DNA from: Azotobacter vinelandii CA
GTDB lineage: Bacteria; Pseudomonadota; Gammaproteobacteria; Pseudomonadales; Pseudomonadaceae
NCBI RefSeq assembly: GCF_000380335.1
Contig: NC_021149.1
Location: forward strand, 2,408,501-2,472,500
Direction of reading: 5' to 3'
Length of the DNA: 64,000 bases
Part shown: positions 1 through 64,000 of the stretch, one piece after another
How positions within the stretch are numbered: the first letter of the stretch is position 1
Layout of the letters: each line of letters begins with the position of its first letter
Translations under genes and position numbers: made by a program
The notes under the pieces: model-generated
What the model was told of the DNA's origin: nothing
The model's database searches: none
The model's input: only the letters and a program-made list of their open reading frames with translations

Positions 1-610
1 TGCCCATCGCCAGGTTGACGATCAGCAGCGAGGCCACCAGCGGCAGGGCCAGCAGCAGGCCCGAGACGAACAGGGTGCCGCCGTAGCGGGCGAGCATTTC
101 CCAGGCCGAGGGATCGAGGCGCGGCAAGCCGATCGGCAGGCTGGCGAAGGTGCCGGCGAGCAGTTCGAGTTCCAACAGGTGGCCATCGAAGGCCAGGAAC
201 AGCAGCAGCGCGATCGTGTACAGCAGGCGCGAGAGGACCATGCTGTTGGTGCCGGTGTCCGGCGAGAAGAAGGTGGCGAAACCCAGGCCCATCTGCAGGC
301 CGATGATGTCGCCGGCCGTCTGTGCCGCGGCGAAGGTGACGCGCATGACCATGCCGATGGCCAGACCGATCAGCATCTGTTCGACCGTGATGCCCAGGCC
401 CGGCCAGGAGAACAGCGCGACCTCCGGCAGCGGCGGCAGGTTGGGCCCCAGCAGCACGCTCAAAAGTACCGCCAGGGCGATCTTCACGCGGGCCGGTACG
501 CCGCTGTGGCCGAACAGCGGGGTGGCCAGCAGGAAGGCGGTGATCCGGCAGAACGGCCAGAAGAAGGCGAGCAGCCATTGCTGCAGTTGCGCGTAGTCGA
601 CCTCGACCAC
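1..610 (-). CDS. fliR: Flagellar export gate protein FliR (3' end cut by window edge)
   Basis: Inner-membrane component of the flagellar type III export gate, working with FliP, FliQ and FlhB to move rod, hook and filament subunits. About 203 N-terminal residues are visible; the C-terminus lies beyond position 1. The chain is a run of hydrophobic helices typical of FliR, with the family-like stretch AGDIIGLQMGLGFATFF. The start is taken as the GTG at 610-608, three bases after the fliQ stop, giving an N-terminus VVEVDYAQLQQWLL that fits FliR. It is the last visible gene of the leftward fliLMNOPQR operon. The start codon choice is the main uncertainty. Confidence 0.93.
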   Translation of the reverse strand, partial: MVEVDYAQLQQWLLAFFWPFCRITAFLLATPLFGHSGVPARVKIALAVLLSVLLGPNLPPLPEVALFSWPGLGITVEQMLIGLAIGMVMRVTFAAAQTAGDIIGLQMGLGFATFFSPDTGTNSMVLSRLLYTIALLLFLAFDGHLLELELLAGTFASLPIGLPRLDPSAWEMLARYGGTLFVSGLLLALPLVASLLIVNLAMG

Positions 611-612
611 GG

Positions 613-882
613 TCAGCCGAGCATGCCGGGGAGGTTGGCGAACAGTTCCCGGGTGAAGTCGACGATCAACTGGATCATCAACGGGCCGGCCAGTACCAGC
701 ACGGCGAACACCGCGAGAATCTTCGGGATGAACGACAGGGTCATCTCGTTGATCTGGGTGGCCGCCTGGAACAGGCTGACCAGCAGGCCGACCAGCAGCG
801 CGGTGAGCAGCAGCGGGGCAGCGAGGAACAGGGTGACACGCATGCCCTGGTGGGCCAGGTCCATGACCATTTCTGGCGTCAT
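613..882 (-). CDS. fliQ: Flagellar export gate protein FliQ
   Basis: Small inner-membrane export gate subunit of the flagellar type III secretion apparatus. It has 89 residues, the usual family length, with two transmembrane helices (about residues 16-40 and 52-76) and the hallmark segment QAATQINEMTLSFIPK between them. It sits 13 bases after fliP and just before fliR, the standard fliP-Q-R order, so the three are translated from one message. Nothing unusual is seen. Confidence 0.97.
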   Translation of the reverse strand: MTPEMVMDLAHQGMRVTLFLAAPLLLTALLVGLLVSLFQAATQINEMTLSFIPKILAVFAVLVLAGPLMIQLIVDFTRELFANLPGMLG

Positions 883-895
883 CGGGATCGTCTCT

Positions 896-1654
896 CTATA
901 TGTAAAAGCTTTGCGCCAGCGAGCCGATCAGCAACTGCCAGCCATCGACCAGCACGAAAAGCATCAGCTTGAAGGGCAGGGAAATGGTCGCCGGCGGAAC
1001 CATCATCATGCCCAGCGCCATCAGCACGCTGGCCACCACCAGATCGATGATCAGGAAGGGGATGAAGATGGTGAAGCCGATCTGGAAGGCGGTCTTCAGC
1101 TCGCTGGTGACGAAGGCCGGCATCAGCACGCGCAGCGGTACCTGCTCGGGGCCTTCGAGTTCGCCCAGCCTGGCCAGGCGGGCGAACAGCGCCAGGTCGC
1201 TCTCGCGGGTCTGCGCCAGCATGAACTCGCGGAACGGCTGGCTACCGGTTTCGAGGAACTGCTCGAAGCCGATCTCGTCGCGGGAGAAGGGCAGCCAGGC
1301 GCTCTGGTAGGTGCGGTCGAGTACCGGCGACATGATGAACAGGGTGAGGAACAGCGCCAGGCCCAGCAGGACCTGGTTGGGCGGTGCGGCCGGGGTGCCG
1401 ATGGCGGTGCGCAGCAGGCCGAGAACGATGATGATCCGGGTGAAGGCGGTCATCATCAGCAGCAGGGCCGGCAGGAAGGCCATCGAGCTGAGCAGCAGCA
1501 GGGTCTGCAGGCTCAGCGACCATTGCTGGCCGCCGCCGGCCAGCGGCTTGCTGGTGAGGGCGGGCAGGGCGGCCAGGGCGGACGCTGGCAGGCACAGGAT
1601 GAGGCCCAGGGCGGCGGCCGGCCACAGGCCGGGGCGCAGGACGGTCGGATTCAT
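896..1654 (-). CDS. fliP: Flagellar export gate protein FliP
   Basis: Core pore-forming protein of the flagellar export gate. The 252-residue chain starts with a cleavable-type signal peptide ([20 protein letters not shown], then a small-residue region), followed by family helices including [23 protein letters not shown] and a C-terminal segment with [20 protein letters not shown]. The ATG at 1654 is chosen because it gives this signal peptide and overlaps the fliO stop; a longer in-frame extension upstream is out-of-register fliO sequence. Coupled to fliO by a 4-base overlap. Confidence 0.97.
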
Positions 1655-2073
1655 GGTCGCTCCGGGTTGCCGGTCTCGCGGCCGGACAGGTGCTGCTTGA
1701 GTCGCTCGCTCAGCGCGCTGGCGAAGTCGCCGGCCGGACGGACTGCGCCAGCCCCGCCCCGCGCCTCGACGGGCGGCGCCGGCAGTTCGTGGAGCTTGCT
1801 GATCTGCTGGGCGGTCACGCCGAGCACCAGCCAGGTACCCTGCACCTCGACGATCACCACCCGCTCGCGGGAGCCTAGCAGACTGCTGCCGATCACCCGC
1901 AGGTGCTGGCCGGGCCAGTGGCGGCCGGGGCCGAAACGGCGCAGCAGCCAACTGCAGAGGAAGATCAAACCGACCACCAGGGCCAGGGCCAGGGCGGTCT
2001 TGCCCAGGGCGGCGAGGCCCAGCAGGTTGTCGGCGCCGCCCTTCTCCAGGGCGCTCGTTGCGGCGGCGCTCAT
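1651..2073 (-). CDS. fliO: Flagellar biosynthesis protein FliO
   Basis: Accessory membrane protein that helps FliP assemble in the export gate. It has 140 residues with one N-terminal transmembrane helix (about 27-44, [20 protein letters not shown]) and a cytoplasmic domain with the FliO-type strand pattern [16 protein letters not shown] and [16 protein letters not shown]. The C-terminal tail is Pro/Ala-rich and poorly conserved, as usual. It overlaps fliN at its start and fliP at its end. Confidence 0.93.
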
Positions 2074-2537
2074 CGGTTGAGCTTCTGCACCCGCTCGGAG
2101 GGGGTGATGATCTCGGTGATGCGGATGCCGTACTTGTCGTCGACCACCACCACCTCGCCCTGGGCGATCAGGTAGCCGTTGATGAGGATGTCCATCGGCT
2201 CGCCGGCCAGGCCGTCCAGTTCGACCACCGAGCCCTGGGCCAGCTCCAGCAACTGCTTGATGGTGATCCGCGTGCGGCCGAGTTCGACGCTGAGCTTGAC
2301 CGGAATGTCCATGATCATGTCCAGGTCGCGCATGCCTTCGGCAGTGGCGCTCTTGCCGAGCGGCTTGAACACGTTCTGGCCGGCGTTCTGCGTGGCCGGC
2401 TCCGGGAGCGTGGCGGCCTGCTCGGCGAGGGCGGCTGCCCAGGGATCGTCCTCGGCCGGTGTGGCGGCCTGTTCGGCCATGGCGCTGGCCCAGTCGTCCT
2501 CCAGGGTGTTCAGGTCGGGTTTTTTCGCGTCAGTCAT
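2070..2537 (-). CDS. fliN: Flagellar C-ring switch protein FliN
   Basis: Cytoplasmic switch-complex protein that, with FliM and FliG, forms the C-ring and sets rotation direction; it also docks the FliH-FliI export ATPase. It has 155 residues. The first 65 or so are an acidic, Ala-rich low-complexity tail. The C-terminal SpoA domain is clear: [20 protein letters not shown], then [20 protein letters not shown] and [17 protein letters not shown]. The start overlaps the fliM stop by 8 bases, indicating translational coupling. Confidence 0.97.
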
Positions 2538-3582
2538 GGTGGGGTTCCTTGGCGGCGGGCAGGCTGCCCTTGATGAACCGCTCGGTCGTCGCGCCGGCGT
2601 TGGCGGATGAATGGTCGATCAGTTCCTTTACCTGCAGGGCGCGCTGGCCGTTCCGGCTGCCGTACTCGCAGCGCATCACCGGTACGCCGTCGACCCGGGC
2701 GACGACCGTCTCCGGCAGTTCGATGGGCAACACGTCGCCGACCTTGAGCGCCATGACCTGGCCGATGCACAGGTCGATGCCGGCGAAGTCGGCGATCAGC
2801 TCGATCTGCGACTGCTTGATCTCGCTGGCCATGCGCTTGCCCCACTGGCGCTCCTCGTCCGGGTGGCTGTCGTTGAGCGGCCCGTTGAGCAGGCTGCGCA
2901 ACGGCTCGATCATCAGGTAAGGCATGACGATGTTGAAGTCGCTGGCCAGGTTGCCCACTTCCAGGTGGAAGGTGCTGTTGATGACGATCTCGTTGGGTGA
3001 GCTGGTGATGTTGGCGAACTTGGCCTGCATCTCCGAGCGCAGGTAGTCGATCTCCAGCGGGTACACCGACTTCCAGGCGCTCTGGTAGGCCTCCAGGGCC
3101 AGCCCCAGCAGGCGGCGGATGATGCGCTGCTCGGTGTGGGTGAATTCGCGCCCCTCGGACTTGGTGAGGAAGCGGCCATCGCCACCGAACAGGTTGTCCA
3201 CCACCATGAACACCAGGCTCGGCGGAAAGACCACCAGCGCCGTGCCGCGCAGGGGCTTCATGGCCAGCAGGTTGATGTTGGTCGGTACCGGCACGTTGCG
3301 CGCGAAGTCGCTGTAGCTCTGATAGCGCACGCTGTCGACGGTGATGTCGGCGCTGCGGCGGATCAGGTTGAACAGGCTCATGCGGAAGTAGCGGGCGAAA
3401 CGCTCGTTGATGATGTCCAGCGCATGCAGGCGCTCGCGGATCACCCGGTGCTGGGTGGCCGGATTGTAGGGACGGATGCGCTGGGTGTCGGCGGGTTCGC
3501 TGGGCGAGCTGTCTTCCTCGCCGCTGACTCCCTTGAGCAGCGCGTCGATCTCTTCCTGGGAGAGCAGATCGTCTTGGGCCAT
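2530..3582 (-). CDS. fliM: Flagellar motor switch protein FliM
   Basis: C-ring protein that binds CheY-phosphate and transmits the signal to FliG. It has 350 residues. The N-terminal CheY-binding peptide is present (MAQDDLLSQEEIDALLKG), followed by the CheC-like middle domain containing the FliG-binding GGDGRF motif (about residue 130) and a C-terminal SpoA domain ending near LQVKELI. It lies 6 bases after fliL and overlaps fliN. It appears intact, in contrast to fliG in the neighbouring operon. Confidence 0.98.
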   Translation of the reverse strand: MAQDDLLSQEEIDALLKGVSGEEDSSPSEPADTQRIRPYNPATQHRVIRERLHALDIINERFARYFRMSLFNLIRRSADITVDSVRYQSYSDFARNVPVPTNINLLAMKPLRGTALVVFPPSLVFMVVDNLFGGDGRFLTKSEGREFTHTEQRIIRRLLGLALEAYQSAWKSVYPLEIDYLRSEMQAKFANITSSPNEIVINSTFHLEVGNLASDFNIVMPYLMIEPLRSLLNGPLNDSHPDEERQWGKRMASEIKQSQIELIADFAGIDLCIGQVMALKVGDVLPIELPETVVARVDGVPVMRCEYGSRNGQRALQVKELIDHSSANAGATTERFIKGSLPAAKEPHHD

Positions 3583-3588
3583 GGGCGG

Positions 3589-4077
3589 CTACTGCACGAT
3601 GAAATCGGTGTAGAGGACGTCGGTCACCCGCAGGGTCGGCTGCGGCGTGGCCATGGGCTGCTGGAGCATCTCGAGGATCTTCGCCGAGAGCTGGTCCTTG
3701 CCGTTGGGGGTCATCAGCTCGGCGGCGGTCTGCGCGGTGAACAGCTTGAGCAGGCGGCTGCGCAGTTGCGGCATGTAGCGCTTGAGGAATTCCTCGCTGG
3801 CCTTGTCCGTCACCTGCAGGGAAAGGCCGACATAGAGCAGGCGCTCCTCGCGCTGCTCGCCGCGCAGGTTGACGGTGAAGGGGCTGATGGGCACGAAGAT
3901 CGGCGCCGGGAGCGGCTCGGCGGCCGCCTCGGCATCGCTGTCGGCCCCGGCGTGCGCGCCCTTGTTCATGAGGAAGTACACGCCCGCGGCGCTGCCGCCG
4001 GCGGCGATCAGCACCAGAAGGATCGCCAGCAGCCAGTTGACCTTGCCGCTGCCGCGTGCAGGAGGGGTTTTGCTCAT
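3589..4077 (-). CDS. fliL: Flagellar basal body-associated protein FliL
   Basis: Single-pass inner-membrane protein that surrounds the stator and supports torque. It has 162 residues: a short cytoplasmic N-terminus, one transmembrane helix (about 14-36, NWLLAILLVLIAAGGSAAGVY), an acidic linker (ADSDAEAAAE), and a periplasmic domain with the FliL pattern LLYVGLSLQVTD and a C-terminal TDVLYTDFIVQ. It is the first gene of the fliLMNOPQR operon, so the operon promoter should lie in 4078-4266. Confidence 0.96.
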   Translation of the reverse strand: MSKTPPARGSGKVNWLLAILLVLIAAGGSAAGVYFLMNKGAHAGADSDAEAAAEPLPAPIFVPISPFTVNLRGEQREERLLYVGLSLQVTDKASEEFLKRYMPQLRSRLLKLFTAQTAAELMTPNGKDQLSAKILEMLQQPMATPQPTLRVTDVLYTDFIVQ

Positions 4078-4266
4078 TGCGTGTGCCCTTGAGGGAGGTC
4101 GACTCGTTCGGAGAGGAAAAAAAGTATGCCGATGGGGGCTCGGCTCCGATGGGGCGATAAGACCCTGCTATCGCACGCATCTTGTTGTTTTGCCTGGCGG
4201 CCGGTGGATGGCGTGTAGCGGACGGCCGGTGGCGGAGCGCGGTTCCGTCCGGCCGTTTCGTTCCCG
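4078..4266. other. Intergenic region between fliK and fliL
   Basis: A 189-base spacer between two leftward flagellar operons. It must contain the end of the fliFGHIJK message and the start region of fliLMNOPQR. I see no convincing sigma-28 promoter and no clear rho-independent terminator; no gene is supported here. Confidence 0.5.
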
Positions 4267-5652
4267 TCAGGCGTACAGGTCGATACCTTCGAGGCGGAGC
4301 GGCCTCGGCGCGACGGTTTCGGGCGATCCGGGCACGGCTTCCTCGTTACCTCCGCCCGCCGGGCTCGTGCCGCCGCTCCAGCTCGCCGGGCGCTCGTCCC
4401 GCTGCTGTTGCTGGCGCTCGCCGACCGAGGTTTCGCCCAGGGCGATGCCCTGCTCGGCGAGGGCTTCGCGCAGTTGCGGAATGGCCTGCTCGACCGCCGC
4501 GCGGACCTGCGGGTGGGCGGAGAGGAACTGCGCCTGGGCGCCCGACTCGCCGATCTTGAGGCTGATCGACAGCGGGCCGAGTTCGGCCGGATGCAGGTGC
4601 AGTTCGATTTCCCGCTCGCCGCGCTGTTGCAGGCCGAGCAGGTGCTGGCCAAGGCCGCGCTGCCATTCGGGGCTGGCCAGCGGCGCCGTCAGGCTGGCGG
4701 CTGTGGAGGCGCCAGCCGTGGCGGGACTGCTTGTCGCCGTGCCGCCGGCGGACAGGCTGGCGCCGGCGAGCGGGAAGGTGGCGCCATCGGCCGTGCTTGC
4801 CAGGCTGGGAGCGAGGTTTTCGCCCGCCCAGGCGCCTTCGGCGGGCGTCGGTGCGGGACCGCTCTGCCCGGCGGCGGATTCGGGCCGGCCCTGGCTGGCG
4901 GCGACCGGCGCGTCGGGCAGTGCCGGCCCGTCCTGCTCGACAGCGGCGGAAGCCGCCTGGCCGGAGGATTGCGCGGCATTCGCCGGGGTGCCCGGGGTTG
5001 TCGCGCCAGCCGGCAGCGGAGACGAGGTGAACTGCGCCGGCTGGCCGGGGGCGTGCGCGATGTTCGCCGGGACGCCCATGGTTACCGTGGCGGCCGTAGC
5101 GCCGGCCGTCGGCGGAGACTGGGTGACTTGCGCCGGCTGGCCGGCCGGGGCCGCTCCGGCGGCGCCGGGGAGCGGCAGTTGTCCGGCGCTCTCGATCGCC
5201 TGCAGGCGCGAGCGGATGCGCTGCAGGTCGTCGGAACTGTCGCTTTGCGCGAGGCTCGGGGCGGCGGCGGCCGGTAGTGCCGGAGTCGACGGGAGCGGGG
5301 CTTGCAGGAGCATGGCCACCTGCTCGGCAACGGTATCTTCAGGGAGTTCGTCCGCGTGCACCGGGGCCTCTTCCTGTGCCTCGGGCACAGCGGCCGAACC
5401 TGCCAGGGACAGGCTCGGCAAGACGGACGCCGATATGGCGAGGGGCATCGGTGCGGCGAGGAGCGTTGCGGCCGGCGTTTGCGCGTCAGCGGCGCGCGGG
5501 GAAGTGGGCTGGGCGGCGGCCGCGCTGGGCGCCTGGCGGCCGGCCGCCTGTTCGAGGCTGCGGGCGAAGTCGCCGCCGTTGGCGGCAGGCGAAGGGCTTG
5601 GTGGCGCGCTTGTCGCGGCGCCGGACATGGCCGTCAGGGCGATGATATCCAT
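4267..5652 (-). CDS. fliK: Flagellar hook-length control protein FliK
   Basis: Secreted molecular ruler that measures hook length and flips the FlhB specificity switch. It has 461 residues. The first 320 or so are low-complexity Ala/Pro/Gly/Ser sequence as in other FliK proteins. The C-terminal hook-control domain is recognisable: EIELHLHPAELGPLSISLKI, then QAQFLSAHPQVRAAVEQAIPQLREALAEQGI. The tail is Gly/Pro-rich. It is the last gene of the leftward operon that starts with fliF, 9 bases after fliJ. A second FliK-like gene lies at 13856-14956. Confidence 0.93.
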   Translation of the reverse strand: MDIIALTAMSGAATSAPPSPSPAANGGDFARSLEQAAGRQAPSAAAAQPTSPRAADAQTPAATLLAAPMPLAISASVLPSLSLAGSAAVPEAQEEAPVHADELPEDTVAEQVAMLLQAPLPSTPALPAAAAPSLAQSDSSDDLQRIRSRLQAIESAGQLPLPGAAGAAPAGQPAQVTQSPPTAGATAATVTMGVPANIAHAPGQPAQFTSSPLPAGATTPGTPANAAQSSGQAASAAVEQDGPALPDAPVAASQGRPESAAGQSGPAPTPAEGAWAGENLAPSLASTADGATFPLAGASLSAGGTATSSPATAGASTAASLTAPLASPEWQRGLGQHLLGLQQRGEREIELHLHPAELGPLSISLKIGESGAQAQFLSAHPQVRAAVEQAIPQLREALAEQGIALGETSVGERQQQQRDERPASWSGGTSPAGGGNEEAVPGSPETVAPRPLRLEGIDLYA

Positions 5653-5661
5653 GGGGACCTC

Positions 5662-6132
5662 TTACAGGCTGCTGTCGGTCGGGAAGCTGGAAGCACCTTG
5701 GCGCAGGCGCAACTGGGCGCTGGTTTCGTCGCTGCGGCGCTGTTCGGCGCGGTTCTCGCGCAACTGACCGAGCCGGGCGCGGCGCTCGACCAGGGTGTCG
5801 TAGGAGTTCAGCTTGCGACGCTGCTCCTGCCAGTGCCGCTGGCTGTGGTCGACCTGCCGGCGCTGCGCGTCGAGGGTCTGCACGGCGCGCTGGATGGCGT
5901 CGTCCAGCGAGCCCAGGAAGGCCCGGTAGTTGTGCAGGCTGGCCGGGGCGATGCCTTGCTGCATGGCCTGCTGCAAGCGCTGGCGATACTCCTGGCGGTA
6001 ATGTTCGAGGGTGTTCATCTGTTCCTGGGCCTGCCGCTGGGTACGGCGCTGGTCGGCCAGGGTGCGGCCGGCGGCCTCCAGGGCTTCGCGGGTCAGATCG
6101 ATGAGGGTGTCGAGCGCGCTGGTCGTGGACAT
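5662..6132 (-). CDS. fliJ: Flagellar export chaperone FliJ
   Basis: Soluble coiled-coil stalk protein of the export ATPase complex, resembling the gamma subunit of F1-ATPase. It has 156 residues, slightly above the typical length of about 147. It is highly charged and Gln/Arg-rich with heptad character throughout, for example AGRTLADQRRTQRQAQEQMN and a second helix ending near RLGQLRENRAEQRR. It lies directly after fliI and before fliK, the standard order. Identity rests on position and coiled-coil character more than on strong motifs. Confidence 0.9.
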   Translation of the reverse strand: MSTTSALDTLIDLTREALEAAGRTLADQRRTQRQAQEQMNTLEHYRQEYRQRLQQAMQQGIAPASLHNYRAFLGSLDDAIQRAVQTLDAQRRQVDHSQRHWQEQRRKLNSYDTLVERRARLGQLRENRAEQRRSDETSAQLRLRQGASSFPTDSSL

Positions 6133-6161
6133 AGCGGGTCACCTGCCTTGCCTGCACGGCG

Positions 6162-7541
6162 TCATGGGGTGGGAATCACGGCGTTGAGCGCCTTGAGCGT
6201 CTCCTCGATGCCGGCGCGCTCGTCGATGCGCTGCTGGAGGAAGCGTTCGAGCTGCGGATAGAGGTTCACCGCGCGGTCCAGTTGCGGGTCGTGGCCGGGA
6301 GCGTAGGCGCCGACGCTGATCAGGTCGCGGTTGCGCTGGTAGCGGGAGAGCGATTGCTTGAACTGCTGGGCTTTGCGCTGCTGCGCGTCGTCGACGATGG
6401 CGGTCATCGCCCGGCTGATCGAGGCCTCGATGTCGATGGCCGGGTAGTGGCCGCTTTCCGCCAGGGCCCTCGAGAGCACGATGTGGCCGTCGAGGATCGC
6501 CCGCGCCGAGTCGGCGATCGGGTCCTGCTGGTCGTCGCCTTCGCTGAGCACGGTGTAGAAGGCGGTGATCGAGCCGCCGCCGCGCGGTCCGTTGCCGGTG
6601 CGCTCGACCAGCCTGGGCAGCTTGGCGAACACCGACGGCGGATAGCCCTTGGTGGCCGGCGGCTCGCCGATGGCCAGGGCGATCTCGCGCTGGGCCATGG
6701 CGTAGCGGGTCAGCGAGTCCATGATCAGCAGCACGTCGCGGCCGGCATCGCGAAAGTCCTCGGCCAGCCGGGTGGCGTAGGCGGCGCCCTGCAGGCGCTG
6801 CAGTGGCGAATTGTCGGCCGGGGCGGCGACCACCACCGAGCGGCGCAGGCCTTCCGCGCCGAGGATGTTGTCGATGAAGTCCTGCACCTCGCGGCCGCGC
6901 TCGCCGATCAGCCCGACCACGATGACGTCGGCGCGGGTGTAGCGCGCCATCATGCCGAGCAGCACCGACTTGCCGACCCCGGAACCGGCGAACAGGCCCA
7001 TGCGCTGGCCGCGGCCGACGCTGAGCAGGCCGTTGATGGCGCGGATGCCGACGTCGATCTGGCGGTCGATGGGCGCCCGGTGCAGCGGGTTCAGCGGCGG
7101 GGTGTGCAGGCTGGCGTGGTGCACCCCGTCCAGCGGGCCCAGGCCGTCGAGCGGCTGGCCGCTGCTGTCGACGACCCGGCCGAGCAGGCGTTCGCCGAGC
7201 GGAAAGCGCCGCGCGCCGAGGGCGTCGCCGCCTTCGCCGAGCGGGAACACCCGGGCGCCCGGACGCAGGCCGGCGATCTCCTCCAGCGGCATGAGGAACA
7301 GGCGCTCGCCGGCGAAGCCGACCACTTCGGCCTCGGCCTGGCGCGCCTCGCCGCCGGGCTGGGCGGCCAGTTCGATGCGGCACACGCCGCCCAGCGGGAT
7401 GTCCAGGCCGACGGCTTCGAGGACCATGCCGGTGGCCCGCACGATGCGCCCGCTGCGCCGGTACGGCGGCAGCTCGTCGAGGCGCCGCTGCAGGCCGTCG
7501 AGAGCCTGCGCCCAGTGCTGTCGATGGGGATTGGCGGTCAC
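6162..7541 (-). CDS. fliI: Flagellum-specific export ATPase FliI
   Basis: Cytoplasmic hexameric ATPase that energises substrate unfolding for flagellar export. It has 459 residues. The Walker A motif GSGVGKS is at about 171-177, Walker [21 protein letters not shown] follows, and the F1-beta-like core [14 protein letters not shown] is intact. The GTG start at 7541 is chosen because it overlaps the fliH stop (GTGA) and gives the right length; a longer in-frame reading upstream runs into fliH. It is coupled to fliH and precedes fliJ. Confidence 0.97.
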
Positions 7542-8275
7542 GTCGCGAATTCCTCGCCGGCCGCCGGCACGGCGGGACGCTTGCGCACCTGGCGGACGAT
7601 CGCCGCCCAGCGGCTTTCCCAGGTGGCGTCGAGATCGCCGCTCTGGCTGGTCGCCCGGCAGCCGCCGCGGGTGATCAGGGCGTCCGGCTGGAGCTGCCAG
7701 CCGGCGGCCTCCAGTTCGGCGCCGAGCTGCTCGCGGACCACTTGCAGGTCGGCCGGATGCAGCCACAGGCGCGGCCTGCCGGCAAGCGGCGGTTCGCTGT
7801 GCAGCAGGGCGCGGACGGTCGGCAGGATGTGCTCGGGCTCGACCCGCAGCGCCTCGCCGGCCAGTTGCCGGGCGCCGGCCAGGGCCAGCTCGACCAGTTG
7901 CTCGGCGATCTCTCCGTCGAGCTGGGCGAGCGCCTGCTCGAAGCTCTGCGCCAGGGCGCGCAGCGGTTCCGCGGCTTCGCGGATCTTCTCCTGCAGGGCC
8001 CGCTCGCCGGCCTGGCGGCCTTCTTCCAGGCCCTGCGCGTGACCGTCCGTCCGGCCGGCGGCGAAACCCTCCTCGTACCCCTGGCGACGGGCCTCCTCGC
8101 GGACCTGTTCGCGCAGCGCCTTGAGTTCGGCGTCGCGCTTGAAGGCCTGCTGGCGCTGGACCTCGCGACGCTGCCGTTCGGGGTCGGGCCGGGCGTCGTG
8201 CGGACGGCCCAACTCGTCCATCCGCCAGGGACGCCAGGGGGCGCCGTCGCGCGACCAGGACGGTTGATCAGACAT
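7538..8275 (-). CDS. fliH: Flagellar export ATPase regulator FliH
   Basis: Peripheral stator-like protein that dimerises, binds FliI and tethers it to the C-ring. It has 245 residues. The N-terminus has the aromatic/Trp-rich stretch [18 protein letters not shown] often used for C-ring docking. The middle holds the Gly-xxx-Gly helix repeats ([20 protein letters not shown], about residues 67-86) typical of FliH. The C-terminal domain resembles the V/F-ATPase E subunit. It overlaps fliG at its start and fliI at its end. Confidence 0.96.
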
Positions 8276-9263
8276 AGGCGTCGTCTCCGCCGCCGAGCAC
8301 TATCTCGCCGCTGTCGGCCAGGCGGCGGACGATCTGCAGGATCGCCTTCTGCTCGGCCTCGACCTGGGAGATGCGGATCGGCCCGCGCGCCTCCATGTCT
8401 TCCCGCAGCAGTTGGGCGGCCCGGTTCGACATGTTCGCCAGGAACTTGTCGAGCAGCGCCGGCGGGGCGCCCTTGAGGGCGATGACCAGGGAGTTGCTCT
8501 CCACCTGGTTGAGGATCAACTGGATGCTGCGGTCGTCCAGTTCCAGCAGGTTCTCGAACAGGAACATCTCGTCGAGGATCTTCTGCGCCAGGTCTTCGTT
8601 GTGGGCGCGCACGGTCTGGATGGCGATTTCCTCGAAGGTCGAGTTCATCAGGTTGAGGATTTCCGCCGCGGTCCTCACGCCGCCCATCTTGCTGCGCTTG
8701 AGGTTCTGGCCGTCGAGCATGCCGCCGAGCACTTCGGTCAGCTCGTGCAGGGCGATTGGCTGCACGCCGCTGAAGGTGGCGATGCGCAGGATGATGTCGT
8801 TGCGCAGGCGCTCGTCGAACAGCTCCAGCACGTCGGCGGCCTGGTGGCGCTCCAGGTGCACCAGGATGGTGGCGATGATCTGCGGGTGTTCGTCGCGGAT
8901 CATCTCGGCGACCGCCGAGGCCTCCATCAGGTTCAGCTTGTCGATGCCGCTGCCGGTGTTGGTGCTTTCCAGGATGTCGTCGATCAGGCTGGCCGCCCGC
9001 TCGCTGCCCAGGGCCTTGGTCAGCACGGCGCGGATGTGTTCGCTGGACTGGATGCTGATTGCCGCGTACTGCTCGGTCTCGTCCATGAACTCTTCGAGCA
9101 CCTGGCGCATCTCCTCGTGCGACACCTAGCTGAGGCGGGCCATCTCCGTGCCGATCGCCTGCACATCCTGGTTGGGCAGGTACTTGAAGACTTCGGCCGC
9201 GCTGTCCTCGTCGAGGGACAGCAGGAGGATCGCGCTGCGCCGTGCGCCGGTCATTTCAGTCAT
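8268..9263 (-). pseudogene. fliG: Flagellar motor switch protein FliG, interrupted by an amber codon at codon 46
   Basis: FliG links the FliF MS-ring to the C-ring and takes torque from MotA. Reading from the ATG at 9263, which overlaps the fliF stop as ATGA, gives a normal FliG N-terminus (MTEMTGARRSAILLLSLDED...). The frame then hits TAG at 9128-9126, after ...GTEMARLS. The next codons [13 protein letters not shown] continue in the same frame into an otherwise perfect FliG to the canonical end GGGDDAYV; homologues have Gln at the stop position, so this looks like CAG to TAG. Reinitiation at the adjacent GTG (9125) would give 285 residues lacking the FliF-binding start, with no well-placed ribosome site. 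Full length would be 331 residues. A sequencing error or amber suppression is possible. Confidence 0.9.
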
Positions 9264-10990
9264 TTCTCTTCTTTCTTCATCCAGCCGCGGACGATCATGG
9301 CTACCAGGCGTGGGTCTTCCTTGGCCATCTCGCGCAGGCTCTGCAGGTTCTGTTCATAGATCGGCGACTTGCGCCGCAGGTCGCGCCGCTGGCTCTCCTC
9401 GGCGGCCAGGGCCGGTACCCGGGAGGCTTCGAGGGCGAGTTGCGCGGCTTCGGCGGCCTCGGCCCTGGCGCTGGCTTCGGCGGCCAGCTTCTCCCGGTGG
9501 CGGCGCTTCAGCGGGCGCAGCACCATCAGCCAGAGCAGCAGGGCGATGAAGGCCACCAGCAGGTAGCGCGACAGGCTGGTCGCCAGGTTGTAGAACTCCG
9601 GCGTCTTCCACCATTCCTGCTGGTCGACGACCAGGCTGTCGGCGAAGGGGCTGTTCATGATTTCCAGCTGGTCGCCGCGGGAGTCCGTGAAGCCCATGGC
9701 CTGGCGGACCAGACGGTCGATCCGCGCCAGTTCCTCCTGGCTCAGCGGCTCGCGGCTGGTCTGGCCGTCCTTGATCGCGTCGCGGTAGTTGACCACCACT
9801 GCGGCGGACAGGCGTTGCACGCTGCCGCGCCGGTACTGCACGTGCTCGACGCTGTGGTCGACCTCGTAGTTGGTCGTGTTGTCGCGGCTCAGCGTGGTGG
9901 GCGCCTTTTCCGCGGCCGCGGCGGCGGCCTGGCCGGTTCCCCCGGTGCCGGCGGCATTGCCGGTCTGTGTCGTTTCGTTCGCGGCGGGAGCGGGCGGCGG
10001 CGGTGGGTTCGGCGGGCTGTTGGTCAGCGCGCCGGGCACCCCGCGGGCCAGCTCGGTACCGCCGGACAGGTTCTCGGAGAGCTGCTGGCTGCGCACCGCC
10101 GCTTCGCCGGGCTGCTGGTTGGGGGCGTAGCGCTCGGCGGTCTGTTCGCGGCTGGCGAAGTCGATCTGCGCGACCACCTGGGCGCGGACGTTCTGCGCGC
10201 CGAGGATCGGCGCGAGGATGTTCTCGATGCGCCGCTGGTAGGAGCGTTCCACCTCGTCGATATAGTCCAGTTGGGTGCCGTCGAGGTCGCGGGCGCCGCC
10301 CTGCCGGGAGAGCAGGCGGCCGTTCTGGTCGACCACGGTGACCGCGTCGATGGAAAGCCCCGGTACACTGGAGGAGACCAGGTGGGCGATGGCGTTGACC
10401 TGACTCTCGCCCAGTTCGCGGCCCGGTTGCAGGTTGAGCACCACCGAGGCGCGCGCCGGCTCGCGCTCGCGGACGAACACCGACTGCTTGGCCATGGCCA
10501 GGTGCACGCGGGCCCGCGAAACCGGGCCGAGCGATTCGATGGAGCGTGCCAGTTCGCCTTCCAGGCCGCGCTGGAAGTTGATCTGTTCGGCGAACTGGCT
10601 GACGCCGAAGGCCTGTTTGTCGAGCAGCTCGAAACCGACGTTGCCGCCCTGCGGCAGGCCCTGCTCGGCCAGTTGCAGACGCAGGGTGTGCAACTGGTCG
10701 GCCGGCACCAGCAGGCTGTGGCCGCCTTCGCTCAGGCGATAGGGAATGGCGCGCCTGTCCAGCTCGCCGATGATCCTTCCGCCGTCGGCCTCGTCGAGGT
10801 TGGCGAACAAGACCCGGTACTCGGGCTCGCGGGCCCAGAGCAGCAGGGCGGCGACGACCGCCACCACCGCCGCGCCGGCCAGCATCAGCGGCAGCAGCGG
10901 CTGGCTGCGCATCGGTGCGACCAGGCGTTCGACGAGGGGCGGGGCGGGAGTGGCGAGCGCGGTGCCCGGTCCGGCAACCGCGTTACTCAC
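9260..10990 (-). CDS. fliF: Flagellar MS-ring protein FliF
   Basis: Forms the membrane and supramembrane ring on which the whole basal body is built. It has 576 residues with two transmembrane helices (about 38-57, LMLAGAAVVAVVAALLLW, and near 445-465, YLLVAFIALLLWLMVLRPL). The periplasmic ring-building region contains LPQGGNVGFELLDKQAFGVS. A Pro-rich linker (PPNPPPPPAPA) precedes the second helix. The C-terminus that binds FliG is present. The GTG start at 10990 is chosen because GGAGA lies just upstream and it gives a normal N-terminus. First gene of the leftward operon fliFGHIJK. Confidence 0.96.
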   Translation of the reverse strand: MSNAVAGPGTALATPAPPLVERLVAPMRSQPLLPLMLAGAAVVAVVAALLLWAREPEYRVLFANLDEADGGRIIGELDRRAIPYRLSEGGHSLLVPADQLHTLRLQLAEQGLPQGGNVGFELLDKQAFGVSQFAEQINFQRGLEGELARSIESLGPVSRARVHLAMAKQSVFVREREPARASVVLNLQPGRELGESQVNAIAHLVSSSVPGLSIDAVTVVDQNGRLLSRQGGARDLDGTQLDYIDEVERSYQRRIENILAPILGAQNVRAQVVAQIDFASREQTAERYAPNQQPGEAAVRSQQLSENLSGGTELARGVPGALTNSPPNPPPPPAPAANETTQTGNAAGTGGTGQAAAAAAEKAPTTLSRDNTTNYEVDHSVEHVQYRRGSVQRLSAAVVVNYRDAIKDGQTSREPLSQEELARIDRLVRQAMGFTDSRGDQLEIMNSPFADSLVVDQQEWWKTPEFYNLATSLSRYLLVAFIALLLWLMVLRPLKRRHREKLAAEASARAEAAEAAQLALEASRVPALAAEESQRRDLRRKSPIYEQNLQSLREMAKEDPRLVAMIVRGWMKKEEK

Positions 10991-11137
10991 AAGCGTCTCC
11001 GGCAAAAGGCTGGGGCGATAGGAAAAGCATGGGGAAATCCGGTTCCTGGGGATAGGTTGCACGCATCCGGATCGGCCGGCAGCGCAAGTGCGCGCGGCTG
11101 ATTTGGGACGAAGGTCATTATCCGGGGCGGCCCTGTG

Positions 11138-11168
11138 CCTAAAGGTTCAAAAAGCCATGGCTTTTAGG
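11138..11168. promoter_or_regulatory. Palindrome in the divergent fliF-fliE promoter region (possible FlhDC operator)
   Basis: Between the divergent fliF and fliE starts (10991-11252) lies a perfect 16-base palindrome at 11150-11165, AAAAGCCATGGCTTTT, flanked by outer arms CCTAAA (11138-11143) and TTTAGG (11163-11168). FlhDC of enteric bacteria binds imperfect inverted repeats upstream of fliF- and fliE-type class 2 operons, so this is the best candidate operator here. The match to the enteric box was not computed; the assignment is an inference from position and symmetry. Confidence 0.4.
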
Positions 11169-11252
11169 GCCAATTGGCTGCTTGCCCGGTCGGTCCGCGT
11201 TGATAGGCTTGCAATCGTCGAACGCCCGTCCATTTTTCTTGCAGGCTTGTCC

Positions 11253-11579
11253 ATGAGTTCGCCCGCCATCCAGTCCGCCCTGCAGCAGATGCAGATCCTC
11301 GCCGGCCAGGCCGCCGGCGCTTCCGCTCCGGGCCCGCAGCCGGCCGAGCTCGCGCCGGGGAGTTTCGCCGGCGAGCTGCGCGCGGCGATCCACCGGATCA
11401 ACCACCTGCAGCAGACCGCCAGCGACAGCTCCGACGCCTTCCAGGCCGGCGAGCCGGGGGTTGCCCTGAACGACGTGATGGTGGACATGCAGAAGGCCAG
11501 CGTGGCCTTCCAGATGGGCGTGCAGGTGCGCAACCGGCTGGTCAGCGCCTACAAGGAAGTGATGAACATGCAGATCTGA
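11253..11579 (+). CDS. fliE: Flagellar hook-basal body protein FliE
   Basis: Junction protein connecting the MS-ring to the rod, the first substrate exported. It has 108 residues. The C-terminal half carries the family signature: [20 protein letters not shown] followed by [23 protein letters not shown]. The ATG at 11253 is chosen because it gives the correct length; the upstream in-frame extension has no family character. It is divergent from fliF and followed, after a gap with its own promoter, by fliD. Confidence 0.95.
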
Positions 11580-11597
11580 AACGCTGCCGGTGGTCGC

Positions 11598-11624
11598 TAA
11601 AGTCCTGGTCGGCGAGGCCGATAT
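11598..11624 (+). promoter_or_regulatory. Sigma-28 (FliA) promoter of fliD
   Basis: TAAAGTCC (11598-11605), an 11-base spacer, then GCCGATAT (11617-11624). This matches the sigma-28 consensus TAAAGTTT-N11-GCCGATAA at 13 of 16 positions with the exact spacing. It lies 85 bases before fliD, so the cap, FliS and FliT genes are probably expressed as late (class 3) genes. Confidence 0.85.
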
Positions 11625-11708
11625 ACCTAGAGCAGAAAACGACATCGGCAATCGCGCGACCGTCCACTCCGCGGACCACCGCGCCGTTTCATAAGGACTG
11701 ACACTGAC

Positions 11709-13046
11709 ATGGCTACCATCTCGTCACTGGGCGTCGGCTCGGGACTCGACCTCACCGGGCTGCTCGATCAGCTCGAATCCGCCGAGCGCCAGAAACTCAC
11801 CGTCATCACCAACCAGCAAAGCGTCATTTCCAGCAAGATTTCCGCTTTCGGCAGCCTGCAGAGCGTCCTGACCAGCCTGCAGGGCACGGTCGAGACGCTG
11901 GCCACGGCCTCCACCTACCAGGGCCAGACCAGCAGCATCAGCGGCAGCGGCGTGGCCGTGGCGGTGACCGCCGATGCCGTGCCGGGCAGCTACCAGGTGC
12001 AGGTGAGCCAGCTCGCCCAGGCGCACAGCCTGGCCAGCAGCGGTGTGGCCGACAAGACCGCCGCCGCGGCGACCGGCACCCTGACCATCCAGAGCGGCGA
12101 CGAGACCCTGGAGATCGAACTGAGCGAGGGCAGCAATTCCCTGGAGGACATCCGCGACGCCATCAATGCCGGGGATGGCGGCGTCACCGCCTCGCTGGTC
12201 AACGACGGCAGCGGCACGCCCTGGCGCCTGGTGCTGACCGCCAAGGCCACCGGCACCGAGGCGGAGATCTCGGTCGGCGGTTCCGCGGCCGCCGCGCTGG
12301 GCTTCACCACGACCACGGAGGCCAAGGATGCCCAACTGACCGTCAACGGCATCGCCATCACCAGCCAGGGCAATACCGTCGAGGGCGCCCTGCAGGGGGT
12401 GACCCTGACCCTTTCCGCCACCGGCGACGCGCAGACCCTGACCGTCAAGCGCGACACCGGCTCGATCAAGACGGCCATCAACAGCTTCGTCAGCGCCTAT
12501 AACGCCCTGGACAGCGTCGCCGACAGCCTCACCTCCTACGATTCCGACAGCGGCGACGCCGGTGTCCTGCTCGGCGACTCGACCCTGCGCGGCGTGCAGA
12601 GCAAGTTGCGCCAGGCGATCACCGGCGGACTCGACGAGGGCACCTATCGCTACCTGTCGGACCTGGGGATCTCGCTGCAGCTCGACGGTACCCTGAAGGT
12701 CGACGACAGCAAGCTGAGCGAGGCGCTCGAAGGCGACCTGACGGATATCCAGGCGCTGTTCGTCGGTACCGACGAACAGCCGGGGCTGGCCGCCGGGCTG
12801 GGCGATTCGCTGGACGCCATTCTCGACGAGGACGGCGCGCTCAGCTCGGCCATCGAGGGCCTGGAGTCGCGCAACGAGGCGCTCGGCGAGCGCTACACGC
12901 GCATGGAAAGCAGCATCGAGACGCTCATGGCGCGCTATACCGAGCAGTTCTCGGCGCTCGATACGCTGATCGCCCAGATGAACTCGACCAGCAGCTATCT
13001 GACCCAGCAGTTCGACGCCCTGAACGCCATGCTGAGCGATTCATAG
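11709..13046 (+). CDS. fliD: Flagellar filament cap protein FliD (HAP2)
   Basis: Pentameric cap at the filament tip that folds flagellin into place. It has 445 residues. The N-terminus matches FliD (ATISSLGVGSGLDLTGLLDQ) and the C-terminal coiled coil is present (SSIETLMARYTEQFSALDTL, then MNSTSSYLTQQFDALNAML). The centre is Thr/Ser/Gly-rich, as usual for exported filament proteins. It is first in a likely operon with fliS and fliT, behind a sigma-28 promoter at 11598-11624. Confidence 0.97.
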   Translation: MATISSLGVGSGLDLTGLLDQLESAERQKLTVITNQQSVISSKISAFGSLQSVLTSLQGTVETLATASTYQGQTSSISGSGVAVAVTADAVPGSYQVQVSQLAQAHSLASSGVADKTAAAATGTLTIQSGDETLEIELSEGSNSLEDIRDAINAGDGGVTASLVNDGSGTPWRLVLTAKATGTEAEISVGGSAAAALGFTTTTEAKDAQLTVNGIAITSQGNTVEGALQGVTLTLSATGDAQTLTVKRDTGSIKTAINSFVSAYNALDSVADSLTSYDSDSGDAGVLLGDSTLRGVQSKLRQAITGGLDEGTYRYLSDLGISLQLDGTLKVDDSKLSEALEGDLTDIQALFVGTDEQPGLAAGLGDSLDAILDEDGALSSAIEGLESRNEALGERYTRMESSIETLMARYTEQFSALDTLIAQMNSTSSYLTQQFDALNAMLSDS

Positions 13047-13074
13047 ATCCATAAGAAATGAAGGGGAGGTGGAC

Positions 13075-13473
13075 ATGACCGTCATGCGCGGGGCCAGTGC
13101 CTATGCCAGGGTGGGGGTGGAGAGCGGGGTCATGTCGGCCTCTCCCCACCAGTTGATCGTGATGCTGTTCGATGGTGTCCAGGCGGCGATCCGTACGGCC
13201 CGGTTGCACATGCAGGCAGGCAACGTCGCGGAGAAGGGCAAGGCCATTTCCAAGGCGCTCGATATCGTCAACATGGGCCTCTCCGCCGCGCTGGACCACG
13301 AGCGCGGCGGCGAACTGGCCGGACGCCTGGAGCAGCTCTACGCCTACGTGTCGCGGCTGCTGCTGCGCGCCAACCTGCACGACGACGAGCGCAGCCTGGA
13401 CGAGGCCGCCGCCCTGCTGGAGGAGATCGGTTCCGCCTGGCGCGAGATCGGCCCCCAGGCGGGGGGAGGCTGA
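13075..13473 (+). CDS. fliS: Flagellin export chaperone FliS
   Basis: Four-helix cytoplasmic chaperone that binds the flagellin C-terminus and prevents early polymerisation. It has 132 residues with the family features: an Ala/Tyr-containing N-terminus (GASAYARVGVESGVMSASPH), QLIVMLFDGVQAAIRTAR and ALDIVNMGLSAALDHERGGE. The ATG at 13075 follows the strong ribosome site AAGGGGAGG (13061-13069). It is 28 bases after fliD and 2 bases before fliT. Confidence 0.97.
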   Translation: MTVMRGASAYARVGVESGVMSASPHQLIVMLFDGVQAAIRTARLHMQAGNVAEKGKAISKALDIVNMGLSAALDHERGGELAGRLEQLYAYVSRLLLRANLHDDERSLDEAAALLEEIGSAWREIGPQAGGG

Positions 13474-13475
13474 GC

Positions 13476-13859
13476 ATGGGCGAGGGGCGGCAACTCATCG
13501 ACTCCTACGAGCAGCTTCTGCTGCAGTCGCAAAGCATGCTGGAACTGGCCCGCCGCGGCGACTGGACGACCCTGCTGCAGGAGAAATCCTGCGGCCTGAT
13601 CGATGCCGAGCGGCTGCAGCAACTGGAGGCCGGAGTTTCGCTCGGGCGACAGGAGCGACTGCGCAAGGCCGAGCTGCTGAAGCAGATCCTGGCGCTGGAT
13701 GCGGAGATCCGCACGCATCTGCTGGCGCGCCGCGATGAACTCGTCCTGCTGATGCGCAACTCGCGCCGCCAGCGCGAGCTGAACCGCGCCTACCGTCCCG
13801 CCGTGGACTCGTCGATCGTGTACAGGATCGCCGACCGCTCCGACAAAGGTTCGCCGTGA
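13476..13859 (+). CDS. fliT: FliT-like flagellar chaperone
   Basis: Probable chaperone for the cap protein FliD; in enteric bacteria FliT also binds FlhDC and lowers its activity. It has 127 residues, is mostly helical and charged, with no membrane segment. Sequence motifs are weak (SQSMLELARRGDWTTLLQEK, where the Trp-containing helix fits FliT). The assignment rests on the fliD-fliS-fliT order and length. It overlaps the next gene by 4 bases. Confidence 0.8.
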   Translation: MGEGRQLIDSYEQLLLQSQSMLELARRGDWTTLLQEKSCGLIDAERLQQLEAGVSLGRQERLRKAELLKQILALDAEIRTHLLARRDELVLLMRNSRRQRELNRAYRPAVDSSIVYRIADRSDKGSP

Positions 13860-14956
13860 GCGGAATCACGCCGCTGCTCGACACCCTGCTGCACCAGGTG
13901 CTGGGCAAGCCGGTCGATCTGCCGGTGGAGAAACCGGCGAATCGACCGGTGGAGCCGGTAGTGCCCGGCGAGGCGGTGCGCGCGCTGGACGAGGATGCGC
14001 GCCTGGATGCGCGGGTCGCCCGTTCGCCGGCGGCGCCGCTCGAAACGCCGCGCCAGGACGAACGGGCGGCCGCGCGCCGGGCGCCCGCGGCGGGGCCGGA
14101 TTCCGCCGCGATCCGCCTCAGTCCGGCGGCGCGTGCCATCGCCGACGCGCTGCTTCGGCAGCCGGAGCGGCCGGCGGCGATCGCCCCGGCCGCGCCCTTG
14201 CTGCCCGCCGGCACTTCCGCTCCGGCCGCCGCGCTGCTCGCCGGCCTGCTCCGGCAGAGCATCGGCGAAAGCGGGCTGTTTTACGAGGCGCACTTGGCGC
14301 GCTGGTATCGCGGCGAATTGCCGCTGCAGGCGCTGGCGCGCGAGCCGCAGATGGCTGGCTGGCAGCCGCCGACGGAAGCCCCGCCGTCCCCACCGCGCCC
14401 CGGCGTCGAGGCGGCGCCTGCCGTACTGCCGGCGCCCGCCGCGGCGGATGCCGCGGCCGCCGACGAACAGCCACCCGCCACGGCGCCGCCCGCCGCGTCC
14501 GGGGAGGCTACGCGCCACGGGCCGGCACTGGAGCCCGAGCAGGCGCAGGGTCTGGTCCGGCAGCAACTGGAGCTGCTGGCCAATCCGTCGCTGCGCTGGC
14601 AGGGCGAGGTCTGGCCAGGCCTGTTCATGTCCCTGTCCCTGCAGGCGCCGGAGGCGCAGCGGCGGGGTTCGTCGCGTCCGGGCGAGGGCGGTGCGGGCGG
14701 CGAGGGCGGCGTGGAAGAGGAGCGCTGGAGCCTGCGGCTCGACCTGCGCTTGCCCGACCAGGGCGATCTGCAGGTGGAGGCCTGGCTGGACGCGCGGTCC
14801 CTGTCGCTGACCCTGAGCAGCGACTCGCCGGCCGTGCTGGAATATTTCGCGCGCGATGGCGAGCGCTTGCGCGAGCGCATCGCGGAATGCTTCCCAGGCG
14901 AGATCGCCCTGCGCTGCGTCGATGCGCGCCGGAGCGCGGAGGCAGCCGATGGATGA
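13856..14956 (+). CDS. FliK-like hook-length-control-domain protein
   Basis: 366 residues. The first 230 are Ala/Pro/Arg-rich low complexity. The last 130 resemble the C-terminal FliK hook-control fold: WSLRLDLRLPDQGDLQVEAW followed by LSLTLSSDSPAVLEYFARDG and a terminal helix (LRERIAECFPGEIALRCVDA). It overlaps fliT and the FlhB-like gene at 14949, and such FliK-like/FlhB-like pairs occur in other gammaproteobacterial flagellar loci. Its exact role is not established. It is distinct from the canonical fliK at 4267-5652. Confidence 0.75.
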   Translation: MSGITPLLDTLLHQVLGKPVDLPVEKPANRPVEPVVPGEAVRALDEDARLDARVARSPAAPLETPRQDERAAARRAPAAGPDSAAIRLSPAARAIADALLRQPERPAAIAPAAPLLPAGTSAPAAALLAGLLRQSIGESGLFYEAHLARWYRGELPLQALAREPQMAGWQPPTEAPPSPPRPGVEAAPAVLPAPAAADAAAADEQPPATAPPAASGEATRHGPALEPEQAQGLVRQQLELLANPSLRWQGEVWPGLFMSLSLQAPEAQRRGSSRPGEGGAGGEGGVEEERWSLRLDLRLPDQGDLQVEAWLDARSLSLTLSSDSPAVLEYFARDGERLRERIAECFPGEIALRCVDARRSAEAADG

Positions 14957-15233
14957 GGCGCGCGGCGAACGCCGCCAGGCGCTGGCGCTGAGCTACGCGG
15001 AAGGCGACGCGGCGCCGCGGGTGGTGGCCAAGGGATATGGCCGGCTGGCCGAGCGCATCGTCGCCGAGGCGCACCGCCAGGGCGTTCCGGTGCATGCCGC
15101 GCCGGAACTGGTGGGCCTGCTCATGCAGGTGGATCTGGATGCGCAGATTCCGCCGCAGCTCTACCAGGTGGTGGCCGAACTGCTGGTCTGGGCCTACGGC
15201 CTCGAGGCGAATCGCCGCGCGCCCATCGACTGA
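14949..15233 (+). CDS. Small FlhB C-terminal-domain-like protein
   Basis: 94 residues resembling only the cytoplasmic C-terminal domain of the export switch FlhB (FlhB-CC), without membrane helices: ALALSYAEGDAAPRVVAKGY, then ERIVAEAHRQGVPVHAAPEL. In FlhB the equivalent site contains the self-cleaving NPTH; here that place reads as the short sequence SYAEGD, so autocleavage is not expected. It may take over or modulate the substrate switch. The start overlaps the FliK-like gene. The true flhB is not in the window. Confidence 0.8.
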   Translation: MDEARGERRQALALSYAEGDAAPRVVAKGYGRLAERIVAEAHRQGVPVHAAPELVGLLMQVDLDAQIPPQLYQVVAELLVWAYGLEANRRAPID

Positions 15234-15461
15234 GGGAGCGGAAGCCTCTCGTCCCCGCTGCTCCTACGACTTTCCGCGAGTCCGCCAGAGCGGATACAAC
15301 GATCCCATGATAAAGTTCAAAAAATGATGCTCGAAAAGCTCATTTTTTTTGACGCTGTTCACGATTTACGTGCCAACCATTTCTAACATGACGTTTTTTT
15401 AGGAAATCTTCATGGGCGTTCCGGGTCCGGGGTGCTTGTCGTTGGAGTTACAGGAGTACCA
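15234..15461. promoter_or_regulatory. flhDC upstream region
   Basis: A 228-base, locally AT-rich gap before flhD. Beyond the terminator at 15319-15350 it holds several T-tracts (15391-15400) and a GGAG-type ribosome site just before the flhD start. In A. vinelandii flhDC is reported to be repressed through AlgU and the Fnr-like CydR, so their targets would lie here, but I cannot assign a site with confidence. Confidence 0.45.
15319..15350 (+). terminator. Rho-independent terminator after the fliD operon
   Basis: A hairpin with an A-run, the paired arms ATGA(T)GCT and AGCTCAT around a short CGAA loop, and a run of eight T (15343-15350). It lies 86 bases after the FlhB-like stop and about 110 bases before flhD. 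The flanking A and T runs could let it work on both strands. Confidence 0.65.
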
Positions 15462-15797
15462 ATGGTTGTCGATACCCTCATCGAAGAGATTCAGGATTTG
15501 AATCTCACCTATCTGCTGCTGGTGCAGCGGTTACTACGCAAGGATCGCGCTACCGCCATTTTCCGCTTGAAGCTGAGCGACGAGATGGCCGACCTGCTGG
15601 CGGGGTTATCGAGTAAGCAACTGGCGCAGCTGGCGCGCATCAATCAATTGATCTGCAGGCCGGGCTTCGAGGATGCCGGGCAGTTGACGAAGGTCTTGAA
15701 CAATTCACGCGAGCCGGGGCTGGCGCGGCTGCACGCCTCCTTGCTGATGGTTTCCGTCGATCATGCGGCGGGACGGGCGAGGACTGTCGAGCCATGA
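15462..15797 (+). CDS. flhD: Flagellar master regulator FlhD
   Basis: One half of the FlhD4C2 activator that switches on class 2 flagellar operons with sigma-70. It has 111 residues, normal length, with the family segments [20 protein letters not shown] and [20 protein letters not shown]. The ATG at 15462 follows CAGGAG and is preferred over an in-frame start 30 bases upstream. It overlaps flhC by 4 bases. FlhDC control is rare in pseudomonads but documented in Azotobacter. Confidence 0.95.
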
Positions 15798-16375
15798 CGG
15801 AAAAGAGTCTGCTGAACGAAATGATGCAGGTGCAACTGGCCATCGAATTGATCGAGCTGGGCGCCCGCCTGCAGGTGCTGGAAACCGAGACCGATCTCAG
15901 CCGGGGCCGGCTGATCCGTCTGTACAAGGAGTTGCGAGGCGTATCGCCGCCGAAGGGCATGCTGCCCTTTTCCACCGATTGGTTCGTGACCTGGCTGCCG
16001 AACATCCATTCCTCGCTGTTCTACGGGATCTATCGCAACCTGAAGGAGCGATGCGGCTGCGAGCGGATGGAGGCCTTCGTCAAGGCTTTCCGGCTCTATC
16101 TGGAGCAGGTGGGCCTGGATGACGCCGAATTCGTCCTCGGCCTGACCCGGGCCTGGACGCTGGTGCGTTTCTTCGAGAGCGGCATGCTCGAGATGGTCCG
16201 CTGCACCTGTTGCGGCGGAGAGTTCGTGGCCCATGCCCATGCGCCGGCCCGGGACTTCGTCTGCGGCATCTGCCAGCCGCCGTCGCGCGCCGGCAAGACG
16301 CGCAAGCGGCGGGAGATCGAGTTGCTGGCGGCGGCCGCCGGTCCCATGCTGCCGGGAGCCTGCGCCGAGGGCTGA
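15794..16375 (+). CDS. flhC: Flagellar master regulator FlhC
   Basis: DNA-binding partner of FlhD. It has 193 residues. The N-terminal helical region ([20 protein letters not shown]) and the [20 protein letters not shown] motif are typical. The C-terminal zinc site is present with four Cys: a CTCC cluster and a CGIC pair about 20 residues later (residues near 138-162). It overlaps flhD and ends 147 bases before motA. Confidence 0.96.
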
Positions 16376-16461
16376 GCGCGGCAGCCTCCTTCCCGCCACT
16401 CGAAGCCTCCCGCTTCCGCCGGTCCCGGATCACCGGGGCCGGCAAAGTTTTTCGATCGCCC

Positions 16462-16488
16462 TCAAGCCGAGTTCATTCCTGCCGATAT
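16462..16488 (+). promoter_or_regulatory. Sigma-28 promoter of motA
   Basis: TCAAGCCG (16462-16469), an 11-base spacer and GCCGATAT (16481-16488). The -10 is one base off the sigma-28 consensus; the -35 keeps four of eight positions. It is 34 bases before the motA GTG, consistent with late expression of motAB-cheAW. Confidence 0.7.
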
Positions 16489-16522
16489 CCCGGATACCGC
16501 TTTATTCTGGAAGGACGCGCCT

Positions 16523-17398
16523 GTGCTGATCGCTCTGGGTCTCATCGTTGTCATGCTCTCGGTCTTCGGCGGCTATGCGCTGTCCGGCGGCAGCCTGGGG
16601 CCGCTGTACCAGCCGCTCGAACTGCTGATCATCGGCGGCGCCGCGCTCGGCGCCTTCATCGCCGCCAACAACGGCAAGATCATCAAGGCGACCCTGGGGG
16701 CCTTCTCCCGCCTGCGGCGCACCAACAGCTACGACAAGGCGCTTTACCTGGAGCTGATGTCGCTGCTCTACAACCTGCTGAGCAAGGCCCGGCGCGAAGG
16801 CATGCTGGCCATCGAGAAAGAGATCGAGAATCCGGCCGAAAGCGCGCTGTTCGGCGAATGCCCCAAGGTCGTCCAGGACCCGATGATCGTCACTTTCCTC
16901 ACCGACTATCTGCGCCTGATGATCAGCGGCAACATGGCCGCCCACGAACTCGACGAACTGATGGTCCACGAGATCGAGGAGTTCGAGCACGAGGCGCACC
17001 TGCCGGTGGACGCGCTGACCAAGGTCAGCGATGCCCTGCCGGCCTTCGGCATCGTCGCCGCGGTGATGGGCGTGGTGAAGGCGCTGAGCATGGCCGACGC
17101 CGGCCCCGATGAAATGGGACTGATGATCGCCCACGCGCTGGTCGGCACCTTCCTCGGCATCCTGCTCGCCTACGGGGTCGTCGCGCCGGCCGCCAGCCGC
17201 ATCGACCGCCAGGTCGGCGAGGCGGTGAAGATGCTCCAGTGCATGCGCGTCACCCTGCTCGCCAGCCTCAACGGCTATGCCCCGCAACTGGCCGTGGAGT
17301 TCGGTCGCAAGGCCCTGCATAGCGCCGAGCGGCCCTCGGCCGGCGAACTCGAGGAGCATGTGCGCAACGGCAAGGGCGCCGGAGCCGGCAACGCATGA
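16523..17398 (+). CDS. motA: Flagellar motor stator protein MotA
   Basis: Proton-channel stator subunit that pushes on FliG. It has 291 residues with four membrane segments: two near the N-terminus (ALGLIVVMLSVFGGYALSGG, LLIIGGAALGAFIAANNGK) and two near 160-225 (DALPAFGIVAAVMGVVKALS, LVGTFLGILLAYGVVAPAA), the last with the conserved Pro residues. The cytoplasmic loop carries the Arg/Glu residues used against FliG. The start is the GTG at 16523, with GGAAGGA upstream. It overlaps motB by 4 bases. Confidence 0.97.
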   Translation: MLIALGLIVVMLSVFGGYALSGGSLGPLYQPLELLIIGGAALGAFIAANNGKIIKATLGAFSRLRRTNSYDKALYLELMSLLYNLLSKARREGMLAIEKEIENPAESALFGECPKVVQDPMIVTFLTDYLRLMISGNMAAHELDELMVHEIEEFEHEAHLPVDALTKVSDALPAFGIVAAVMGVVKALSMADAGPDEMGLMIAHALVGTFLGILLAYGVVAPAASRIDRQVGEAVKMLQCMRVTLLASLNGYAPQLAVEFGRKALHSAERPSAGELEEHVRNGKGAGAGNA

Positions 17399-18315
17399 GC
17401 GAACGTCCCGTCATCATCATCCGTCGCAAGAAGCGCGGCGGAGAAGGCCACCACGGCGGCGCCTGGAAGATCGCCTTCGCCGATTTCATGACGGCGCTGA
17501 TGGCGCTGTTCCTGGTGCTCTGGATGCTCGCCAACTCCGGTGAGGCGCAAAAGGCCGCGGTCGCCGAATATTTCCGCACGCCGCTCGTGGTGGCGCTGAT
17601 GGGCGGGGACCGCGAGGGGGCCAGCGAGAACGTCATCCCCGGCGGCGGTCCCGACCCGACCTTCGCCGAGGGCGAGCGCTTTCGCATCGACCCGCAACTG
17701 GCGTCGCGCCTCGTCGACGAACAGGAGCGCGCGCGCCTCCGGCAACTGGAGCGGCGCATCAGGGAGGCCCTGTCGATCAATCCGATCCTCAAGGAACTCA
17801 AGGACCAGATCCTGATCGACCTCACCCCCGAAGGCCTGCGCATCCAACTCGTGGATACCGAGCAGCGGCCGATGTTCGAGATCGGCAGCGCCAGGGTGGC
17901 TCCCTACATGCGCACCCTGCTGCGCACCCTGGCGCCGATGCTCAACGAACTGCCGAACCGCATCCAGATCAGCGGGCATACCGACAGCCTGCCCTATGCC
18001 GGCGGCGAGGCGGGCTACAGCAACTGGGAGCTGTCGGCCGACCGCGCCAATGCCTCGCGCCGCGAGCTGATCGCCGGCGGCCTGGCCCTGGAAAAACTGC
18101 TGCGCACCTCGGGGATGTCCGACCGCATTCCCTTCGAAGGCGTCGCGCCGAACGATGCGGCCAACCGGCGCATCGCGGTGATCGTCCTGGACAGCCGCTT
18201 CGCCGATTCGATTCTCGACCAGCGGGAATACGGCCCCCTGCCGGGCACCGGCGACCGGCAGGCGACGGATGGCGCGGCCCGGGTCGGTACCGGCCCGGAA
18301 GCCGCCAAACCTTGA
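17395..18315 (+). CDS. motB: Flagellar motor stator protein MotB
   Basis: Stator subunit that carries the proton-binding Asp and anchors the motor to peptidoglycan. It has 306 residues: a short basic N-terminus, one transmembrane helix about 25-45 with the essential Asp in FADFMTALMALFLVLWML, and an OmpA-type peptidoglycan domain with ISGHTDSLPYAGGEAGYSNW followed by ELSADRANASRREL. It is coupled to motA. Confidence 0.97.
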   Translation: MSERPVIIIRRKKRGGEGHHGGAWKIAFADFMTALMALFLVLWMLANSGEAQKAAVAEYFRTPLVVALMGGDREGASENVIPGGGPDPTFAEGERFRIDPQLASRLVDEQERARLRQLERRIREALSINPILKELKDQILIDLTPEGLRIQLVDTEQRPMFEIGSARVAPYMRTLLRTLAPMLNELPNRIQISGHTDSLPYAGGEAGYSNWELSADRANASRRELIAGGLALEKLLRTSGMSDRIPFEGVAPNDAANRRIAVIVLDSRFADSILDQREYGPLPGTGDRQATDGAARVGTGPEAAKP

Positions 18316-18343
18316 CCAACCACCATATAGCCAGGGTGCTTGC

Positions 18344-20437
18344 ATGGATATCACCGATTTCTACGACACCTTCTTCGAGGAGGCCGCAGAACTGCTGGAG
18401 GATATGGAACGTCATCTGCTCGAACTGGACATCGATGCCCCCGATCCCGAGCAGCTCAACGCCATCTTCCGCGCCGCCCACTCCATCAAGGGCGGCGCCG
18501 GCACCTTCGGCTTCGACGTCCTGCAACGGACCACCCACATCTTCGAGAACATCCTCGATCACCTGCGCCGTGGCGAGCTGAAGCTGCGCCGCGATATCGT
18601 CGACACCTTCCTGGAAACCAAGGACATGCTGCAAGACCAGCTGGCCGCCTATCGCAATGGCAGCGAGCCCGACCCCGAGGCATTCGCGCGCATCTGTCAG
18701 ACCCTGCAGCAGATGGCCCTGGAGGAACTCGGCAAGCCGGGGCCGGAAGTGGCGGCGCCGGCCCCGGTCGCCGCGCCGGCGCCGCCAGCCGAGCCCGAGC
18801 CGGAAGCGGCGCAAGCCCCGGCGGGCGAGGGTACGGGGGGCCTGCGCGTGACGCTGCTCGGCGTCGCCGAGAAGGACCGCGAACTGCTGATCGAGGAGCT
18901 CAAGCATTTCGGCAGTATCCTCGGCCAGAACGGCGATGTCCGGCGCTACGAGGTGGAACTGGCCACCGGCGAGAGCGCCGACGATATCGAGGCGGTGCTG
19001 TGCTTCGTGGTCGAGCCCGAACAACTGGAGATCCAGGCGCTCGCCGCCGCTCCCGAGGCGCCGCCGCAGGCAGCGGTCGGTGTCCCCAAGAGCGAGGCCG
19101 TAGCGCCGTCCCCGCCCGTCGGGGAAAAGAAGGCGCAGGCCGCACCCGCGCCGGCTCCGGCCGTTTCCCCGGCGCAGCCGGCGCCTGCCGCCAGGGCGCC
19201 GGCCGGCAACAACGGCGAGTCCACCTCCCTGCGCGTGCCGGTGGCCAAGGTCGACCAGATCATCAACCTGGTGGGCGAACTGGTGATCACCCAGTCGATG
19301 CTCGACCAGATGCTCGGCCGGCTGGACGGCGCCATGCACAGCGAGCTGGTCAACGGTATCGCCCTCCTGCAGCGCAACGCCCGCGACCTGCAGGAGGCGG
19401 TGATGTCCATCCGCATGGTGCCGATGGATTTCGTGTTCAGCCGTTTTCCGCGCCAGGTCCACGACCTGGCGGCCAAGCTGGGCAAGGAGGTCGAGCTGGT
19501 CACCGTGGGCAAGTCCACCGAACTGGACAAGAGCCTGGTGGAACGCATCGTCGACCCCTTGAACCACCTGGTGCGCAACAGCCTCGACCACGGCATCGAG
19601 CCGCCGGACGTACGCGAAGCCGCGGGCAAGCCGCGCAGCGGGCGCCTGACCCTGTCGGCGCAGCATCAGGGCGGCAACATCCTGATCGACGTCATCGACG
19701 ACGGCGCCGGCCTCAACCGCGACAAGCTGCTGGCCAAGGCGCGCAGCAACGGTCTGGCGGTTTCCGACGGCATGAGCGACGACGAGGTCTGGCAACTGAT
19801 CTTCGCCCCCGGCTTTTCCACCGCCGAGGTGGTCAGCGACGTATCCGGACGGGGCGTCGGCATGGACGTGGTCAAGCGCAACATCCAGTCGCTCGGCGGG
19901 CACGTGCAGATCCTCTCGCGCCAGGGCCAGGGCACCACCACCCGCATCGTGCTGCCGCTGACCCTGGCGATCCTCGACGGCATGTCGATCCGCGCCGGCG
20001 AGGAGATCTTCATCCTGCCGCTGAACGCCGTGATCGAGTCGTTGCAACCGCGCAGCGAGGACATCTATGCGATGGCCGGCACCGACCAGTTGCTCAAGGT
20101 GCGCGACGAGTACCTGTCGCTGCTGCCGCTGCACCAGGTCTTCGGCATTCCCGGCGCGCGCACCCGGCCCAGCGAATGCATCGCCGTGATCGTGCAGGGC
20201 GAGGGCAGCCGCTGCGCCCTGCTGGTGGACGAACTGGTCGGCCAGCAGCAGGTGGTGGTGAAGAACCTGGAAACCAATTACCGCAAGGTGCCGGGCGTCT
20301 CCGCCGCGACCATCCTCGGCGATGGCAGCGTCTCGCTGATTCTCGACATCGCCGATTTGCAACGCCTCAACCGCAGACAGAGCGCCGCCCGCCAGGAGCG
20401 TGCGGCCGTGACCGAACAGGAGCCGATGCCGTCATGA
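18344..20437 (+). CDS. cheA: Chemotaxis histidine kinase CheA
   Basis: Kinase that phosphorylates CheY and CheB in response to receptors. It has 697 residues. Domains in order: Hpt with the phospho-acceptor His46 in [14 protein letters not shown]; a linker and P2-like region with Pro/Ala stretches (about 140-170 and 235-290); dimerisation helices; HATPase with [20 protein letters not shown] and [11 protein letters not shown] and the G-box [14 protein letters not shown]; and a CheW-like C-terminus. The ATG at 18344 fits the Hpt start. It overlaps cheW as ATGA. Confidence 0.98.
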
Positions 20438-20934
20438 CTTCCCTCAAGCAAGCCGATTTGGCGGCCACCGTGGCCGATACCCATACCCGCGAATTCCTGG
20501 TGTTCTCGCTGGGCAGCGAGGAATACGCCATCGACATCCTCAAGGCCCAGGAAATCCGCAGCTACGAGAACGTCACGCGGATCGCCAACACCCCGGACTT
20601 CATCAAGGGGGTGACCAACCTGCGCGGCGTGATCGTGCCGATCGTCGACCTGCGCATCAAGTTCCACCTCGAGCGCGTCGAGTACGGCGGGCAGACGGTG
20701 GTCATCGTGGTCAACGTCGAGGGGCGCGTGGTCGGCGTGGTGGTCGACGGCGTGTCCGACGTGATCAGCCTGTCCCCCGAGCAGATCAAGCCGGCGCCCG
20801 AATTCAGCCTGTCGCTGTCCTCCGATTATCTCAGCGGCCTGGCGAGCATCGGCGAGCGCATGCTGGTGCTGGTCGACATCGACAAGCTGCTGACCAGCGA
20901 GGAAATGGCCCTGGTGGAGAAGACCGTGGCCTGA
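20434..20934 (+). CDS. cheW: Chemotaxis coupling protein CheW
   Basis: Adaptor joining receptors to CheA. It has 166 residues with the complete CheW fold: [20 protein letters not shown], then [34 protein letters not shown] and a C-terminal [10 protein letters not shown]. The start overlaps the cheA stop, so production is coupled to CheA. It is followed by a 332-base spacer containing a REP-like repeat and a sigma-28 promoter. Confidence 0.98.
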
Positions 20935-21005
20935 CGCGGACGCACGGGCTCGCGGTGGCGCGTCGGCGTCGCCCGTGGGGCCCGCCCTGCGAGTTTGCCG
21001 GCAAG

Positions 21006-21070
21006 GGGAGCGCGGATTCATCCGCGCTCATCGGCGAAGTCCGGACTATCGCGAATGAATTCGTTCCCCG
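21006..21070. repeat. REP-like palindrome pair between cheW and the first receptor gene
   Basis: Two short palindromes in tandem: a GCGGATTCATCCGC core preceded by GGGAG, then GCGAATGAATTCG followed by TTCCCC. The same paired design recurs at 24731-24793 and 38587-38650, always in intergenic DNA. This matches pseudomonad REP elements; it may also serve as a transcription stop after cheW. Confidence 0.7.
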
Positions 21071-21152
21071 CGCGCTGTCGACCCCGCTTTCCCGGCTTCC
21101 CGGCCAGGGACGCGTGCAAGCCCTTGCCAGGACCGGCTGCGAAGGTCTCATC

Positions 21153-21179
21153 TCAAGTTCGTCCACCATTTGCCGATAA
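21153..21179 (+). promoter_or_regulatory. Sigma-28 promoter of the first receptor gene
   Basis: TCAAGTTC (21153-21160), an 11-base spacer and a perfect GCCGATAA (21172-21179), 87 bases before the receptor start. It is an excellent FliA promoter and shows that the receptor is co-regulated with flagella. Confidence 0.85.
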
Positions 21180-21266
21180 GACTGGAAAAGGCTCCCTTGG
21201 CGGGGAGGGCTGGCAATGGCATCTCGAAACTCGATAACCATAAGAACGCAGTACAAGGAGAGATGA

Positions 21267-22901
21267 ATGGGCAGTCCGACGACGAGTCAGAAGCTCTGGG
21301 GGACCCTGGTGGCCGCCTGGCTGGCGATGCTGGTACTGGTGATCCTGGCGGCCTGGATCATGCGCGGCATGATGTTCGAGGAGCGCCGGGCCAAGGTCGA
21401 GAGCCAGGTCGAGATCGCGCTTTCGGCGCTGGGGGATGTCGTCGCGCAGGTCGAGCGCGGGGCCATGAGCCGCGAGGAAGGGCAGGCGCGTGCGGCCGAA
21501 CTGGTCAAGAGCATGCGTTACGACGACGGGCGCGGCTATTTCTTCGTGTTCGATGCCGACATGCGCAACATCGCCCATCCGACCATCGAGGCGGGCGCCC
21601 GGCTGTCGGAGTTCAAGGATGCCGGCGGGCGCAACCTGTTCGTCGGTTTCGCCAACGCGGTGGACCAGGGGCGGGGGCGCGCCTATTTCGACTACCCCTG
21701 GCGCCACGGCGGTACCGGCGAGCTGGAGAGCAAAAGCTCGTTCATCCGCCTCTTCGAGCCCTGGGGCTGGTATGTCGGAAGCGGCATCTACATCGCCGAT
21801 ATCGACGAGATGTTCGTCAAGCGCCTGATCCAGTCGCTGGTCGGCCTGCTGCTGGCCGGCGCCGCGCTGTCGCTGGCGATGGGCTGGGTCATCCGCGATC
21901 TCATGCGCAATCTCGGCGGCGATCCGCGCTACGCGGTCGAGGTCGTGGGCCACATCGCCGACGGCGATCTGACCCACGCCCCCGTGCTGCGTCCCGGCGA
22001 CAGCGACAGCGTGCTGGCCCACACCAACCGCATGCGCGAAGCCCTCGCCGGCGTCATCGGCGACATAGGCGGCAGCGCCCGCCAGGTCGAGGCCGAGGCC
22101 GAAGCGATCGGCGCCGGCAACGCCGAACTGGCCGCACGCACCGAGCAGCAGGCGGCGGCCCTGGCCGAAACCGCTTCGACCATGGAGCAACTGACCGCCA
22201 CCGTGCGGCAGAACGCCGAGAACGCCGGCCGGGCCAGCGCCCTGGCGGAGAACTGCGCGGCGAGCGCGCACAAGGGCGGCGGGGCCATGCAGTCGGTGGT
22301 CGACATCATGGCCGCCATCCAGGTCAGCGCCGAGCGGATGTCGGGCATCGTCGACACCATCGATTCGATCGCTTTCCAGACCAACATCCTGGCGCTGAAC
22401 GCCTCGGTGGAGGCGGCGCGCGCCGGCGAGCAGGGCCGCGGCTTCGCGGTGGTGGCCGGCGAGGTGCGCAATCTGGCCAGCCGCAGCGCCGAGGCGGCCC
22501 GCGAGATCAAGGGCCTGATCGACGGCGCCGGTGGCCAGGTGCAGGCGGGCAACCAGCAGGTGCGCCGGACCGGCGAGCTCATCCAGGCCATGGTCGCCGA
22601 CATCGGCCAGCTCAACAGGCTGATCGGCGAGATTTCCTCGGCCTCCGCCGAACAGAGCAGCGGCATCGAGCAGGTCAACCTGGCCGTGGCGCAGATGGAC
22701 CAGATGACCCAGCGCAACGCCGGCATGGTCCAGGACAGCGCCCAGGCGACGCAGCGTCTGGCCCGCCAGAGCGTTCAGCTCAACCGGCATGTGGTGCGCT
22801 TCGTCATCGAGGCCTCCCAGGGCGATCCGCGGGGGCGGAAACGCTCCGCCGGCGAACATCACCAACAGGACAGGGCGAAGGCCGAAACGGCTTGGAGCTG
22901 A
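21267..22901 (+). CDS. Methyl-accepting chemotaxis protein with a single Cache sensor
   Basis: Transmembrane chemoreceptor of 544 residues. Helix 1 is at about 13-33 and helix 2 at about 190-211. The periplasmic domain between them is of the single-Cache type, shown by the MRYDDGRGYFFVFDADMRNI motif; its ligand cannot be told from sequence. A HAMP-like linker and a signalling domain follow, with the hairpin tip [20 protein letters not shown]. There is no CheR-docking pentapeptide at the C-terminus. It has its own sigma-28 promoter and is followed by a second receptor gene 51 bases later. Confidence 0.95.
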   Translation: MGSPTTSQKLWGTLVAAWLAMLVLVILAAWIMRGMMFEERRAKVESQVEIALSALGDVVAQVERGAMSREEGQARAAELVKSMRYDDGRGYFFVFDADMRNIAHPTIEAGARLSEFKDAGGRNLFVGFANAVDQGRGRAYFDYPWRHGGTGELESKSSFIRLFEPWGWYVGSGIYIADIDEMFVKRLIQSLVGLLLAGAALSLAMGWVIRDLMRNLGGDPRYAVEVVGHIADGDLTHAPVLRPGDSDSVLAHTNRMREALAGVIGDIGGSARQVEAEAEAIGAGNAELAARTEQQAAALAETASTMEQLTATVRQNAENAGRASALAENCAASAHKGGGAMQSVVDIMAAIQVSAERMSGIVDTIDSIAFQTNILALNASVEAARAGEQGRGFAVVAGEVRNLASRSAEAAREIKGLIDGAGGQVQAGNQQVRRTGELIQAMVADIGQLNRLIGEISSASAEQSSGIEQVNLAVAQMDQMTQRNAGMVQDSAQATQRLARQSVQLNRHVVRFVIEASQGDPRGRKRSAGEHHQQDRAKAETAWS

Positions 22902-22952
22902 TCGTCCGGACGAGACACTCTCAATGCGGACAGGCCGCAAAGGAAGGATGAG

Positions 22953-24719
22953 TTGAAACTACTGAACAACATGACGGTACGTCTCAGTTGGATGCTGGTA
23001 CTGGCATTTTTCAGTACGGTGGTGGTGGCCCTGAGCGCGCTGGGCCTCTACTCGGTTCACTATGCCGAGCGCAGCCAGGAGCAGTTGCTCGACCTCGGTC
23101 GGCAGCAACAGGAGGATCTGCGCCGGATCGTCGGCTTGCAGGGCATCGCCTTCCGGCTGCAGGAACTGCTGCAGGCACTGGGCGACGAGCAGAGCCGTCT
23201 GGGGCAGGCGCTGCAGCGCGAGCAGGCGCAGCTCGGCGACACCCAGGCTCCGCCGGCCCATCAGGTGGACAAGGCCCTGTTGGACGAGCGCCTGAACAGG
23301 CTGCAGGCGGCTTTCGCGGCCTTCGTCGCCCCGCCGCACGCCGCCGGCCACGAGGCGCGACTGAAGGCTTTGCAGGAGCGCTTCGCCGGCCTGCTCGACA
23401 ATGGCCTGCGCCCGCAGTTGCAGGAGCTGGTCCGGCGCAACCCGGCAGTCGCCGCCGAACATGGCAAGGCGGCCGGGATGTACGGCGCGGCCTTCCTGGC
23501 CGAGCTGGAGAAGCTGGGGCAGGCGCTGGCCGGCGGCGAGCGGATGACCCAGGGCGAGGGCGCCTGGATCGAGGCGGCGATCGAGTGGGCCATCTATGCG
23601 GCCCTGTTCGTCTCCGTGCTGACCGTCGCCATCGTGCTCTGGGGCGTCACGGCCAATGTGCTGCGTCCGCTGCAGCGAGTGGTGGAGCACTGCGAGCAGA
23701 TCGCCGCCGGCGATCTGGCCAGCCATGTCGAGGTGCACAGCACCAACGAGATCGGCAAGCTGTTCGCGGCCCTGGCCGACATCCAGCAGCGCCTGGCGCA
23801 GACCGTGAGCACCGTGCGCCGCAGCAGTCGCCTGATCCACGAGGGGGCCCAGGCGATCGCCGAAGGCAGCCGCAGCCTCTCGACCTGCACGGTGCAGCAG
23901 TCCGCCTCGCTGGAGAACACCGCCTCCAGCATGGAGCAACTGACCTCCACGGTCAGCCAGAACGCCGACAACGCCCACCAGGCCAATGCCCTGGCCGACA
24001 GCGCCGCCGAGGTGGCCAGGCGCGGCGGCACCCTGGTCGCCGAGGTGGTCAGCACCATGGGCGGGATCAGCGACAGCTCGCACAAGGTGGCGGAAATCAT
24101 CAAGCTGATCGATTCGATCGCCTTCCAGACCAACATCCTCGCGCTGAACGCCTCGGTGGAGGCGGCGCGCGCCGGCGAGCAGGGCCGCGGCTTCGCGGTG
24201 GTGGCCGGCGAGGTGCGCAATCTGGCCAGCCGCAGCGCGCAGGCCTCGAAGGAGATCCGCGACCTGATCACCGCCTCGGTCGACCAGGTGGATGCCGGCA
24301 GCAAGCTGGTCGAACAGGCCGGCGGCGCCATGCAGGAGATCGTCGAGTCGGTGCAGAAGGTGGCCGACATCATGGACGAGATTTCCGCCGCGTCCCGCGA
24401 GCAGAGCAACGGCATCTCCCTGGTCGACAAGGCGGTGCTGGAAATGGATGCCGTGACCCAGCAGAACGCCAATCTGGTCAAGGAGACCAATCAGGCGGCG
24501 GACGAGTTGGTCGGCGAGGCCCACCGCCTGCGCGAAGTCGTGGATGGCTTTCGCATCGACACGGCGCCGGGTTTCTCCGCGTCGCGGCAGAAGGACGGCT
24601 CCTGGGCGCAGCGTCAATTCAAGCATGCCGAGCGTGAAGTGGCTCAGAAGGAGCTGCCGGCTACCGTGCGACAGGAGCGGACCTCTTCCGAGGCCGACGA
24701 CGACTGGCAGACCTTCTGA
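22953..24719 (+). CDS. Methyl-accepting chemotaxis protein with helical sensor and CheR-docking tail
   Basis: 588 residues. The start is a TTG at 22953 with AAGGAAGGATG just upstream. A transmembrane helix (about 10-32) leads into a helical, Gln/Leu-rich periplasmic domain of about 180 residues without Cache motifs; a second helix lies near 212-235, then HAMP and the signalling domain with the same hairpin tip as the preceding receptor. The C-terminus ends in DDWQTF, close to the NWETF pentapeptide that docks CheR and CheB, and cheR lies downstream. It probably shares a transcript with the previous gene. Confidence 0.94.
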
Positions 24720-24730
24720 TGCGACCTGCG

Positions 24731-24793
24731 GGAGCGGATTCGTCCGCGACGGGCGGCGGAGGACGGAGGTATCGCGGGCAAGCTCGCTTCCAC
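24731..24793. repeat. REP-like palindrome pair between receptor genes 2 and 3
   Basis: GGAGCGGATTCGTCCGCGAC (24731-24750) and ATCGCGGGCAAGCTCGCTTC (24771-24790) form two imperfect palindromes in the 232-base gap. The first half matches the units at 21006 and 38587; the second is a related variant. A further short palindrome (GCTCGCTGGCGAGC) lies at 24819-24832. Confidence 0.65.
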
Positions 24794-24951
24794 GGGCCGC
24801 GTCTGCCCCGTGGGCGCCTGCTCGCTGGCGAGCGATGCCCTGCCGGGCGCATCGATCGTCGGCAGGGGTTCGGTGTCCCCCGGTTCCCGCAGGTTCATGG
24901 ACGGTTCGCCACAACGGGTAATTGAAAGCCTCACGACACCGGGAAGAATTC

Positions 24952-26655
24952 ATGCGCAACAACGGCGGCGTCAGTGGACGCGAGTACGAACTGCAGGAAG
25001 ACGATTTCCTGATTTCGCGGACGGACCTGCAGGGACGAATCACCTATGCCAATCCGGCATTCGTCAAGGTCAGCGGGTTTCGCCATGAAGAACTGATGGG
25101 GGCTCCGCACAACCTGGTCCGGCATCCGGACATGCCGGCCATCGCCTTCGCCAACCTGTGGGAAACGATCGGCAAGGGGCTGGGCTGGAACGGCATCGTC
25201 AAGAACCGCCGCAAGAACGGCGATCACTACTGGGTCCGGGCCAATGTCACTCCCTATTACGAAGGCGATCGGCTGGTCGGTTACACCTCGGTGCGCACCA
25301 GGGCCTCGCGCAGGGAAGTGGAGATCGCCGAGCAGGCCTACCGGAGCATCCGCGAGGGGCGCGGCAGGCACCTCGGCCTGCTGCGCGGAAAGCTGGTGCG
25401 GCGCGGCTGGCGCGGTCTGCTCGAACGTCTGCAACTGGGCTCCCTGTCCATGCAACTGGAACTGATCGTCTCGACCGGCGGAATGCTGCTGCTGGCCAGC
25501 GGCATGCTCGGCTATTTCGGTCTGCAGAGCGGGGACATGGCCCTGGCGGAGACGCTGTTGCGGTTCCAGTTGGGGCTGGTCGCCGCGGGGATGCTGTGGC
25601 TGGTCCTGCTGGCGCGGATGACCGTCCGCACGCTGGACCGGCCGCTGCAGGCCGCCATCGGCTTCATCGCCCAACTGGCGGCCGGTAACCTCATGGTGCG
25701 CATAGCCGACTACGGCAATGGCGAAATGGGCCAGATGACGCAGATGCTGGAGACCATGCGCAAGAGCCTGGTCAGCATCTCGGCGGATGTGAGCGGCAGC
25801 GTCGATACCTTCACCCAGTCCGCGCAGACGATCGCCAGGGACAACCTGGACCTGCATCTGCGCACCGAGCAACAGGCGGCTTCCCTGCAGGAAACCGCGG
25901 CCGGCATGGAGCAACTCACCGTCACCGTGGAGCAGAACGCCGCCAACGCCCGCCAAGCCAGCCGACTGGTCGAGGACGCGGCCGGGGCGGTGCGCGAAAG
26001 CGGCCAGGTGATGGGGCAGGTGGTGGATACCATGGGCACCATCACCGCCACCTCGCACAGGATGACCGAGATCATCGACGTGATCGACTCGATCGCCTTC
26101 CAGACCAACATCCTCGCGCTGAACGCCTCGGTGGAGGCGGCGCGCGCCGGCGAGCAGGGCCGCGGTTTCGCGGTGGTGGCCGGCGAGGTACGCAACCTGG
26201 CCAGCCGTTCGGCGGAGGCCGCCCGGCAGATCCGTACCCTGATCGACGACTCCTCGCAGCAGATCGTGCAGGGCGAGCGCCTGGTACGACAGGCCGAACG
26301 GACCAGCGGAGAGGTCGTGACGGCGGTCGCCCGGGTCAACGACATCATCGGGTCGATCGCCACGGCCTCCGCCGAGCAGAACGGCGGCATCGCCCAGGCT
26401 GGCCAGGCCGTGGCGCGGATGGACGAGGTGACCCGGCACAATGCCCGCCTGGTTGAGTCGGTGGCGCAGCAGGCCGCCCATCTGGAGACCCAGGCGGTGC
26501 AGGTGCAGCGTGCGATTTCCGTGTTCCGTGTGACCGGCTCGGGTTCGGCTTCCGGGGCGGCGTTCGATCCGCGCTTGCCGGCCGGGTCCGGCGAGGGCGA
26601 AGAGCGGCCTGGCAAGCGAAGGTTGGCTGCGGGCCGGAAGAGGGAGACATCTTGA
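24952..26655 (+). CDS. aer: Aer-type PAS chemoreceptor (energy/oxygen taxis)
   Basis: 567 residues. The N-terminus is a PAS domain of the Aer class with residues seen in FAD-binding Aer proteins: [40 protein letters not shown] and [20 protein letters not shown]. Hydrophobic segments at about 165-220 give a membrane hairpin with no periplasmic domain, then HAMP-like and signalling regions. In E. coli, Aer senses redox state through FAD; the same role is inferred here and would suit an aerobic nitrogen fixer. The stop overlaps the cheR start. Confidence 0.88.
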
Positions 26656-27515
26656 ACATCCCCGCATCAGCATCCCCGAACGATCCTTTGGGGCGCGATC
26701 TGGTGCTGACCGATGCGGACTTCGAACGCATCTGCCAGTTGATCTATCAGCGTGCCGGGATCGTCCTGGCCGCCAACAAGCGCGAAATGGTCTACGGTCG
26801 CCTGGCCAAGCGCCTGCGCCTGCACGGCATCAGCCATTTCTCGGAGTACCTGGAGCGTCTGGCCCGGCAGCCCGCGGCGCGGGAGTGGGAGGCCTTCACC
26901 AATGCGCTGACCACCAACCTCACGGCCTTCTTCCGCGAGCCGCACCATTTCCCGCTGCTCGCCGAGCATGTGGCCGGCCGCCGCGAACCGGTGAGGGTCT
27001 GGTGCGCCGCGGCTTCCACCGGCGAGGAGCCGTATTCGATCGCGATGACCCTGGTCGAGGCGCTCGGGCCGCAGCAGGCCAGCCAGGCGCGGATCGTCGC
27101 CAGCGACATCGACACCGACGCGCTGGCCAAGGCGCGCACCGGCGTCTATCCACTCAAGCAGGTCCTGGAGCTCGACGAGCAGCGCGTCAAGCGCTTTTTC
27201 CTGCGGGGCAGCGGCGGGCGGGAAGGACTGGCCCGGGTGCGCCCGGAACTGGTGAACATGATCGACTTCCGGCAGATCAACCTGCACGCGCCGCACTGGG
27301 ACCTCGGCGGCCCCTTCGATGCGATCTTCTGCCGGAACATCATGATCTACTTCGACAAGACGAGTCAGGCGCGCATCCTCAAGCGCTTCGTCCCCTACCT
27401 GAAGGAAGACGGTCTGCTGTTCACCGGGCACTCGGAAAACTTCACCTACCTCTGCGACGACTTCAAGTTGCGCGGGCAGACGGTCTACACCCTCGCCCAC
27501 AAGCCTGGACGTTGA
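26652..27515 (+). CDS. cheR: Chemotaxis receptor methyltransferase CheR
   Basis: SAM-dependent enzyme that methylates receptor glutamates for adaptation. It has 287 residues. The N-terminal helical domain is followed by the methyltransferase core with [20 protein letters not shown], the acidic residue of ASDIDTDAL, and [13 protein letters not shown]. The start is a TTG at 26652 overlapping the receptor stop, with GGGAGA upstream. The partner demethylase gene cheB is not found in the window. Confidence 0.97.
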
Positions 27516-27837
27516 CGGCGTTTCTCGGAAGCGATGTCGATCTCTTTCTGCCGGGCACGGGAGAGGGGCCGGGTGATCGCAGGAAAAGTCCATCCGCCGG
27601 AGCGTGTCGGGCGGCGCATGCTCGAAACGTTGCCGGGGCGTCGCCGTTTCCGGGGATTTCGTCGCTGGCCCGGTTGCGCCGAAAGCGGGGATGTTCCGCG
27701 AGTCCGTCGTCGCGCGGGCAGCGGCGTTGGGGCCGAGCCGCTCCGCGCTCCTTTCCGGGCAGCGGCCGGCGCCCTCGGAAGGAGGGACCCTGGCGCCTGC
27801 CGGGGGCGACAACTGGCGGTGCCCATGGGGGCCCGTT
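27516..27837. other. Intergenic region between cheR and the ABC importer
   Basis: 322 bases of GC-rich sequence between two convergent genes. I find no convincing gene, no clear terminator and no repeat; overlapping reading frames here have no recognisable features. Confidence 0.5.
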
Positions 27838-29526
27838 TCAGGGATGCCGTCCCGCGCCGCGCGAGTTGTCGAAATGCGGCAGGGCGGCCACCAGTTCCTG
27901 CGTGTAGCGATGCCGGGGGGCATGGAACACGGCGTCCGCATCTCCTTCTTCCACCACGGCGCCGTCTTTCATCACCAGCACGCGGTCGGCGATGTGGTGG
28001 ATGACGCCCAGGTCGTGGGAGATGAACAGGATGCTCAGGGAATACCGCGCCTTCAGGTCTTCCAGCAGGTCGAGGATCTGCGCCTGTATGCTGACGTCCA
28101 GCGCGGATACCGCTTCGTCCAGGATGAGGATTTCCGGGTGCACGGCCAGGGCCCGGGCGATCGCCACCCGCTGGCGCTGGCCGCCGGAAAGATGGCGGGG
28201 GCGGGCACGCAGGTGGCTTTCGTTCAGGCCCACGGCTTCCAGCAACTCCAGCAGGTCGGCTCGTTGCGGCGCATGGCCGTCTTCGGCATGCAGGCGCAGG
28301 GCGTCCTCCAGTATCCGCCCGACGTTCCAGCGCGGATCGAAGGAGCTGTAGGGGTCCTGATAGACGACGGAAATCTTCCCGCGCACCCGGCGCTTGGTTC
28401 TGTCGTCCGCTCTGGGCCACTCCAGGCCACGGTAGAGCACCGCACCCGCGTCGTAGTCGGTCAAGGCCAGCAGCAGCCTGGCCAGCGTGCTCTTGCCGGA
28501 GCCCGACGCGCCGACGATTCCCAGCACCTCGCCCTTGAACAGTTCGAAGGAGACGTCGGCGACCGCCTCGCGCAGGCGCCCGTCCGGCCCATGGAAGGAC
28601 TTGCTCAGGTGCTTCGCCTCCAGGATCGGCGTGGCGCTGTCGTTTTCGGCCGCCTCGCCGTGCCGCCGGGGGCGCCCGATCCGCGCCGGAGCGGCGGGGC
28701 TCAGCCGGCGGCCCCGCGTATCGCCGCTGGGCACCGCCTGGATCAGCGCCTTGGTGTAGGCATGCTGCGGGTTGCCGAGCACCTCGTCCCGCGTGCCGCT
28801 TTCGACGATTATCCCGGACTTCATGACCAGGATGCGGTCGGCCAGCCTGGCCACCACCGCCAGGTCGTGGCTGATCAGGATCAGGCTGGTGCCGCGCGCG
28901 ATCAGTTGCGCCAGCACGCCCAGCACCTGGGCCTGCACCACCACGTCGAGCGCCGTGGTGGGCTCGTCGGCGATGATGACCGGCGGATGCAGCGCCAGCG
29001 CCGTCGCGATCAGGGCGCGCTGGCGCAAACCGCCGGACAGCTCGCCCGGATACTGGTCCTTGCGGATCTCGGGCTGCGGCACCCCCACTTCGGTCAGCAG
29101 TTGGATGGTCCGCTCGCGGATTTCCGCTTTCGACAGCCGGGCATGCGCGTCGAGCGGTTCGGCGATCTCGTTGCGGATGGGCTGCAGGGGATCGAGCGAC
29201 ACCAGGGCGTCTTGCAGCACGTAGCCCACCTGCGCGCCGCGCAGTTTTTTCAGGGTCTGCCGGCCGGCCTGGCGCAGATCGGTGTCCTTGTAGCGCAAGA
29301 CGTCCGCCGCGACGACCGCGTTATCTCCGGCCAGCCCGATCAGGGCGCGGGTCGCCACCGTCTTGCCCGAGCCGGACTCGCCGACGATGGCCAGGGTTTC
29401 GCCGCGACGCAGCGTCAGCTCGAAATCGCGGACGACCCGTTTGTAGCCATGCGGCGTCCGGAAGCCCACGTTCAGGTTCTTCACCTGGAACAGCGTTTCG
29501 CCGGCCGAATGTCGTTCATGCGTCAT
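27838..29526 (-). CDS. Peptide/nickel-type ABC transporter, fused double ATPase
   Basis: 562 residues containing two complete ABC ATPase domains, equivalent to DppD and DppF joined in one chain. Domain 1 has Walker A GESGSGKT (about 35-42) and signature LSGGLRQRALIATAL; domain 2 has Walker A GASGSGKS (about 333-340) and signature LSGGQRQRVAIARALAV with Walker B EILILDEAVSALD. It energises the two permeases encoded just upstream. Fused ATPases of this kind are common for oligopeptide importers. The substrate is not evident. Confidence 0.94.
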   Translation of the reverse strand: MTHERHSAGETLFQVKNLNVGFRTPHGYKRVVRDFELTLRRGETLAIVGESGSGKTVATRALIGLAGDNAVVAADVLRYKDTDLRQAGRQTLKKLRGAQVGYVLQDALVSLDPLQPIRNEIAEPLDAHARLSKAEIRERTIQLLTEVGVPQPEIRKDQYPGELSGGLRQRALIATALALHPPVIIADEPTTALDVVVQAQVLGVLAQLIARGTSLILISHDLAVVARLADRILVMKSGIIVESGTRDEVLGNPQHAYTKALIQAVPSGDTRGRRLSPAAPARIGRPRRHGEAAENDSATPILEAKHLSKSFHGPDGRLREAVADVSFELFKGEVLGIVGASGSGKSTLARLLLALTDYDAGAVLYRGLEWPRADDRTKRRVRGKISVVYQDPYSSFDPRWNVGRILEDALRLHAEDGHAPQRADLLELLEAVGLNESHLRARPRHLSGGQRQRVAIARALAVHPEILILDEAVSALDVSIQAQILDLLEDLKARYSLSILFISHDLGVIHHIADRVLVMKDGAVVEEGDADAVFHAPRHRYTQELVAALPHFDNSRGAGRHP

Positions 29527-29529
29527 CCG

Positions 29530-30402
29530 TCATGCTCCTTCCGACCTGGCCTGCAGGTAATGGAACAGCGTCGAGAAACTCAGGGCCACCAGCACCACCG
29601 CCGTGCCCGGCACCACCAGCAGCCAGGGGGCCTCCAGCAGTTGCCCCTTGCCGGCGGCGAGCAGCGCGCCCCATTCCGAGGAGGGCGGTTTCACCCCGAG
29701 GCCCAGGAAGGACAGGCTGGACGACCAGACGATCGCCTTGCCCACGCCCAGCCCGGTGATCGGCACCAGCGGGCGGATGGCATTGGGAACGATGTGCCTG
29801 AACAGGATGGCGGCCCGCGTATGCCCCAGCGCCACGGCGGCTTCGACGTAGGCGCTGTTGCGCACCAGGAGCGTCTGTCCGCGTATCAGGCGCGCATAGC
29901 CCGGTGCCGAGCCGATGCCCACCGCAATGGCCACGTTCAGCGGGTCCTGGCCGAGAAGGGTGACGAACAGCAGGGCGACCAGCAGGGTGGGAAAGCCCAG
30001 CAGGATTTCGATGAGGCGGTCCACCCCGTGGCGGACCGGCCTGGGCGCCAGCGCGCCCAGAAAGCCCAGCGGCAGGGCCAGGACGATGGCGACGAGCATC
30101 GCCAGCAGGCCGATCAGGAACGACTCGCGCGCGCCATGCACCAGGCGCGAGTACAGATCCCGGCCGATTTCGTCGGTGCCCAGCCAGTGCTCCGTCGTGA
30201 AGGGCATCAGCACATTGGCGAGATCGGTCTCCAGCGGGTCGTACGCCACCAGCGTGGCGGGCGCGATCGATGCCCAGAGGGTGAAGGCGATCAGCAGCGC
30301 CGACAGCCAGACCAGCGGCGGCACGCGGGACAGGCTCGCCCACGTCTGGCCCAGCCGGCCTTGCGCCAGTCCGGCCGGCAGCGACAGTTTCAGCGCCGGC
30401 AT
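29530..30402 (-). CDS. Peptide/nickel-type ABC transporter permease (DppC-like)
   Basis: 290 residues, six membrane helices. It has the family N-terminal signature TTEHWLGTDEIGRDLYSRLV and the EAA loop region VEAAVALGHTRAAILFRHIV, which docks the ATPase. The ATG at 30402 overlaps the stop of the upstream permease (ATGA), and the stop is 3 bases before the ATPase gene, so the three are translationally linked. Confidence 0.95.
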   Translation of the reverse strand: MPALKLSLPAGLAQGRLGQTWASLSRVPPLVWLSALLIAFTLWASIAPATLVAYDPLETDLANVLMPFTTEHWLGTDEIGRDLYSRLVHGARESFLIGLLAMLVAIVLALPLGFLGALAPRPVRHGVDRLIEILLGFPTLLVALLFVTLLGQDPLNVAIAVGIGSAPGYARLIRGQTLLVRNSAYVEAAVALGHTRAAILFRHIVPNAIRPLVPITGLGVGKAIVWSSSLSFLGLGVKPPSSEWGALLAAGKGQLLEAPWLLVVPGTAVVLVALSFSTLFHYLQARSEGA

Positions 30403-31427
30403 CAGGCTTCCCCCTTGCGCTCGAAACTGACGCGCGGGTCCACCAGCGTATACAGCCAGTCGGTCAGGAAAGTGATCAGCACGTAGACCAGGCTCACGAT
30501 CAGGATGATGCCGGAGATCAGTTCGAACTCCTTGAGTTCCACCGCCGATACCAGCAGGGCGCCTATGCCGGGACGGGAAAACACGTTCTCGACGATGACC
30601 GCGCCGGACACCAGGGCGCCCAGCGCCCAGCCGGTCAGGGTGATACCGGGAATCAGGGCGGGGCGCAGGGCATGCACCACCCGTACCCGCCACTCGTCGG
30701 TTCCGCGCGCCCTGGACGACAGCACGTGCGGCTGGCCTAGGGCGTGCTCGTATTCGCCGCGGATGGCCTGCCCGAGGAAGCCGGCCAGGGGAATCGCCAG
30801 GGTCAGGGCCGGCAGCCACAGGCCGCGCCAGGAATCCCCGCCGACCACCGGAAACCAGTCCAGATGCACCGCGAAGGCCAGCAACAGCAGCAGGCCCAGC
30901 CAATAGTGCGGCATGCCCGCCGCCAGCGCCTCGACGGTCGCGCCGATCCGCGAGAGCGCCGGATGCCGGCCGGCGGTCGCCAGCGTCCAGGCCAGGGCGA
31001 TCAGCCAGGCCAGGACGATCGCCGACACCGCCAGCAGGGCCGTGGCGCCGATCTGCTCCAGGATCAGATCGGTCACCGGGCGCCGGCTCTGCAGGGCGGT
31101 GCCCAGATCGCCCTGCAGCACCCCGCCAACATAATCGGCGTACTGCACCAGCAGGGGCCGGTCGAAGCCGAATTCCCTGTTGATCGGCGCCAGTTCTTCG
31201 GGCGTGCGGGTGACGCTGTAACCCTCGAGTACGTTCAGGTAAATGGTCGCCCGGTCGCCGGGCAGCACGGCCTGCGCCACGAACAGCAGCGTCACCGTCG
31301 CCCACAGGGTGAGCAAGGCCTGTCCCAGCTTGCCGAGCAGGACATGGCCGGCGCCGAGCAGCGCCTGCCTTTTCCCCGAGGTTTCAACATCCGATATCGT
31401 CGCCTGGCGTGCGCTCATCTCATCCAC
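30402..31427 (-). CDS. Peptide/nickel-type ABC transporter permease (DppB-like)
   Basis: 341 residues, six membrane helices. An N-terminal extension of about 30 polar residues precedes the first helix (ALLTLWATVTLLFVAQAVLP). The DppB motif FGFDRPLLVQYADYVGG and the GDLGTALQSRRPVTDLI segment are clear, as is the PGITLTGWALGALVSGAVIV region near the pore. It pairs with the DppC-like permease and lies 2 bases after the substrate-binding protein gene. Confidence 0.95.
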   Translation of the reverse strand: MDEMSARQATISDVETSGKRQALLGAGHVLLGKLGQALLTLWATVTLLFVAQAVLPGDRATIYLNVLEGYSVTRTPEELAPINREFGFDRPLLVQYADYVGGVLQGDLGTALQSRRPVTDLILEQIGATALLAVSAIVLAWLIALAWTLATAGRHPALSRIGATVEALAAGMPHYWLGLLLLLAFAVHLDWFPVVGGDSWRGLWLPALTLAIPLAGFLGQAIRGEYEHALGQPHVLSSRARGTDEWRVRVVHALRPALIPGITLTGWALGALVSGAVIVENVFSRPGIGALLVSAVELKEFELISGIILIVSLVYVLITFLTDWLYTLVDPRVSFERKGEA

Positions 31428-31429
31428 TC

Positions 31430-33061
31430 CTAGTCTTTCTTCAACGCGTAGAAAATCGGGCCATGGATGTTGTGGATCAGGCCGCTCAGGTATTTCTGGC
31501 CCACCAGGTTATAGGTGGAGGTGTAGAAACCCAGCGCCAGCGCCTCGTCGCTGATGTGCTGCTGGATGGCGGCCAGTTTCGCGTGGCGTGCCTGCGGGTC
31601 CGGCTCGCGGTGCGCCTCGACGATGGCTTCCTGCAGTTTCCAGTCCTTCGAACGCACGCGGTTGTGCGGGTTGGGCGAGCCCCCCGTGGTCTGGATCTGG
31701 TTGAGGTTCTGCCGGCCGAAGATGGTCCCCGAAGCCGAACCGTCATCGGGGCGATAATTGACGGAAAGCACCGTCGGCGCATACATGGTCCAGTAGCCCA
31801 GGTAGACGTGGTATTCGTCCGGCTTGGTATAGCGGCCGGCGGCCAGGTCGGTGGGGGTCAGGGCGATCAGGTCGATCTTGAAGCCGACCTTCTTCGCTTC
31901 AGCCTGCAACGCCTGCAGCGAGGTATAGCCTTCCGGGCTGACGATGGTCGGGTACACGGGGAACAGGACCTCCAGCACCTTGCCGTCCTTCCCGACGCGG
32001 AAGCCGTCGCCGTTGACCCGGGTGTAGCCCGCTTCCTCCAGCAGCCCGACGGCCTTGTCCGGGTCGTAGGGATAAGCATCGTCCAGGTCGACGTAATCGG
32101 GCGTGGTTCGCGAATAGGCGCCGTTGCCTTCGTAGAGGGCCGAGCCACGGAACAGGGTCTCGACGATTTTCTTGCGGTTGCTGGCGTAGGCGAAGGCCTG
32201 GCGCACGCGCTTGTCCGCGAAGGGGCCGAACTCGGTATTGAGCGAGAGCGTCTGACCCCGGCCCGGCGCGTATCGGGTCGAAGTCGGGTATTTACCGGTC
32301 GCTTCCTTCCACTTGACCGAAGGCGGGTCGTAGATCAGGTCGGCCTCGCCCTTTTCCAGCGCCAGCCAGCGCGCATTGGCGTCCGGCACGAACTTCCAGT
32401 GGATGGTCTTCAGATGGGCCGGGCCGCCATGCGTCGTTTCCGGGCCCCAGCGGTAGTTTTCGTTGCGAACCAGGACGATCTCTTCGCCGCGCTTCCATTC
32501 CTTGAGCACGAAGGGGCCGCTGCCTATCGGGTTTTCGCCGATTTCCTTGAGATCGCGGGCCAGCGAGGGGCTGGAGTTGATGGCGAAGCCGCCGCTCGAC
32601 AAGAGGTTGGCCAGCCAGGGCTGCGCAATGGTGGTGTGGATTTCCACCTTGTATTCGTCGACGGCTTTGGCTTCCTTGAAGAAGGAGTCCGGCACCGAGG
32701 TGGAAACCTTGAGCCAGAACTCGACGTTCTTCACCACGGTCTCGGCGTTGAATTTCGAGCCGTCGGAAAACACCACGTCGTCGCGCAGGTCGAAGGTCCA
32801 TACCGTGCCGTCCTGTTTCCAGCTCTTGGCCAGCCAGGGGTGCAGCTTGCCTTCCCCGTCGAGGAAAATCAGGCCGTCGAGAAGCTGGCGGCGCGGGTAT
32901 TCCGCCTGCGTCCACCATTGGTAGAAGGTCTTCGGCTCGATCGAGTGCAGGTAGATCAGGCTGTCTTTCTCGTCCTTGGCCGCACCGGCCTGCACCGCGG
33001 CGGTTCCCAGCAAGGCCAGGGTCGCCGCGCCACCGGCGACCAGCTTACGCAAAATGCTCAT
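31430..33061 (-). CDS. Peptide/nickel-type ABC transporter substrate-binding protein
   Basis: Periplasmic binding protein of 543 residues that delivers substrate to the importer. The signal peptide covers about residues 1-27 (MSILRKLVAGGAATLALLGT then AAVQAGA). The mature part has family-5 extracellular-binding features: SWKQDGTVWTFDLRDDVVFS and FADKRVRQAFAYASNRKKIV. The ATG at 33061 is chosen because it gives the signal peptide and follows AGGAG-type bases; a longer reading upstream does not. It is first in the four-gene leftward operon. The ligand (peptide, opine, metal chelate) cannot be told. Confidence 0.94.
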   Translation of the reverse strand: MSILRKLVAGGAATLALLGTAAVQAGAAKDEKDSLIYLHSIEPKTFYQWWTQAEYPRRQLLDGLIFLDGEGKLHPWLAKSWKQDGTVWTFDLRDDVVFSDGSKFNAETVVKNVEFWLKVSTSVPDSFFKEAKAVDEYKVEIHTTIAQPWLANLLSSGGFAINSSPSLARDLKEIGENPIGSGPFVLKEWKRGEEIVLVRNENYRWGPETTHGGPAHLKTIHWKFVPDANARWLALEKGEADLIYDPPSVKWKEATGKYPTSTRYAPGRGQTLSLNTEFGPFADKRVRQAFAYASNRKKIVETLFRGSALYEGNGAYSRTTPDYVDLDDAYPYDPDKAVGLLEEAGYTRVNGDGFRVGKDGKVLEVLFPVYPTIVSPEGYTSLQALQAEAKKVGFKIDLIALTPTDLAAGRYTKPDEYHVYLGYWTMYAPTVLSVNYRPDDGSASGTIFGRQNLNQIQTTGGSPNPHNRVRSKDWKLQEAIVEAHREPDPQARHAKLAAIQQHISDEALALGFYTSTYNLVGQKYLSGLIHNIHGPIFYALKKD

Positions 33062-33578
33062 GTTGCTCCTTAGCGCTCGCCCACCGGGAAATCCAGGCTC
33101 CTCGGCCTGCTCCGGGCGGGGATGGCCGCCCGGCGAAGCGGATGGGCGCTTTTCCGGGTCGGGATAATCGGAAAAATGAATAGGGAGATACCCGGCCCGT
33201 CGCGTATCGCGCGATGCGTTCGGCCACCCGCGCATGGCTGTCCGCCGTTGCGCAAGCCCGTTCCGGCGTCTTCGCGGTACAGGCGCCGCTAGTTTTAAAT
33301 GCAGGTTTTTATTCCGTCAAAGCATCTAAAATAATAATTATATGCATTTATTGAATAAACTTGTGGGGCTCCACAGGCTACCGGCAGGCAGAGGTTCGCC
33401 CTGTGCGCATTTGCCGGGTTTCAGGTGGCGCGTGCCGGGTGGGCGGTTCCGTTCATGGGCGGTGGATTCGGCCGCTGCAGCGCCGCATGGGCGGGCTGGC
33501 GCGGCGGAGGGCTTTCGGCTGTCGGCGGCGGCCGGCCCGCGTTCGCTGGGAGCGGATCGACCCGTGCTCGCCGGCTTT
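33062..33578. other. Upstream region of the ABC importer operon
   Basis: 517 bases between the substrate-binding protein start and the end of the HTH regulator gene. A strongly AT-rich patch at 33290-33360, with ATAATAATTATATGCATTT, contrasts with the GC-rich surroundings and probably holds the importer promoter or an end of acquired DNA. No gene is supported. Confidence 0.45.
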
Positions 33579-33995
33579 TCAGCCGGGGGTTTCCTCGCCG
33601 GGCGGCTTGCTGCAGGCCTTGGCGAAGGTGAGGATGACTTCGCGCACGACCTTGCGCTGTTCGACGGGCAGGCTCAGATAGGCCTGCAGTACCTCGCGTT
33701 CCTCGCCCTTGAGGGCGGTTTCCCAGCGGCCGCGATTTTCCTGGATTTTCTGCACCGCCTGCTCGCCGAAACGCAGCACCTGCGGCTCGACGCCCAGCCA
33801 GTCGGCCAATACCTGCAACTTGTCCTGTTCCGGCAGCGAGTCGCCGCGCAGCCAGCGGCGCACGGCCTGGAAGGTGAGGGGACGGCCCAGATAGCGCAGG
33901 TTGAACTCGCGCTCCAGCACGGAGGGGCGGGGCTCGTAACCCGCGGCGAGCATGGCGGTTTTCAGGCGTTCAGCGAACAGGGCTTTTTCGTTCAT
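33579..33995 (-). CDS. HTH transcriptional regulator next to the Type III R-M genes
   Basis: 138 residues, no membrane segment. The N-terminal half fits an XRE-like helix-turn-helix: ERLKTAMLAAGYEPRPSVLE then LTFQAVRRWLRGDSLPEQDK and LQVLADWLGV. The C-terminal half is helical and ends in a Pro/Gly tail. It diverges from the methylase gene, whose start lies 94 bases away, so it may control the restriction-modification genes; that link is an inference from position. The 33996-34089 spacer contains GTTGAA/TTCAA-type inverted repeats that could be its operator. Confidence 0.8.
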   Translation of the reverse strand: MNEKALFAERLKTAMLAAGYEPRPSVLEREFNLRYLGRPLTFQAVRRWLRGDSLPEQDKLQVLADWLGVEPQVLRFGEQAVQKIQENRGRWETALKGEEREVLQAYLSLPVEQRKVVREVILTFAKACSKPPGEETPG

Positions 33996-34089
33996 ACGCC
34001 TGAATTTGAAGCTTCAGTTCAATTCTCGGTTGAACAGTGGTTTTCGGTTGTGTTGAATTGTTGGTTCAAACCGATTGAACCGAACTGCC

Positions 34090-36123
34090 ATGTCCAGATC
34101 CCTGCTCGAACAGCTCCCCGAAATCGTCGCCCGCGGGCGACAGGTCGCCGAAAGAATCCTGGAAAGCCTCGAAAGCCGCCACCGCGTCGGCCTGCAGAGC
34201 CGCGAATGGGTGCTGCCGTCGAAGGATGCCAGGGAGGCCGACTGGATTCGCGCCGATCTGCGCCAGGACGCCCTGGCCTCGGTGCAGGGCGGTCTGTTCG
34301 GCGAGGTGCGGCCGTCGTTCGGCGATGCCGCCGCGCCGGATCGGACGCCCTGGCGCAACCGCCTGATCTACGGCGACAACCTGCTGGCCATGGCCGCGCT
34401 GCTGGCCGGCGACCCGCCGAGCGGCATGCCCGCTCTGCGCGGCGGGATCGACCTGATCTATATCGACCCGCCGTTCGACTCCAGGGCCGACTACCGCACC
34501 AGGGTCAGCTTGCCCGGCGTGGAACTGGAACAGCGGCCGACGGTGCTGGAACAGTTCGCCTACTGCGACACCTGGAGCGACGGCACCGCCTCCTACCTGG
34601 AAATGCTCGTCCCCAGGCTGATCCTGATGCGCGAACTGCTGAGCAAGAGCGGCTCGATCTGCATCCACATCGGCATGCAGGTGAGCCACTACGTGAAAGC
34701 CGTGGCCGACGAGATTTTCGGCAAAGCCAATTTCAACACCGAAATCGTGTGGTCCTACGGAACCCCGAGCGGCGGCAGGGCCGCCGGGAACAAGATGGTG
34801 AAGGCGCACGAATACCTGCTGTGGTACGCGAAAAACTATGGGGAGCATTTCCATCGCAAGGAGTACCTGCCCTATTCGGAAAAATACATCGAAGACCGCT
34901 TCACCGAGGTCGATGGGCATGGCAGGAGGTATCGGACCAGGGAGCGGGAGAAAGGTTGCTTCGAACGCCAGTATCTGGACGAGAGCAAGGGCGTTCCGCT
35001 TTCCACGGTGTGGACGGACGTCAAGCAGCTTTATGCCCATCACTACATCAAGCGGAAAAACGAGGAGACCGGCTACGACACGCAGAAACCCGAGGCCCTC
35101 CTCGAGCGGGTGATCAACTCGGCCTGTCCCGAAAACGGCCTGGTCGCCGATTTCTTCGGCGGTTCGGGCACCACCGCCGCCGTCGCGGAACGGCTCGGCC
35201 GCCGCTGGATCACCAGCGACCTGGGCAAGCCGGCCTGCATGATCATGCGCAAGCGGCTGATCGACCGGAACGCCCGGCCGTTCCTCTATCAGGCCATCGG
35301 CGACTATCAGCTGGAGTCGGCGAAGAACACCCTGGGGCGCAGTTTCCGCATCGGCGATCTGGCGCAGATCCTGTTGTCGCTGTTCGGCGCACGGCCCTTG
35401 CCGGAGGAGGACAATCCGGCGCGCAATCTGGGCAGCGTCGTCGCCGGCGGCGTGCGCACGCTGGTATATGCCGACTCGCCGAACAAGCTGACGGGGGCCG
35501 CCACCCTGAAAAAGGCGCTGGCGCAGCGCGACAGCCTCCTGGGCGGCTGGGACCGGGTGGTGGTGCTGGGCTGGAACTTCGAGCCGAATATCGGCGAAAG
35601 CATCGACGGGCTGAACGATCCGGCTCTGGAGGTCCTGGTGGTTCCGCCCGATCTGCTCGATCGTCTGAAAAAGAAAGGCAGCCTGGAACGGCTACGCGGC
35701 CATGTGCGCTTTTCCAGCCTGCAATATCTGAAGATCGGGCCGGTGCAGCGCCTGCGCGGCGCCGATGCGCAGGCGGAAACCCTGCGCGTCGCGCTGGCCA
35801 ACTATGTGTTGCTGTCGCCCGAGGCGATCAATCTCGACGATGCCAACCGCGCCAGGCTGCAGGCGGTGATGAACAGGGAACCGCTGGCGCTGATCGAGTA
35901 CTGGGCGGTGGACCCGGACTACGACGGCGAAGTGTTCCGCTCGGTCTGGCAGGACTATCGCGGCAACCTGGACGGCGACGGCGATCCGCTGCGGGTGACG
36001 ACCGAGGCGGTGTTCAGCGTACCGGCCAGGCCCGGCCCGCGGCGGGTCTGCGTGCGCGCGGTGGACGTGTTCGGCTTCGAGGCCGAGGTGAGCGTCGAGG
36101 TCGGCGTGGAGGGCGGGCGATGA
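34090..36123 (+). CDS. Type III restriction-modification DNA methylase (Mod)
   Basis: N6-adenine DNA methyltransferase giving target recognition and methylation. It has 677 residues. The catalytic motif DPPF is at about 126 ([10 protein letters not shown]) and the SAM-binding FFGGSGTT at about 355; this order defines the beta class typical of Type III Mod proteins. The region between them should contain the target-recognition domain. The ATG at 34090 is preferred to a TTG 15 bases upstream. It overlaps the restriction gene by 4 bases. Since the restriction subunit is broken, this now acts as an orphan methylase if expressed. Confidence 0.9.
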
Positions 36124-37756
36124 GCGGATTCGACAACGACAGCCGCGAGCGACTGCGACTGGCCGACGCCCTGAGCGCCCGTACCGATGCGCTGTGCATC
36201 GGTCTGGAAGAGGGCATGGCGGAGATCTTCGCGCTGGTCACGCCGACCACCGCCGAGCTGCTCGCCTGGTGGTTCGGCGCGGATACGCGCACGGCACGGC
36301 ACGGCACGGCACGGGGCGGGCCGGATTTCCATGCGGGACAGCGCCAGGCGATCCTCAATGCCATCGTCGCCCACGAAGTGCTGGGCAGCGCCACGCTGCA
36401 GGAGCTGTACCAGCGGGTCGCGCCGGATGCGCTGCTGGCCGGCAAGCGTCTGGCCGAGGTCGGCCAGGCCAAGCACACCCATCCCAAGTACTGCCTGAAG
36501 ATGGCCACCGGTACCGGCAAGACCTGGGTGCTGCAGGCGTTGCTGGTCTGGCAGTTGCTGAACAGGACGGCGGCACTGGAGGCCGGGGTGGACGATCCGC
36601 GCTTCACCCGCAACTTCCTGATCGTCGCGCCGGGACTGATTGTCTACGAACGCCTGCTGGACGCCTTCCTCGGCAAGGAGATCGATGGCCGGCGCGATTT
36701 CGCCAGCTCCGACGTGGCACGTTATGCCGAACTGTTCATTCCCGAGGCACACCGCGAGCGGGTGTTCGGTTTCGTGCGTGGCAACACCTGCACCCGGGAC
36801 GAGATCGGCCTGAAGGTCGCCGGCAATGGGCTGATCGCCCTGTGCAACTGGCATCTGCTCGGCGACGCCGCCGGGCGGTCCGGCCGATCCCCGGGAGGTG
36901 ATCGCCGCCCTGCTGCCGTTGCAACCGGGCAGGGCCGCCGGCAACGGCCTGGACGCGCTCGACCGTCGCCACGCACGCGGCAGCGTGCTGGACTATCTGG
37001 CCGGTCTGCCCGATCTGCTGGTGTTCAACGACGAAGCGCATCATATCCATGCGGTCAGGCGCGAGGGCGAAGTCACCGAGGTGGAGTGGCAGAAAAGCCT
37101 GATGCTGATCGCCGAGGGCAAGGGGCGGCGCTTCGCGCAGGTGGACTTCTCGGCCACGCCTTACAACGACGTGGGCAACGGCAGGAACAGGAAGAAGCTG
37201 TACTTCCCGCACATCATCGCCGACTTCGACCTGAAGACGGCCATGGCTGCGGGACTGGTGAAATCGCTGGTACTCGACCGGCGCAAGGAGATCGGCGCGT
37301 TGCCGCTGGAGTTCAAGGCCGAGCGCGACGTCGACGGCAATCCGGTCCTTGAGCGAAGGCCAGCGGGTGATGTTGCGCGCCGGCCTGCAGAAACTGCGCA
37401 GGCTGGAAGCCGATTTCGCCGCCATCGATCCGACGCGGTATCCGAAGATGCTGGTGGTCTGCGAGGACACCGGCGTATCGCCGCAGGTGGTGCGGTTTTT
37501 GATGGACGAGGGGCTGGCCGGGGACGAGGTGATGAGCATCGACTCGGGCAGCAAGCTGAAGGCCGCGCAGACCTGGTGCGAGCGGATCAATGTCTTGCCG
37601 CCCGAACAGCGCCAGGCGCTGTCCTGGCATTACGTGCTGCTGGGCGAAAGCCTGTTCCACGACTGGCGCGGCAAGGGGGCCAGCCTGGCGGAGCTGTTGC
37701 GCTTCGGCAGGAGCCGGCCCGTTGCCGCCGTCGAGCGGCAGAGTCGTCTGTTCTGA
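36120..37756 (+). pseudogene. Type III restriction enzyme subunit (Res), frameshifted and internally deleted
   Basis: Remnant of the helicase-nuclease subunit. Starting at 36120 it has an SF2 Walker A motif MATGTGKTW and reads normally to about 36870, where the frame shifts by one base. It continues with the DEAH box FNDEAHHIHAVRR and SATPYNDVGNGRN, then shifts again at 37349-37350 where an extra T breaks VLSEGQRVML. After DSGSKLKA (about 37562) the sequence jumps directly to a C-terminal piece (WCERINVLPPEQRQALSWHY) ending at 37756; the rest of helicase motor 2 and most of the C-terminal region, where the nuclease is expected, are missing. The protein cannot be functional. Confidence 0.85.
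36289..36313 (+). repeat. Pentanucleotide tandem repeat, GCACG x5, in the res coding region
   Basis: Five uninterrupted GCACG units early in the res gene (codons near 57-65). Because the unit is not a multiple of three, a gain or loss of one copy would shift the frame, the mechanism used by phase-variable Type III systems. Five copies is short for high-frequency slippage. Confidence 0.75.
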
Positions 37757-37760
37757 GGGT

Positions 37761-38456
37761 TCAGACCTGCGCCGCGTCGATCTCCCGGTAGGCGTGCTCC
37801 AGCCAGACCTTCAGCCGCTGCCGTTCCAGCAGGTTCAGGGTATCGGAACCGGCATCGGTGCGGTTCCGCGCCGCCCAGAAGCTGTAGCCGTTGCGGTCGA
37901 TCTTGTTCATCAGCGGCGGATGCAGGCGCTTCAGGCCGACGACGGTGGCGTTCAGGTCCTGTGCGCGCTGCTGCGCCTCGGAGTTGTCCAGGGCCACGAA
38001 TTCGCCGTCGCGCACCTGGTTGCGCACCAGCACGTAGTCGAGGCGGGCGCCGAACTGGTCGAGCAGCCGCTCGAGCAGATCCACCGAGTCCTGGCCCGAG
38101 TCCATGACGTTCCAGTAGCGGATGGCGATGCCCAACTCGGCGGCCAGTTCCAGCACGCCCGACTCCTCCATCCACTGGCTGAGCGGCTGGTGGGTCTGCG
38201 CGGCGAGGTCGACGAGGATGCGCCGTTCCGGCTGCGCGCTGGCGGTTTCGAGAATGGCGTCCAGGCTCTGGTAGCTGTCGATGACGGTGGGGGAGGCGTA
38301 GTCGCCGTAGTAGCGCAGCAGGGCGCCGTGGGAACGGTCGGTATCGAAGCCGATGAACGGCAGGTCGCGGTCGATCATGTACTGGGCCAACAATCGGGCC
38401 ACCACCGATTTGCCCACGCCACCCTTTTCGCCGCCCACCAGATGAATGGTCGCCAT
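37761..38456 (-). CDS. ParA/MinD-like ATPase (MobD-like)
   Basis: 231 residues of the ParA family, with the deviant Walker A motif GGEKGGVGKS at about 8-17 and a second acidic motif in LPFIGFDTDRSHGALLRYYG. These ATPases are often found alone on mobile DNA, where they may help partition or mobilisation; no ParB partner is visible. AGGAGG lies just upstream of the ATG at 38456. Its stop lies 4 bases from that of the res remnant, so the two are convergent. Confidence 0.85.
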   Translation of the reverse strand: MATIHLVGGEKGGVGKSVVARLLAQYMIDRDLPFIGFDTDRSHGALLRYYGDYASPTVIDSYQSLDAILETASAQPERRILVDLAAQTHQPLSQWMEESGVLELAAELGIAIRYWNVMDSGQDSVDLLERLLDQFGARLDYVLVRNQVRDGEFVALDNSEAQQRAQDLNATVVGLKRLHPPLMNKIDRNGYSFWAARNRTDAGSDTLNLLERQRLKVWLEHAYREIDAAQV

Positions 38457-38586
38457 GTATTCCTCCTGAATCGGTCGCACCGAGAAAATGTCTGCAGAGT
38501 CTGACGCCTTTTCATGACCAATGGATAACGCTCCGGTTCCGGTGTTCGGGCCCGGCCTTTCCAGGGGCTCGGCTGTTCGCCGGAAC

Positions 38587-38650
38587 GGAGCGGATTTAGC
38601 CGCGATCGGAGCGGCGCCAGGCAGAAGCATCGCGAACGGGTTCGCTCCCG
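38587..38650. repeat. REP-like palindrome pair before the cation-efflux gene
   Basis: GGAGCGGATTTAGCCGCGAT (38587-38606) and ATCGCGAACGGGTTCGCTCC (38629-38648) form a head-to-head pair of the same design as the repeats at 21006 and 24731. It sits in a 373-base intergenic region with no other recognised feature. Confidence 0.7.
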
Positions 38651-38829
38651 GCGATCCCGTTTTCCCGGCAAGACCTTGAAAAGGGCGAGGGCTGCTGGCA
38701 CCTGTCTTCGCGACGGCGGCGTATCGTTCGCGCGGGATGCCGTCGCCGCCGGCCGGGATGGCAGCCCCTTGACCCTGAAGCCGCTACAGGGTGTGCAATC
38801 CCGGGAACATTCATTCGGAGAAGAAACCC

Positions 38830-39468
38830 ATGCCCGGTTGCTGCACTTCCTGCTCGTCCACGCCCTCGGCCGACCCGCGTTTTCGCCGGGCCCTGTGGCT
38901 GGCCCTGTTCATCAACGTGGCGATGTTCGCCCTGGAGATCGGTGCCGGAATCAAGGCCGGCTCGGTGTCGCTGCTGGCGGATGCCGTGGATTTCGCCGGC
39001 GATGCGGCCAACTACGGTATTTCCCTGGCCGTGCTGGCCATGGGCTTGACCTGGCGGGCGCGGGCGGCGCTGGTCAAGGGGCTCAGCATGGCGGCATTCG
39101 GTGTCTTCGTGGTGGCCAAGGCCGGCTGGGAGGCCTTCGCCGGCATTCCGCCCGAGCCGCTGACCATGGGCGTGGTCGCCGTCTTGGCGTTGCTCGCCAA
39201 CGCCGGCGTGGCGCTGATGCTTTACGCCTTTCGCGACGGCGACGCCAACATGCGTTCGGTCTGGCTGTGCAGCCGCAACGACGCCATCGGCAACCTGGCG
39301 GTGATGTTCGCCGCCGCTGGCGTGTTCGGCACCGGCTCGGGCTGGCCGGACCTACTGGTGGCATTGCTGATGGGCGCCTTGGCGCTCAGCGCGGGCGTCG
39401 CCGTGGTACGCCAGGCGCGCCAGGAACTGACGCCGGCGGTCGTCCAGGTGCCGACGCAGATCCTCTGA
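38830..39468 (+). CDS. Cation diffusion facilitator-like membrane protein
   Basis: 212 residues. A Cys-rich N-terminus (MPGCCTSC) precedes five or six membrane helices. The metal-site pattern is seen in helix 2 (LLADAVDFAGDAANYGISLA, Asp residues near 44-52) and again in SRNDAIGNLAVMFAA, as in CDF-type zinc/cobalt exporters, but the cytoplasmic C-terminal domain of full-length CDF proteins is absent. Predicted role is metal export; the substrate is not known. Confidence 0.85.
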   Translation: MPGCCTSCSSTPSADPRFRRALWLALFINVAMFALEIGAGIKAGSVSLLADAVDFAGDAANYGISLAVLAMGLTWRARAALVKGLSMAAFGVFVVAKAGWEAFAGIPPEPLTMGVVAVLALLANAGVALMLYAFRDGDANMRSVWLCSRNDAIGNLAVMFAAAGVFGTGSGWPDLLVALLMGALALSAGVAVVRQARQELTPAVVQVPTQIL

Positions 39469-39669
39469 AGCGCCCCTGTCGTGCATGAGCATGCCCCAAG
39501 CGATCCGGGACGCTGGCGGAAAGCCGGCAACGGGCGCTCCGCCGGCGCGGCTCGGCCAGGCTGACGGGCGCCGGGGAAAACGGTCACGCCGGTTTTTACG
39601 GCTTCTTTACGGCAGCGCCCCGGCGGACTGGCAATACTGGCGGCCAATCCGATCTACCCTTGCCTGCAT
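39469..39669. other. Spacer before kdpD
   Basis: 201 bases of GC-rich DNA. It presumably contains the promoter for kdpDE-kup. No gene, repeat or clear promoter motif is seen. Confidence 0.4.
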
Positions 39670-42294
39670 ATGACCCATGCCATGAACGAAGCCCGCGATG
39701 TTCCCGAGCGGACGGCCGCGCAATCCAGCCACGGCGAAGGGGGCGGCCGGCTCAGGCGCGGCCGGCTGAGGATCTATCTCGGCGCGGCGCCCGGGGTGGG
39801 CAAGACCCTGGCCATGCTCCAGGCCGCCACGGAGCTGCTGCGCCAGGGCGTCGATCTGCGGGTCGGCAGCCTCGACTGCGCCGACGATGCCGCCCGCGGC
39901 GAGCTGCGGATGCGGCTCGCCGCGCTGCCGGGCGGCCGGGAGGCGGCCGGCGAACTGGACCTCGATGCGCTGCTGGCCCGTCCGCCGGCCCTGCTGCTGG
40001 TCGACCGCCTGGCGCGCGCCAATCCGCCCGGCAGCCGCCATGCCCAGCGCTGGCAGGATGTGCAGGAACTGCTGGCCGCCGGTATCGATGTCCACGCCAC
40101 CCTCGACGTGTCGCACCTGGAAAGCCTGAAGAACCGGGTCGAAGCCCTGACCGGCCAGCCGGTGACGGAAACGTTGCCCGACTGGCTGCTGGAGGAGGCT
40201 CACGAGGTGCTGCTGATCGACTGCCTGCCGGGCGAGCTGCGCGACTTCGCGCCGACCACCCTGGCCGCGCTGCGCGCCCTGGCCCTGCAGGTGGTGGCCG
40301 GGCGCGCCGACAGCGAGGTGCAGCGCCGCTACCGGCCTTCCGGGCGCGAGGCGCCGGCCGTGCTCGGTCGCCTACTGGTGGCGGTGGACGGCGACGAGCA
40401 GTCCGAACAGTTGGTGCGCCATGCCAGCCAGGTGGCGCGCCGACGCCAGTTGCCCTGGACGCTGGTCCACGTGGACGACGGCCGCGCGCGCGGCGAGGAG
40501 TCCCGCCGCCTGCTGCAGGCGGCCCAGCGGCTGGCCGAGCGCCTGGGCGGCGAAGTGGTCGGCCTGCTCGGCGATGAGGTCGCCGATACCCTGCTACGCC
40601 ACGCCCGCGAGCGCCGCGCCAGCGTGTTGCTGGTCGGTGGCCACCGCCGCCGCTGGTTCGGCAGGGGCGTGGTCGAGCGCCTGCTACGCCGGGCGCGTGG
40701 CCTGGAGATCGGCGTGCTGGCCGCCGAAGAGGCGGTTTCCGTGCCGTCTTTCGCCGTGCGCGGCTTCGTCGCCGGTCCGCTCGACTATGCTCTGGCGCTG
40801 CTCGCCACGCTGCTGGCCAGCGCCGTGGCCTGGGGCTTCTCGCGGATGCTGGCGCTACAGAACATTTCCCTGGTGTTTCTCGCCGCTGTCCTGCTGGTCG
40901 CCGTGCGCAGCGGCTTCGGCCCCGCGCTGTGCTGCGCGCTGCTGTCCTTCTTCGCCTACGACCTGCTGTTCATCGCACCGACCTTTTCGCTGATCGTGGC
41001 GCATCGGGTGGATGTACTGGGCCTGTTGTTCTTCCTGCTCATGGCCGCGCTGACCGGCAACCTGGCGACCCGCCAGCGCCGGCAGATGCAGGCGCTGCGC
41101 GAGACCCAGGCGGAAACCGCGGCATTGCTCGATCTGACCCGCAAGCTGAGCGCCGCCACCGACCGGCGCGCGGTGCTGGCCGCCGCCGTGGAGCAGTTCG
41201 CCGCCTGGCGCGATCTCGACGTCCGCCTGCTCGGCCCCGATGGCGCCGGTGCTCTGCGGGTCGAGGCGGGCGTCGCCGGCGATCTCGGCAAAAGCGAGCG
41301 GGCCGCCGCCGAATGGGTCTGGCAGCACGAACTGCCGGCCGGCCTCGGTACCGACACCCTGCCCGACGGCCGCTGGTGGTGGTGGCCGCTGTCCGGCGAG
41401 CGCGGCCCCCTGGCCCTGCTCGGCATCGCCCCGCGGGACGGCCGGCCGCTGCCGGCGTCCCGCCGCCACCGGCTGGTCGCCCTCTGTCAGCCGCTGGCCC
41501 AGGCCCTGGCGCGCGCGCAACTGGCCGAGGAACTGCAGGCCGCCCGGCTGCGCGGGGAGACCGAGCAGTTGCGCAGCGCCCTGCTGGCTTCGGTGTCCCA
41601 CGACCTGCGCACGCCGCTCACCGTCATGCACGGCGCCATCGACAGCCTGCTGACCCTGGACGGGCAGATCGCCGCCGCCGACCGCCGCGAACTGCTGGAA
41701 AGTACCCGCGACGAGGCCGAGCGGCTCGACCGCTACATCCAGAACCTGCTGGACATGACCCGCCTCGGCCACGGCGGTCTCAAGCTGGAGCGCGACTGGG
41801 TGGCGCCGGCGGACATCGTCGCCAGCTCCCTGCAGCGCCTGCGCCCGGTGCTGGCGTCCTTCCGTCTGGAGACGCGCATCGCCGGGGAACTGCCGCTGCT
41901 GCATGTGCACGCGGCGCTGATCGAACAGGCGCTGGTCAACGTCCTGGAAAACGCCGCGCGCTTCTCGCCGCCCGGTGGCCGGCTGCGGGTGGCGGTCGAC
42001 AGCGACGGCGGCGAACTGCGCCTGTCGGTGAGCGACCAGGGACCCGGCATCCCGCCGGCGGAACGGGAAAAGATCTTCGACATGTTCTACACCGCGGCCC
42101 GTGGCGACCGCGGCGGCCCCGGCACCGGCCTGGGCCTGGCGATCTGCCAGGGCATTCTCGGCGCCCACGGCGGGCGGGTGACGGTGGGCGAGGGGCTGGA
42201 CGGGCAGGGCGCCACCCTGACCCTGCACCTGCCGTTGCAGCCGCAGCCGCCGGGCGAGAGCGAGCGCGACGACGAGGCGCCGGTCCTGCCATGA
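39670..42294 (+). CDS. kdpD: KdpD-like potassium/osmotic sensor histidine kinase
   Basis: 874 residues, normal length. The N-terminal KdpD domain has a Walker A LGAAPGVGKT (about 37-46), but the usual DELAHTN motif reads DRLARAN, so nucleotide use may be altered. A UspA-like domain (LVAVDGDEQSEQLVRHASQV), four membrane helices (about 372-465), a GAF-like region, the HisKA box SVSHDLRTPLTVMHGAIDSL and an HATPase domain (SVSDQGPGIPPAEREKIF, GTGLGLAICQGI) follow. It overlaps kdpE as ATGA. The kdpFABC pump genes are not adjacent on either side, so its target may be kup. Confidence 0.92.
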   Translation: MTHAMNEARDVPERTAAQSSHGEGGGRLRRGRLRIYLGAAPGVGKTLAMLQAATELLRQGVDLRVGSLDCADDAARGELRMRLAALPGGREAAGELDLDALLARPPALLLVDRLARANPPGSRHAQRWQDVQELLAAGIDVHATLDVSHLESLKNRVEALTGQPVTETLPDWLLEEAHEVLLIDCLPGELRDFAPTTLAALRALALQVVAGRADSEVQRRYRPSGREAPAVLGRLLVAVDGDEQSEQLVRHASQVARRRQLPWTLVHVDDGRARGEESRRLLQAAQRLAERLGGEVVGLLGDEVADTLLRHARERRASVLLVGGHRRRWFGRGVVERLLRRARGLEIGVLAAEEAVSVPSFAVRGFVAGPLDYALALLATLLASAVAWGFSRMLALQNISLVFLAAVLLVAVRSGFGPALCCALLSFFAYDLLFIAPTFSLIVAHRVDVLGLLFFLLMAALTGNLATRQRRQMQALRETQAETAALLDLTRKLSAATDRRAVLAAAVEQFAAWRDLDVRLLGPDGAGALRVEAGVAGDLGKSERAAAEWVWQHELPAGLGTDTLPDGRWWWWPLSGERGPLALLGIAPRDGRPLPASRRHRLVALCQPLAQALARAQLAEELQAARLRGETEQLRSALLASVSHDLRTPLTVMHGAIDSLLTLDGQIAAADRRELLESTRDEAERLDRYIQNLLDMTRLGHGGLKLERDWVAPADIVASSLQRLRPVLASFRLETRIAGELPLLHVHAALIEQALVNVLENAARFSPPGGRLRVAVDSDGGELRLSVSDQGPGIPPAEREKIFDMFYTAARGDRGGPGTGLGLAICQGILGAHGGRVTVGEGLDGQGATLTLHLPLQPQPPGESERDDEAPVLP

Positions 42295-42989
42295 GCGGCG
42301 TGCAGCAAAGCATCCTGGTGATCGACGACGAGGCGCAGATCCGCAAGTTCCTGCGCATCAGCCTCGTCGCCCACGGTTACCGGGTACTGGAGGCCGGCTG
42401 CGGTCGCGAGGGGCTGACGCTGGCGGCCGAGGCGCGGCCCGATCTGCTGGTGCTCGATCTGGGGCTGCCGGACATGGACGGCAAGGAACTGCTCGCCGAA
42501 CTGCGGCGCGACTCCCAGGTGCCGGTGCTGGTGCTTTCGGTACGTGCCGGCGACGGCGAGAAGGTACTGGCGCTGGACGGCGGCGCCAACGACTACGTGA
42601 CCAAGCCCTTCAGCATCCGTGAGCTGCTCGCCCGGGTGCGCGTGCTGCTGCGCCGGCCGGCTTCGCCCGGACAGGGGCCGGGCACGCTGAACTGCGGCCC
42701 GCTGGCGGTGGATCTGGACAACCGGCGGGTCGACCTCGACGGCCGGGAAATCGCCCTGACGCGCAAGGAGTACGACGTGCTGGCCATGCTCGCCCGCCAT
42801 CCGGGGCGCATCGTCACCCAGCAGCAGTTGCTCAGGGATATCTGGGGGCCGACCCATGTCGAGGACAGCCATTACCTGCGGGTGGTGGTCGGTCACCTGC
42901 GCCAGAAGCTCGGCGACGATCCCGCCGATCCCCGTTTCATCGTCACCGAGGCGGGCATCGGTTACCGCCTGCGCGAGCAGGCCCCGTGA
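42291..42989 (+). CDS. kdpE: KdpE-like response regulator
   Basis: 232 residues, OmpR/PhoB type. The receiver domain has the acidic pocket DDE near 11-13, the phospho-acceptor Asp in [20 protein letters not shown] and the Lys of [17 protein letters not shown]. The C-terminal winged helix ends with [20 protein letters not shown] followed by GYRLREQ. It is coupled to kdpD and stops 58 bases before kup, the likely regulated gene. Confidence 0.95.
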
Positions 42990-43047
42990 GCCGCCGCCTG
43001 TTTTCCTGTCCGGGCCGGGCAGGCAGTCATTGTCCAGGAGTGCATTC

Positions 43048-44946
43048 ATGAGCGAACTCGCGCTGCAGTCGAACCACCGGCCCCAGGCCTCATCCGCGCT
43101 GGGCCTGCTGGTCGCCGCCACCGGTGTGGTCTACGGCGATATCGGTACCAGCCCGTTGTATACCCTGAAGGAAGTGTTCGCCGGTCATTACGGGGTGCGG
43201 GCCGACCACGACGGGGTGCTCGGCGTTCTGTCGCTGATTTTCTGGTCGCTGATCTGGGTGGTGTCGCTCAAGTACGTGTCGTTCATCCTGCGCGCCGACA
43301 ACGACGGCGAGGGCGGCGCGATGGCGCTGACCGCCCTGGCCCGCGGCGCCACCGCCGCTCACCCGCGCCTGAGCCGGGCGCTGGTGCTGCTCGGTCTGTT
43401 CGGCGTCGCGCTGTTCTATGGCGACAGCGTGATCACGCCGGCGATCTCCGTGCTGTCGGCGGTCGAGGGCCTGGAGCTCGCCTTCGCGGGGCTGGAGCAG
43501 TGGGTGATTCCCCTGGCGCTCGCGGTGCTGATCGCCCTGTTCCTGATCCAGCGGCACGGCACGGCGCGCATCGGCACCCTTTTCGGCCCGGTGATGGTCG
43601 CCTGGTTCGTCGTGCTCGGCCTGCTCGGCCTGTACGGCATCCTGCAGCGGCCCGAAGTGTTGCTGGCGCTCAATCCCTGGTGGGCGGCGAACTTCTTCAT
43701 CGTCCATCCGGGGCTCGGCGTGGCCATCCTCGGCGCGGTGGTGCTGGCGCTGACCGGCGCCGAGGCGCTGTATGCCGACATGGGCCACTTCGGCCGCCGG
43801 CCCATCGCCCGTGCCTGGTTCCTGCTGGTGCTGCCGGGACTGGTGCTCAACTATTTCGGCCAGGGCGCGCTGCTGCTGGCGGACCCGGAGGCGGCGCGCA
43901 ACCCCTTCTATCTGCTGGCGCCCGGCTGGGCCCTGCTGCCGATGATCGCGCTCGCCACCTTGGCCACCATCATCGCCTCCCAGGCAGTGATTTCCGGCGC
44001 TTTTTCCCTGACCCGCCAGGCGATCCAGCTCGGCTACGTGCCGCGCATGCAGGTCCAGCACACTTCCAGCGCGGAGGAGGGGCAGGTCTACATCGGCGTG
44101 GTCAACTGGGCGCTGATGGTCGGCGTGGTGCTGCTGGTGCTCGGCTTCGGCTCGTCCGGGGCGCTGGCCTCGGCCTACGGCGTGGCGGTGACCGGCACCA
44201 TGCTGATCACCACCCTGCTGGTGGCGGCGGTGATGCTGCTTTTGTGGAAGATGCCGCGCTGGCTGGCGGTCCCGCTGTTGCTGGGCTTCCTGCTGGTCGA
44301 CAGCCTGTTCTTCGCCGCCAACGTGCCGAAGATCTTCCAGGGCGGGGCCTTCCCGGTGATCGCCGGGATCGGCCTGTTCATCCTGATGACCACCTGGAAA
44401 CGCGGCAAGGAAACCCTGATCGAACGCCTGGGGGAAAGTGCCTTGCCGTTGCCGGCCTTCATCGACAGCGTGCGCCTGCAGCCGCCCCATCGGGTACAGG
44501 GCACCGCGGTGTTCCTCGCCGCCCGAGCCGACGTGGTGCCCCATGCGTTGCTGCACAACCTGCTGCACAACCAGGTGCTGCACGAGCGGGTGGTGCTGCT
44601 CACGGTGGTTTCCGAGGACACGCCGCGCGTGCCGGAAGAAAAGCGCTTCCAGGTCTACAGCTACGGTGAGGGCTTCTACCGCGTGGCACTGCACTTCGGC
44701 TTCATGGAGGAGCCGGACATTCCCGACGCCCTGCGCCTGAGCCATCTGGAAAACCTCGACTTCAGCCCCATGCGCACCACCTACTTCCTCAGCCGGGAAA
44801 CCCTCATCCCGACCCGGGGCATCGGCATGGTCTACTGGCGCGAGGCCCTGTTCGTGTTCATGCAGAAGAACGCCAACAGCAGCATGCGCTACTTCCAACT
44901 GCCGGCGAACCGGGTGATCGAGCTGGGGACGCAGGTGGAGATTTAG
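43048..44946 (+). CDS. kup: Low-affinity potassium transporter Kup
   Basis: Potassium/proton symporter of 632 residues, normal length, with about 12 membrane helices. Family signatures are clear: [20 protein letters not shown] near the N-terminus, [20 protein letters not shown] and the C-terminal cytoplasmic domain ([40 protein letters not shown]). The ATG at 43048 follows AGGAG. It is co-oriented with kdpDE and probably in the same transcript. Confidence 0.97.
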
Positions 44947-45192
44947 AGCGTTTTCACCCGGCCCTTTCAAGGGCTTGTCCGGAGGAGCGAGGTCGATGGC
45001 GATTCGAGGGGGCGCGAATTCATTGGCGATCCCCGGATTTCGCCGAATTCTCGCCCGCCTTTTGGGGCGGACGGTATGCACGGATCGCCCCCTCTCCGCA
45101 AAGGGGAAGAGGGAACCGAAAGCCCGCTGATCGGCAAGCTTCAGGCAGGCCGCGTCCGCTCGGGCGGAGCGCCTGGCAGGGAGGGGAACGTC

Positions 45193-46086
45193 TCAGACGC
45201 CCTTGTCGAGCGGAACGAACGGTGGCATGGCCTTCTGCAACTGCTCGGCGGGACGCGGATCGAGGGTGCTGTCGCGGATGCTGTCCAGCACGTTCTTCTG
45301 GGATTCGCTGGGGGCCGTTTCCACCGCGGCGTCCATCAGGAGCCGGCCGCGCTCCTTTTCCCCTTTCCGGTAATGAACCTGACCCAGGCTCATGAGGAAC
45401 TGCGCGTCCATCACCTTGCGCACGCCGGGAGAGGGCCAGCCTTCGTAGGTGGCGTTCTTCTCCAGCGCTTCCTCCAGCAGCTCGATCGCCTCGTCATGCT
45501 TCTGCTGGGCGCTCTTCACCAGGGCGAGCTGGCTATAGACCGCGGGCGCCGGCTCCCGGGTGCTGTCCAGGGCCAGCCTGGCGTAGCGCTCGGCCTGGGC
45601 CAGGGCCGCCGGATCGGCCGGCTGGCCGTTCGCGGAGGCCTGTTTCAGGTAGGCGGTCGCCAGCTTGCTGTAGACGTTCGGTCTGGTCCGCTCGGGCAGG
45701 CCCTTGGCCAGGGCCTCCTCGAAGCTGGCGATGGCTTGTGCGTCCAGGCCGCTGCGGAACTGGCCGGTGCCGAGGATTTCCAGCAACTGGGGCGCGCGCC
45801 CGCCTCGCGCCAGCCTGGCTTCGAGAAAGGCGATGGCTTCGGCGTCGCGGCGTGCCTCCAGCAGGCAACCGGCCTTGAGTGTCACATAGGCGCGCCAGTC
45901 CTTGCCGGTGGCGTCCCCGGGTTCTTCGAGCGCCTCCAGGCGGGGCCCGATCTGCGGGCAGGCCCTGCCAAAGCCCTGGCGCCGGGCGATATCGGCCAGC
46001 GACTCCAGGCTGCCGTCGGCCGCCGGGGAGGGATTGGCGGCCGCCATGCCGGCGAGGAGAAGAATGGTTGGAGAGCGGGCTTTCAT
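45193..46086 (-). CDS. Secreted TPR-repeat protein of unknown function
   Basis: 297 residues with an N-terminal signal peptide (MKARSPTILLLAGMAAANPS, cleavage about residue 23). The rest is helical with TPR-like repeats between about 60 and 270, for example QLLEILGTGQFRSGLDAQAI, NVYSKLATAYLKQ and AVYSQLALVKSAQQKHDEAI. It is likely a periplasmic scaffold. No operon partner is evident. The 45193 end is 246 bases from kup; no terminator is clear. Confidence 0.85.
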   Translation of the reverse strand: MKARSPTILLLAGMAAANPSPAADGSLESLADIARRQGFGRACPQIGPRLEALEEPGDATGKDWRAYVTLKAGCLLEARRDAEAIAFLEARLARGGRAPQLLEILGTGQFRSGLDAQAIASFEEALAKGLPERTRPNVYSKLATAYLKQASANGQPADPAALAQAERYARLALDSTREPAPAVYSQLALVKSAQQKHDEAIELLEEALEKNATYEGWPSPGVRKVMDAQFLMSLGQVHYRKGEKERGRLLMDAAVETAPSESQKNVLDSIRDSTLDPRPAEQLQKAMPPFVPLDKGV

Positions 46087-46466
46087 GAACAGCTCCTTGT
46101 TGCCCCAATTAAGAATGGTTCGCGATTTGAGTCGCTCGGTTTCCCGCCGTCAAGCGCCCCGGATGAGGGGTTGCCCTGACCGCGCGCGGCGTTTCCTTGC
46201 TGTCCGGCCCGGGATGTGGCGGCGTGGCGCGCCGGGGGATGGCCATGGCCGGAAGGTTCCATTGGGGAAAGGCATCGGCTTCCTTGCCCGATCTTTCCGC
46301 TCCTTCGAGCATAGACGAAACCGGAGCGGCTCTAGGTGTTTAGTCCCGGAATGGGGTGGCGCCAGCCCCGGTTTCCGCTCGGATGCCGGCCGTCGCGCCC
46401 GGCGAGTGCGGTCGCGACGGCCAGGGGAGGAGCTTACCGAAATGCGCGGAAAGCCCCGTACTTCTA
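46087..46466. other. Gene-free stretch before the mobile island
   Basis: 380 bases upstream of the TPR gene start, GC-rich, with no supported gene. The IS630-type element begins at 46467; this is the last host-like DNA before the island. Confidence 0.5.
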
Positions 46467-47645
46467 GTATCTCAACACACTTCAATCTGCGGATATAGGC
46501 TGCGTAGCTTGACCCTCGCATCCTGGGTGGTGAACTGCCAGTTGATCTTGGCATCGAGCTGGTTGCGGCATTGCTGCCATGCGGCGACCTCCTTGCGCAT
46601 CCGCTCGAGGGAGTCGATGCGCCTGTCCAGGCACTGGCCGGCGAGTACGTTGATCTCGATTTCGGCCATGTTCAGCCAACTGCCATGCTTGGGGGTGTAG
46701 ACGAACTCGAAGCGATCTCTCAGGGCCTTGGCCTGCTCGGGCATAAAGGTCTCGTACAACGAGGCGGCACTGTGGGTGTTGAGGTTGTCCATCACCAGCG
46801 TGATGCGCTCGGCCCCGGACCAGGCTTGGGCGATGTCCTGCAGGAACAGCGCCCAGTCCTGCCTTTTCTTGTACTCGGTGACCTTGGCGATGCGCCGCCC
46901 GGCCAGCGGCTCACAGGCTACGAAGACGTTGCAGGTGCCAGCGCGCTCGTACTCGTATCGCGCCCGGGATGCCCCGGTACCGCCTCGAGGGGCTCGCGCA
47001 CCTGGCGGATCAGTTGCCGCGGCGTTTCGTCCATGCAGACCACCGGATGGCCTTCGTCATAGGGTCGACTGTAGACATCCAGCACCTGCTCCATGGCCGC
47101 CACGAATTCCCCGCTGGCCTTCGGCGGGATCACCCAGCCAACCTTGCGCCACGGCTTGAGTTCGTTTTTTTTAGGGCACGTCGCACCGTCTCCGACGACA
47201 GCGAGTCTACATATTCCAACTCCACCGCACGCTCGGCCAGCAGTTTGAGCGTCCAGCGCGCATGACCTTCGGGAGCAGGTCCGCAGCTCAGGGCGATCAG
47301 GCGTGCCTCGAGTTCGCCGTCGATCTTGCGGGCGTATTCGCGCCGGGGTTTCTTTCTCACCAGCACCGACTCCAGACCTTCCTGCACGCAACGCCGCTTG
47401 AGGTTGTCGATCTTGCGTTGGCTCACGCCCAGCATCTGGGCGATCTGTGCACTGGTCTTGCGCGGCCCCTGGTCTTGCGAGCGGTCGCAGGCCAGCAGGA
47501 TCAGGGCGTTGATGACTTGGCTTGCCGCGGTCCTGCCTTTGCTTGTCAGCTCTTGCAACCGCGCTCTTTCTTGAGGACTGAGGATGATTCTGTAATGTTC
47601 CATGCCGACATTATGCATGACGCAGATTTAGCTGTGTCATAACAC
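46467..47645 (-). mobile_element. IS630-family insertion sequence, 1179 bp
   Basis: The ends are imperfect inverted repeats: GTATCTCAACACACTTCAAT at the left, and GTGTTATGACACAGCTAAAT read from the right end, both followed by CTGCG. Each end is bordered by TA (46465-46466 and 47646-47647), the TA duplication typical of IS630/Tc1-type elements. The transposase reads leftwards and is broken (see next entry). Confidence 0.85.
46472..47603 (-). pseudogene. IS630-family transposase, split over three reading frames
   Basis: Starting at ATG 47603 ([16 protein letters not shown]), the HTH part reads to about 47165, where a run of eight A in the coding strand (AAAAAAAA) shifts the frame by -1; this may be programmed slippage. 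The second frame includes [20 protein letters not shown], with the first catalytic Asp. A second shift near 46968, which looks like one inserted base, leads into a third frame with VMDNLNTHSAASLYETF and SWLNMAEIEINVLAGQCLD, completing the DDE triad. The first shift could be functional; the second probably inactivates the enzyme. Confidence 0.8.
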
Positions 47646-47660
47646 TAGGGCGGGAAGGAT

Positions 47661-47894
47661 GTGTGCGCCCAGCATGGGCGCGATCTTGGAGGTGAAAGTC
47701 CTCTCGCGAGCTGACCACAGCGAGCGAAGTGAAGCACAACTGCGTGAGGGTGAGCGAGCGTGGGGAGGAAGTGTGGAGTGAAACAAGCTCGGTATTATAC
47801 CCCGACTCACATAACCTTAACTTCTCGAATCGCCCGGTGCGGACCCGCATGCCGGGTGGTGTGGCAGGGGCACAGCCTGACGGCTGCCCCCTAT
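47661..47894 (+). ncRNA. Group II intron relic lacking its ORF (5' domain I piece joined to domain V/VI)
   Basis: The sequence begins GTGTGCGCCCAGCATGGGCG and continues with GGAGGTGAAAGTCCTC, as group II introns do at their 5' ends. After about 150 bases it reads directly into a domain V-like hairpin, CGCCCGGTGCGGACCCGCAT followed by GCCGGGTGGTGT (47830-47861), and a final stem GGGGCAC...GCCCC ending in TAT. Middle domains and the maturase gene are missing. Recognition is by resemblance to known introns; boundaries are approximate. Confidence 0.55.
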
Positions 47895-49164
47895 GCCGAT
47901 CAACTTAACAAACAGGCGGTTATCATGGGCTGTGACACCTCGGGCGCAGTCTTTGCCCGGTAGCAGATCCTTGAGGAAATCCTGAAAAAGACTTCCCGAT
48001 TCTGGTGAAATACACCCGCTCCCTTGTCCGAGTTTCCCGATGAAGCAACTGTCCTTCGCCGATGCCGAGTATGCCGGCAAGCGCAAGCAGACCCGCCGCG
48101 AGCGCTTCCTGCTCGAGATGGACCAGGTGGTGCCGTGGCAGGGGCTGATCGCCCTGATCGAGCCCTACTATCCCAAGGGCGAAGGCGGTCGGCCCGCCTA
48201 CCCGCTGGCAGCCATGCTGCGCGTGCACCTGATGCAGAACTGGTTCGGCTACAGCGATCCGGCGATGGAGGAAGCGCTGTACGAAACCACTCTCCTGCGC
48301 CAGTTCGCCGGCCTGAGCCTGGAGCGCATCCCGGACGAAACGACCCTCCTCAACTTCCGTCGCCTACTGGAGAAGCACGAACTGGCCGGGGGAATACTGG
48401 AGGTGATCAACGGCTATCTGGGCGAGCGCGGACTGTCGCTGCGCCAGGGCACCATTGTCGACGCCACCCTGATCCATGCGCCGAGCTCGACGAAGAACAA
48501 GGACGGCAAGCGCGACCCGCAAATGCACTCGACGAAGAAGGGCAACCAGTACTACTTCGGCGGTGCGACCTGAAAGTCGCATGGGTTTCTGTTTCGCGGC
48601 CGCGTCCGACGAAACCGATTGTTCCACCAACCGTTCCCTACCCGGACAGGCGAAGCCGGCAACAGCTTGGTCTGAAGCTCTAGGGACAATGTAGCCACCG
48701 ACGTCGTCGGTAGGTCGAGCCGTGAGGCAAGGCCGAATCTGCCAGCATCAAGGCGGAGAGGCGCTAGGGATGAATGGGTACGACCAACACACGTGAACCT
48801 CCTATAAACGTCGTCATGACAGCCAAGCCAAAGATGCTGACAGGCTTGAACCAAAAGGTATGCGGTCAGGCAGGGGCTCTTACCGATAGCCCCTCGTGGA
48901 CGAAGTGCCGCCGGCGAAATCGAGGGGTCCGACCCATTCGGAAATCCATGCGGAACAGGGTAAGCCCGTAGCATCGCCGGACACGGCAGGCGGACCGCGA
49001 GGAACGCTGAGGGTGCTGCGGGTAAAGGAATGTGGAGAAAGCGAAGGCCGCCCTGTAACGGGGTGGATACGGGCTAAGACATGGCCTGGCGCGAAAGCGA
49101 GCAGACTTCCACAAGGTCTTCCATGGCGAAATAACCTTGCCAATCGTTGGACGGAGGAAAGCAG

Positions 49165-50682
49165 ATGACAGAACCAGCTCGCCATGCGCAAGCAGCGACG
49201 CCACGTTCTGGTGCACCTTCGCATGCCAAATCGAACTGGCCCCAATCCTGGTGCCGGATCGAATCGGACGTGAAACGACTCCAGGTGCGTATTGCCAAGG
49301 CAACACGAGAAGGCAGGTGGGGCAAGGTGCAAGCCTTGCAGAGGCTGCTGACTCGCTCGTACAGCGGCAAGATGCTCGCCGTGAAACGAGTGACGGAAAA
49401 TCGAGGGAAGAAAACACCGGGAATCGACGGCAAGATCTGGTCGACTCCGGTCGCCAAATCGAAGGGAGCATCGGCGCTGAAGCAGCGTGGTTATCGACCA
49501 CAGCCGCTGAGGCGCCTCTACATACCCAAGAGCGACGGCAAGGAACGCCCACTGGGGATTCCAACGATGCGGGACAGGGCCATGCAAGCGCTGTGGAAAC
49601 TGGCGCTCGAGCCGGTGGCAGAGACGCGTGCCGATCCCAACTCGTATGGTTTCCGGCCAGAACGTTCAACGGCCGATGCCATCGCACACGGCTTCACCGT
49701 GCTGGCAAAGCGTAGCTCGGCAGAGTGGATACTTGAAGGAGACATCCGTGGCTGCTTTGACAATATCAGTCATGATTGGCTGCTCACCAATGTCCCCATG
49801 GACAAGACCATTCTGCGTAAATGGCTGCAGGCAGGGTATGTCGAGCAGGGAACCTTGTTCGCAACGGAGGCGGGAACCCCGCAAGGGGGAATCATCTCCC
49901 CGATACTCGCGAACTGGACCCTGGATGGACTGGAGCAGGCCGCTCTCACCAGCGTGGCTTCGACAGAACGCCGGCGAAGGCCCTTCAAGGTCCATGCCGT
50001 AAGGTATGCCGATGACTTCATCGTCACGGGGGCTTCGAAATCTCTCCTGGAACATCAGGTACGACCGGCGATCGAGGCGTTCCTGAAAGAGCGGGGCCTG
50101 GAGCTCTCGGCAAAGAAGACTCACATAACGCATATCTCCGAAGGCTTCGACTTTCTTGGCCAGAACGTACGCAAGTACGCCGGCAAGCTGCTGATCACTC
50201 CAGCTCGCAAGAGTGTGAAAGTGCTCCTGGAGAAAGTCCGGGAAGTCGTAAACGGGAACAAGGCAGCCACACAGGCGAACCTGATCCTGATCCTGACCCT
50301 GACCCTGAACCCGATCATCCGGGGGTGGGCCATGTATCATCGCCATGTCGTTGCTGCCGCCCGCTTCGCATGGATCGACCACCAGATTTGGCGAATCCTA
50401 TGGCGCTGGGCTGTGCGCCGGCATGCCATGAAAAGTGCTCACTGGGTAAAGCAACGATACTTCCGCGTGGTGGGGCGACGACACTGGGTGTTTGCTTGCA
50501 AGGAAAGAAAGCATGGCATGAGCCAGCCCGTCTGGCTGTTCGCTGCAGCCAGTGTTCCGATCATACGGCACGTCAGGATATGCAGCGCGGCGAACCCGTT
50601 CGACCCTGCATGGACGCTTTACCTGGAGCGCAGGAGAGCACAGCGTCAGGTAGCCCGGTCACCCGGCTGCTGGAAGGCTTGA
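49165..50682 (+). CDS. ltrA: Group II intron reverse transcriptase/maturase, no HNH domain
   Basis: 505 residues. The RT motifs are in order: KTPGIDGK, LRRLYIPKSDGKERPLGIPT, NSYGFRPERSTADAI, GDIRGCFDNISHDWLL, GTPQGGIISPILAN and the catalytic VRYADDFIVTG (about residue 284). The maturase X domain includes NPIIRGWAMYHRHV. In related proteins a segment like ANPFDPAWTLYLERR is followed by a Cys/His HNH endonuclease domain; here the chain stops 14 residues later, directly at domain V. It should splice but may have lost second-strand cleavage. The ATG at 49165 has GGAGG upstream. Confidence 0.9.
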   Translation: MTEPARHAQAATPRSGAPSHAKSNWPQSWCRIESDVKRLQVRIAKATREGRWGKVQALQRLLTRSYSGKMLAVKRVTENRGKKTPGIDGKIWSTPVAKSKGASALKQRGYRPQPLRRLYIPKSDGKERPLGIPTMRDRAMQALWKLALEPVAETRADPNSYGFRPERSTADAIAHGFTVLAKRSSAEWILEGDIRGCFDNISHDWLLTNVPMDKTILRKWLQAGYVEQGTLFATEAGTPQGGIISPILANWTLDGLEQAALTSVASTERRRRPFKVHAVRYADDFIVTGASKSLLEHQVRPAIEAFLKERGLELSAKKTHITHISEGFDFLGQNVRKYAGKLLITPARKSVKVLLEKVREVVNGNKAATQANLILILTLTLNPIIRGWAMYHRHVVAAARFAWIDHQIWRILWRWAVRRHAMKSAHWVKQRYFRVVGRRHWVFACKERKHGMSQPVWLFAAASVPIIRHVRICSAANPFDPAWTLYLERRRAQRQVARSPGCWKA

Positions 50683-50714
50683 GCCGTATGAGGGGTGACT
50701 CTCATGTACGGTTC
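50681..50714 (+). ncRNA. Domain V of the group II intron
   Basis: A 34-base hairpin starting GAGCCGTATGAGGGG and ending CATGTACGGTTC. It has the pairing GAGCCGTA/TACGGTTC expected of domain V, the catalytic heart of the ribozyme. Its AGC-triad position reads GAGCC, consistent with an active fold. Confidence 0.9.
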
Positions 50715-51361
50715 TCAGGGGAGGCAGGAGTGGTAACACTCCTGCCTTACCCGACTGAAGGCGCATATCGGCGTCGATGCCGAGTCGGGCCTGGTGCATC
50801 ACGTGGTGGGCACGGCGGCCAACGTGGCGGATGTCACCCAGGTCGACAAGGTGCTGCATGGCGAGGAAAACCTGGTCAGTCTCGATGCGGCCTATGTCGG
50901 TGTCGAGAAACGTCCGGAGCATGCCGGACGGAAAGTCGTCTGGCAGATCGCGGCTCGCCGCAGCACCTACCAGAGGCATGGCAAGCGCAGTGTCCTGTAT
51001 CGCGTCAAACGCCGGATCGAGAAAGCCAAGGCGCAGATGCGGGCGAAGGTCGAGCATCCGTTCACGGGTGATCAAGCGGCAGTTCGGCTACGTCAAGGTC
51101 CGCTTCCGCGGCCTGGCGAAGAACACGGCGCAACTGGTGACGCTGTTCGCCCTGTCGAACCTGTGGATGGCGCGAAAACATCTGCTGGTGGCAGGAGAGG
51201 TGCGTCCGTAATGCGGGGAATCATCCCGGCAAAGCGCCTCGTCAAGGGCAAGACATGGATTTGCAAAGAAATATCGGCCTGAATTGCCGCGGAGCTGCCG
51301 TTTTTTTGAGCAGTCTAGCGCTCGGGCAGGAAATGTCGGGGCTAATTCAGACTTTCCTTGA

Positions 51362-51585
51362 GCGCTCCCATTTATCATCGCGCACCAGTAGAGCCTCATC
51401 CTATTTCAAAAAAATTTCGAGAATATCAAGCTACTCAAATTACTTCAAATGAGAATGGCCTGTAACTTGATGCGGATCATATGCGTTTAATGCATTAAGG
51501 TATTTGTTAAATGCATTGGATCTTCATTCTTTTTTGTGAAAACTTAAATAACAATAATTTAACGATTCAGAAGGATCTGAAGTGT
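51362..51585 (+). promoter_or_regulatory. AT-rich leader of the foreign gene cluster
   Basis: Base composition drops sharply here. A perfect 12-base palindrome TTAATGCATTAA (51487-51498) is followed by a partial second copy AATGCATT at 51510-51517, a possible operator. AAGGA at 51571-51575 could serve the small ORF at 51586. No confident -10/-35 pair is assigned. Confidence 0.4.
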
Positions 51586-51750
51586 ATGCTTTCACAAGTA
51601 AATATGCGTGCGGTGGGAGGTGGTATTCCGGAACTAACATGGAGAGATGCTGTGCGGCTAATAGTGACTCTCGCATTTTTTATAGTGCTACTCCCCGATC
51701 GATTCAAGGCTCCAGCAAGCTTTACATTTCCATGTGTGAGGCGCGTGTGA
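51586..51750 (+). CDS. Small membrane-type ORF at the head of the cluster (54 aa, unknown)
   Basis: I do not recognise this product. It has 54 residues: a polar start with a triple Gly (MRAVGGGIPELTW), one hydrophobic helix (AVRLIVTLAFFIVLLP, about 24-39) and a short basic tail. AAGGA lies 10 bases upstream. It overlaps the likely start of the nucleotidyltransferase gene by 19 bases, so it may couple translation. It could be a precursor peptide with a GG-type leader, a truncated membrane protein, or a non-coding coincidence. Confidence 0.35.
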   Translation: MLSQVNMRAVGGGIPELTWRDAVRLIVTLAFFIVLLPDRFKAPASFTFPCVRRV

Positions 51751-52850
51751 TTGTCGATACGCGAATAAATCTGCTGATGTTGGCACTGTCGGCCGGCATG
51801 ATGTCAATCGATGAAGGTGAATCGGTAGTTTATGCTGATAATCTTGTTCGAGCAATCGACAAGACATGGTTGAATAAAAATCAAAATACAGTCGTGCAGT
51901 TCATGCACAAGACGAAAATGATGTCATTCGCTGACAGCCTCTTTCCTTTTGTCCAAGAGTGTCAGCTCTTTAAGCTCGTAGAGCTTTATAATGCTCTGGT
52001 GGAAGTGACTGCGATCAGGCGATCCATGCTGGAGCCTGTATTCACAGCACTCAATGAGAGTCGTATTGATGTCATGCCTTACAAAGGCATAGATTTCATT
52101 TACAACTATCAGAGTGCTTCGGCTCATCGTTTTATCTCCGATGTCGATCTGATCATCAGACGCAATCAACTGTCTTGTGCTGCTTCAGTGTTCGAAGGCA
52201 TGGGGTTTGTTCAGGCGCAGGTCAGCAAGGGGCAATTATCGGTTGATGGCCAATCCCTACATATGCTGCCATGGGTGTTGAGCGATGCGATGGGTGTGGC
52301 CTGGAATGAACAGTCTGTTCGACCCTATGTGAAGGTTGGCAAAGCTGAGGTGTTACAGCCTTATCAAGAGATACTTTCTGAGTACACGATGATTTATCAG
52401 TCAGGGCAGCCGATGGTGATTGCCTACATCGATCTAGAATTTTCCGTAATGCCGGGAATCGATGAGAGAGATGTTTGGCATCGAACACGAGTCACAAAGA
52501 TTGCCGATGAGGTTTGCTCGGGGCTTTGTCCGGAGCTCTATCTTTGCTCATTGTTTTGCCGAGTGTGTACGGTCTCGGATGTTTTCGATGCCCCAAGTGT
52601 TTATCCCTTTGTGGATGCTCTGAGGGTATTGGTCGCTGGAGGCATTGACTGGGATTATTTATGGGTAATGGCCGACAGATATTATCTCGTTGTACCGATC
52701 TCTCAATGTCTGATCGAGTTGGTTGCTATCGCGGGATCAGCCATACCTGCTGAGGTATTCAGTCGATGCCAAAAAAACCTGATAATCCATGGGGCATCGA
52801 GTAAACCAACGCTATTGGAGTGGCTGAGCGTTATCAAGGGTATCCTGTAA
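51732..52850 (+). CDS. Nucleotidyltransferase-family protein (PF14907-like)
   Basis: 372 residues from ATG 51732; longer in-frame readings exist back to 51582 but lack a matching N-terminus. The family core is visible at about 120-150: MPYKGIDFIYNYQSASAHRF then ISDVDLIIRR, the Asp pair expected to bind metal in nucleotidyl transfer. Proteins of this family occur in peptide-tailoring and polysaccharide-associated clusters, often beside HPr-kinase-like proteins as here; the true substrate is unknown in most. AT-rich codons set it apart from the host genes. The start is uncertain. Confidence 0.75.
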   Translation: MCEARVIVDTRINLLMLALSAGMMSIDEGESVVYADNLVRAIDKTWLNKNQNTVVQFMHKTKMMSFADSLFPFVQECQLFKLVELYNALVEVTAIRRSMLEPVFTALNESRIDVMPYKGIDFIYNYQSASAHRFISDVDLIIRRNQLSCAASVFEGMGFVQAQVSKGQLSVDGQSLHMLPWVLSDAMGVAWNEQSVRPYVKVGKAEVLQPYQEILSEYTMIYQSGQPMVIAYIDLEFSVMPGIDERDVWHRTRVTKIADEVCSGLCPELYLCSLFCRVCTVSDVFDAPSVYPFVDALRVLVAGGIDWDYLWVMADRYYLVVPISQCLIELVAIAGSAIPAEVFSRCQKNLIIHGASSKPTLLEWLSVIKGIL

Positions 52851-52896
52851 TTGATGGTTCAAGAAATGTGTACTCAACAATAAGGATGAGGTTGAA

Positions 52897-53811
52897 ATGC
52901 GGATTAGCACGCCGAGAAAAAGTACCAGTACTCTTTGCGTGATCGGTGGTACTGGGCATGTCGGGCAGTCGTTAATGTCATTGTTGGGAGCCTGTGAAGG
53001 ATGGGGGGTGGTGTTCTATGTTGAAAGCCATGAGCAAGCTTGCCGGCTGGAATGTAGCTTTCAAGATCACTTAGTCCAGAAATGGCGGGTATCCTTCGAT
53101 CAGGCCTCAATTATTAATAGCGACACTATTCTCTTCATTGCCGGTACCAAAACAGCCGCACAAGGTAGCAAAAACGACCTGTTTACCAGTAATAAAAAAA
53201 TTATTGGTCACTACCTTCAACTGATGAGTGGAAAGAACATTATTCTGGTCACCAATCCATGCACCCAGTTAGGGTGGTATATTGAATCCACTATCGATGC
53301 ATTTACCATTGGTGTCGGCGTACAGAATGACTACAATCGACTGTCCTATCAAAACCCAGATGTCGATTATATTTTGGGTGCACATAATATACAGGAGCAG
53401 GTTTTCTACGATGCTCAAGAGATGTGCGTATTTGACGGTTTCTCTAATGCTGAAATTTATAAGTCACATCGTGAAACGCAAGACAGATATGTGAGTGACC
53501 GGCTATTTGATCTGCTCAGAAAAAATCTGCGTCAAGATGAGTATTTCAAATGGTGGAAAATGCAGCGTTACCATTCGGTCGCAAATTATTCAAGCTACTC
53601 CTGTGGGCGCGCAATTATTCAGGCGCTTAACTATATTGGTGGGGCGCGTGAAAGAAAGATTCATGGGGAAGTCAGAGTAACCCTCACCTCCGGTGAGAGT
53701 GTCTTTGTCGGCGTACCTATTTGTAATGACAAGCTTTACTGTACGCCTCAATCGCTTGAGTTATTTTTAAAGGCCAAGGAGGAGTATTTTGAAAAGTACA
53801 GATTGTCGTGA
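52897..53811 (+). CDS. Lactate/malate-dehydrogenase-like NAD(P)-dependent oxidoreductase
   Basis: 304 residues. The Rossmann motif VIGGTGHVG is at 15-23, the VTNP motif at 118-121 and a catalytic-type His163 in YILGAHNIQEQVF (GEHG in classic enzymes). The mobile-loop Arg of true lactate/malate dehydrogenases is replaced by Lys residues in AGTKTAAQGSKNDLF, so the substrate is probably not lactate or malate; a 2-keto or 2-hydroxy acid in the local pathway is plausible. AAGGATGAGG lies before the ATG. It overlaps the kinase gene by 23 bases. Confidence 0.75.
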   Translation: MRISTPRKSTSTLCVIGGTGHVGQSLMSLLGACEGWGVVFYVESHEQACRLECSFQDHLVQKWRVSFDQASIINSDTILFIAGTKTAAQGSKNDLFTSNKKIIGHYLQLMSGKNIILVTNPCTQLGWYIESTIDAFTIGVGVQNDYNRLSYQNPDVDYILGAHNIQEQVFYDAQEMCVFDGFSNAEIYKSHRETQDRYVSDRLFDLLRKNLRQDEYFKWWKMQRYHSVANYSSYSCGRAIIQALNYIGGARERKIHGEVRVTLTSGESVFVGVPICNDKLYCTPQSLELFLKAKEEYFEKYRLS

Positions 53812-54760
53812 GATTAGTTTGAGTTATTATGGCTTGGTCGACCTCAGAATATATTGCATAAACGAGCGAGATGCCGAATTGTTCAATAGTATTCTTCGTG
53901 AATATCTGATGCCATTTCTGCAAGTGAAAGCACCGACGGGGCAACCTCATTACACAATCTTGTTGCGTCAGGGCGATTTTGATCTGGTTGGATCTGATTG
54001 GACCCCCATGACTTTTTTGTTGGACGATGCCGTCTCGGACTTTCGTTTCGGCGTGGAAAAACATTACTCGCCGACAAGGCGGGACATCTTCAATCCTCTA
54101 AACGGAACGCTATTTAGTATTTCCGGTACAGAGGTTGAAATTATTTATGTGACCAAAAATGCCTTGGTCAAGGATATTCAGCGGGTGATCAAACAATTGC
54201 TCATCACCAAAATAGAAAATGCCGGTGGTGCTGTACTGCATGCCTCAGCGTTTTCGTTGGATGGTCGAGCTATTTGTTATGTTGGGGAGAAGGGGCAGGG
54301 GAAGACTACTTGCTTGTTGGAGTCCCTGAAGGCTAATGGTGCAAAATTCATTACTAACGACCGTCTTCCGATCATACCGATTTCCGGAAAGTTCCATGTT
54401 CTGGGATGGTTTGAGGAGTTACGACTTGTTCAGCCATCCGGTGGAAAGAAAAAAAAGCTAAGGGTATTGGAGCTTTGTGAGCCTCTACGAATAGAGACAC
54501 GACCGGTACCCCCTAAACTCATCGTGTTACCCGACTGCCTAGGTAAGGTGGGAAACGAAAATAATGCACGGGAAGTGATCGAAGGGCAGCTATTGACACC
54601 GGTTGATCCGCAACGCCCGAAGTGGCTAGGTTATTCGAAATCGCTGGATTTTGACCGTGATGCCTTACTGGATCAACTTCCTACGAGACGCCTTCAATGG
54701 CAGTTCCAAGAGCGAGATGAGTTACTGGGCAAAATCAAGGAGGTGGTGGATAGTGTATGA
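53789..54760 (+). CDS. HPr-kinase-like ATPase
   Basis: 323 residues. The P-loop GEKGQGKTT is at 166-174, preceded by the HprK-like stretch GGAVLHASAFSLDGRAICYV and followed by FITNDRLPIIP, which holds the acidic metal site. Such HPrK-related kinases without the HPr partner accompany nucleotidyltransferase-family proteins in several bacterial gene cassettes and, in lasso peptide clusters, phosphorylate a precursor. The TTG start at 53789 has AAGGAGG upstream. It overlaps the sulfotransferase gene. Confidence 0.75.
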   Translation: MKSTDCREISLSYYGLVDLRIYCINERDAELFNSILREYLMPFLQVKAPTGQPHYTILLRQGDFDLVGSDWTPMTFLLDDAVSDFRFGVEKHYSPTRRDIFNPLNGTLFSISGTEVEIIYVTKNALVKDIQRVIKQLLITKIENAGGAVLHASAFSLDGRAICYVGEKGQGKTTCLLESLKANGAKFITNDRLPIIPISGKFHVLGWFEELRLVQPSGGKKKKLRVLELCEPLRIETRPVPPKLIVLPDCLGKVGNENNAREVIEGQLLTPVDPQRPKWLGYSKSLDFDRDALLDQLPTRRLQWQFQERDELLGKIKEVVDSV

Positions 54761-55147
54761 CCTTGTACTGATCGCTGGTCCCTGTAGAAGCGGGACTACT
54801 TTTGTTTTCAACGCCTTATCGCATAGTGACTTCATTGGTGTTTTCCAGCCGTTAAAACATCAAATCCGGTGTGAGCTGAGCGGCACCTCTAGCGAGATGA
54901 AATTTGAGCATTATGTAGGGAATCGCATTGTTATCAAAGAGGCATTTGGACCATATAGTCTGGAAGAGGCTGGTTACGATCCGGTTCAAAAGGCAGTCGA
55001 TATTTTCCAGGCTGAAAAAATTTTGCTCGTACTTGTGCTACGTTCGCCCACAGAATGTCTGGCATCATGGGAAAAGGCTTTTTATTCCGATCGTCCGGTC
55101 AATGATCGAGTGTTCAACCAAGCCTATCTGAATACTCTACGACTTCA

Positions 55148-56354
55148 GGGCACCTCTAAAAACACCCACCTGAGCTGGGTCGAGCAGTGACGAACCCAGC
55201 GCTTGGCATCCGTTGACCGGGTTGATGTCTCGCAGAAGTTCCTGCTGCCGGTCGCGGTATGCAACCAGCGACCTGACTCAGGCCATTTCCAGTAGTCTCG
55301 ACATCCGCTTGAGGTTGTAGACCGCCGATTTGACCACCAAACCGAACTCCGCCCGGACCAAGCCAATGCTTCGGACCATCTTGCCGCCCATCTGGGCCAG
55401 GCTGGCAAAGACATGTTCGACCCGGGCTCGGGGACTGGCTATGCGTTTGTTTCGTGCCTTGTCCCGTTCACCGATCGGCTTGCCGGCCTGGCCCTTGCGC
55501 TGGATAGATGGCCTCCAGCCGATCAGTTGGAGCCAGCGCTCCCGGGGTCTGTCGTGATACCCGCGATCCGCCCAGAAGTCCCGGCTGCTGTTGCCCCGGT
55601 CGAGCACATCCACCAGATGCAGGGTGTCGGCCTCGCTGGCATCGCTCACCTTCACGCAGCGGATCAGCTTGTGCCGGCGATCCACGCTGACCGACAGCTT
55701 GTAGCCGAAGTACGACTTGCCGTGCTTCTTCGTCCAGCGCGCCTCGACATCCTTTTGCCGGCGCTTGGCGGGCGACCATTCGACCGGCACAGCCTGCTCC
55801 TTCACCACGGCCTGCTCATCGGCCGTGTTGTGCTGGATGGGCGCGCGAACGATGCTGGCATCGATGATCTGCCCTTCGCGAGCCCGGAAGCCGTGTGCCT
55901 GCAACTGACGCTGCACCTCGGCAAAGATCCGATGCTCGACGTTGGCCTGTACCAGGCGCTCGCGAAAGACCCAAATCGTGTTGCGGTCCGGCACTCGGCC
56001 GGAGTTTTTCAACCCGGCAAAACGCTGGAAACTCATACGGTCGAGCAGTTGAAACTCCATCTGCTCGTCGGACAGGTTGAACAGTTGCTGGAGTACCAGC
56101 AGTCGCGTCATCTGCTCCGTTGGATAAGGCGGCCGGCCGCCCTTGGCCCTACTGGGCCTGGGAGCCCAGTGGTCGATCTCGGCGGCCAAGGATGCAAAGT
56201 CCACATGCTTGTTCAGTAGGGCCAGTGGGTCGCCCAAGCTGTCCAGCTTGGCTTCACGCTCCTGGTCGGCAAAAAGACTGAACATCAGTAGGCTCCGGGT
56301 GATCAACAGGCGGATGATCTTACCCAGCGGCCGGGCTGGTTTTTAGAGGTGCCC
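55148..56354 (-). mobile_element. IS5-family insertion sequence, copy 1 (1207 bp)
   Basis: The terminal inverted repeats are perfect over 15 bases: GGGCACCTCTAAAAA and its complement. A 4-base duplication TTCA lies on both sides (55144-55147, 56355-56358). It is inserted in the sulfotransferase gene in opposite orientation. A second copy with the same ends lies at 60202-61413. Confidence 0.92.
55278..56285 (-). CDS. IS5-family transposase, copy 1
   Basis: 335 residues from MFSLFADQEREAKLDSLGDP. It has the N-terminal dimer/HTH region RAKGGRPPYPTEQMTRLLVL, then the DDE catalytic core with GQIIDASIVRAPIQHNTADE (first Asp), FWADRGYHDRPRERWLQ (second Asp) and RARVEHVFASLAQMGGKMVR (Glu). All triad residues are present, so it may be active. 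An in-frame start 21 bases upstream is possible. Confidence 0.92.
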   Translation of the reverse strand: MFSLFADQEREAKLDSLGDPLALLNKHVDFASLAAEIDHWAPRPSRAKGGRPPYPTEQMTRLLVLQQLFNLSDEQMEFQLLDRMSFQRFAGLKNSGRVPDRNTIWVFRERLVQANVEHRIFAEVQRQLQAHGFRAREGQIIDASIVRAPIQHNTADEQAVVKEQAVPVEWSPAKRRQKDVEARWTKKHGKSYFGYKLSVSVDRRHKLIRCVKVSDASEADTLHLVDVLDRGNSSRDFWADRGYHDRPRERWLQLIGWRPSIQRKGQAGKPIGERDKARNKRIASPRARVEHVFASLAQMGGKMVRSIGLVRAEFGLVVKSAVYNLKRMSRLLEMA

Positions 56355-56675
56355 TTCAGCAAAAATATGCCACGGTGCTCGATGTTGAAACTTTGATTCT
56401 GGGGCAGGAACAGCACTTCACCCGTACGCTTGACGAGATCAGGATCCGGCTCGGGGGGATAGATGTTGCCCAGCGCTATCGCGATTATGTGAAGCCTAGG
56501 GATCCACCCCGTTATGAGGTTCATGGTTTGTTAGACAAAGCATTGAAAGGCAAAGACTACAACGCCGCGTATGTTTCGAGAGATACAGCGACTGTGGACA
56601 TCTCCCGGATAGCCGTGGCACTGCAATGCTATAGTGCAGCTAAGCATAGCCTGAACAACCCAAACGGGAGCCATC

Positions 56676-57524
56676 ATGAGTTTTGAAGTGTTGTATAAGA
56701 TTTTTCCTGAGCGCCGTAACGGTAATCATAAGGATGAACTCTTTATTTTTGCCGGCCCCTGTGTTGTCGAAAATGAATCGATCACGCTGCAGATCGCCGA
56801 AGCACTTGCCGATATTCACCAAGCCTGTGGGATCGACATCGTATTCAAGGCAAGTTTCATGAAGGCAAATCGAACGTCTAAAAGCAGCTTTACCGGGCTT
56901 CCTCTGGATCAGTCACTGTATATTCTGCAAAAGGTCAAAACCCAGTTTGGATTGAAGGTCCTGAGTGACGTACACGAATACACCAATCTCGATGAAATCG
57001 CCGATGTCATCGATGTATTGCAGACCCCTGCCTTTCTCGTGAGACAGACAGAGTTCTTGAAAAAGGTCGCCGCGGTCGGCAAACCAATAAACATCAAGAA
57101 GGGCCAGTTCTTGAGTCCGACGGAAATGATCAGCGTCGTCGACAAAGTTCTGTCCTTTGGCAATAGCGACTTGCTGGTGTGCGAGCGCGGAAGTTCATTT
57201 GGCTACAATTACCTGATCAACGATTTTCGTGGGATGCAGCAGTTGATGCAGATGGGGCAGCCATTAGTATTCGATGCGACACACTCAGTTCAACGTCCTG
57301 GCGCCTTGGGCGATAGCTCTGGAGGTGACGCTAGGTATGCCCCAAGGCTTGCCAAAGCAGCAGTGGCCTTAGGCGTGGATGGGATCTTTCTGGAAACCCA
57401 CCCAGATCCTGCCTTGGCGCTGAGCGATGGACCCAACATGATTCCTTTGGCGCTCGTCAAGCAATTGCTTCGAGAGTTGAAGGATCTCCATCAGATGGTC
57501 AAGGAGCAATCTACCTATATCTGA
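56676..57524 (+). CDS. KdsA-like 3-deoxy-ulosonate-8-phosphate synthase paralogue
   Basis: 282 residues of the PEP-dependent KDO8P synthase family, which condenses PEP with arabinose 5-phosphate. Metal-dependent-class ligands are all present: Cys29 (FAGPCVVEN), His203 (FDATHSVQRPG), Glu240 (LETHPDP) and Asp251 (LSDGPN). The substrate motif normally FDKANR reads FMKANRTS, with Met62 for Asp. The host needs a housekeeping kdsA elsewhere for lipopolysaccharide, so this AT-rich copy probably makes a specialised precursor. The start overlaps the sulfotransferase stop by 11 bases. Confidence 0.82.
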   Translation: MSFEVLYKIFPERRNGNHKDELFIFAGPCVVENESITLQIAEALADIHQACGIDIVFKASFMKANRTSKSSFTGLPLDQSLYILQKVKTQFGLKVLSDVHEYTNLDEIADVIDVLQTPAFLVRQTEFLKKVAAVGKPINIKKGQFLSPTEMISVVDKVLSFGNSDLLVCERGSSFGYNYLINDFRGMQQLMQMGQPLVFDATHSVQRPGALGDSSGGDARYAPRLAKAAVALGVDGIFLETHPDPALALSDGPNMIPLALVKQLLRELKDLHQMVKEQSTYI

Positions 57525-57553
57525 TCCAGGTCTGATCTGGACTGATCAATCTT

Positions 57554-58234
57554 ATGAGCATCAACAAAAAGGAATATGCTGTGGGTTGGCAAAGTTGGCA
57601 TGAGAACTACCGGAATTCTTTACCGTTGCGGGCTCGACTTGAAGAGGTCAGTCAGCAGGTCACAGACGCGATTAATGCGATAGAGTCACCTCGTGTTCAT
57701 GTACTGAGCCTCTGCTCAGGTGACGGTCGTGATTTACTGAAAGTATTACTGTCAGGGAATACAAATAAAGCCGTGGATGCCACATTAATCGAACTTGATC
57801 CGATTTTGGTTGAGCAGGGCCGAGAGGCATTCGCTGAGCATGGGTTCAGCGATTTCGTGCAGTTTCGTTGTGCTGACGCCACGTTGTTTTCCAGTTATCA
57901 GGACTTGCCCAAAGCCGAGCTTGTCATGGTATGCGGGGTATTCGGGAATGTAAGGGCCAATCACGTGGAGCGGCTGATATTTTCGCTGAAGGGATTTTGT
58001 AGTCCCGGTGCCCGAGTTGTGTGGACCAGAAGCCTCAATGAGTTCGATGACGGAGAGGCGGCTGCCCAGAGGATAAGGTGCTGTTTTAAGGATACCGGTT
58101 TTCGAGAAGCGGCTTTCAAACGTACCCCGGAAGGTACTTTTGCCGTGGGGAGTCTCATTTACGAGGGGGAACAGGAACGCTTGCCATCCACGGGGCAGAT
58201 GTTTGAGTTTTCTGCATTCTGGGATGTGCACTAA
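57554..58234 (+). CDS. SAM-dependent methyltransferase-like protein
   Basis: 226 residues, class I fold. Motif I reads VLSLCSGDGRDLLKVL (about 49-64), the acidic end of strand 2 is LIELDPILVEQG, and motif III-IV is AELVMVCGVFGNV. The remainder matches no subfamily I can name, so small-molecule or peptide methylation cannot be separated. It sits 29 bases after the KdsA-like gene and overlaps cysC by one base (TAATG). Confidence 0.7.
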   Translation: MSINKKEYAVGWQSWHENYRNSLPLRARLEEVSQQVTDAINAIESPRVHVLSLCSGDGRDLLKVLLSGNTNKAVDATLIELDPILVEQGREAFAEHGFSDFVQFRCADATLFSSYQDLPKAELVMVCGVFGNVRANHVERLIFSLKGFCSPGARVVWTRSLNEFDDGEAAAQRIRCCFKDTGFREAAFKRTPEGTFAVGSLIYEGEQERLPSTGQMFEFSAFWDVH

Positions 58235-58839
58235 TGGTAGGTATGATGGTGTCTTCTGAACATAATCTCACTTGGCATAGTACGGCGGTAACGCCTGAAA
58301 TGCGGGCTACACTATCGGCGCAGCGTCCTCTTACATTGTGGTTTACCGGTCTGAGTGCTGCTGGCAAGAGCACGCTGGCCTTTAATTTGGAAAGCCTGCT
58401 GATCGCTAACCGTATTCATTGCTGTGTCCTCGATGGCGACAATATCCGCCACGGCCTGTGTCGGGACTTGGGCTTCGATAACCATAGCAGAACTGAAAAT
58501 ATTCGGCGGGTTGCGGAAGTCGCACGGCTGATGAATGATGCCGGACTGGTAGTCATGGCAGCCTTTATTTCTCCGTACCGGCGTGATCGAGAGCTCGCCA
58601 GAAGCATTATTGGTGCAGATCGCTTTCATGAGATTTATGTCAGCGCTCCGCTTTACGTCTGCGAACGTCGGGATCCCAAGGGGCTCTATAAAAAAGTGCG
58701 TATAGGTGAGTTAAGCGGTTTTACCGGTGTTGATTCCCCCTATGAAGAGCCTGATCATCCTGACGTTTACCTGGATACCTCTCGTACACCGATCCCTGAC
58801 TGTCTAGATCGGTTGGCCGGGTTGATCACCGCACGTTGA
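58234..58839 (+). CDS. cysC: Adenylylsulfate (APS) kinase
   Basis: Makes PAPS, the donor for sulfotransferases, from APS and ATP. It has 201 residues with P-loop GLSAAGKST (39-47), the APS site VLDGDNIRHGLCRDLGFDNH, and the active-site Ser in AFISPYRRDRELAR; the lid FTGVDSPYEEPDHPDVYLDT is complete. The gene is immediately linked to a sulfotransferase operon rather than to cysDN, so it most likely supplies PAPS for a dedicated sulfation. The start overlaps the methyltransferase stop. Confidence 0.92.
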   Translation: MVGMMVSSEHNLTWHSTAVTPEMRATLSAQRPLTLWFTGLSAAGKSTLAFNLESLLIANRIHCCVLDGDNIRHGLCRDLGFDNHSRTENIRRVAEVARLMNDAGLVVMAAFISPYRRDRELARSIIGADRFHEIYVSAPLYVCERRDPKGLYKKVRIGELSGFTGVDSPYEEPDHPDVYLDTSRTPIPDCLDRLAGLITAR

Positions 58840-58873
58840 ACTAAAGCGCGATAGCAATGGACGGCGCGATCAT

Positions 58874-60052
58874 GTGCATTCGAGAGTGCCAGAGGGCAGA
58901 CGTTTGATGATCGGGTTTGTATTGTTTTGGACCCAGTTCCTAGTGGTCAGTAATATATTGATCATGCCGGTGTTGCTTCAGGGCGTACGGGAAGAGTTTG
59001 TTTTGGATGTCGACTCAATAGGCCTGTTGTTGGCTGCGTTTCCGTTGATGGCGTTCATTAGTAACATGTTCGTAGGCCGGTTTATCGATCGAGTCGGCCG
59101 ACCCTTGAGTTTACTGATGGGGCTCTGTACGGTCGCAGCGTGTTATCTGCTTATGTTTTTTGCAGAGAACGACACCGTTGCTATTGTGTCACGAGGGCTG
59201 ACCGGCATCTGTATGCCACTTGTAGGTGCGAGCCTCTATGCGGTGATTGCCGACGTCTATGCCGACAAGGTTCGTATGCGAGTCATTGCGCTCGTCAGCA
59301 CTGCCGCATCATTGGCGGGATTGATTACTCTTCCGGTAGGGGCATGGTTCTCTACTTCGTCTAGATGGCATTACGTGTTTCTGACGTTTGCCATTGCTTG
59401 CTTTTGCTTGGGAGTGATCAGCTATTTTTCTTACTATCGCCGGTATGCACCCAATCGATTGAGGGGCGCGGATGTAAGGCAAGGTGCTATAAGGCTTTAC
59501 CGAGAGGATGCGGTGCTACGAAGTTATGCCCTGTTATATTGGCTCCAGGGCTTTGCCTATTTTTCGTTGATTTTTTGGATGCCATCATACTTTCAGCGAT
59601 TATTGGATGGAGGGCAATCTTCCACCGTGCTGCTTTTCGGCGGAATAGGGGCAGTGTTGGGGGCGTGGTGTTTGGCGAGGCTGACGGGCAGGCGAGTGGG
59701 GGCCTTCTACGCTTTGCTTGGGATCAATGGTATCGCTGTCTTGAGCCTGCCTGCTTCTGCTCTGGGCTTATGGGCAGCCTCTGGAGTATGGTTTGTTTAC
59801 AATGCCTGTCGTCAGTTGTTATCTGCGCATATCCTCTCGGGGGCTAATGCTCGTTGTGGCAATGCTGATCGTGGGGTATTGAATGCTACGATGAGTGTCG
59901 GGTACCAGGCTGTGGGGGCTGCTGCTGCGTTTTTGACGGCACAGTTGTCTTTTCTGCCTCATTCGCTTTCGATAATCTGCATTATTGTCACATTGGCGTT
60001 GTTGCCGAGCTTTTACTTTTATAAAAACCTCGATCGTTTGAATGCGTTGTGA
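58874..60052 (+). CDS. Major facilitator superfamily transporter
   Basis: 392 residues, about 12 membrane helices. The MFS loop 2-3 motif is seen as GRFIDRVGRPLSLLMGL (about 74-90) and a related motif in ARLTGRRVGAFYALLG. As the last gene of the cluster it is the probable exporter of the product. The GTG at 58874 is used; an ATG at 58907 would remove 11 residues. The stop is 149 bases before the second IS copy. Confidence 0.85.
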   Translation: MHSRVPEGRRLMIGFVLFWTQFLVVSNILIMPVLLQGVREEFVLDVDSIGLLLAAFPLMAFISNMFVGRFIDRVGRPLSLLMGLCTVAACYLLMFFAENDTVAIVSRGLTGICMPLVGASLYAVIADVYADKVRMRVIALVSTAASLAGLITLPVGAWFSTSSRWHYVFLTFAIACFCLGVISYFSYYRRYAPNRLRGADVRQGAIRLYREDAVLRSYALLYWLQGFAYFSLIFWMPSYFQRLLDGGQSSTVLLFGGIGAVLGAWCLARLTGRRVGAFYALLGINGIAVLSLPASALGLWAASGVWFVYNACRQLLSAHILSGANARCGNADRGVLNATMSVGYQAVGAAAAFLTAQLSFLPHSLSIICIIVTLALLPSFYFYKNLDRLNAL

Positions 60053-60201
60053 ATGAGTGTCCGATCGGTATCGGGCCGACAGCAAGACGTTTTTCAGCAG
60101 ATAGCCCTCAGCCAAATACGGCCGGTAATTATGTGATATCCGATCCGAACTCAGGGGTACTGTAAATGTTGCAACCAGCCCTTCCTCAATCATCGTCTAT
60201 A

Positions 60202-61413
60202 GGGCACCTCTAAAAACCCTCGCGTCCCGAAGGTAAACTCAACGGTTTGTTGATCCCCCGGAGCTTGCCGATGTTCAGTCTGTTTGCCGACCAGGAGCGA
60301 GAAGCCAAGCTGGATAGCCTGGGCGACCCACTGGCTCTACTGGACAAGCATGTGGACTTTGTCGCCCTGGCAGCCGAAATCGACCGCAGGGTTCCTCGCC
60401 CCAGCCGCGCCAAGGGCGGTCGGCCGCCTTATCCGACAGAGCTGATGACGCGCCTGCTGGTGCTTCAGCAGTTGTTCAACCTGTCCGATGAGCAAATGGA
60501 GTTCCAACTGCTCGACCGCATGAGCTTCCAGCGCTTTGCCGGAGTGAAGCACACCGGCCGGGTCCCGGACCGCAACACGATCTGGTGCTTTCGCGAACGC
60601 CTGGTGAAGGCCAATGTCGAGCATCAGATCTTTGCCGAGGTGCAACTCCAGTTGCAGGCGCAAGGATTCCAGGCCCGCGAAGGGCAGATCATCGATGCCA
60701 GCATCGTTCGCGCACCGACCCAGCACAACACCGCCGATGAGCAGGCCGTGGTGAAAGAACGGGCGATACCCGTCGAGTGGTCGCCCGCCAAGCGCCGGCA
60801 AAAGGATGTCGAGGCACGCTGGACGAAGAAGCACGGCAAGTCGTACTTCGGCTACAAGCTGTCGGTCAGCGTGGATCGCCGGCACAAGCTGATCCGCTGT
60901 GTGAGGGTGAGCGATGCCAGCGAGGCCGACACCCTGCATCTGGTGGATGTGCTCGACCGGGGCAACAGCAGTCGGGACTTCTGGGCGGATCGCGGGTATC
61001 ACGACAAGCCGCGTGAGCGCTGGCTCAAGTTGATCGGCTGGCGGCCACATATCCAGCGCAAGGGCCAGGCGGGCAAGCCCATCCACGAACGGAGCAAGGC
61101 AAGGAACAAACGCCTGGCCAGCCCCCGCGCCCGGGTCGAGCATGTTTTTGCCAGCCTGACACAGATGGGCGGCAAGGTGGTCCGGAGTATTGGCTTGGCT
61201 CGTGCCGAGTTTAGCTTGGTGGTCAAATCGGCGGTCTACAACCTTAAGCGGATGTCGAGCCTGCTGGAAATGGCTTGAGCTGGAGCGCCGGTCGCGTACC
61301 GCGGCTGGCGATGCTGAATGCCTTGCGAGAACTTATCCCTGTGCTCCGATGCCAAGTGCTGCACTTACCGCCGGTCTCTGGCTCAACCTGGAGGTGCGTT
61401 TTTAGAGGTGCCC
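60202..61413 (+). mobile_element. IS5-family insertion sequence, copy 2 (1212 bp)
   Basis: It has the same 15-base ends as copy 1 (GGGCACCTCTAAAAA) and a TATA duplication at 60198-60201 and 61414-61417. Orientation is opposite to copy 1. It marks the right border of the AT-rich cluster; host-like sequence resumes just after it. Confidence 0.92.
60271..61278 (+). CDS. IS5-family transposase, copy 2
   Basis: 335 residues from MFSLFADQEREAKLDSLGDP, closely similar to copy 1 with scattered substitutions (for example FAGVKHTGRVPDRNTIW against FAGLKNSGRVPDRNTIW). The DDE triad is present (IIDASIVRAPTQH, FWADRGYHDK, RARVEHVFASLTQ). The amount of divergence suggests that the copies are not a very recent duplication of each other. 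Confidence 0.92.
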   Translation: MFSLFADQEREAKLDSLGDPLALLDKHVDFVALAAEIDRRVPRPSRAKGGRPPYPTELMTRLLVLQQLFNLSDEQMEFQLLDRMSFQRFAGVKHTGRVPDRNTIWCFRERLVKANVEHQIFAEVQLQLQAQGFQAREGQIIDASIVRAPTQHNTADEQAVVKERAIPVEWSPAKRRQKDVEARWTKKHGKSYFGYKLSVSVDRRHKLIRCVRVSDASEADTLHLVDVLDRGNSSRDFWADRGYHDKPRERWLKLIGWRPHIQRKGQAGKPIHERSKARNKRLASPRARVEHVFASLTQMGGKVVRSIGLARAEFSLVVKSAVYNLKRMSSLLEMA

Positions 61414-61467
61414 TATAGGGGAAACAAGAAGGCCGGCTCGTCGATGAATGGGGCGAGCCGGGTAGGC

Positions 61468-61734
61468 TTAGAATGCCAGCTCCAAATCGATTGCCAACAC
61501 CCGGTAACCGACGTTGCCTGGCTGGTCGCTGACCACGCGGAATTCGCTGAGCACTTCCTGGGTGCCGTACTTCACTTCGCTGAGCACCGGCCGGGTCAGC
61601 CGCTGTGGCGTCAGATGCTCGATCGCCGCTGAGTAGATCAGCAGGGTGCGGCTGGTACCGCTCAACAGCAGCACGGCATACAGCTGGTTCGGCCTGGCGA
61701 AGGCGCGGGGTCTCCTGCGAGGTTGCAAAACCAT
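61468..61734 (-). CDS. Small conserved-looking protein of unknown function
   Basis: 88 residues, not recognised. It starts with a basic segment (MVLQPRRRPRAFARPNQLY), followed by beta-type patterns such as AVLLLSGTSRTLLIYSAAIE and LSEFRVVSDQPGNVGYRVLA. It has no signal peptide or membrane helix. AAGGAG lies upstream of ATG 61734; a longer reading from 61797 exists. GC-rich codon use is host-like. It is divergent from the LysR gene across a 183-base AT-rich spacer, so it may be its target. Confidence 0.55.
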   Translation of the reverse strand: MVLQPRRRPRAFARPNQLYAVLLLSGTSRTLLIYSAAIEHLTPQRLTRPVLSEVKYGTQEVLSEFRVVSDQPGNVGYRVLAIDLELAF

Positions 61735-61917
61735 GAAATGCTCCTTGAAAGATCCAGCGAGCATTTCCGATGGCGGAAATGTATCGAAACGGCACACTTA
61801 TTACTTATTAATATATAAATATCGAAAATTTATATTTTCCGGAAATAAGTGCGTGCCTTTATAAAAAACGTCCCCCCTTGCAGCAATTGCATTTGATCGA
61901 AAGTTTCCATGTAGAAA
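61735..61917. promoter_or_regulatory. Divergent promoter region of lysR and the small gene
   Basis: 183 bases, AT-rich between 61796 and 61870 (TTACTTATTAATATATAAAT at 61800-61819). LysR-type regulators usually bind such divergent spacers and control both sides. A T-N11-A type motif cannot be fixed with confidence. Confidence 0.45.
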
Positions 61918-62871
61918 ATGCATATCGACCTTCGCCAGCTCCGCCACTTCGTGGCTCTCGCCGAGCACCGCAGCTTCGTCGCCGCCGCTGCGGCGGTGAA
62001 CCTGTCCCAGTCCGCCTTCAGCCGCAGCATCCAGTCCCTGGAACACAGCGCCGGCTTCCAACTGGTCGACCGGGGTAGCAAGGATCTGCCGCCGACCCAG
62101 CAGGGTCTGGTGCTGCTGGAGCATGCCCGGCGTCTGCTTCGCCAGGCACAGGAACTGGACAACGAGATCGGCCGCCTGAACGGCGCCGAGAGCGGTGCGT
62201 TGCGCTTCGGCTGCGGGCCTGCGCCGGCGGCGCAACTGGTGCCCCAGGCAGTGGCCGGCTTCATCGCCGACTATCCCAGGGCACAGGTGAATTTCCAGGT
62301 CGATAATTGGCAGGAGTTGAATGCGCGCCTGATCGCCGGCGAAATTGAATTCTTCGTCGCCGACACCCGCCGCTTCGAGGCCGACCCCGACTACCGGGTG
62401 GTACGCCTGCAACCGCAGCGCTGGACGTTCTGCTGCCGGGAGGATCACCCACTGGCGCAAACCGGGGCGCCGACCTGCCGGGAGCTGTTCGCCTTCCCGC
62501 TGGCCACCACCTTCCGTCCGCCGAACATTCGCAAGGTATTGGTGGATTACAGCGGTCGACGTGACTTCCAGCCCGCCGTGGAGTGCGAGCACTCCTACGC
62601 GCTGCTCAACGTGGTGCTGCATTCGGACGCCATCGGCATCGGCAGTGCGCTCAACCTGGAGCCCTACATCCTGCGCGGCAACCTCAGGCTCCTGACCCCG
62701 CGGGATCTGCCCGAGCATCTGGAGGAGCTGCACACCCGCTACGGAATCGTCAGCCGCAACGGGCGCACGCTCTCGCCGCTGGCCCAGGCGATGATCGCCC
62801 GCATCGAATACACCGACCGCGCTCTTACGGAACGGTTGTCCGGCCTGCCGTCGACCTGCGGATGCTGTTGA
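61918..62871 (+). CDS. LysR-family transcriptional regulator
   Basis: 317 residues. The N-terminal winged helix is typical: MHIDLRQLRHFVALAEHRSF, with AAAAVNLSQSAFSRSIQSLE as the recognition region and LTPAG-equivalent PTQQG. The C-terminal periplasmic-binding-like effector domain runs from about 90 to 300. The chain ends in the unusual CGCC. Effector and targets are unknown; the divergent gene at 61468 is the nearest candidate. A group II intron begins 59 bases after its stop. Confidence 0.93.
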   Translation: MHIDLRQLRHFVALAEHRSFVAAAAAVNLSQSAFSRSIQSLEHSAGFQLVDRGSKDLPPTQQGLVLLEHARRLLRQAQELDNEIGRLNGAESGALRFGCGPAPAAQLVPQAVAGFIADYPRAQVNFQVDNWQELNARLIAGEIEFFVADTRRFEADPDYRVVRLQPQRWTFCCREDHPLAQTGAPTCRELFAFPLATTFRPPNIRKVLVDYSGRRDFQPAVECEHSYALLNVVLHSDAIGIGSALNLEPYILRGNLRLLTPRDLPEHLEELHTRYGIVSRNGRTLSPLAQAMIARIEYTDRALTERLSGLPSTCGCC

Positions 62872-62930
62872 TGCACGAGGCTCGCTCGCTTGTCACCTGG
62901 GGCCAAAGGACCGAGTGTCTTGAACGCTTA

Positions 62931-64000
62931 GTGCGCCAGTTAAAGCTGGCGGAGGATAGTCGATGAAAGTTCGATACTGGTAAGAAATGGCGAATCAACC
63001 AGCCCCCGAGTCATGCACGTTGCACCGTGAGGTGCAGGGTGAAGCGTTGACAGGGGAAACCGATGGGCCAGCCATTGAGCCGCGTAATCAGAAATCCGGG
63101 ACGCCGATGCTGTTAAGCGAAGCAGAAGGCAATACGGGGCATGGCGTTATACGCCAGTCATGCCCTGGTCCTGCGCGGTCGGAGACCCTGCGCACGTCGG
63201 GAAGTCCTTCGCACAGAAACTGGGAGATCTCAGTGATGCCCGGTGCGCATGCACTGGGCGGAGCAGGCAAGGCCAAAAGCTGTAACCCTGCTGTCTACGT
63301 CGCTGAGAAGTCGGATACGTCCGTAGTACCTGAGAAACCGTCGAACAAAGGGGCTAGCCCTGCGGAGAGGGTGGAGGAAAGGGGCGTAGCCAAGGGGAAC
63401 ACCGACAAGAACCCCACGCCCCGGACGCTGAGCCGGAGCAGTTGCGTGTCGATGGGACTTGAAGGTGTACGTGAAGCAGCCCGTAGGGACAAGGGTATGC
63501 AGTTCACGGCATTGTTGCACCACATCACACCGCAACTGTTGGCGCAGAGCTTCTACGCACTTCGCCGCGACGCGGCGGTGGGAGTGGACGGTATGTCGTG
63601 GCGAGAATACGAAGAAGACCTCCACCAGAGGGTGGGCAAGTTGCACGCACGGCTCCACAGAGGAGCCTATCGGGCAACGCCGTCACGGCGGGTATATATC
63701 CCCAAAGCTGATGGCAGGCAGCGGCCACTGGGTATTGCCTCTTTGGAGGACAAGATCGTACAGCAGGCAGTCGTCACCGTTCTGAATGCGATCTATGAGG
63801 AGGATTTCCAGGGGTTCTCGTATGGGTTTCGGCCGGGACGAAGCCAGCACGATGCGCTGGATGCGTTGACGGTCGCGCTCAAGAGCCAGAAGGTGAACTG
63901 GATACTGGACGCGGACATCACGTCGTTCTTTGACGAGATCGACCATGAATGGATGCTGATGTTTCTGGGGCACCGAATTGCAGACCGACGCATGCTCGGA
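62931..64000 (+). ncRNA. Group II intron, 5' part (runs off the right edge)
   Basis: Begins GTGCGCCAGTTAAAGCTGGC, a standard 5' end with a first stem CCAG/CTGG, and continues with about 520 bases of structured RNA before the maturase gene. It differs in sequence from the intron at 48563, so it belongs to another lineage. The 3' domains are outside the window. The gene or site it interrupts is not recognisable from the 59 bases between it and lysR. Confidence 0.8.
63452..64000 (+). CDS. ltrA: Group II intron reverse transcriptase/maturase (partial)
   Basis: The first 183 residues of an intron-encoded protein, still open at the edge. It has RT motifs 0-3: ALRRDAAVGVDGMSWREYEE, SRRVYIPKADGRQRPLGIAS, QGFSYGFRPGRSQHDALDAL and WILDADITSFFDEIDHEWML. 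The ATG at 63452 is used; a GTG two codons earlier is possible. The YADD site and X domain lie beyond 64000. It is probably full-length in the genome. Confidence 0.88.
   Translation, partial: MGLEGVREAARRDKGMQFTALLHHITPQLLAQSFYALRRDAAVGVDGMSWREYEEDLHQRVGKLHARLHRGAYRATPSRRVYIPKADGRQRPLGIASLEDKIVQQAVVTVLNAIYEEDFQGFSYGFRPGRSQHDALDALTVALKSQKVNWILDADITSFFDEIDHEWMLMFLGHRIADRRMLG

Follow-up and report, generated by a model that had tools for sequence, protein, structure and literature searches.

A dehydrogenase-kinase-sulfotransferase gene cluster of Azotobacter vinelandii CA that may specify an exported sulfated metabolite

What might a tightly packed run of AT-rich genes in Azotobacter vinelandii CA make? 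The run lies on the + strand at 51586-60052 of the window, the 64,000-nucleotide stretch analyzed here (Table 1). A sequence-only reading had described its genes as same-strand, AT-rich relative to their neighbors and in many cases overlapping by 1 to 23 bases. This description was accurate: GC per cluster gene is 0.44-0.52, compared with 0.68 for window positions 1-47000, and the overlaps run from 1 base (methyltransferase/APS kinase) through 8 (HPrK-like/sulfotransferase) and 11 (sulfotransferase 3' piece/KdsA-like) to 23 (LDH-like/HPrK-like). Three intergenic gaps measure 46, 29 and 34 bases. The nucleotidyltransferase frame, open from GTG 51582, may start at ATG 51732 or GTG 51747, giving an overlap with the small ORF of 19 or 4 bases, respectively; the MFS transporter may start at GTG 58874 or ATG 58907. 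Every cluster gene except the sulfotransferase has an intact open reading frame, and the PF14907 nucleotidyltransferase, Methyltransf_20, APS kinase and MFS proteins clear their Pfam cut-offs.

Table 1. Features of the cluster (window coordinates)
Feature	Position	Strand	Remarks
Small ORF, 54 codons + stop	51586-51750	+	RBS-like AGAAGGA upstream; end overlaps nucleotidyltransferase start; doubtful
PF14907 nucleotidyltransferase	51732-52850	+	PF14907 39.5 bits, cut-off 31.2
LDH/MDH-like protein, putative NAD-dependent 2-hydroxyacid dehydrogenase	52897-53811	+	D145, R148, H163 invariant in alignment of 4 orthologues
HPrK-like P-loop kinase	53789-54760	+	GxKGQGKTT, H151, NDR 190-192 invariant in 4 orthologues
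Sulfotransferase 5' piece	54753-55147	+	Both PAPS-binding motifs kept; profile positions 2-134 of 236
IS5-family element inside sulfotransferase	55148-56354		Inverted ends, target duplication
Sulfotransferase 3' piece	56355-56686	+	Profile positions 131-227 of 236
KdsA-like protein, putative PEP-dependent ulosonate-phosphate synthase	56676-57524	+	NF003543 and TIGR01362 cut-offs passed
SAM methyltransferase (Methyltransf_20)	57554-58234	+	34.0 bits, cut-off 21
APS kinase (CysC type)	58234-58839	+	PF01583 E=2.2e-63; PRK03846 E=1.5e-77
MFS transporter, presumed exporter	58874-60052	+	PF07690 E=1.6e-36

The sequence-only reading had proposed looking for the same genes together elsewhere with an intact sulfotransferase, and we found them. 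Genome G131 (locus L006), from another genus of the same family, carries all eight main genes in identical order at 61-84% identity, and its sulfotransferase is intact. Two further genomes, G628 and G491, keep the LDH-like, HPrK-like and sulfotransferase genes as a core. Each of the four core-bearing genomes also has a nucleotidyltransferase-like and a transporter-like gene, these two assignments being weak for G491 by profile scan. Methyltransferase and APS kinase frames are open in three of the four clusters, and a KdsA-like gene is present in two (window and G131). The window LDH-like protein is 80, 43 and 42% identical to its counterparts in G131, G628 and G491, the HPrK-like protein 73, 45 and 42%; the nucleotidyltransferase is 61% identical to that of G131 and 27% to that of G628. 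GC of the other three clusters is likewise below that of their surroundings (0.59 versus 0.65-0.67, 0.58 versus 0.66 and 0.44 versus 0.59), and the cluster is absent from three of four genomes examined of the window's own genus. Could the run nonetheless be a chance neighborhood or decayed debris whose genes have no joint function? The broken gene and IS-rich surroundings would fit. However, the eight-gene synteny with another genus, the core kept in four genomes and the otherwise open window frames make this extremely improbable. We conclude from the synteny and the conserved core that the cluster is a real biosynthetic operon, probably mobile and probably acquired horizontally.

The module is rare: across the samples searched, it turned up in four genomes. 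When 84,980 species genomes were scanned twice and viral sequences once, pattern matches but no relative emerged. Further sampling of relatives covered almost the same genomes and yielded nothing new. In the plasmid search, neither an LDH-like relative nor a G491-type nucleotidyltransferase was found. One distant PF14907 place, in Rhizobium, has nothing matching LDH, sulfotransferase or KdsA within 8 kb, although an HPrK-like protein some 7.5 kb from it matches weakly (29%, E=2.4e-5). An HPrK-like match was present on 28 plasmid records. Nine of these were inspected, one of them lacking annotation, and none held the whole core. Among the nine, APS kinase was present in two of the three Ti plasmids, and two Streptomyces records (L014, L025) carry a cassette of APH, LDH/MDH-like and HPrK-like genes. 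These cassettes resemble the window cluster in the adjoining LDH/MDH-like and HPrK-like genes, but no sulfotransferase or APS kinase is annotated nearby, and the L014 dehydrogenase is not significantly similar to the window LDH-like protein by BLASTP. An HPrK match in G376 (34% over 75 aa) was set aside: up to 17 kb away, no further gene of the cluster was seen. KdsA matches occurred on 111 plasmid records, of which four were inspected: three were housekeeping-like or unrelated, and on the fourth, from Cereibacter, two sulfotransferases and a methyltransferase adjoin kdsA but in a polysaccharide-type setting.

Is the window's own pathway functional? The element that splits the sulfotransferase has inverted ends GGGCACCTCTAAAAA, a 4-base target duplication (TTCA) and a transposase gene on the - strand (55278-56306); it matches part of a plasmid from Azotobacter salinestris at 93.8% identity. 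The cluster's surroundings are IS-rich, and the six ORFs scanned there are mobile-element and LysR genes. A second sulfotransferase copy was sought in the strain's genome and none was found. We took the GTG start of the 5' piece from the G131 copy. The motifs GPCRSGTT and RxPxxCLxSW, which we take to be the 5'-PSB and 3'-PB of PAPS sulfotransferases, are invariant in the three intact copies. Only the G491 copy passes the Pfam Sulfotransfer_1 cut-off, and the window 5' piece has no Pfam match. Because the gene is split, sulfation is presumably off in the window strain, which would yield at best an unsulfated intermediate. The earlier proposal that the cluster makes, sulfates, methylates and exports a molecule is supported in part: the genes do co-occur in other genomes, with an intact sulfotransferase, whereas their never doing so would have counted against it.

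We favor, with a probability of roughly 0.6, an operon, probably gained by horizontal transfer, that would direct the synthesis and export of a sulfated specialized metabolite, and infer its substrates, step order and product as follows. The LDH-like enzyme would reduce a 2-oxo acid, giving the 2-hydroxy acid, and the HPrK-like kinase would phosphorylate a hydroxyl on either that acid or its partner. Besides or instead of this step, a further group may be added to a phosphate or hydroxyl by the PF14907 nucleotidyltransferase, and the methyltransferase would add a methyl group. APS kinase would provide PAPS for the sulfotransferase, and the MFS protein would export the molecule. In the window and G131, an extra PEP-derived 3-deoxy-ulosonate unit might be made or supplied through the KdsA-like gene. 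Against this reading, the cluster genes include neither a ligase nor an enzyme that would form a scaffold, and it draws on just four clusters, of which one is broken.

The first of these steps draws on the LDH-like protein, which appears from its sequence to have the catalytic triad and NAD fold of an LDH/MDH 2-hydroxyacid dehydrogenase. It falls under the Pfam cut-off (17.6 versus 27), while the G628 orthologue lies above it (32.7), and its profile match to MDH has E=1.9e-7. Presumably D145, R148 and H163 are the catalytic Asp-Arg-His; the Asp and Arg align with MDH and the His with the Streptomyces LDH/MDH-like proteins. Because the structure model has a pLDDT of only 67, its fold matches lend weak support. 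Invariant T86 and K92 occupy the columns of the MDH Arg pair, which we take to recognize dicarboxylates; the two MDHs compared have Gln and Arg there. We had considered that Thr86 excludes a dicarboxylate substrate and dropped the argument, since the compared MDHs also lack Arg at that column. The HPrK-like protein has sub-threshold family matches only (21 bits versus 200 for TIGR04355) and falls below the model cut-offs for HPr kinase and HprK-related kinases A and B. Its structure model predicts a P-loop kinase fold nearest to ATP-PEPCK and HPrK/P. The model is slightly closer to PEPCK than to HPrK, and its TM-scores are low: by query length, none of the 50 matches listed exceeds 0.49. The protein may therefore be a decarboxylating kinase.

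Does the KdsA-like enzyme define the product? It clears two equivalog models (NF003543, 365 bits, cut-off 242; TIGR01362, 340 bits, cut-off 314) and scores 268.7 against 457 under a third, NF009109. It shares with KDO8P synthase the KANR motif and the metal-site Cys/His/Glu/Asp, whose roles we assume, but it is an extra paralogue, sits in the operon and is 84% identical to the G131 protein and 43% to the strain's own housekeeping KdsA. In the alignment, both cluster enzymes have M/V before KANR and TGLP/TGLA, where 11 of 11 other KdsA proteins have D and RG[PL]G; the substrate-loop signature D-KANR, R-G-[PL]-G is thus absent from both. The suggestion of a 3-deoxy-ulosonate derivative is not supported as a common core: two of the four core-bearing clusters lack the gene, which makes the KdsA step appear an optional addition. 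Housekeeping KdsA is present in both genomes whose clusters lack the KdsA-like gene, so a Kdo-type substrate may still be available to them.

Perhaps the second KdsA instead supplies a sulfated, methylated Kdo-like sugar for decoration of a surface polysaccharide or LPS? The KDO8P synthase cut-offs are consistent with this, and the available parts of two sources name capsule clusters with sulfotransferases and APS kinase (PMC11641403, PMC11766843). However, neither a glycosyltransferase nor kdsB, kdsC or a polymerase turned up when the cluster ORFs and six further ORFs were scanned, the transporter is an MFS protein, and a housekeeping KdsA serves the genome already. With the KdsA-like gene missing from half of the clusters as well, we regard polysaccharide decoration as decidedly unlikely.

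A modified peptide was the other product suggested earlier: HPrK, nucleotidyltransferase and sulfotransferase would tailor a small ribosomal peptide, as in phosphorylated or phosphoglycosylated lasso peptides. Parts of the sources on such peptides, paeninodin and pseudomycoidin among them, describe an HPrK homologue and a nucleotidyltransferase, sometimes with a sulfotransferase, in one operon (PMC8498205, PMC4289311). A glycine-rich 35-aa peptide gene precedes the core in G491, with weak homologues in G439 (E=0.003) and G425 (E=0.004), and a small ORF precedes the nucleotidyltransferase gene in the window and, at the equivalent position, in G131 (49 codons, L006 7735-7884). The window frame is open, but these two ORFs align no better than chance (223 of 1,000 shuffles did as well), and the small ORF was rejected as a conserved peptide. 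In G628, the upstream region offers no convincing peptide ORF, and the PqqD-like tail of a G491 protein reaches only E=0.086 in Pfam and has no PDB match. Among the ten cluster ORFs scanned there is no lasso B protease, asparagine-synthetase-like C protein or other peptide-ring family; the window cluster instead adds LDH-like, KdsA-like, APS kinase and methyltransferase genes. The peptide option has a candidate precursor at G491, and none was found at the window cluster; we think it possible but unlikely.

A hybrid is quite unlikely. The core would be a plug-in module for an undescribed sulfo-phospho hydroxy-acid unit. Within this bacterial family, the window, G131 and G628 would use the module by itself, together with an MFS exporter, whereas in G491 a Pol-beta-type nucleotidyltransferase would load the unit onto the glycine-rich peptide, whose family would take other units elsewhere. 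The G439 and G425 peptide relatives lie in DegT/TauD/nucleotide-kinase clusters.

Does the sulfated metabolite that we favor match a known pathway? The sequence-only reading knew of none with this combination, and we found no described pathway with this gene set among the literature matches listed. Monobactam/sulfazecin-type and ascamycin-type sulfation clusters contain NRPS or nucleoside genes; these were not found among the window cluster genes, which have the LDH-HPrK core instead. Such clusters, the subject of PMC11298585 and PMC4257720, likewise combine a sulfotransferase with a PAPS supply for a small secreted molecule. Thuringiensin was dropped on the different gene set given in the part of PMC4147579 available. 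The nearest outside sulfotransferases, 27-36% identical, are at three plasmid places. In line with the favored reading, two of these adjoin NRPS or AMP-binding genes that are accompanied by cysD and an APS kinase; the third, in Azospirillum, lacks that setting.

The cluster would define an apparently uncharacterized sulfated-metabolite pathway whose common steps are reduction, a kinase step and sulfation, with the KdsA step optional. Its three-gene LDH-HPrK-sulfotransferase signature makes the pathway recognizable and, because the window's own copy is broken, the intact copies in its relatives offer working material. If the module does act on the G491 peptide, small molecules would be assembled on a peptide scaffold in a way that forms a class of its own. 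Related genomes may hold a new peptide-scaffold family.

The window spans 2408501-2472500 of a single 5.37-Mb contig. The sequence-only reading had described nine same-strand genes forming an AT-rich cluster, and both points held, with all nine on the plus strand. All frames are open apart from that of the sulfotransferase, and a GC profile gave 0.44-0.52 per gene versus 0.68 in the first 47 kb of the window. An IS5-family element sits inside the sulfotransferase gene, and a 93.8% identical copy of this element is found on an Azotobacter salinestris plasmid. Together with a second, inverted copy a short way downstream, the element flanks the second half of the cluster (see the table). Might the genome carry a replacement? 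We found no further sulfotransferase copy in the window's genome, where a profile of three intact foreign sulfotransferases matched only the two pieces. Separately, a group II intron reverse transcriptase/maturase ORF lies between two partial IS5-type transposase ORFs, the second of which is matched by ISPre1 records.

A conserved neighborhood with an intact sulfotransferase (240 aa), which the earlier reading had proposed looking for, is present in genome G131 at locus L006. Gene order there is that of the window: nucleotidyltransferase, LDH/MDH-like dehydrogenase, HPrK-like kinase, sulfotransferase, KdsA, methyltransferase, APS kinase, and MFS. Identities between the two sets of genes are 61-84%, the sulfotransferase figure (79%) being that of the window's 5' piece. 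When 398 genomes of the family were searched with the HPrK-like protein, three matched: the window, G131 (73%), and G376 (weak and partial). An LDH-like profile was run on overlapping samples, so that its counts are not additive. Among 398 genomes from G131's genus it matched three (G131, G628, and G491), and in the window's genus one genome out of four. The window alone matched among 369 class genomes and again among 299 phylum genomes. Three sets of 95 relatives, largely the same genomes, each gave just the query genome.

In all four clusters (window, G131, G628, and G491), the dehydrogenase, kinase, and sulfotransferase genes are adjacent and in the same order, and GC is lower than in the surrounding sequence compared. 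Each cluster also holds a nucleotidyltransferase-like gene, of the PF14907 type in three; that of G491 encodes another kind of protein, Pol-beta-like, whose PF18765 score of 20.1 bits falls short of the 26.9 cut-off. Every cluster likewise contains a transporter-like gene. Three are MFS, the G628 protein being 26% identical to that of the window, and the G491 membrane protein has no Pfam match and is MATE/flippase-like by eye only. Methyltransferase and APS kinase occur in three of the clusters and KdsA in two.

Asp145, Arg148, and His163 are conserved in the LDH-like proteins and align with the catalytic residues of LDH/MDH. Thr86 and Lys92 occupy two substrate-side columns in all four, which suggests a common substrate. 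Because two clusters lack KdsA, this substrate need not be a KdsA product, though the two genomes concerned should also be supplied with housekeeping Kdo-8-P. In the HPrK-like protein the P-loop is intact. The structure model of this protein (pLDDT 81.5) most resembles ATP-dependent PEP carboxykinases (best E 2.2e-7) and HPr kinases (E about 1e-5); among the 50 matches listed, no TM-score by query length exceeds 0.49. Given these nearest folds, it could possibly be a decarboxylating, PEPCK-like kinase adjoining the MDH-like enzyme, although by eye its His and NDR motifs resemble those of HPrK.

The KdsA-like protein of the cluster is an additional paralogue: all seven genomes checked encode one other KdsA, 42-44% identical to the cluster protein, and the cluster type occurs only in the window and G131. 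A tree of 13 sequences groups the two cluster proteins with full support, separate from the seven housekeeping KdsA, with long branches leaving the exact position of the pair unsettled. KANR and the metal-site Cys are retained. Two positions set the cluster proteins apart from all 11 comparison proteins, namely the residue preceding KANR and the Arg in the RG[PL]G loop; hence their sugar may be other than arabinose 5-phosphate.

Could the substrate be a peptide? A gene for a 35-aa peptide, preceded by a good ribosome site, lies upstream of the G491 operon. The first 25 residues of the peptide matched 3 of 149 genomes: G491 itself, G439, and G425. The homologues in the latter two are weak (58% identity; E=0.003 and 0.004) and again have the Gly-rich tail. 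This 35-37-aa family has IRVL near the start and an EQ motif, and a different tailoring cluster lies beside each member. The G439 neighbors are TauD-, DegT-, NDK-like, and weakly nucleotidyltransferase-like genes; those in G425 are DegT-, thymidylate-kinase-like, Pol-beta-like, and MATE-like, and the Pol-beta-like and MATE-like proteins share 39% and 47% identity with their G491 counterparts. No peptide with the IRVL motif or Gly-rich end was found among ATG-started small ORFs in window 50-62 kb, L006 6000-16500, or the G628 locus (L019) 7000-16000. We regard the Gly-rich peptide as a lead and do not read the window cluster that way.

According to PMC8498205 and PMC4289311, HPrK homologues phosphorylate Ser in lasso peptides, a nucleotidyltransferase then puts one or two hexoses on the phosphate in pseudomycoidin, and such clusters at times include a sulfotransferase gene. 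On two actinomycete plasmids, an HPrK-like gene adjoins a PF14907 nucleotidyltransferase, in clusters also holding 7-cyano-7-deazaguanine synthase, epimerase, and kinase genes. The nearest sulfotransferases beyond the four clusters (27-36% identity) are at three plasmid places. In Paraburkholderia and Roseomonas, the neighbors are AMP-binding or NRPS genes together with cysD and an APS kinase; no gene is annotated at the Roseomonas match, whose translation runs into a stop. Neither set of genes lies alongside the Azospirillum match. Taken together, the plasmid neighborhoods and lasso peptide clusters point to specialized metabolism as the setting of both the HPrK-nucleotidyltransferase and the sulfotransferase-PAPS pair. 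Two Streptomyces plasmids carry a cassette of APH-type kinase (family assignment checked for L014 only), LDH/MDH-like, and HPrK-like genes. On Ti plasmids L012, L013, and L026, a small cluster close to a LysR gene combines sulfatase-like, HPrK-like, and MFS genes; L013 has an annotated APS kinase, and tblastn detects one in L012.

Coordinates of the operon, its insertion elements, and related loci
Feature	Sequence	Coordinates	Strand	Remarks
Nine-gene operon	window	51586-60052	+	
IS5-family element	window	55148-56354		in sulfotransferase; ends GGGCACCTCTAAAAA, 4-base target duplication
Second IS5-family copy	window	60202-61413		inverted versus first, 85.9% identical; target duplication TATA
Group II intron ORF	window	49147-50682		
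Intron ORF with transposase ORF parts on both sides	window	48040-51282		
Peptide gene	L020	12961-13068	-	
Peptide gene	L031	505-618	+	
Peptide gene	L032	6525-6635	+	
Streptomyces cassette	L014	5564-8846		
Streptomyces cassette	L025	3522-6804		
HPrK-PF14907 cluster	L022	5922-9353		
HPrK-PF14907 cluster	L024	4715-8331		
Sulfotransferase-relative plasmid cluster	L046	5663-16351		NRPS/AMP-binding, methyltransferase, transporter, cysD + APS kinase
Sulfotransferase-relative plasmid cluster	L045	6809-14092		as L046

Among the papers listed by open-access literature searches, some of which addressed side questions, none describes this gene combination. We conclude that the operon is real and rare and probably mobile, that its predicted product is most likely a sulfated, exported hydroxy-acid-type metabolite, and that the sulfation step is inactivated in the window strain.
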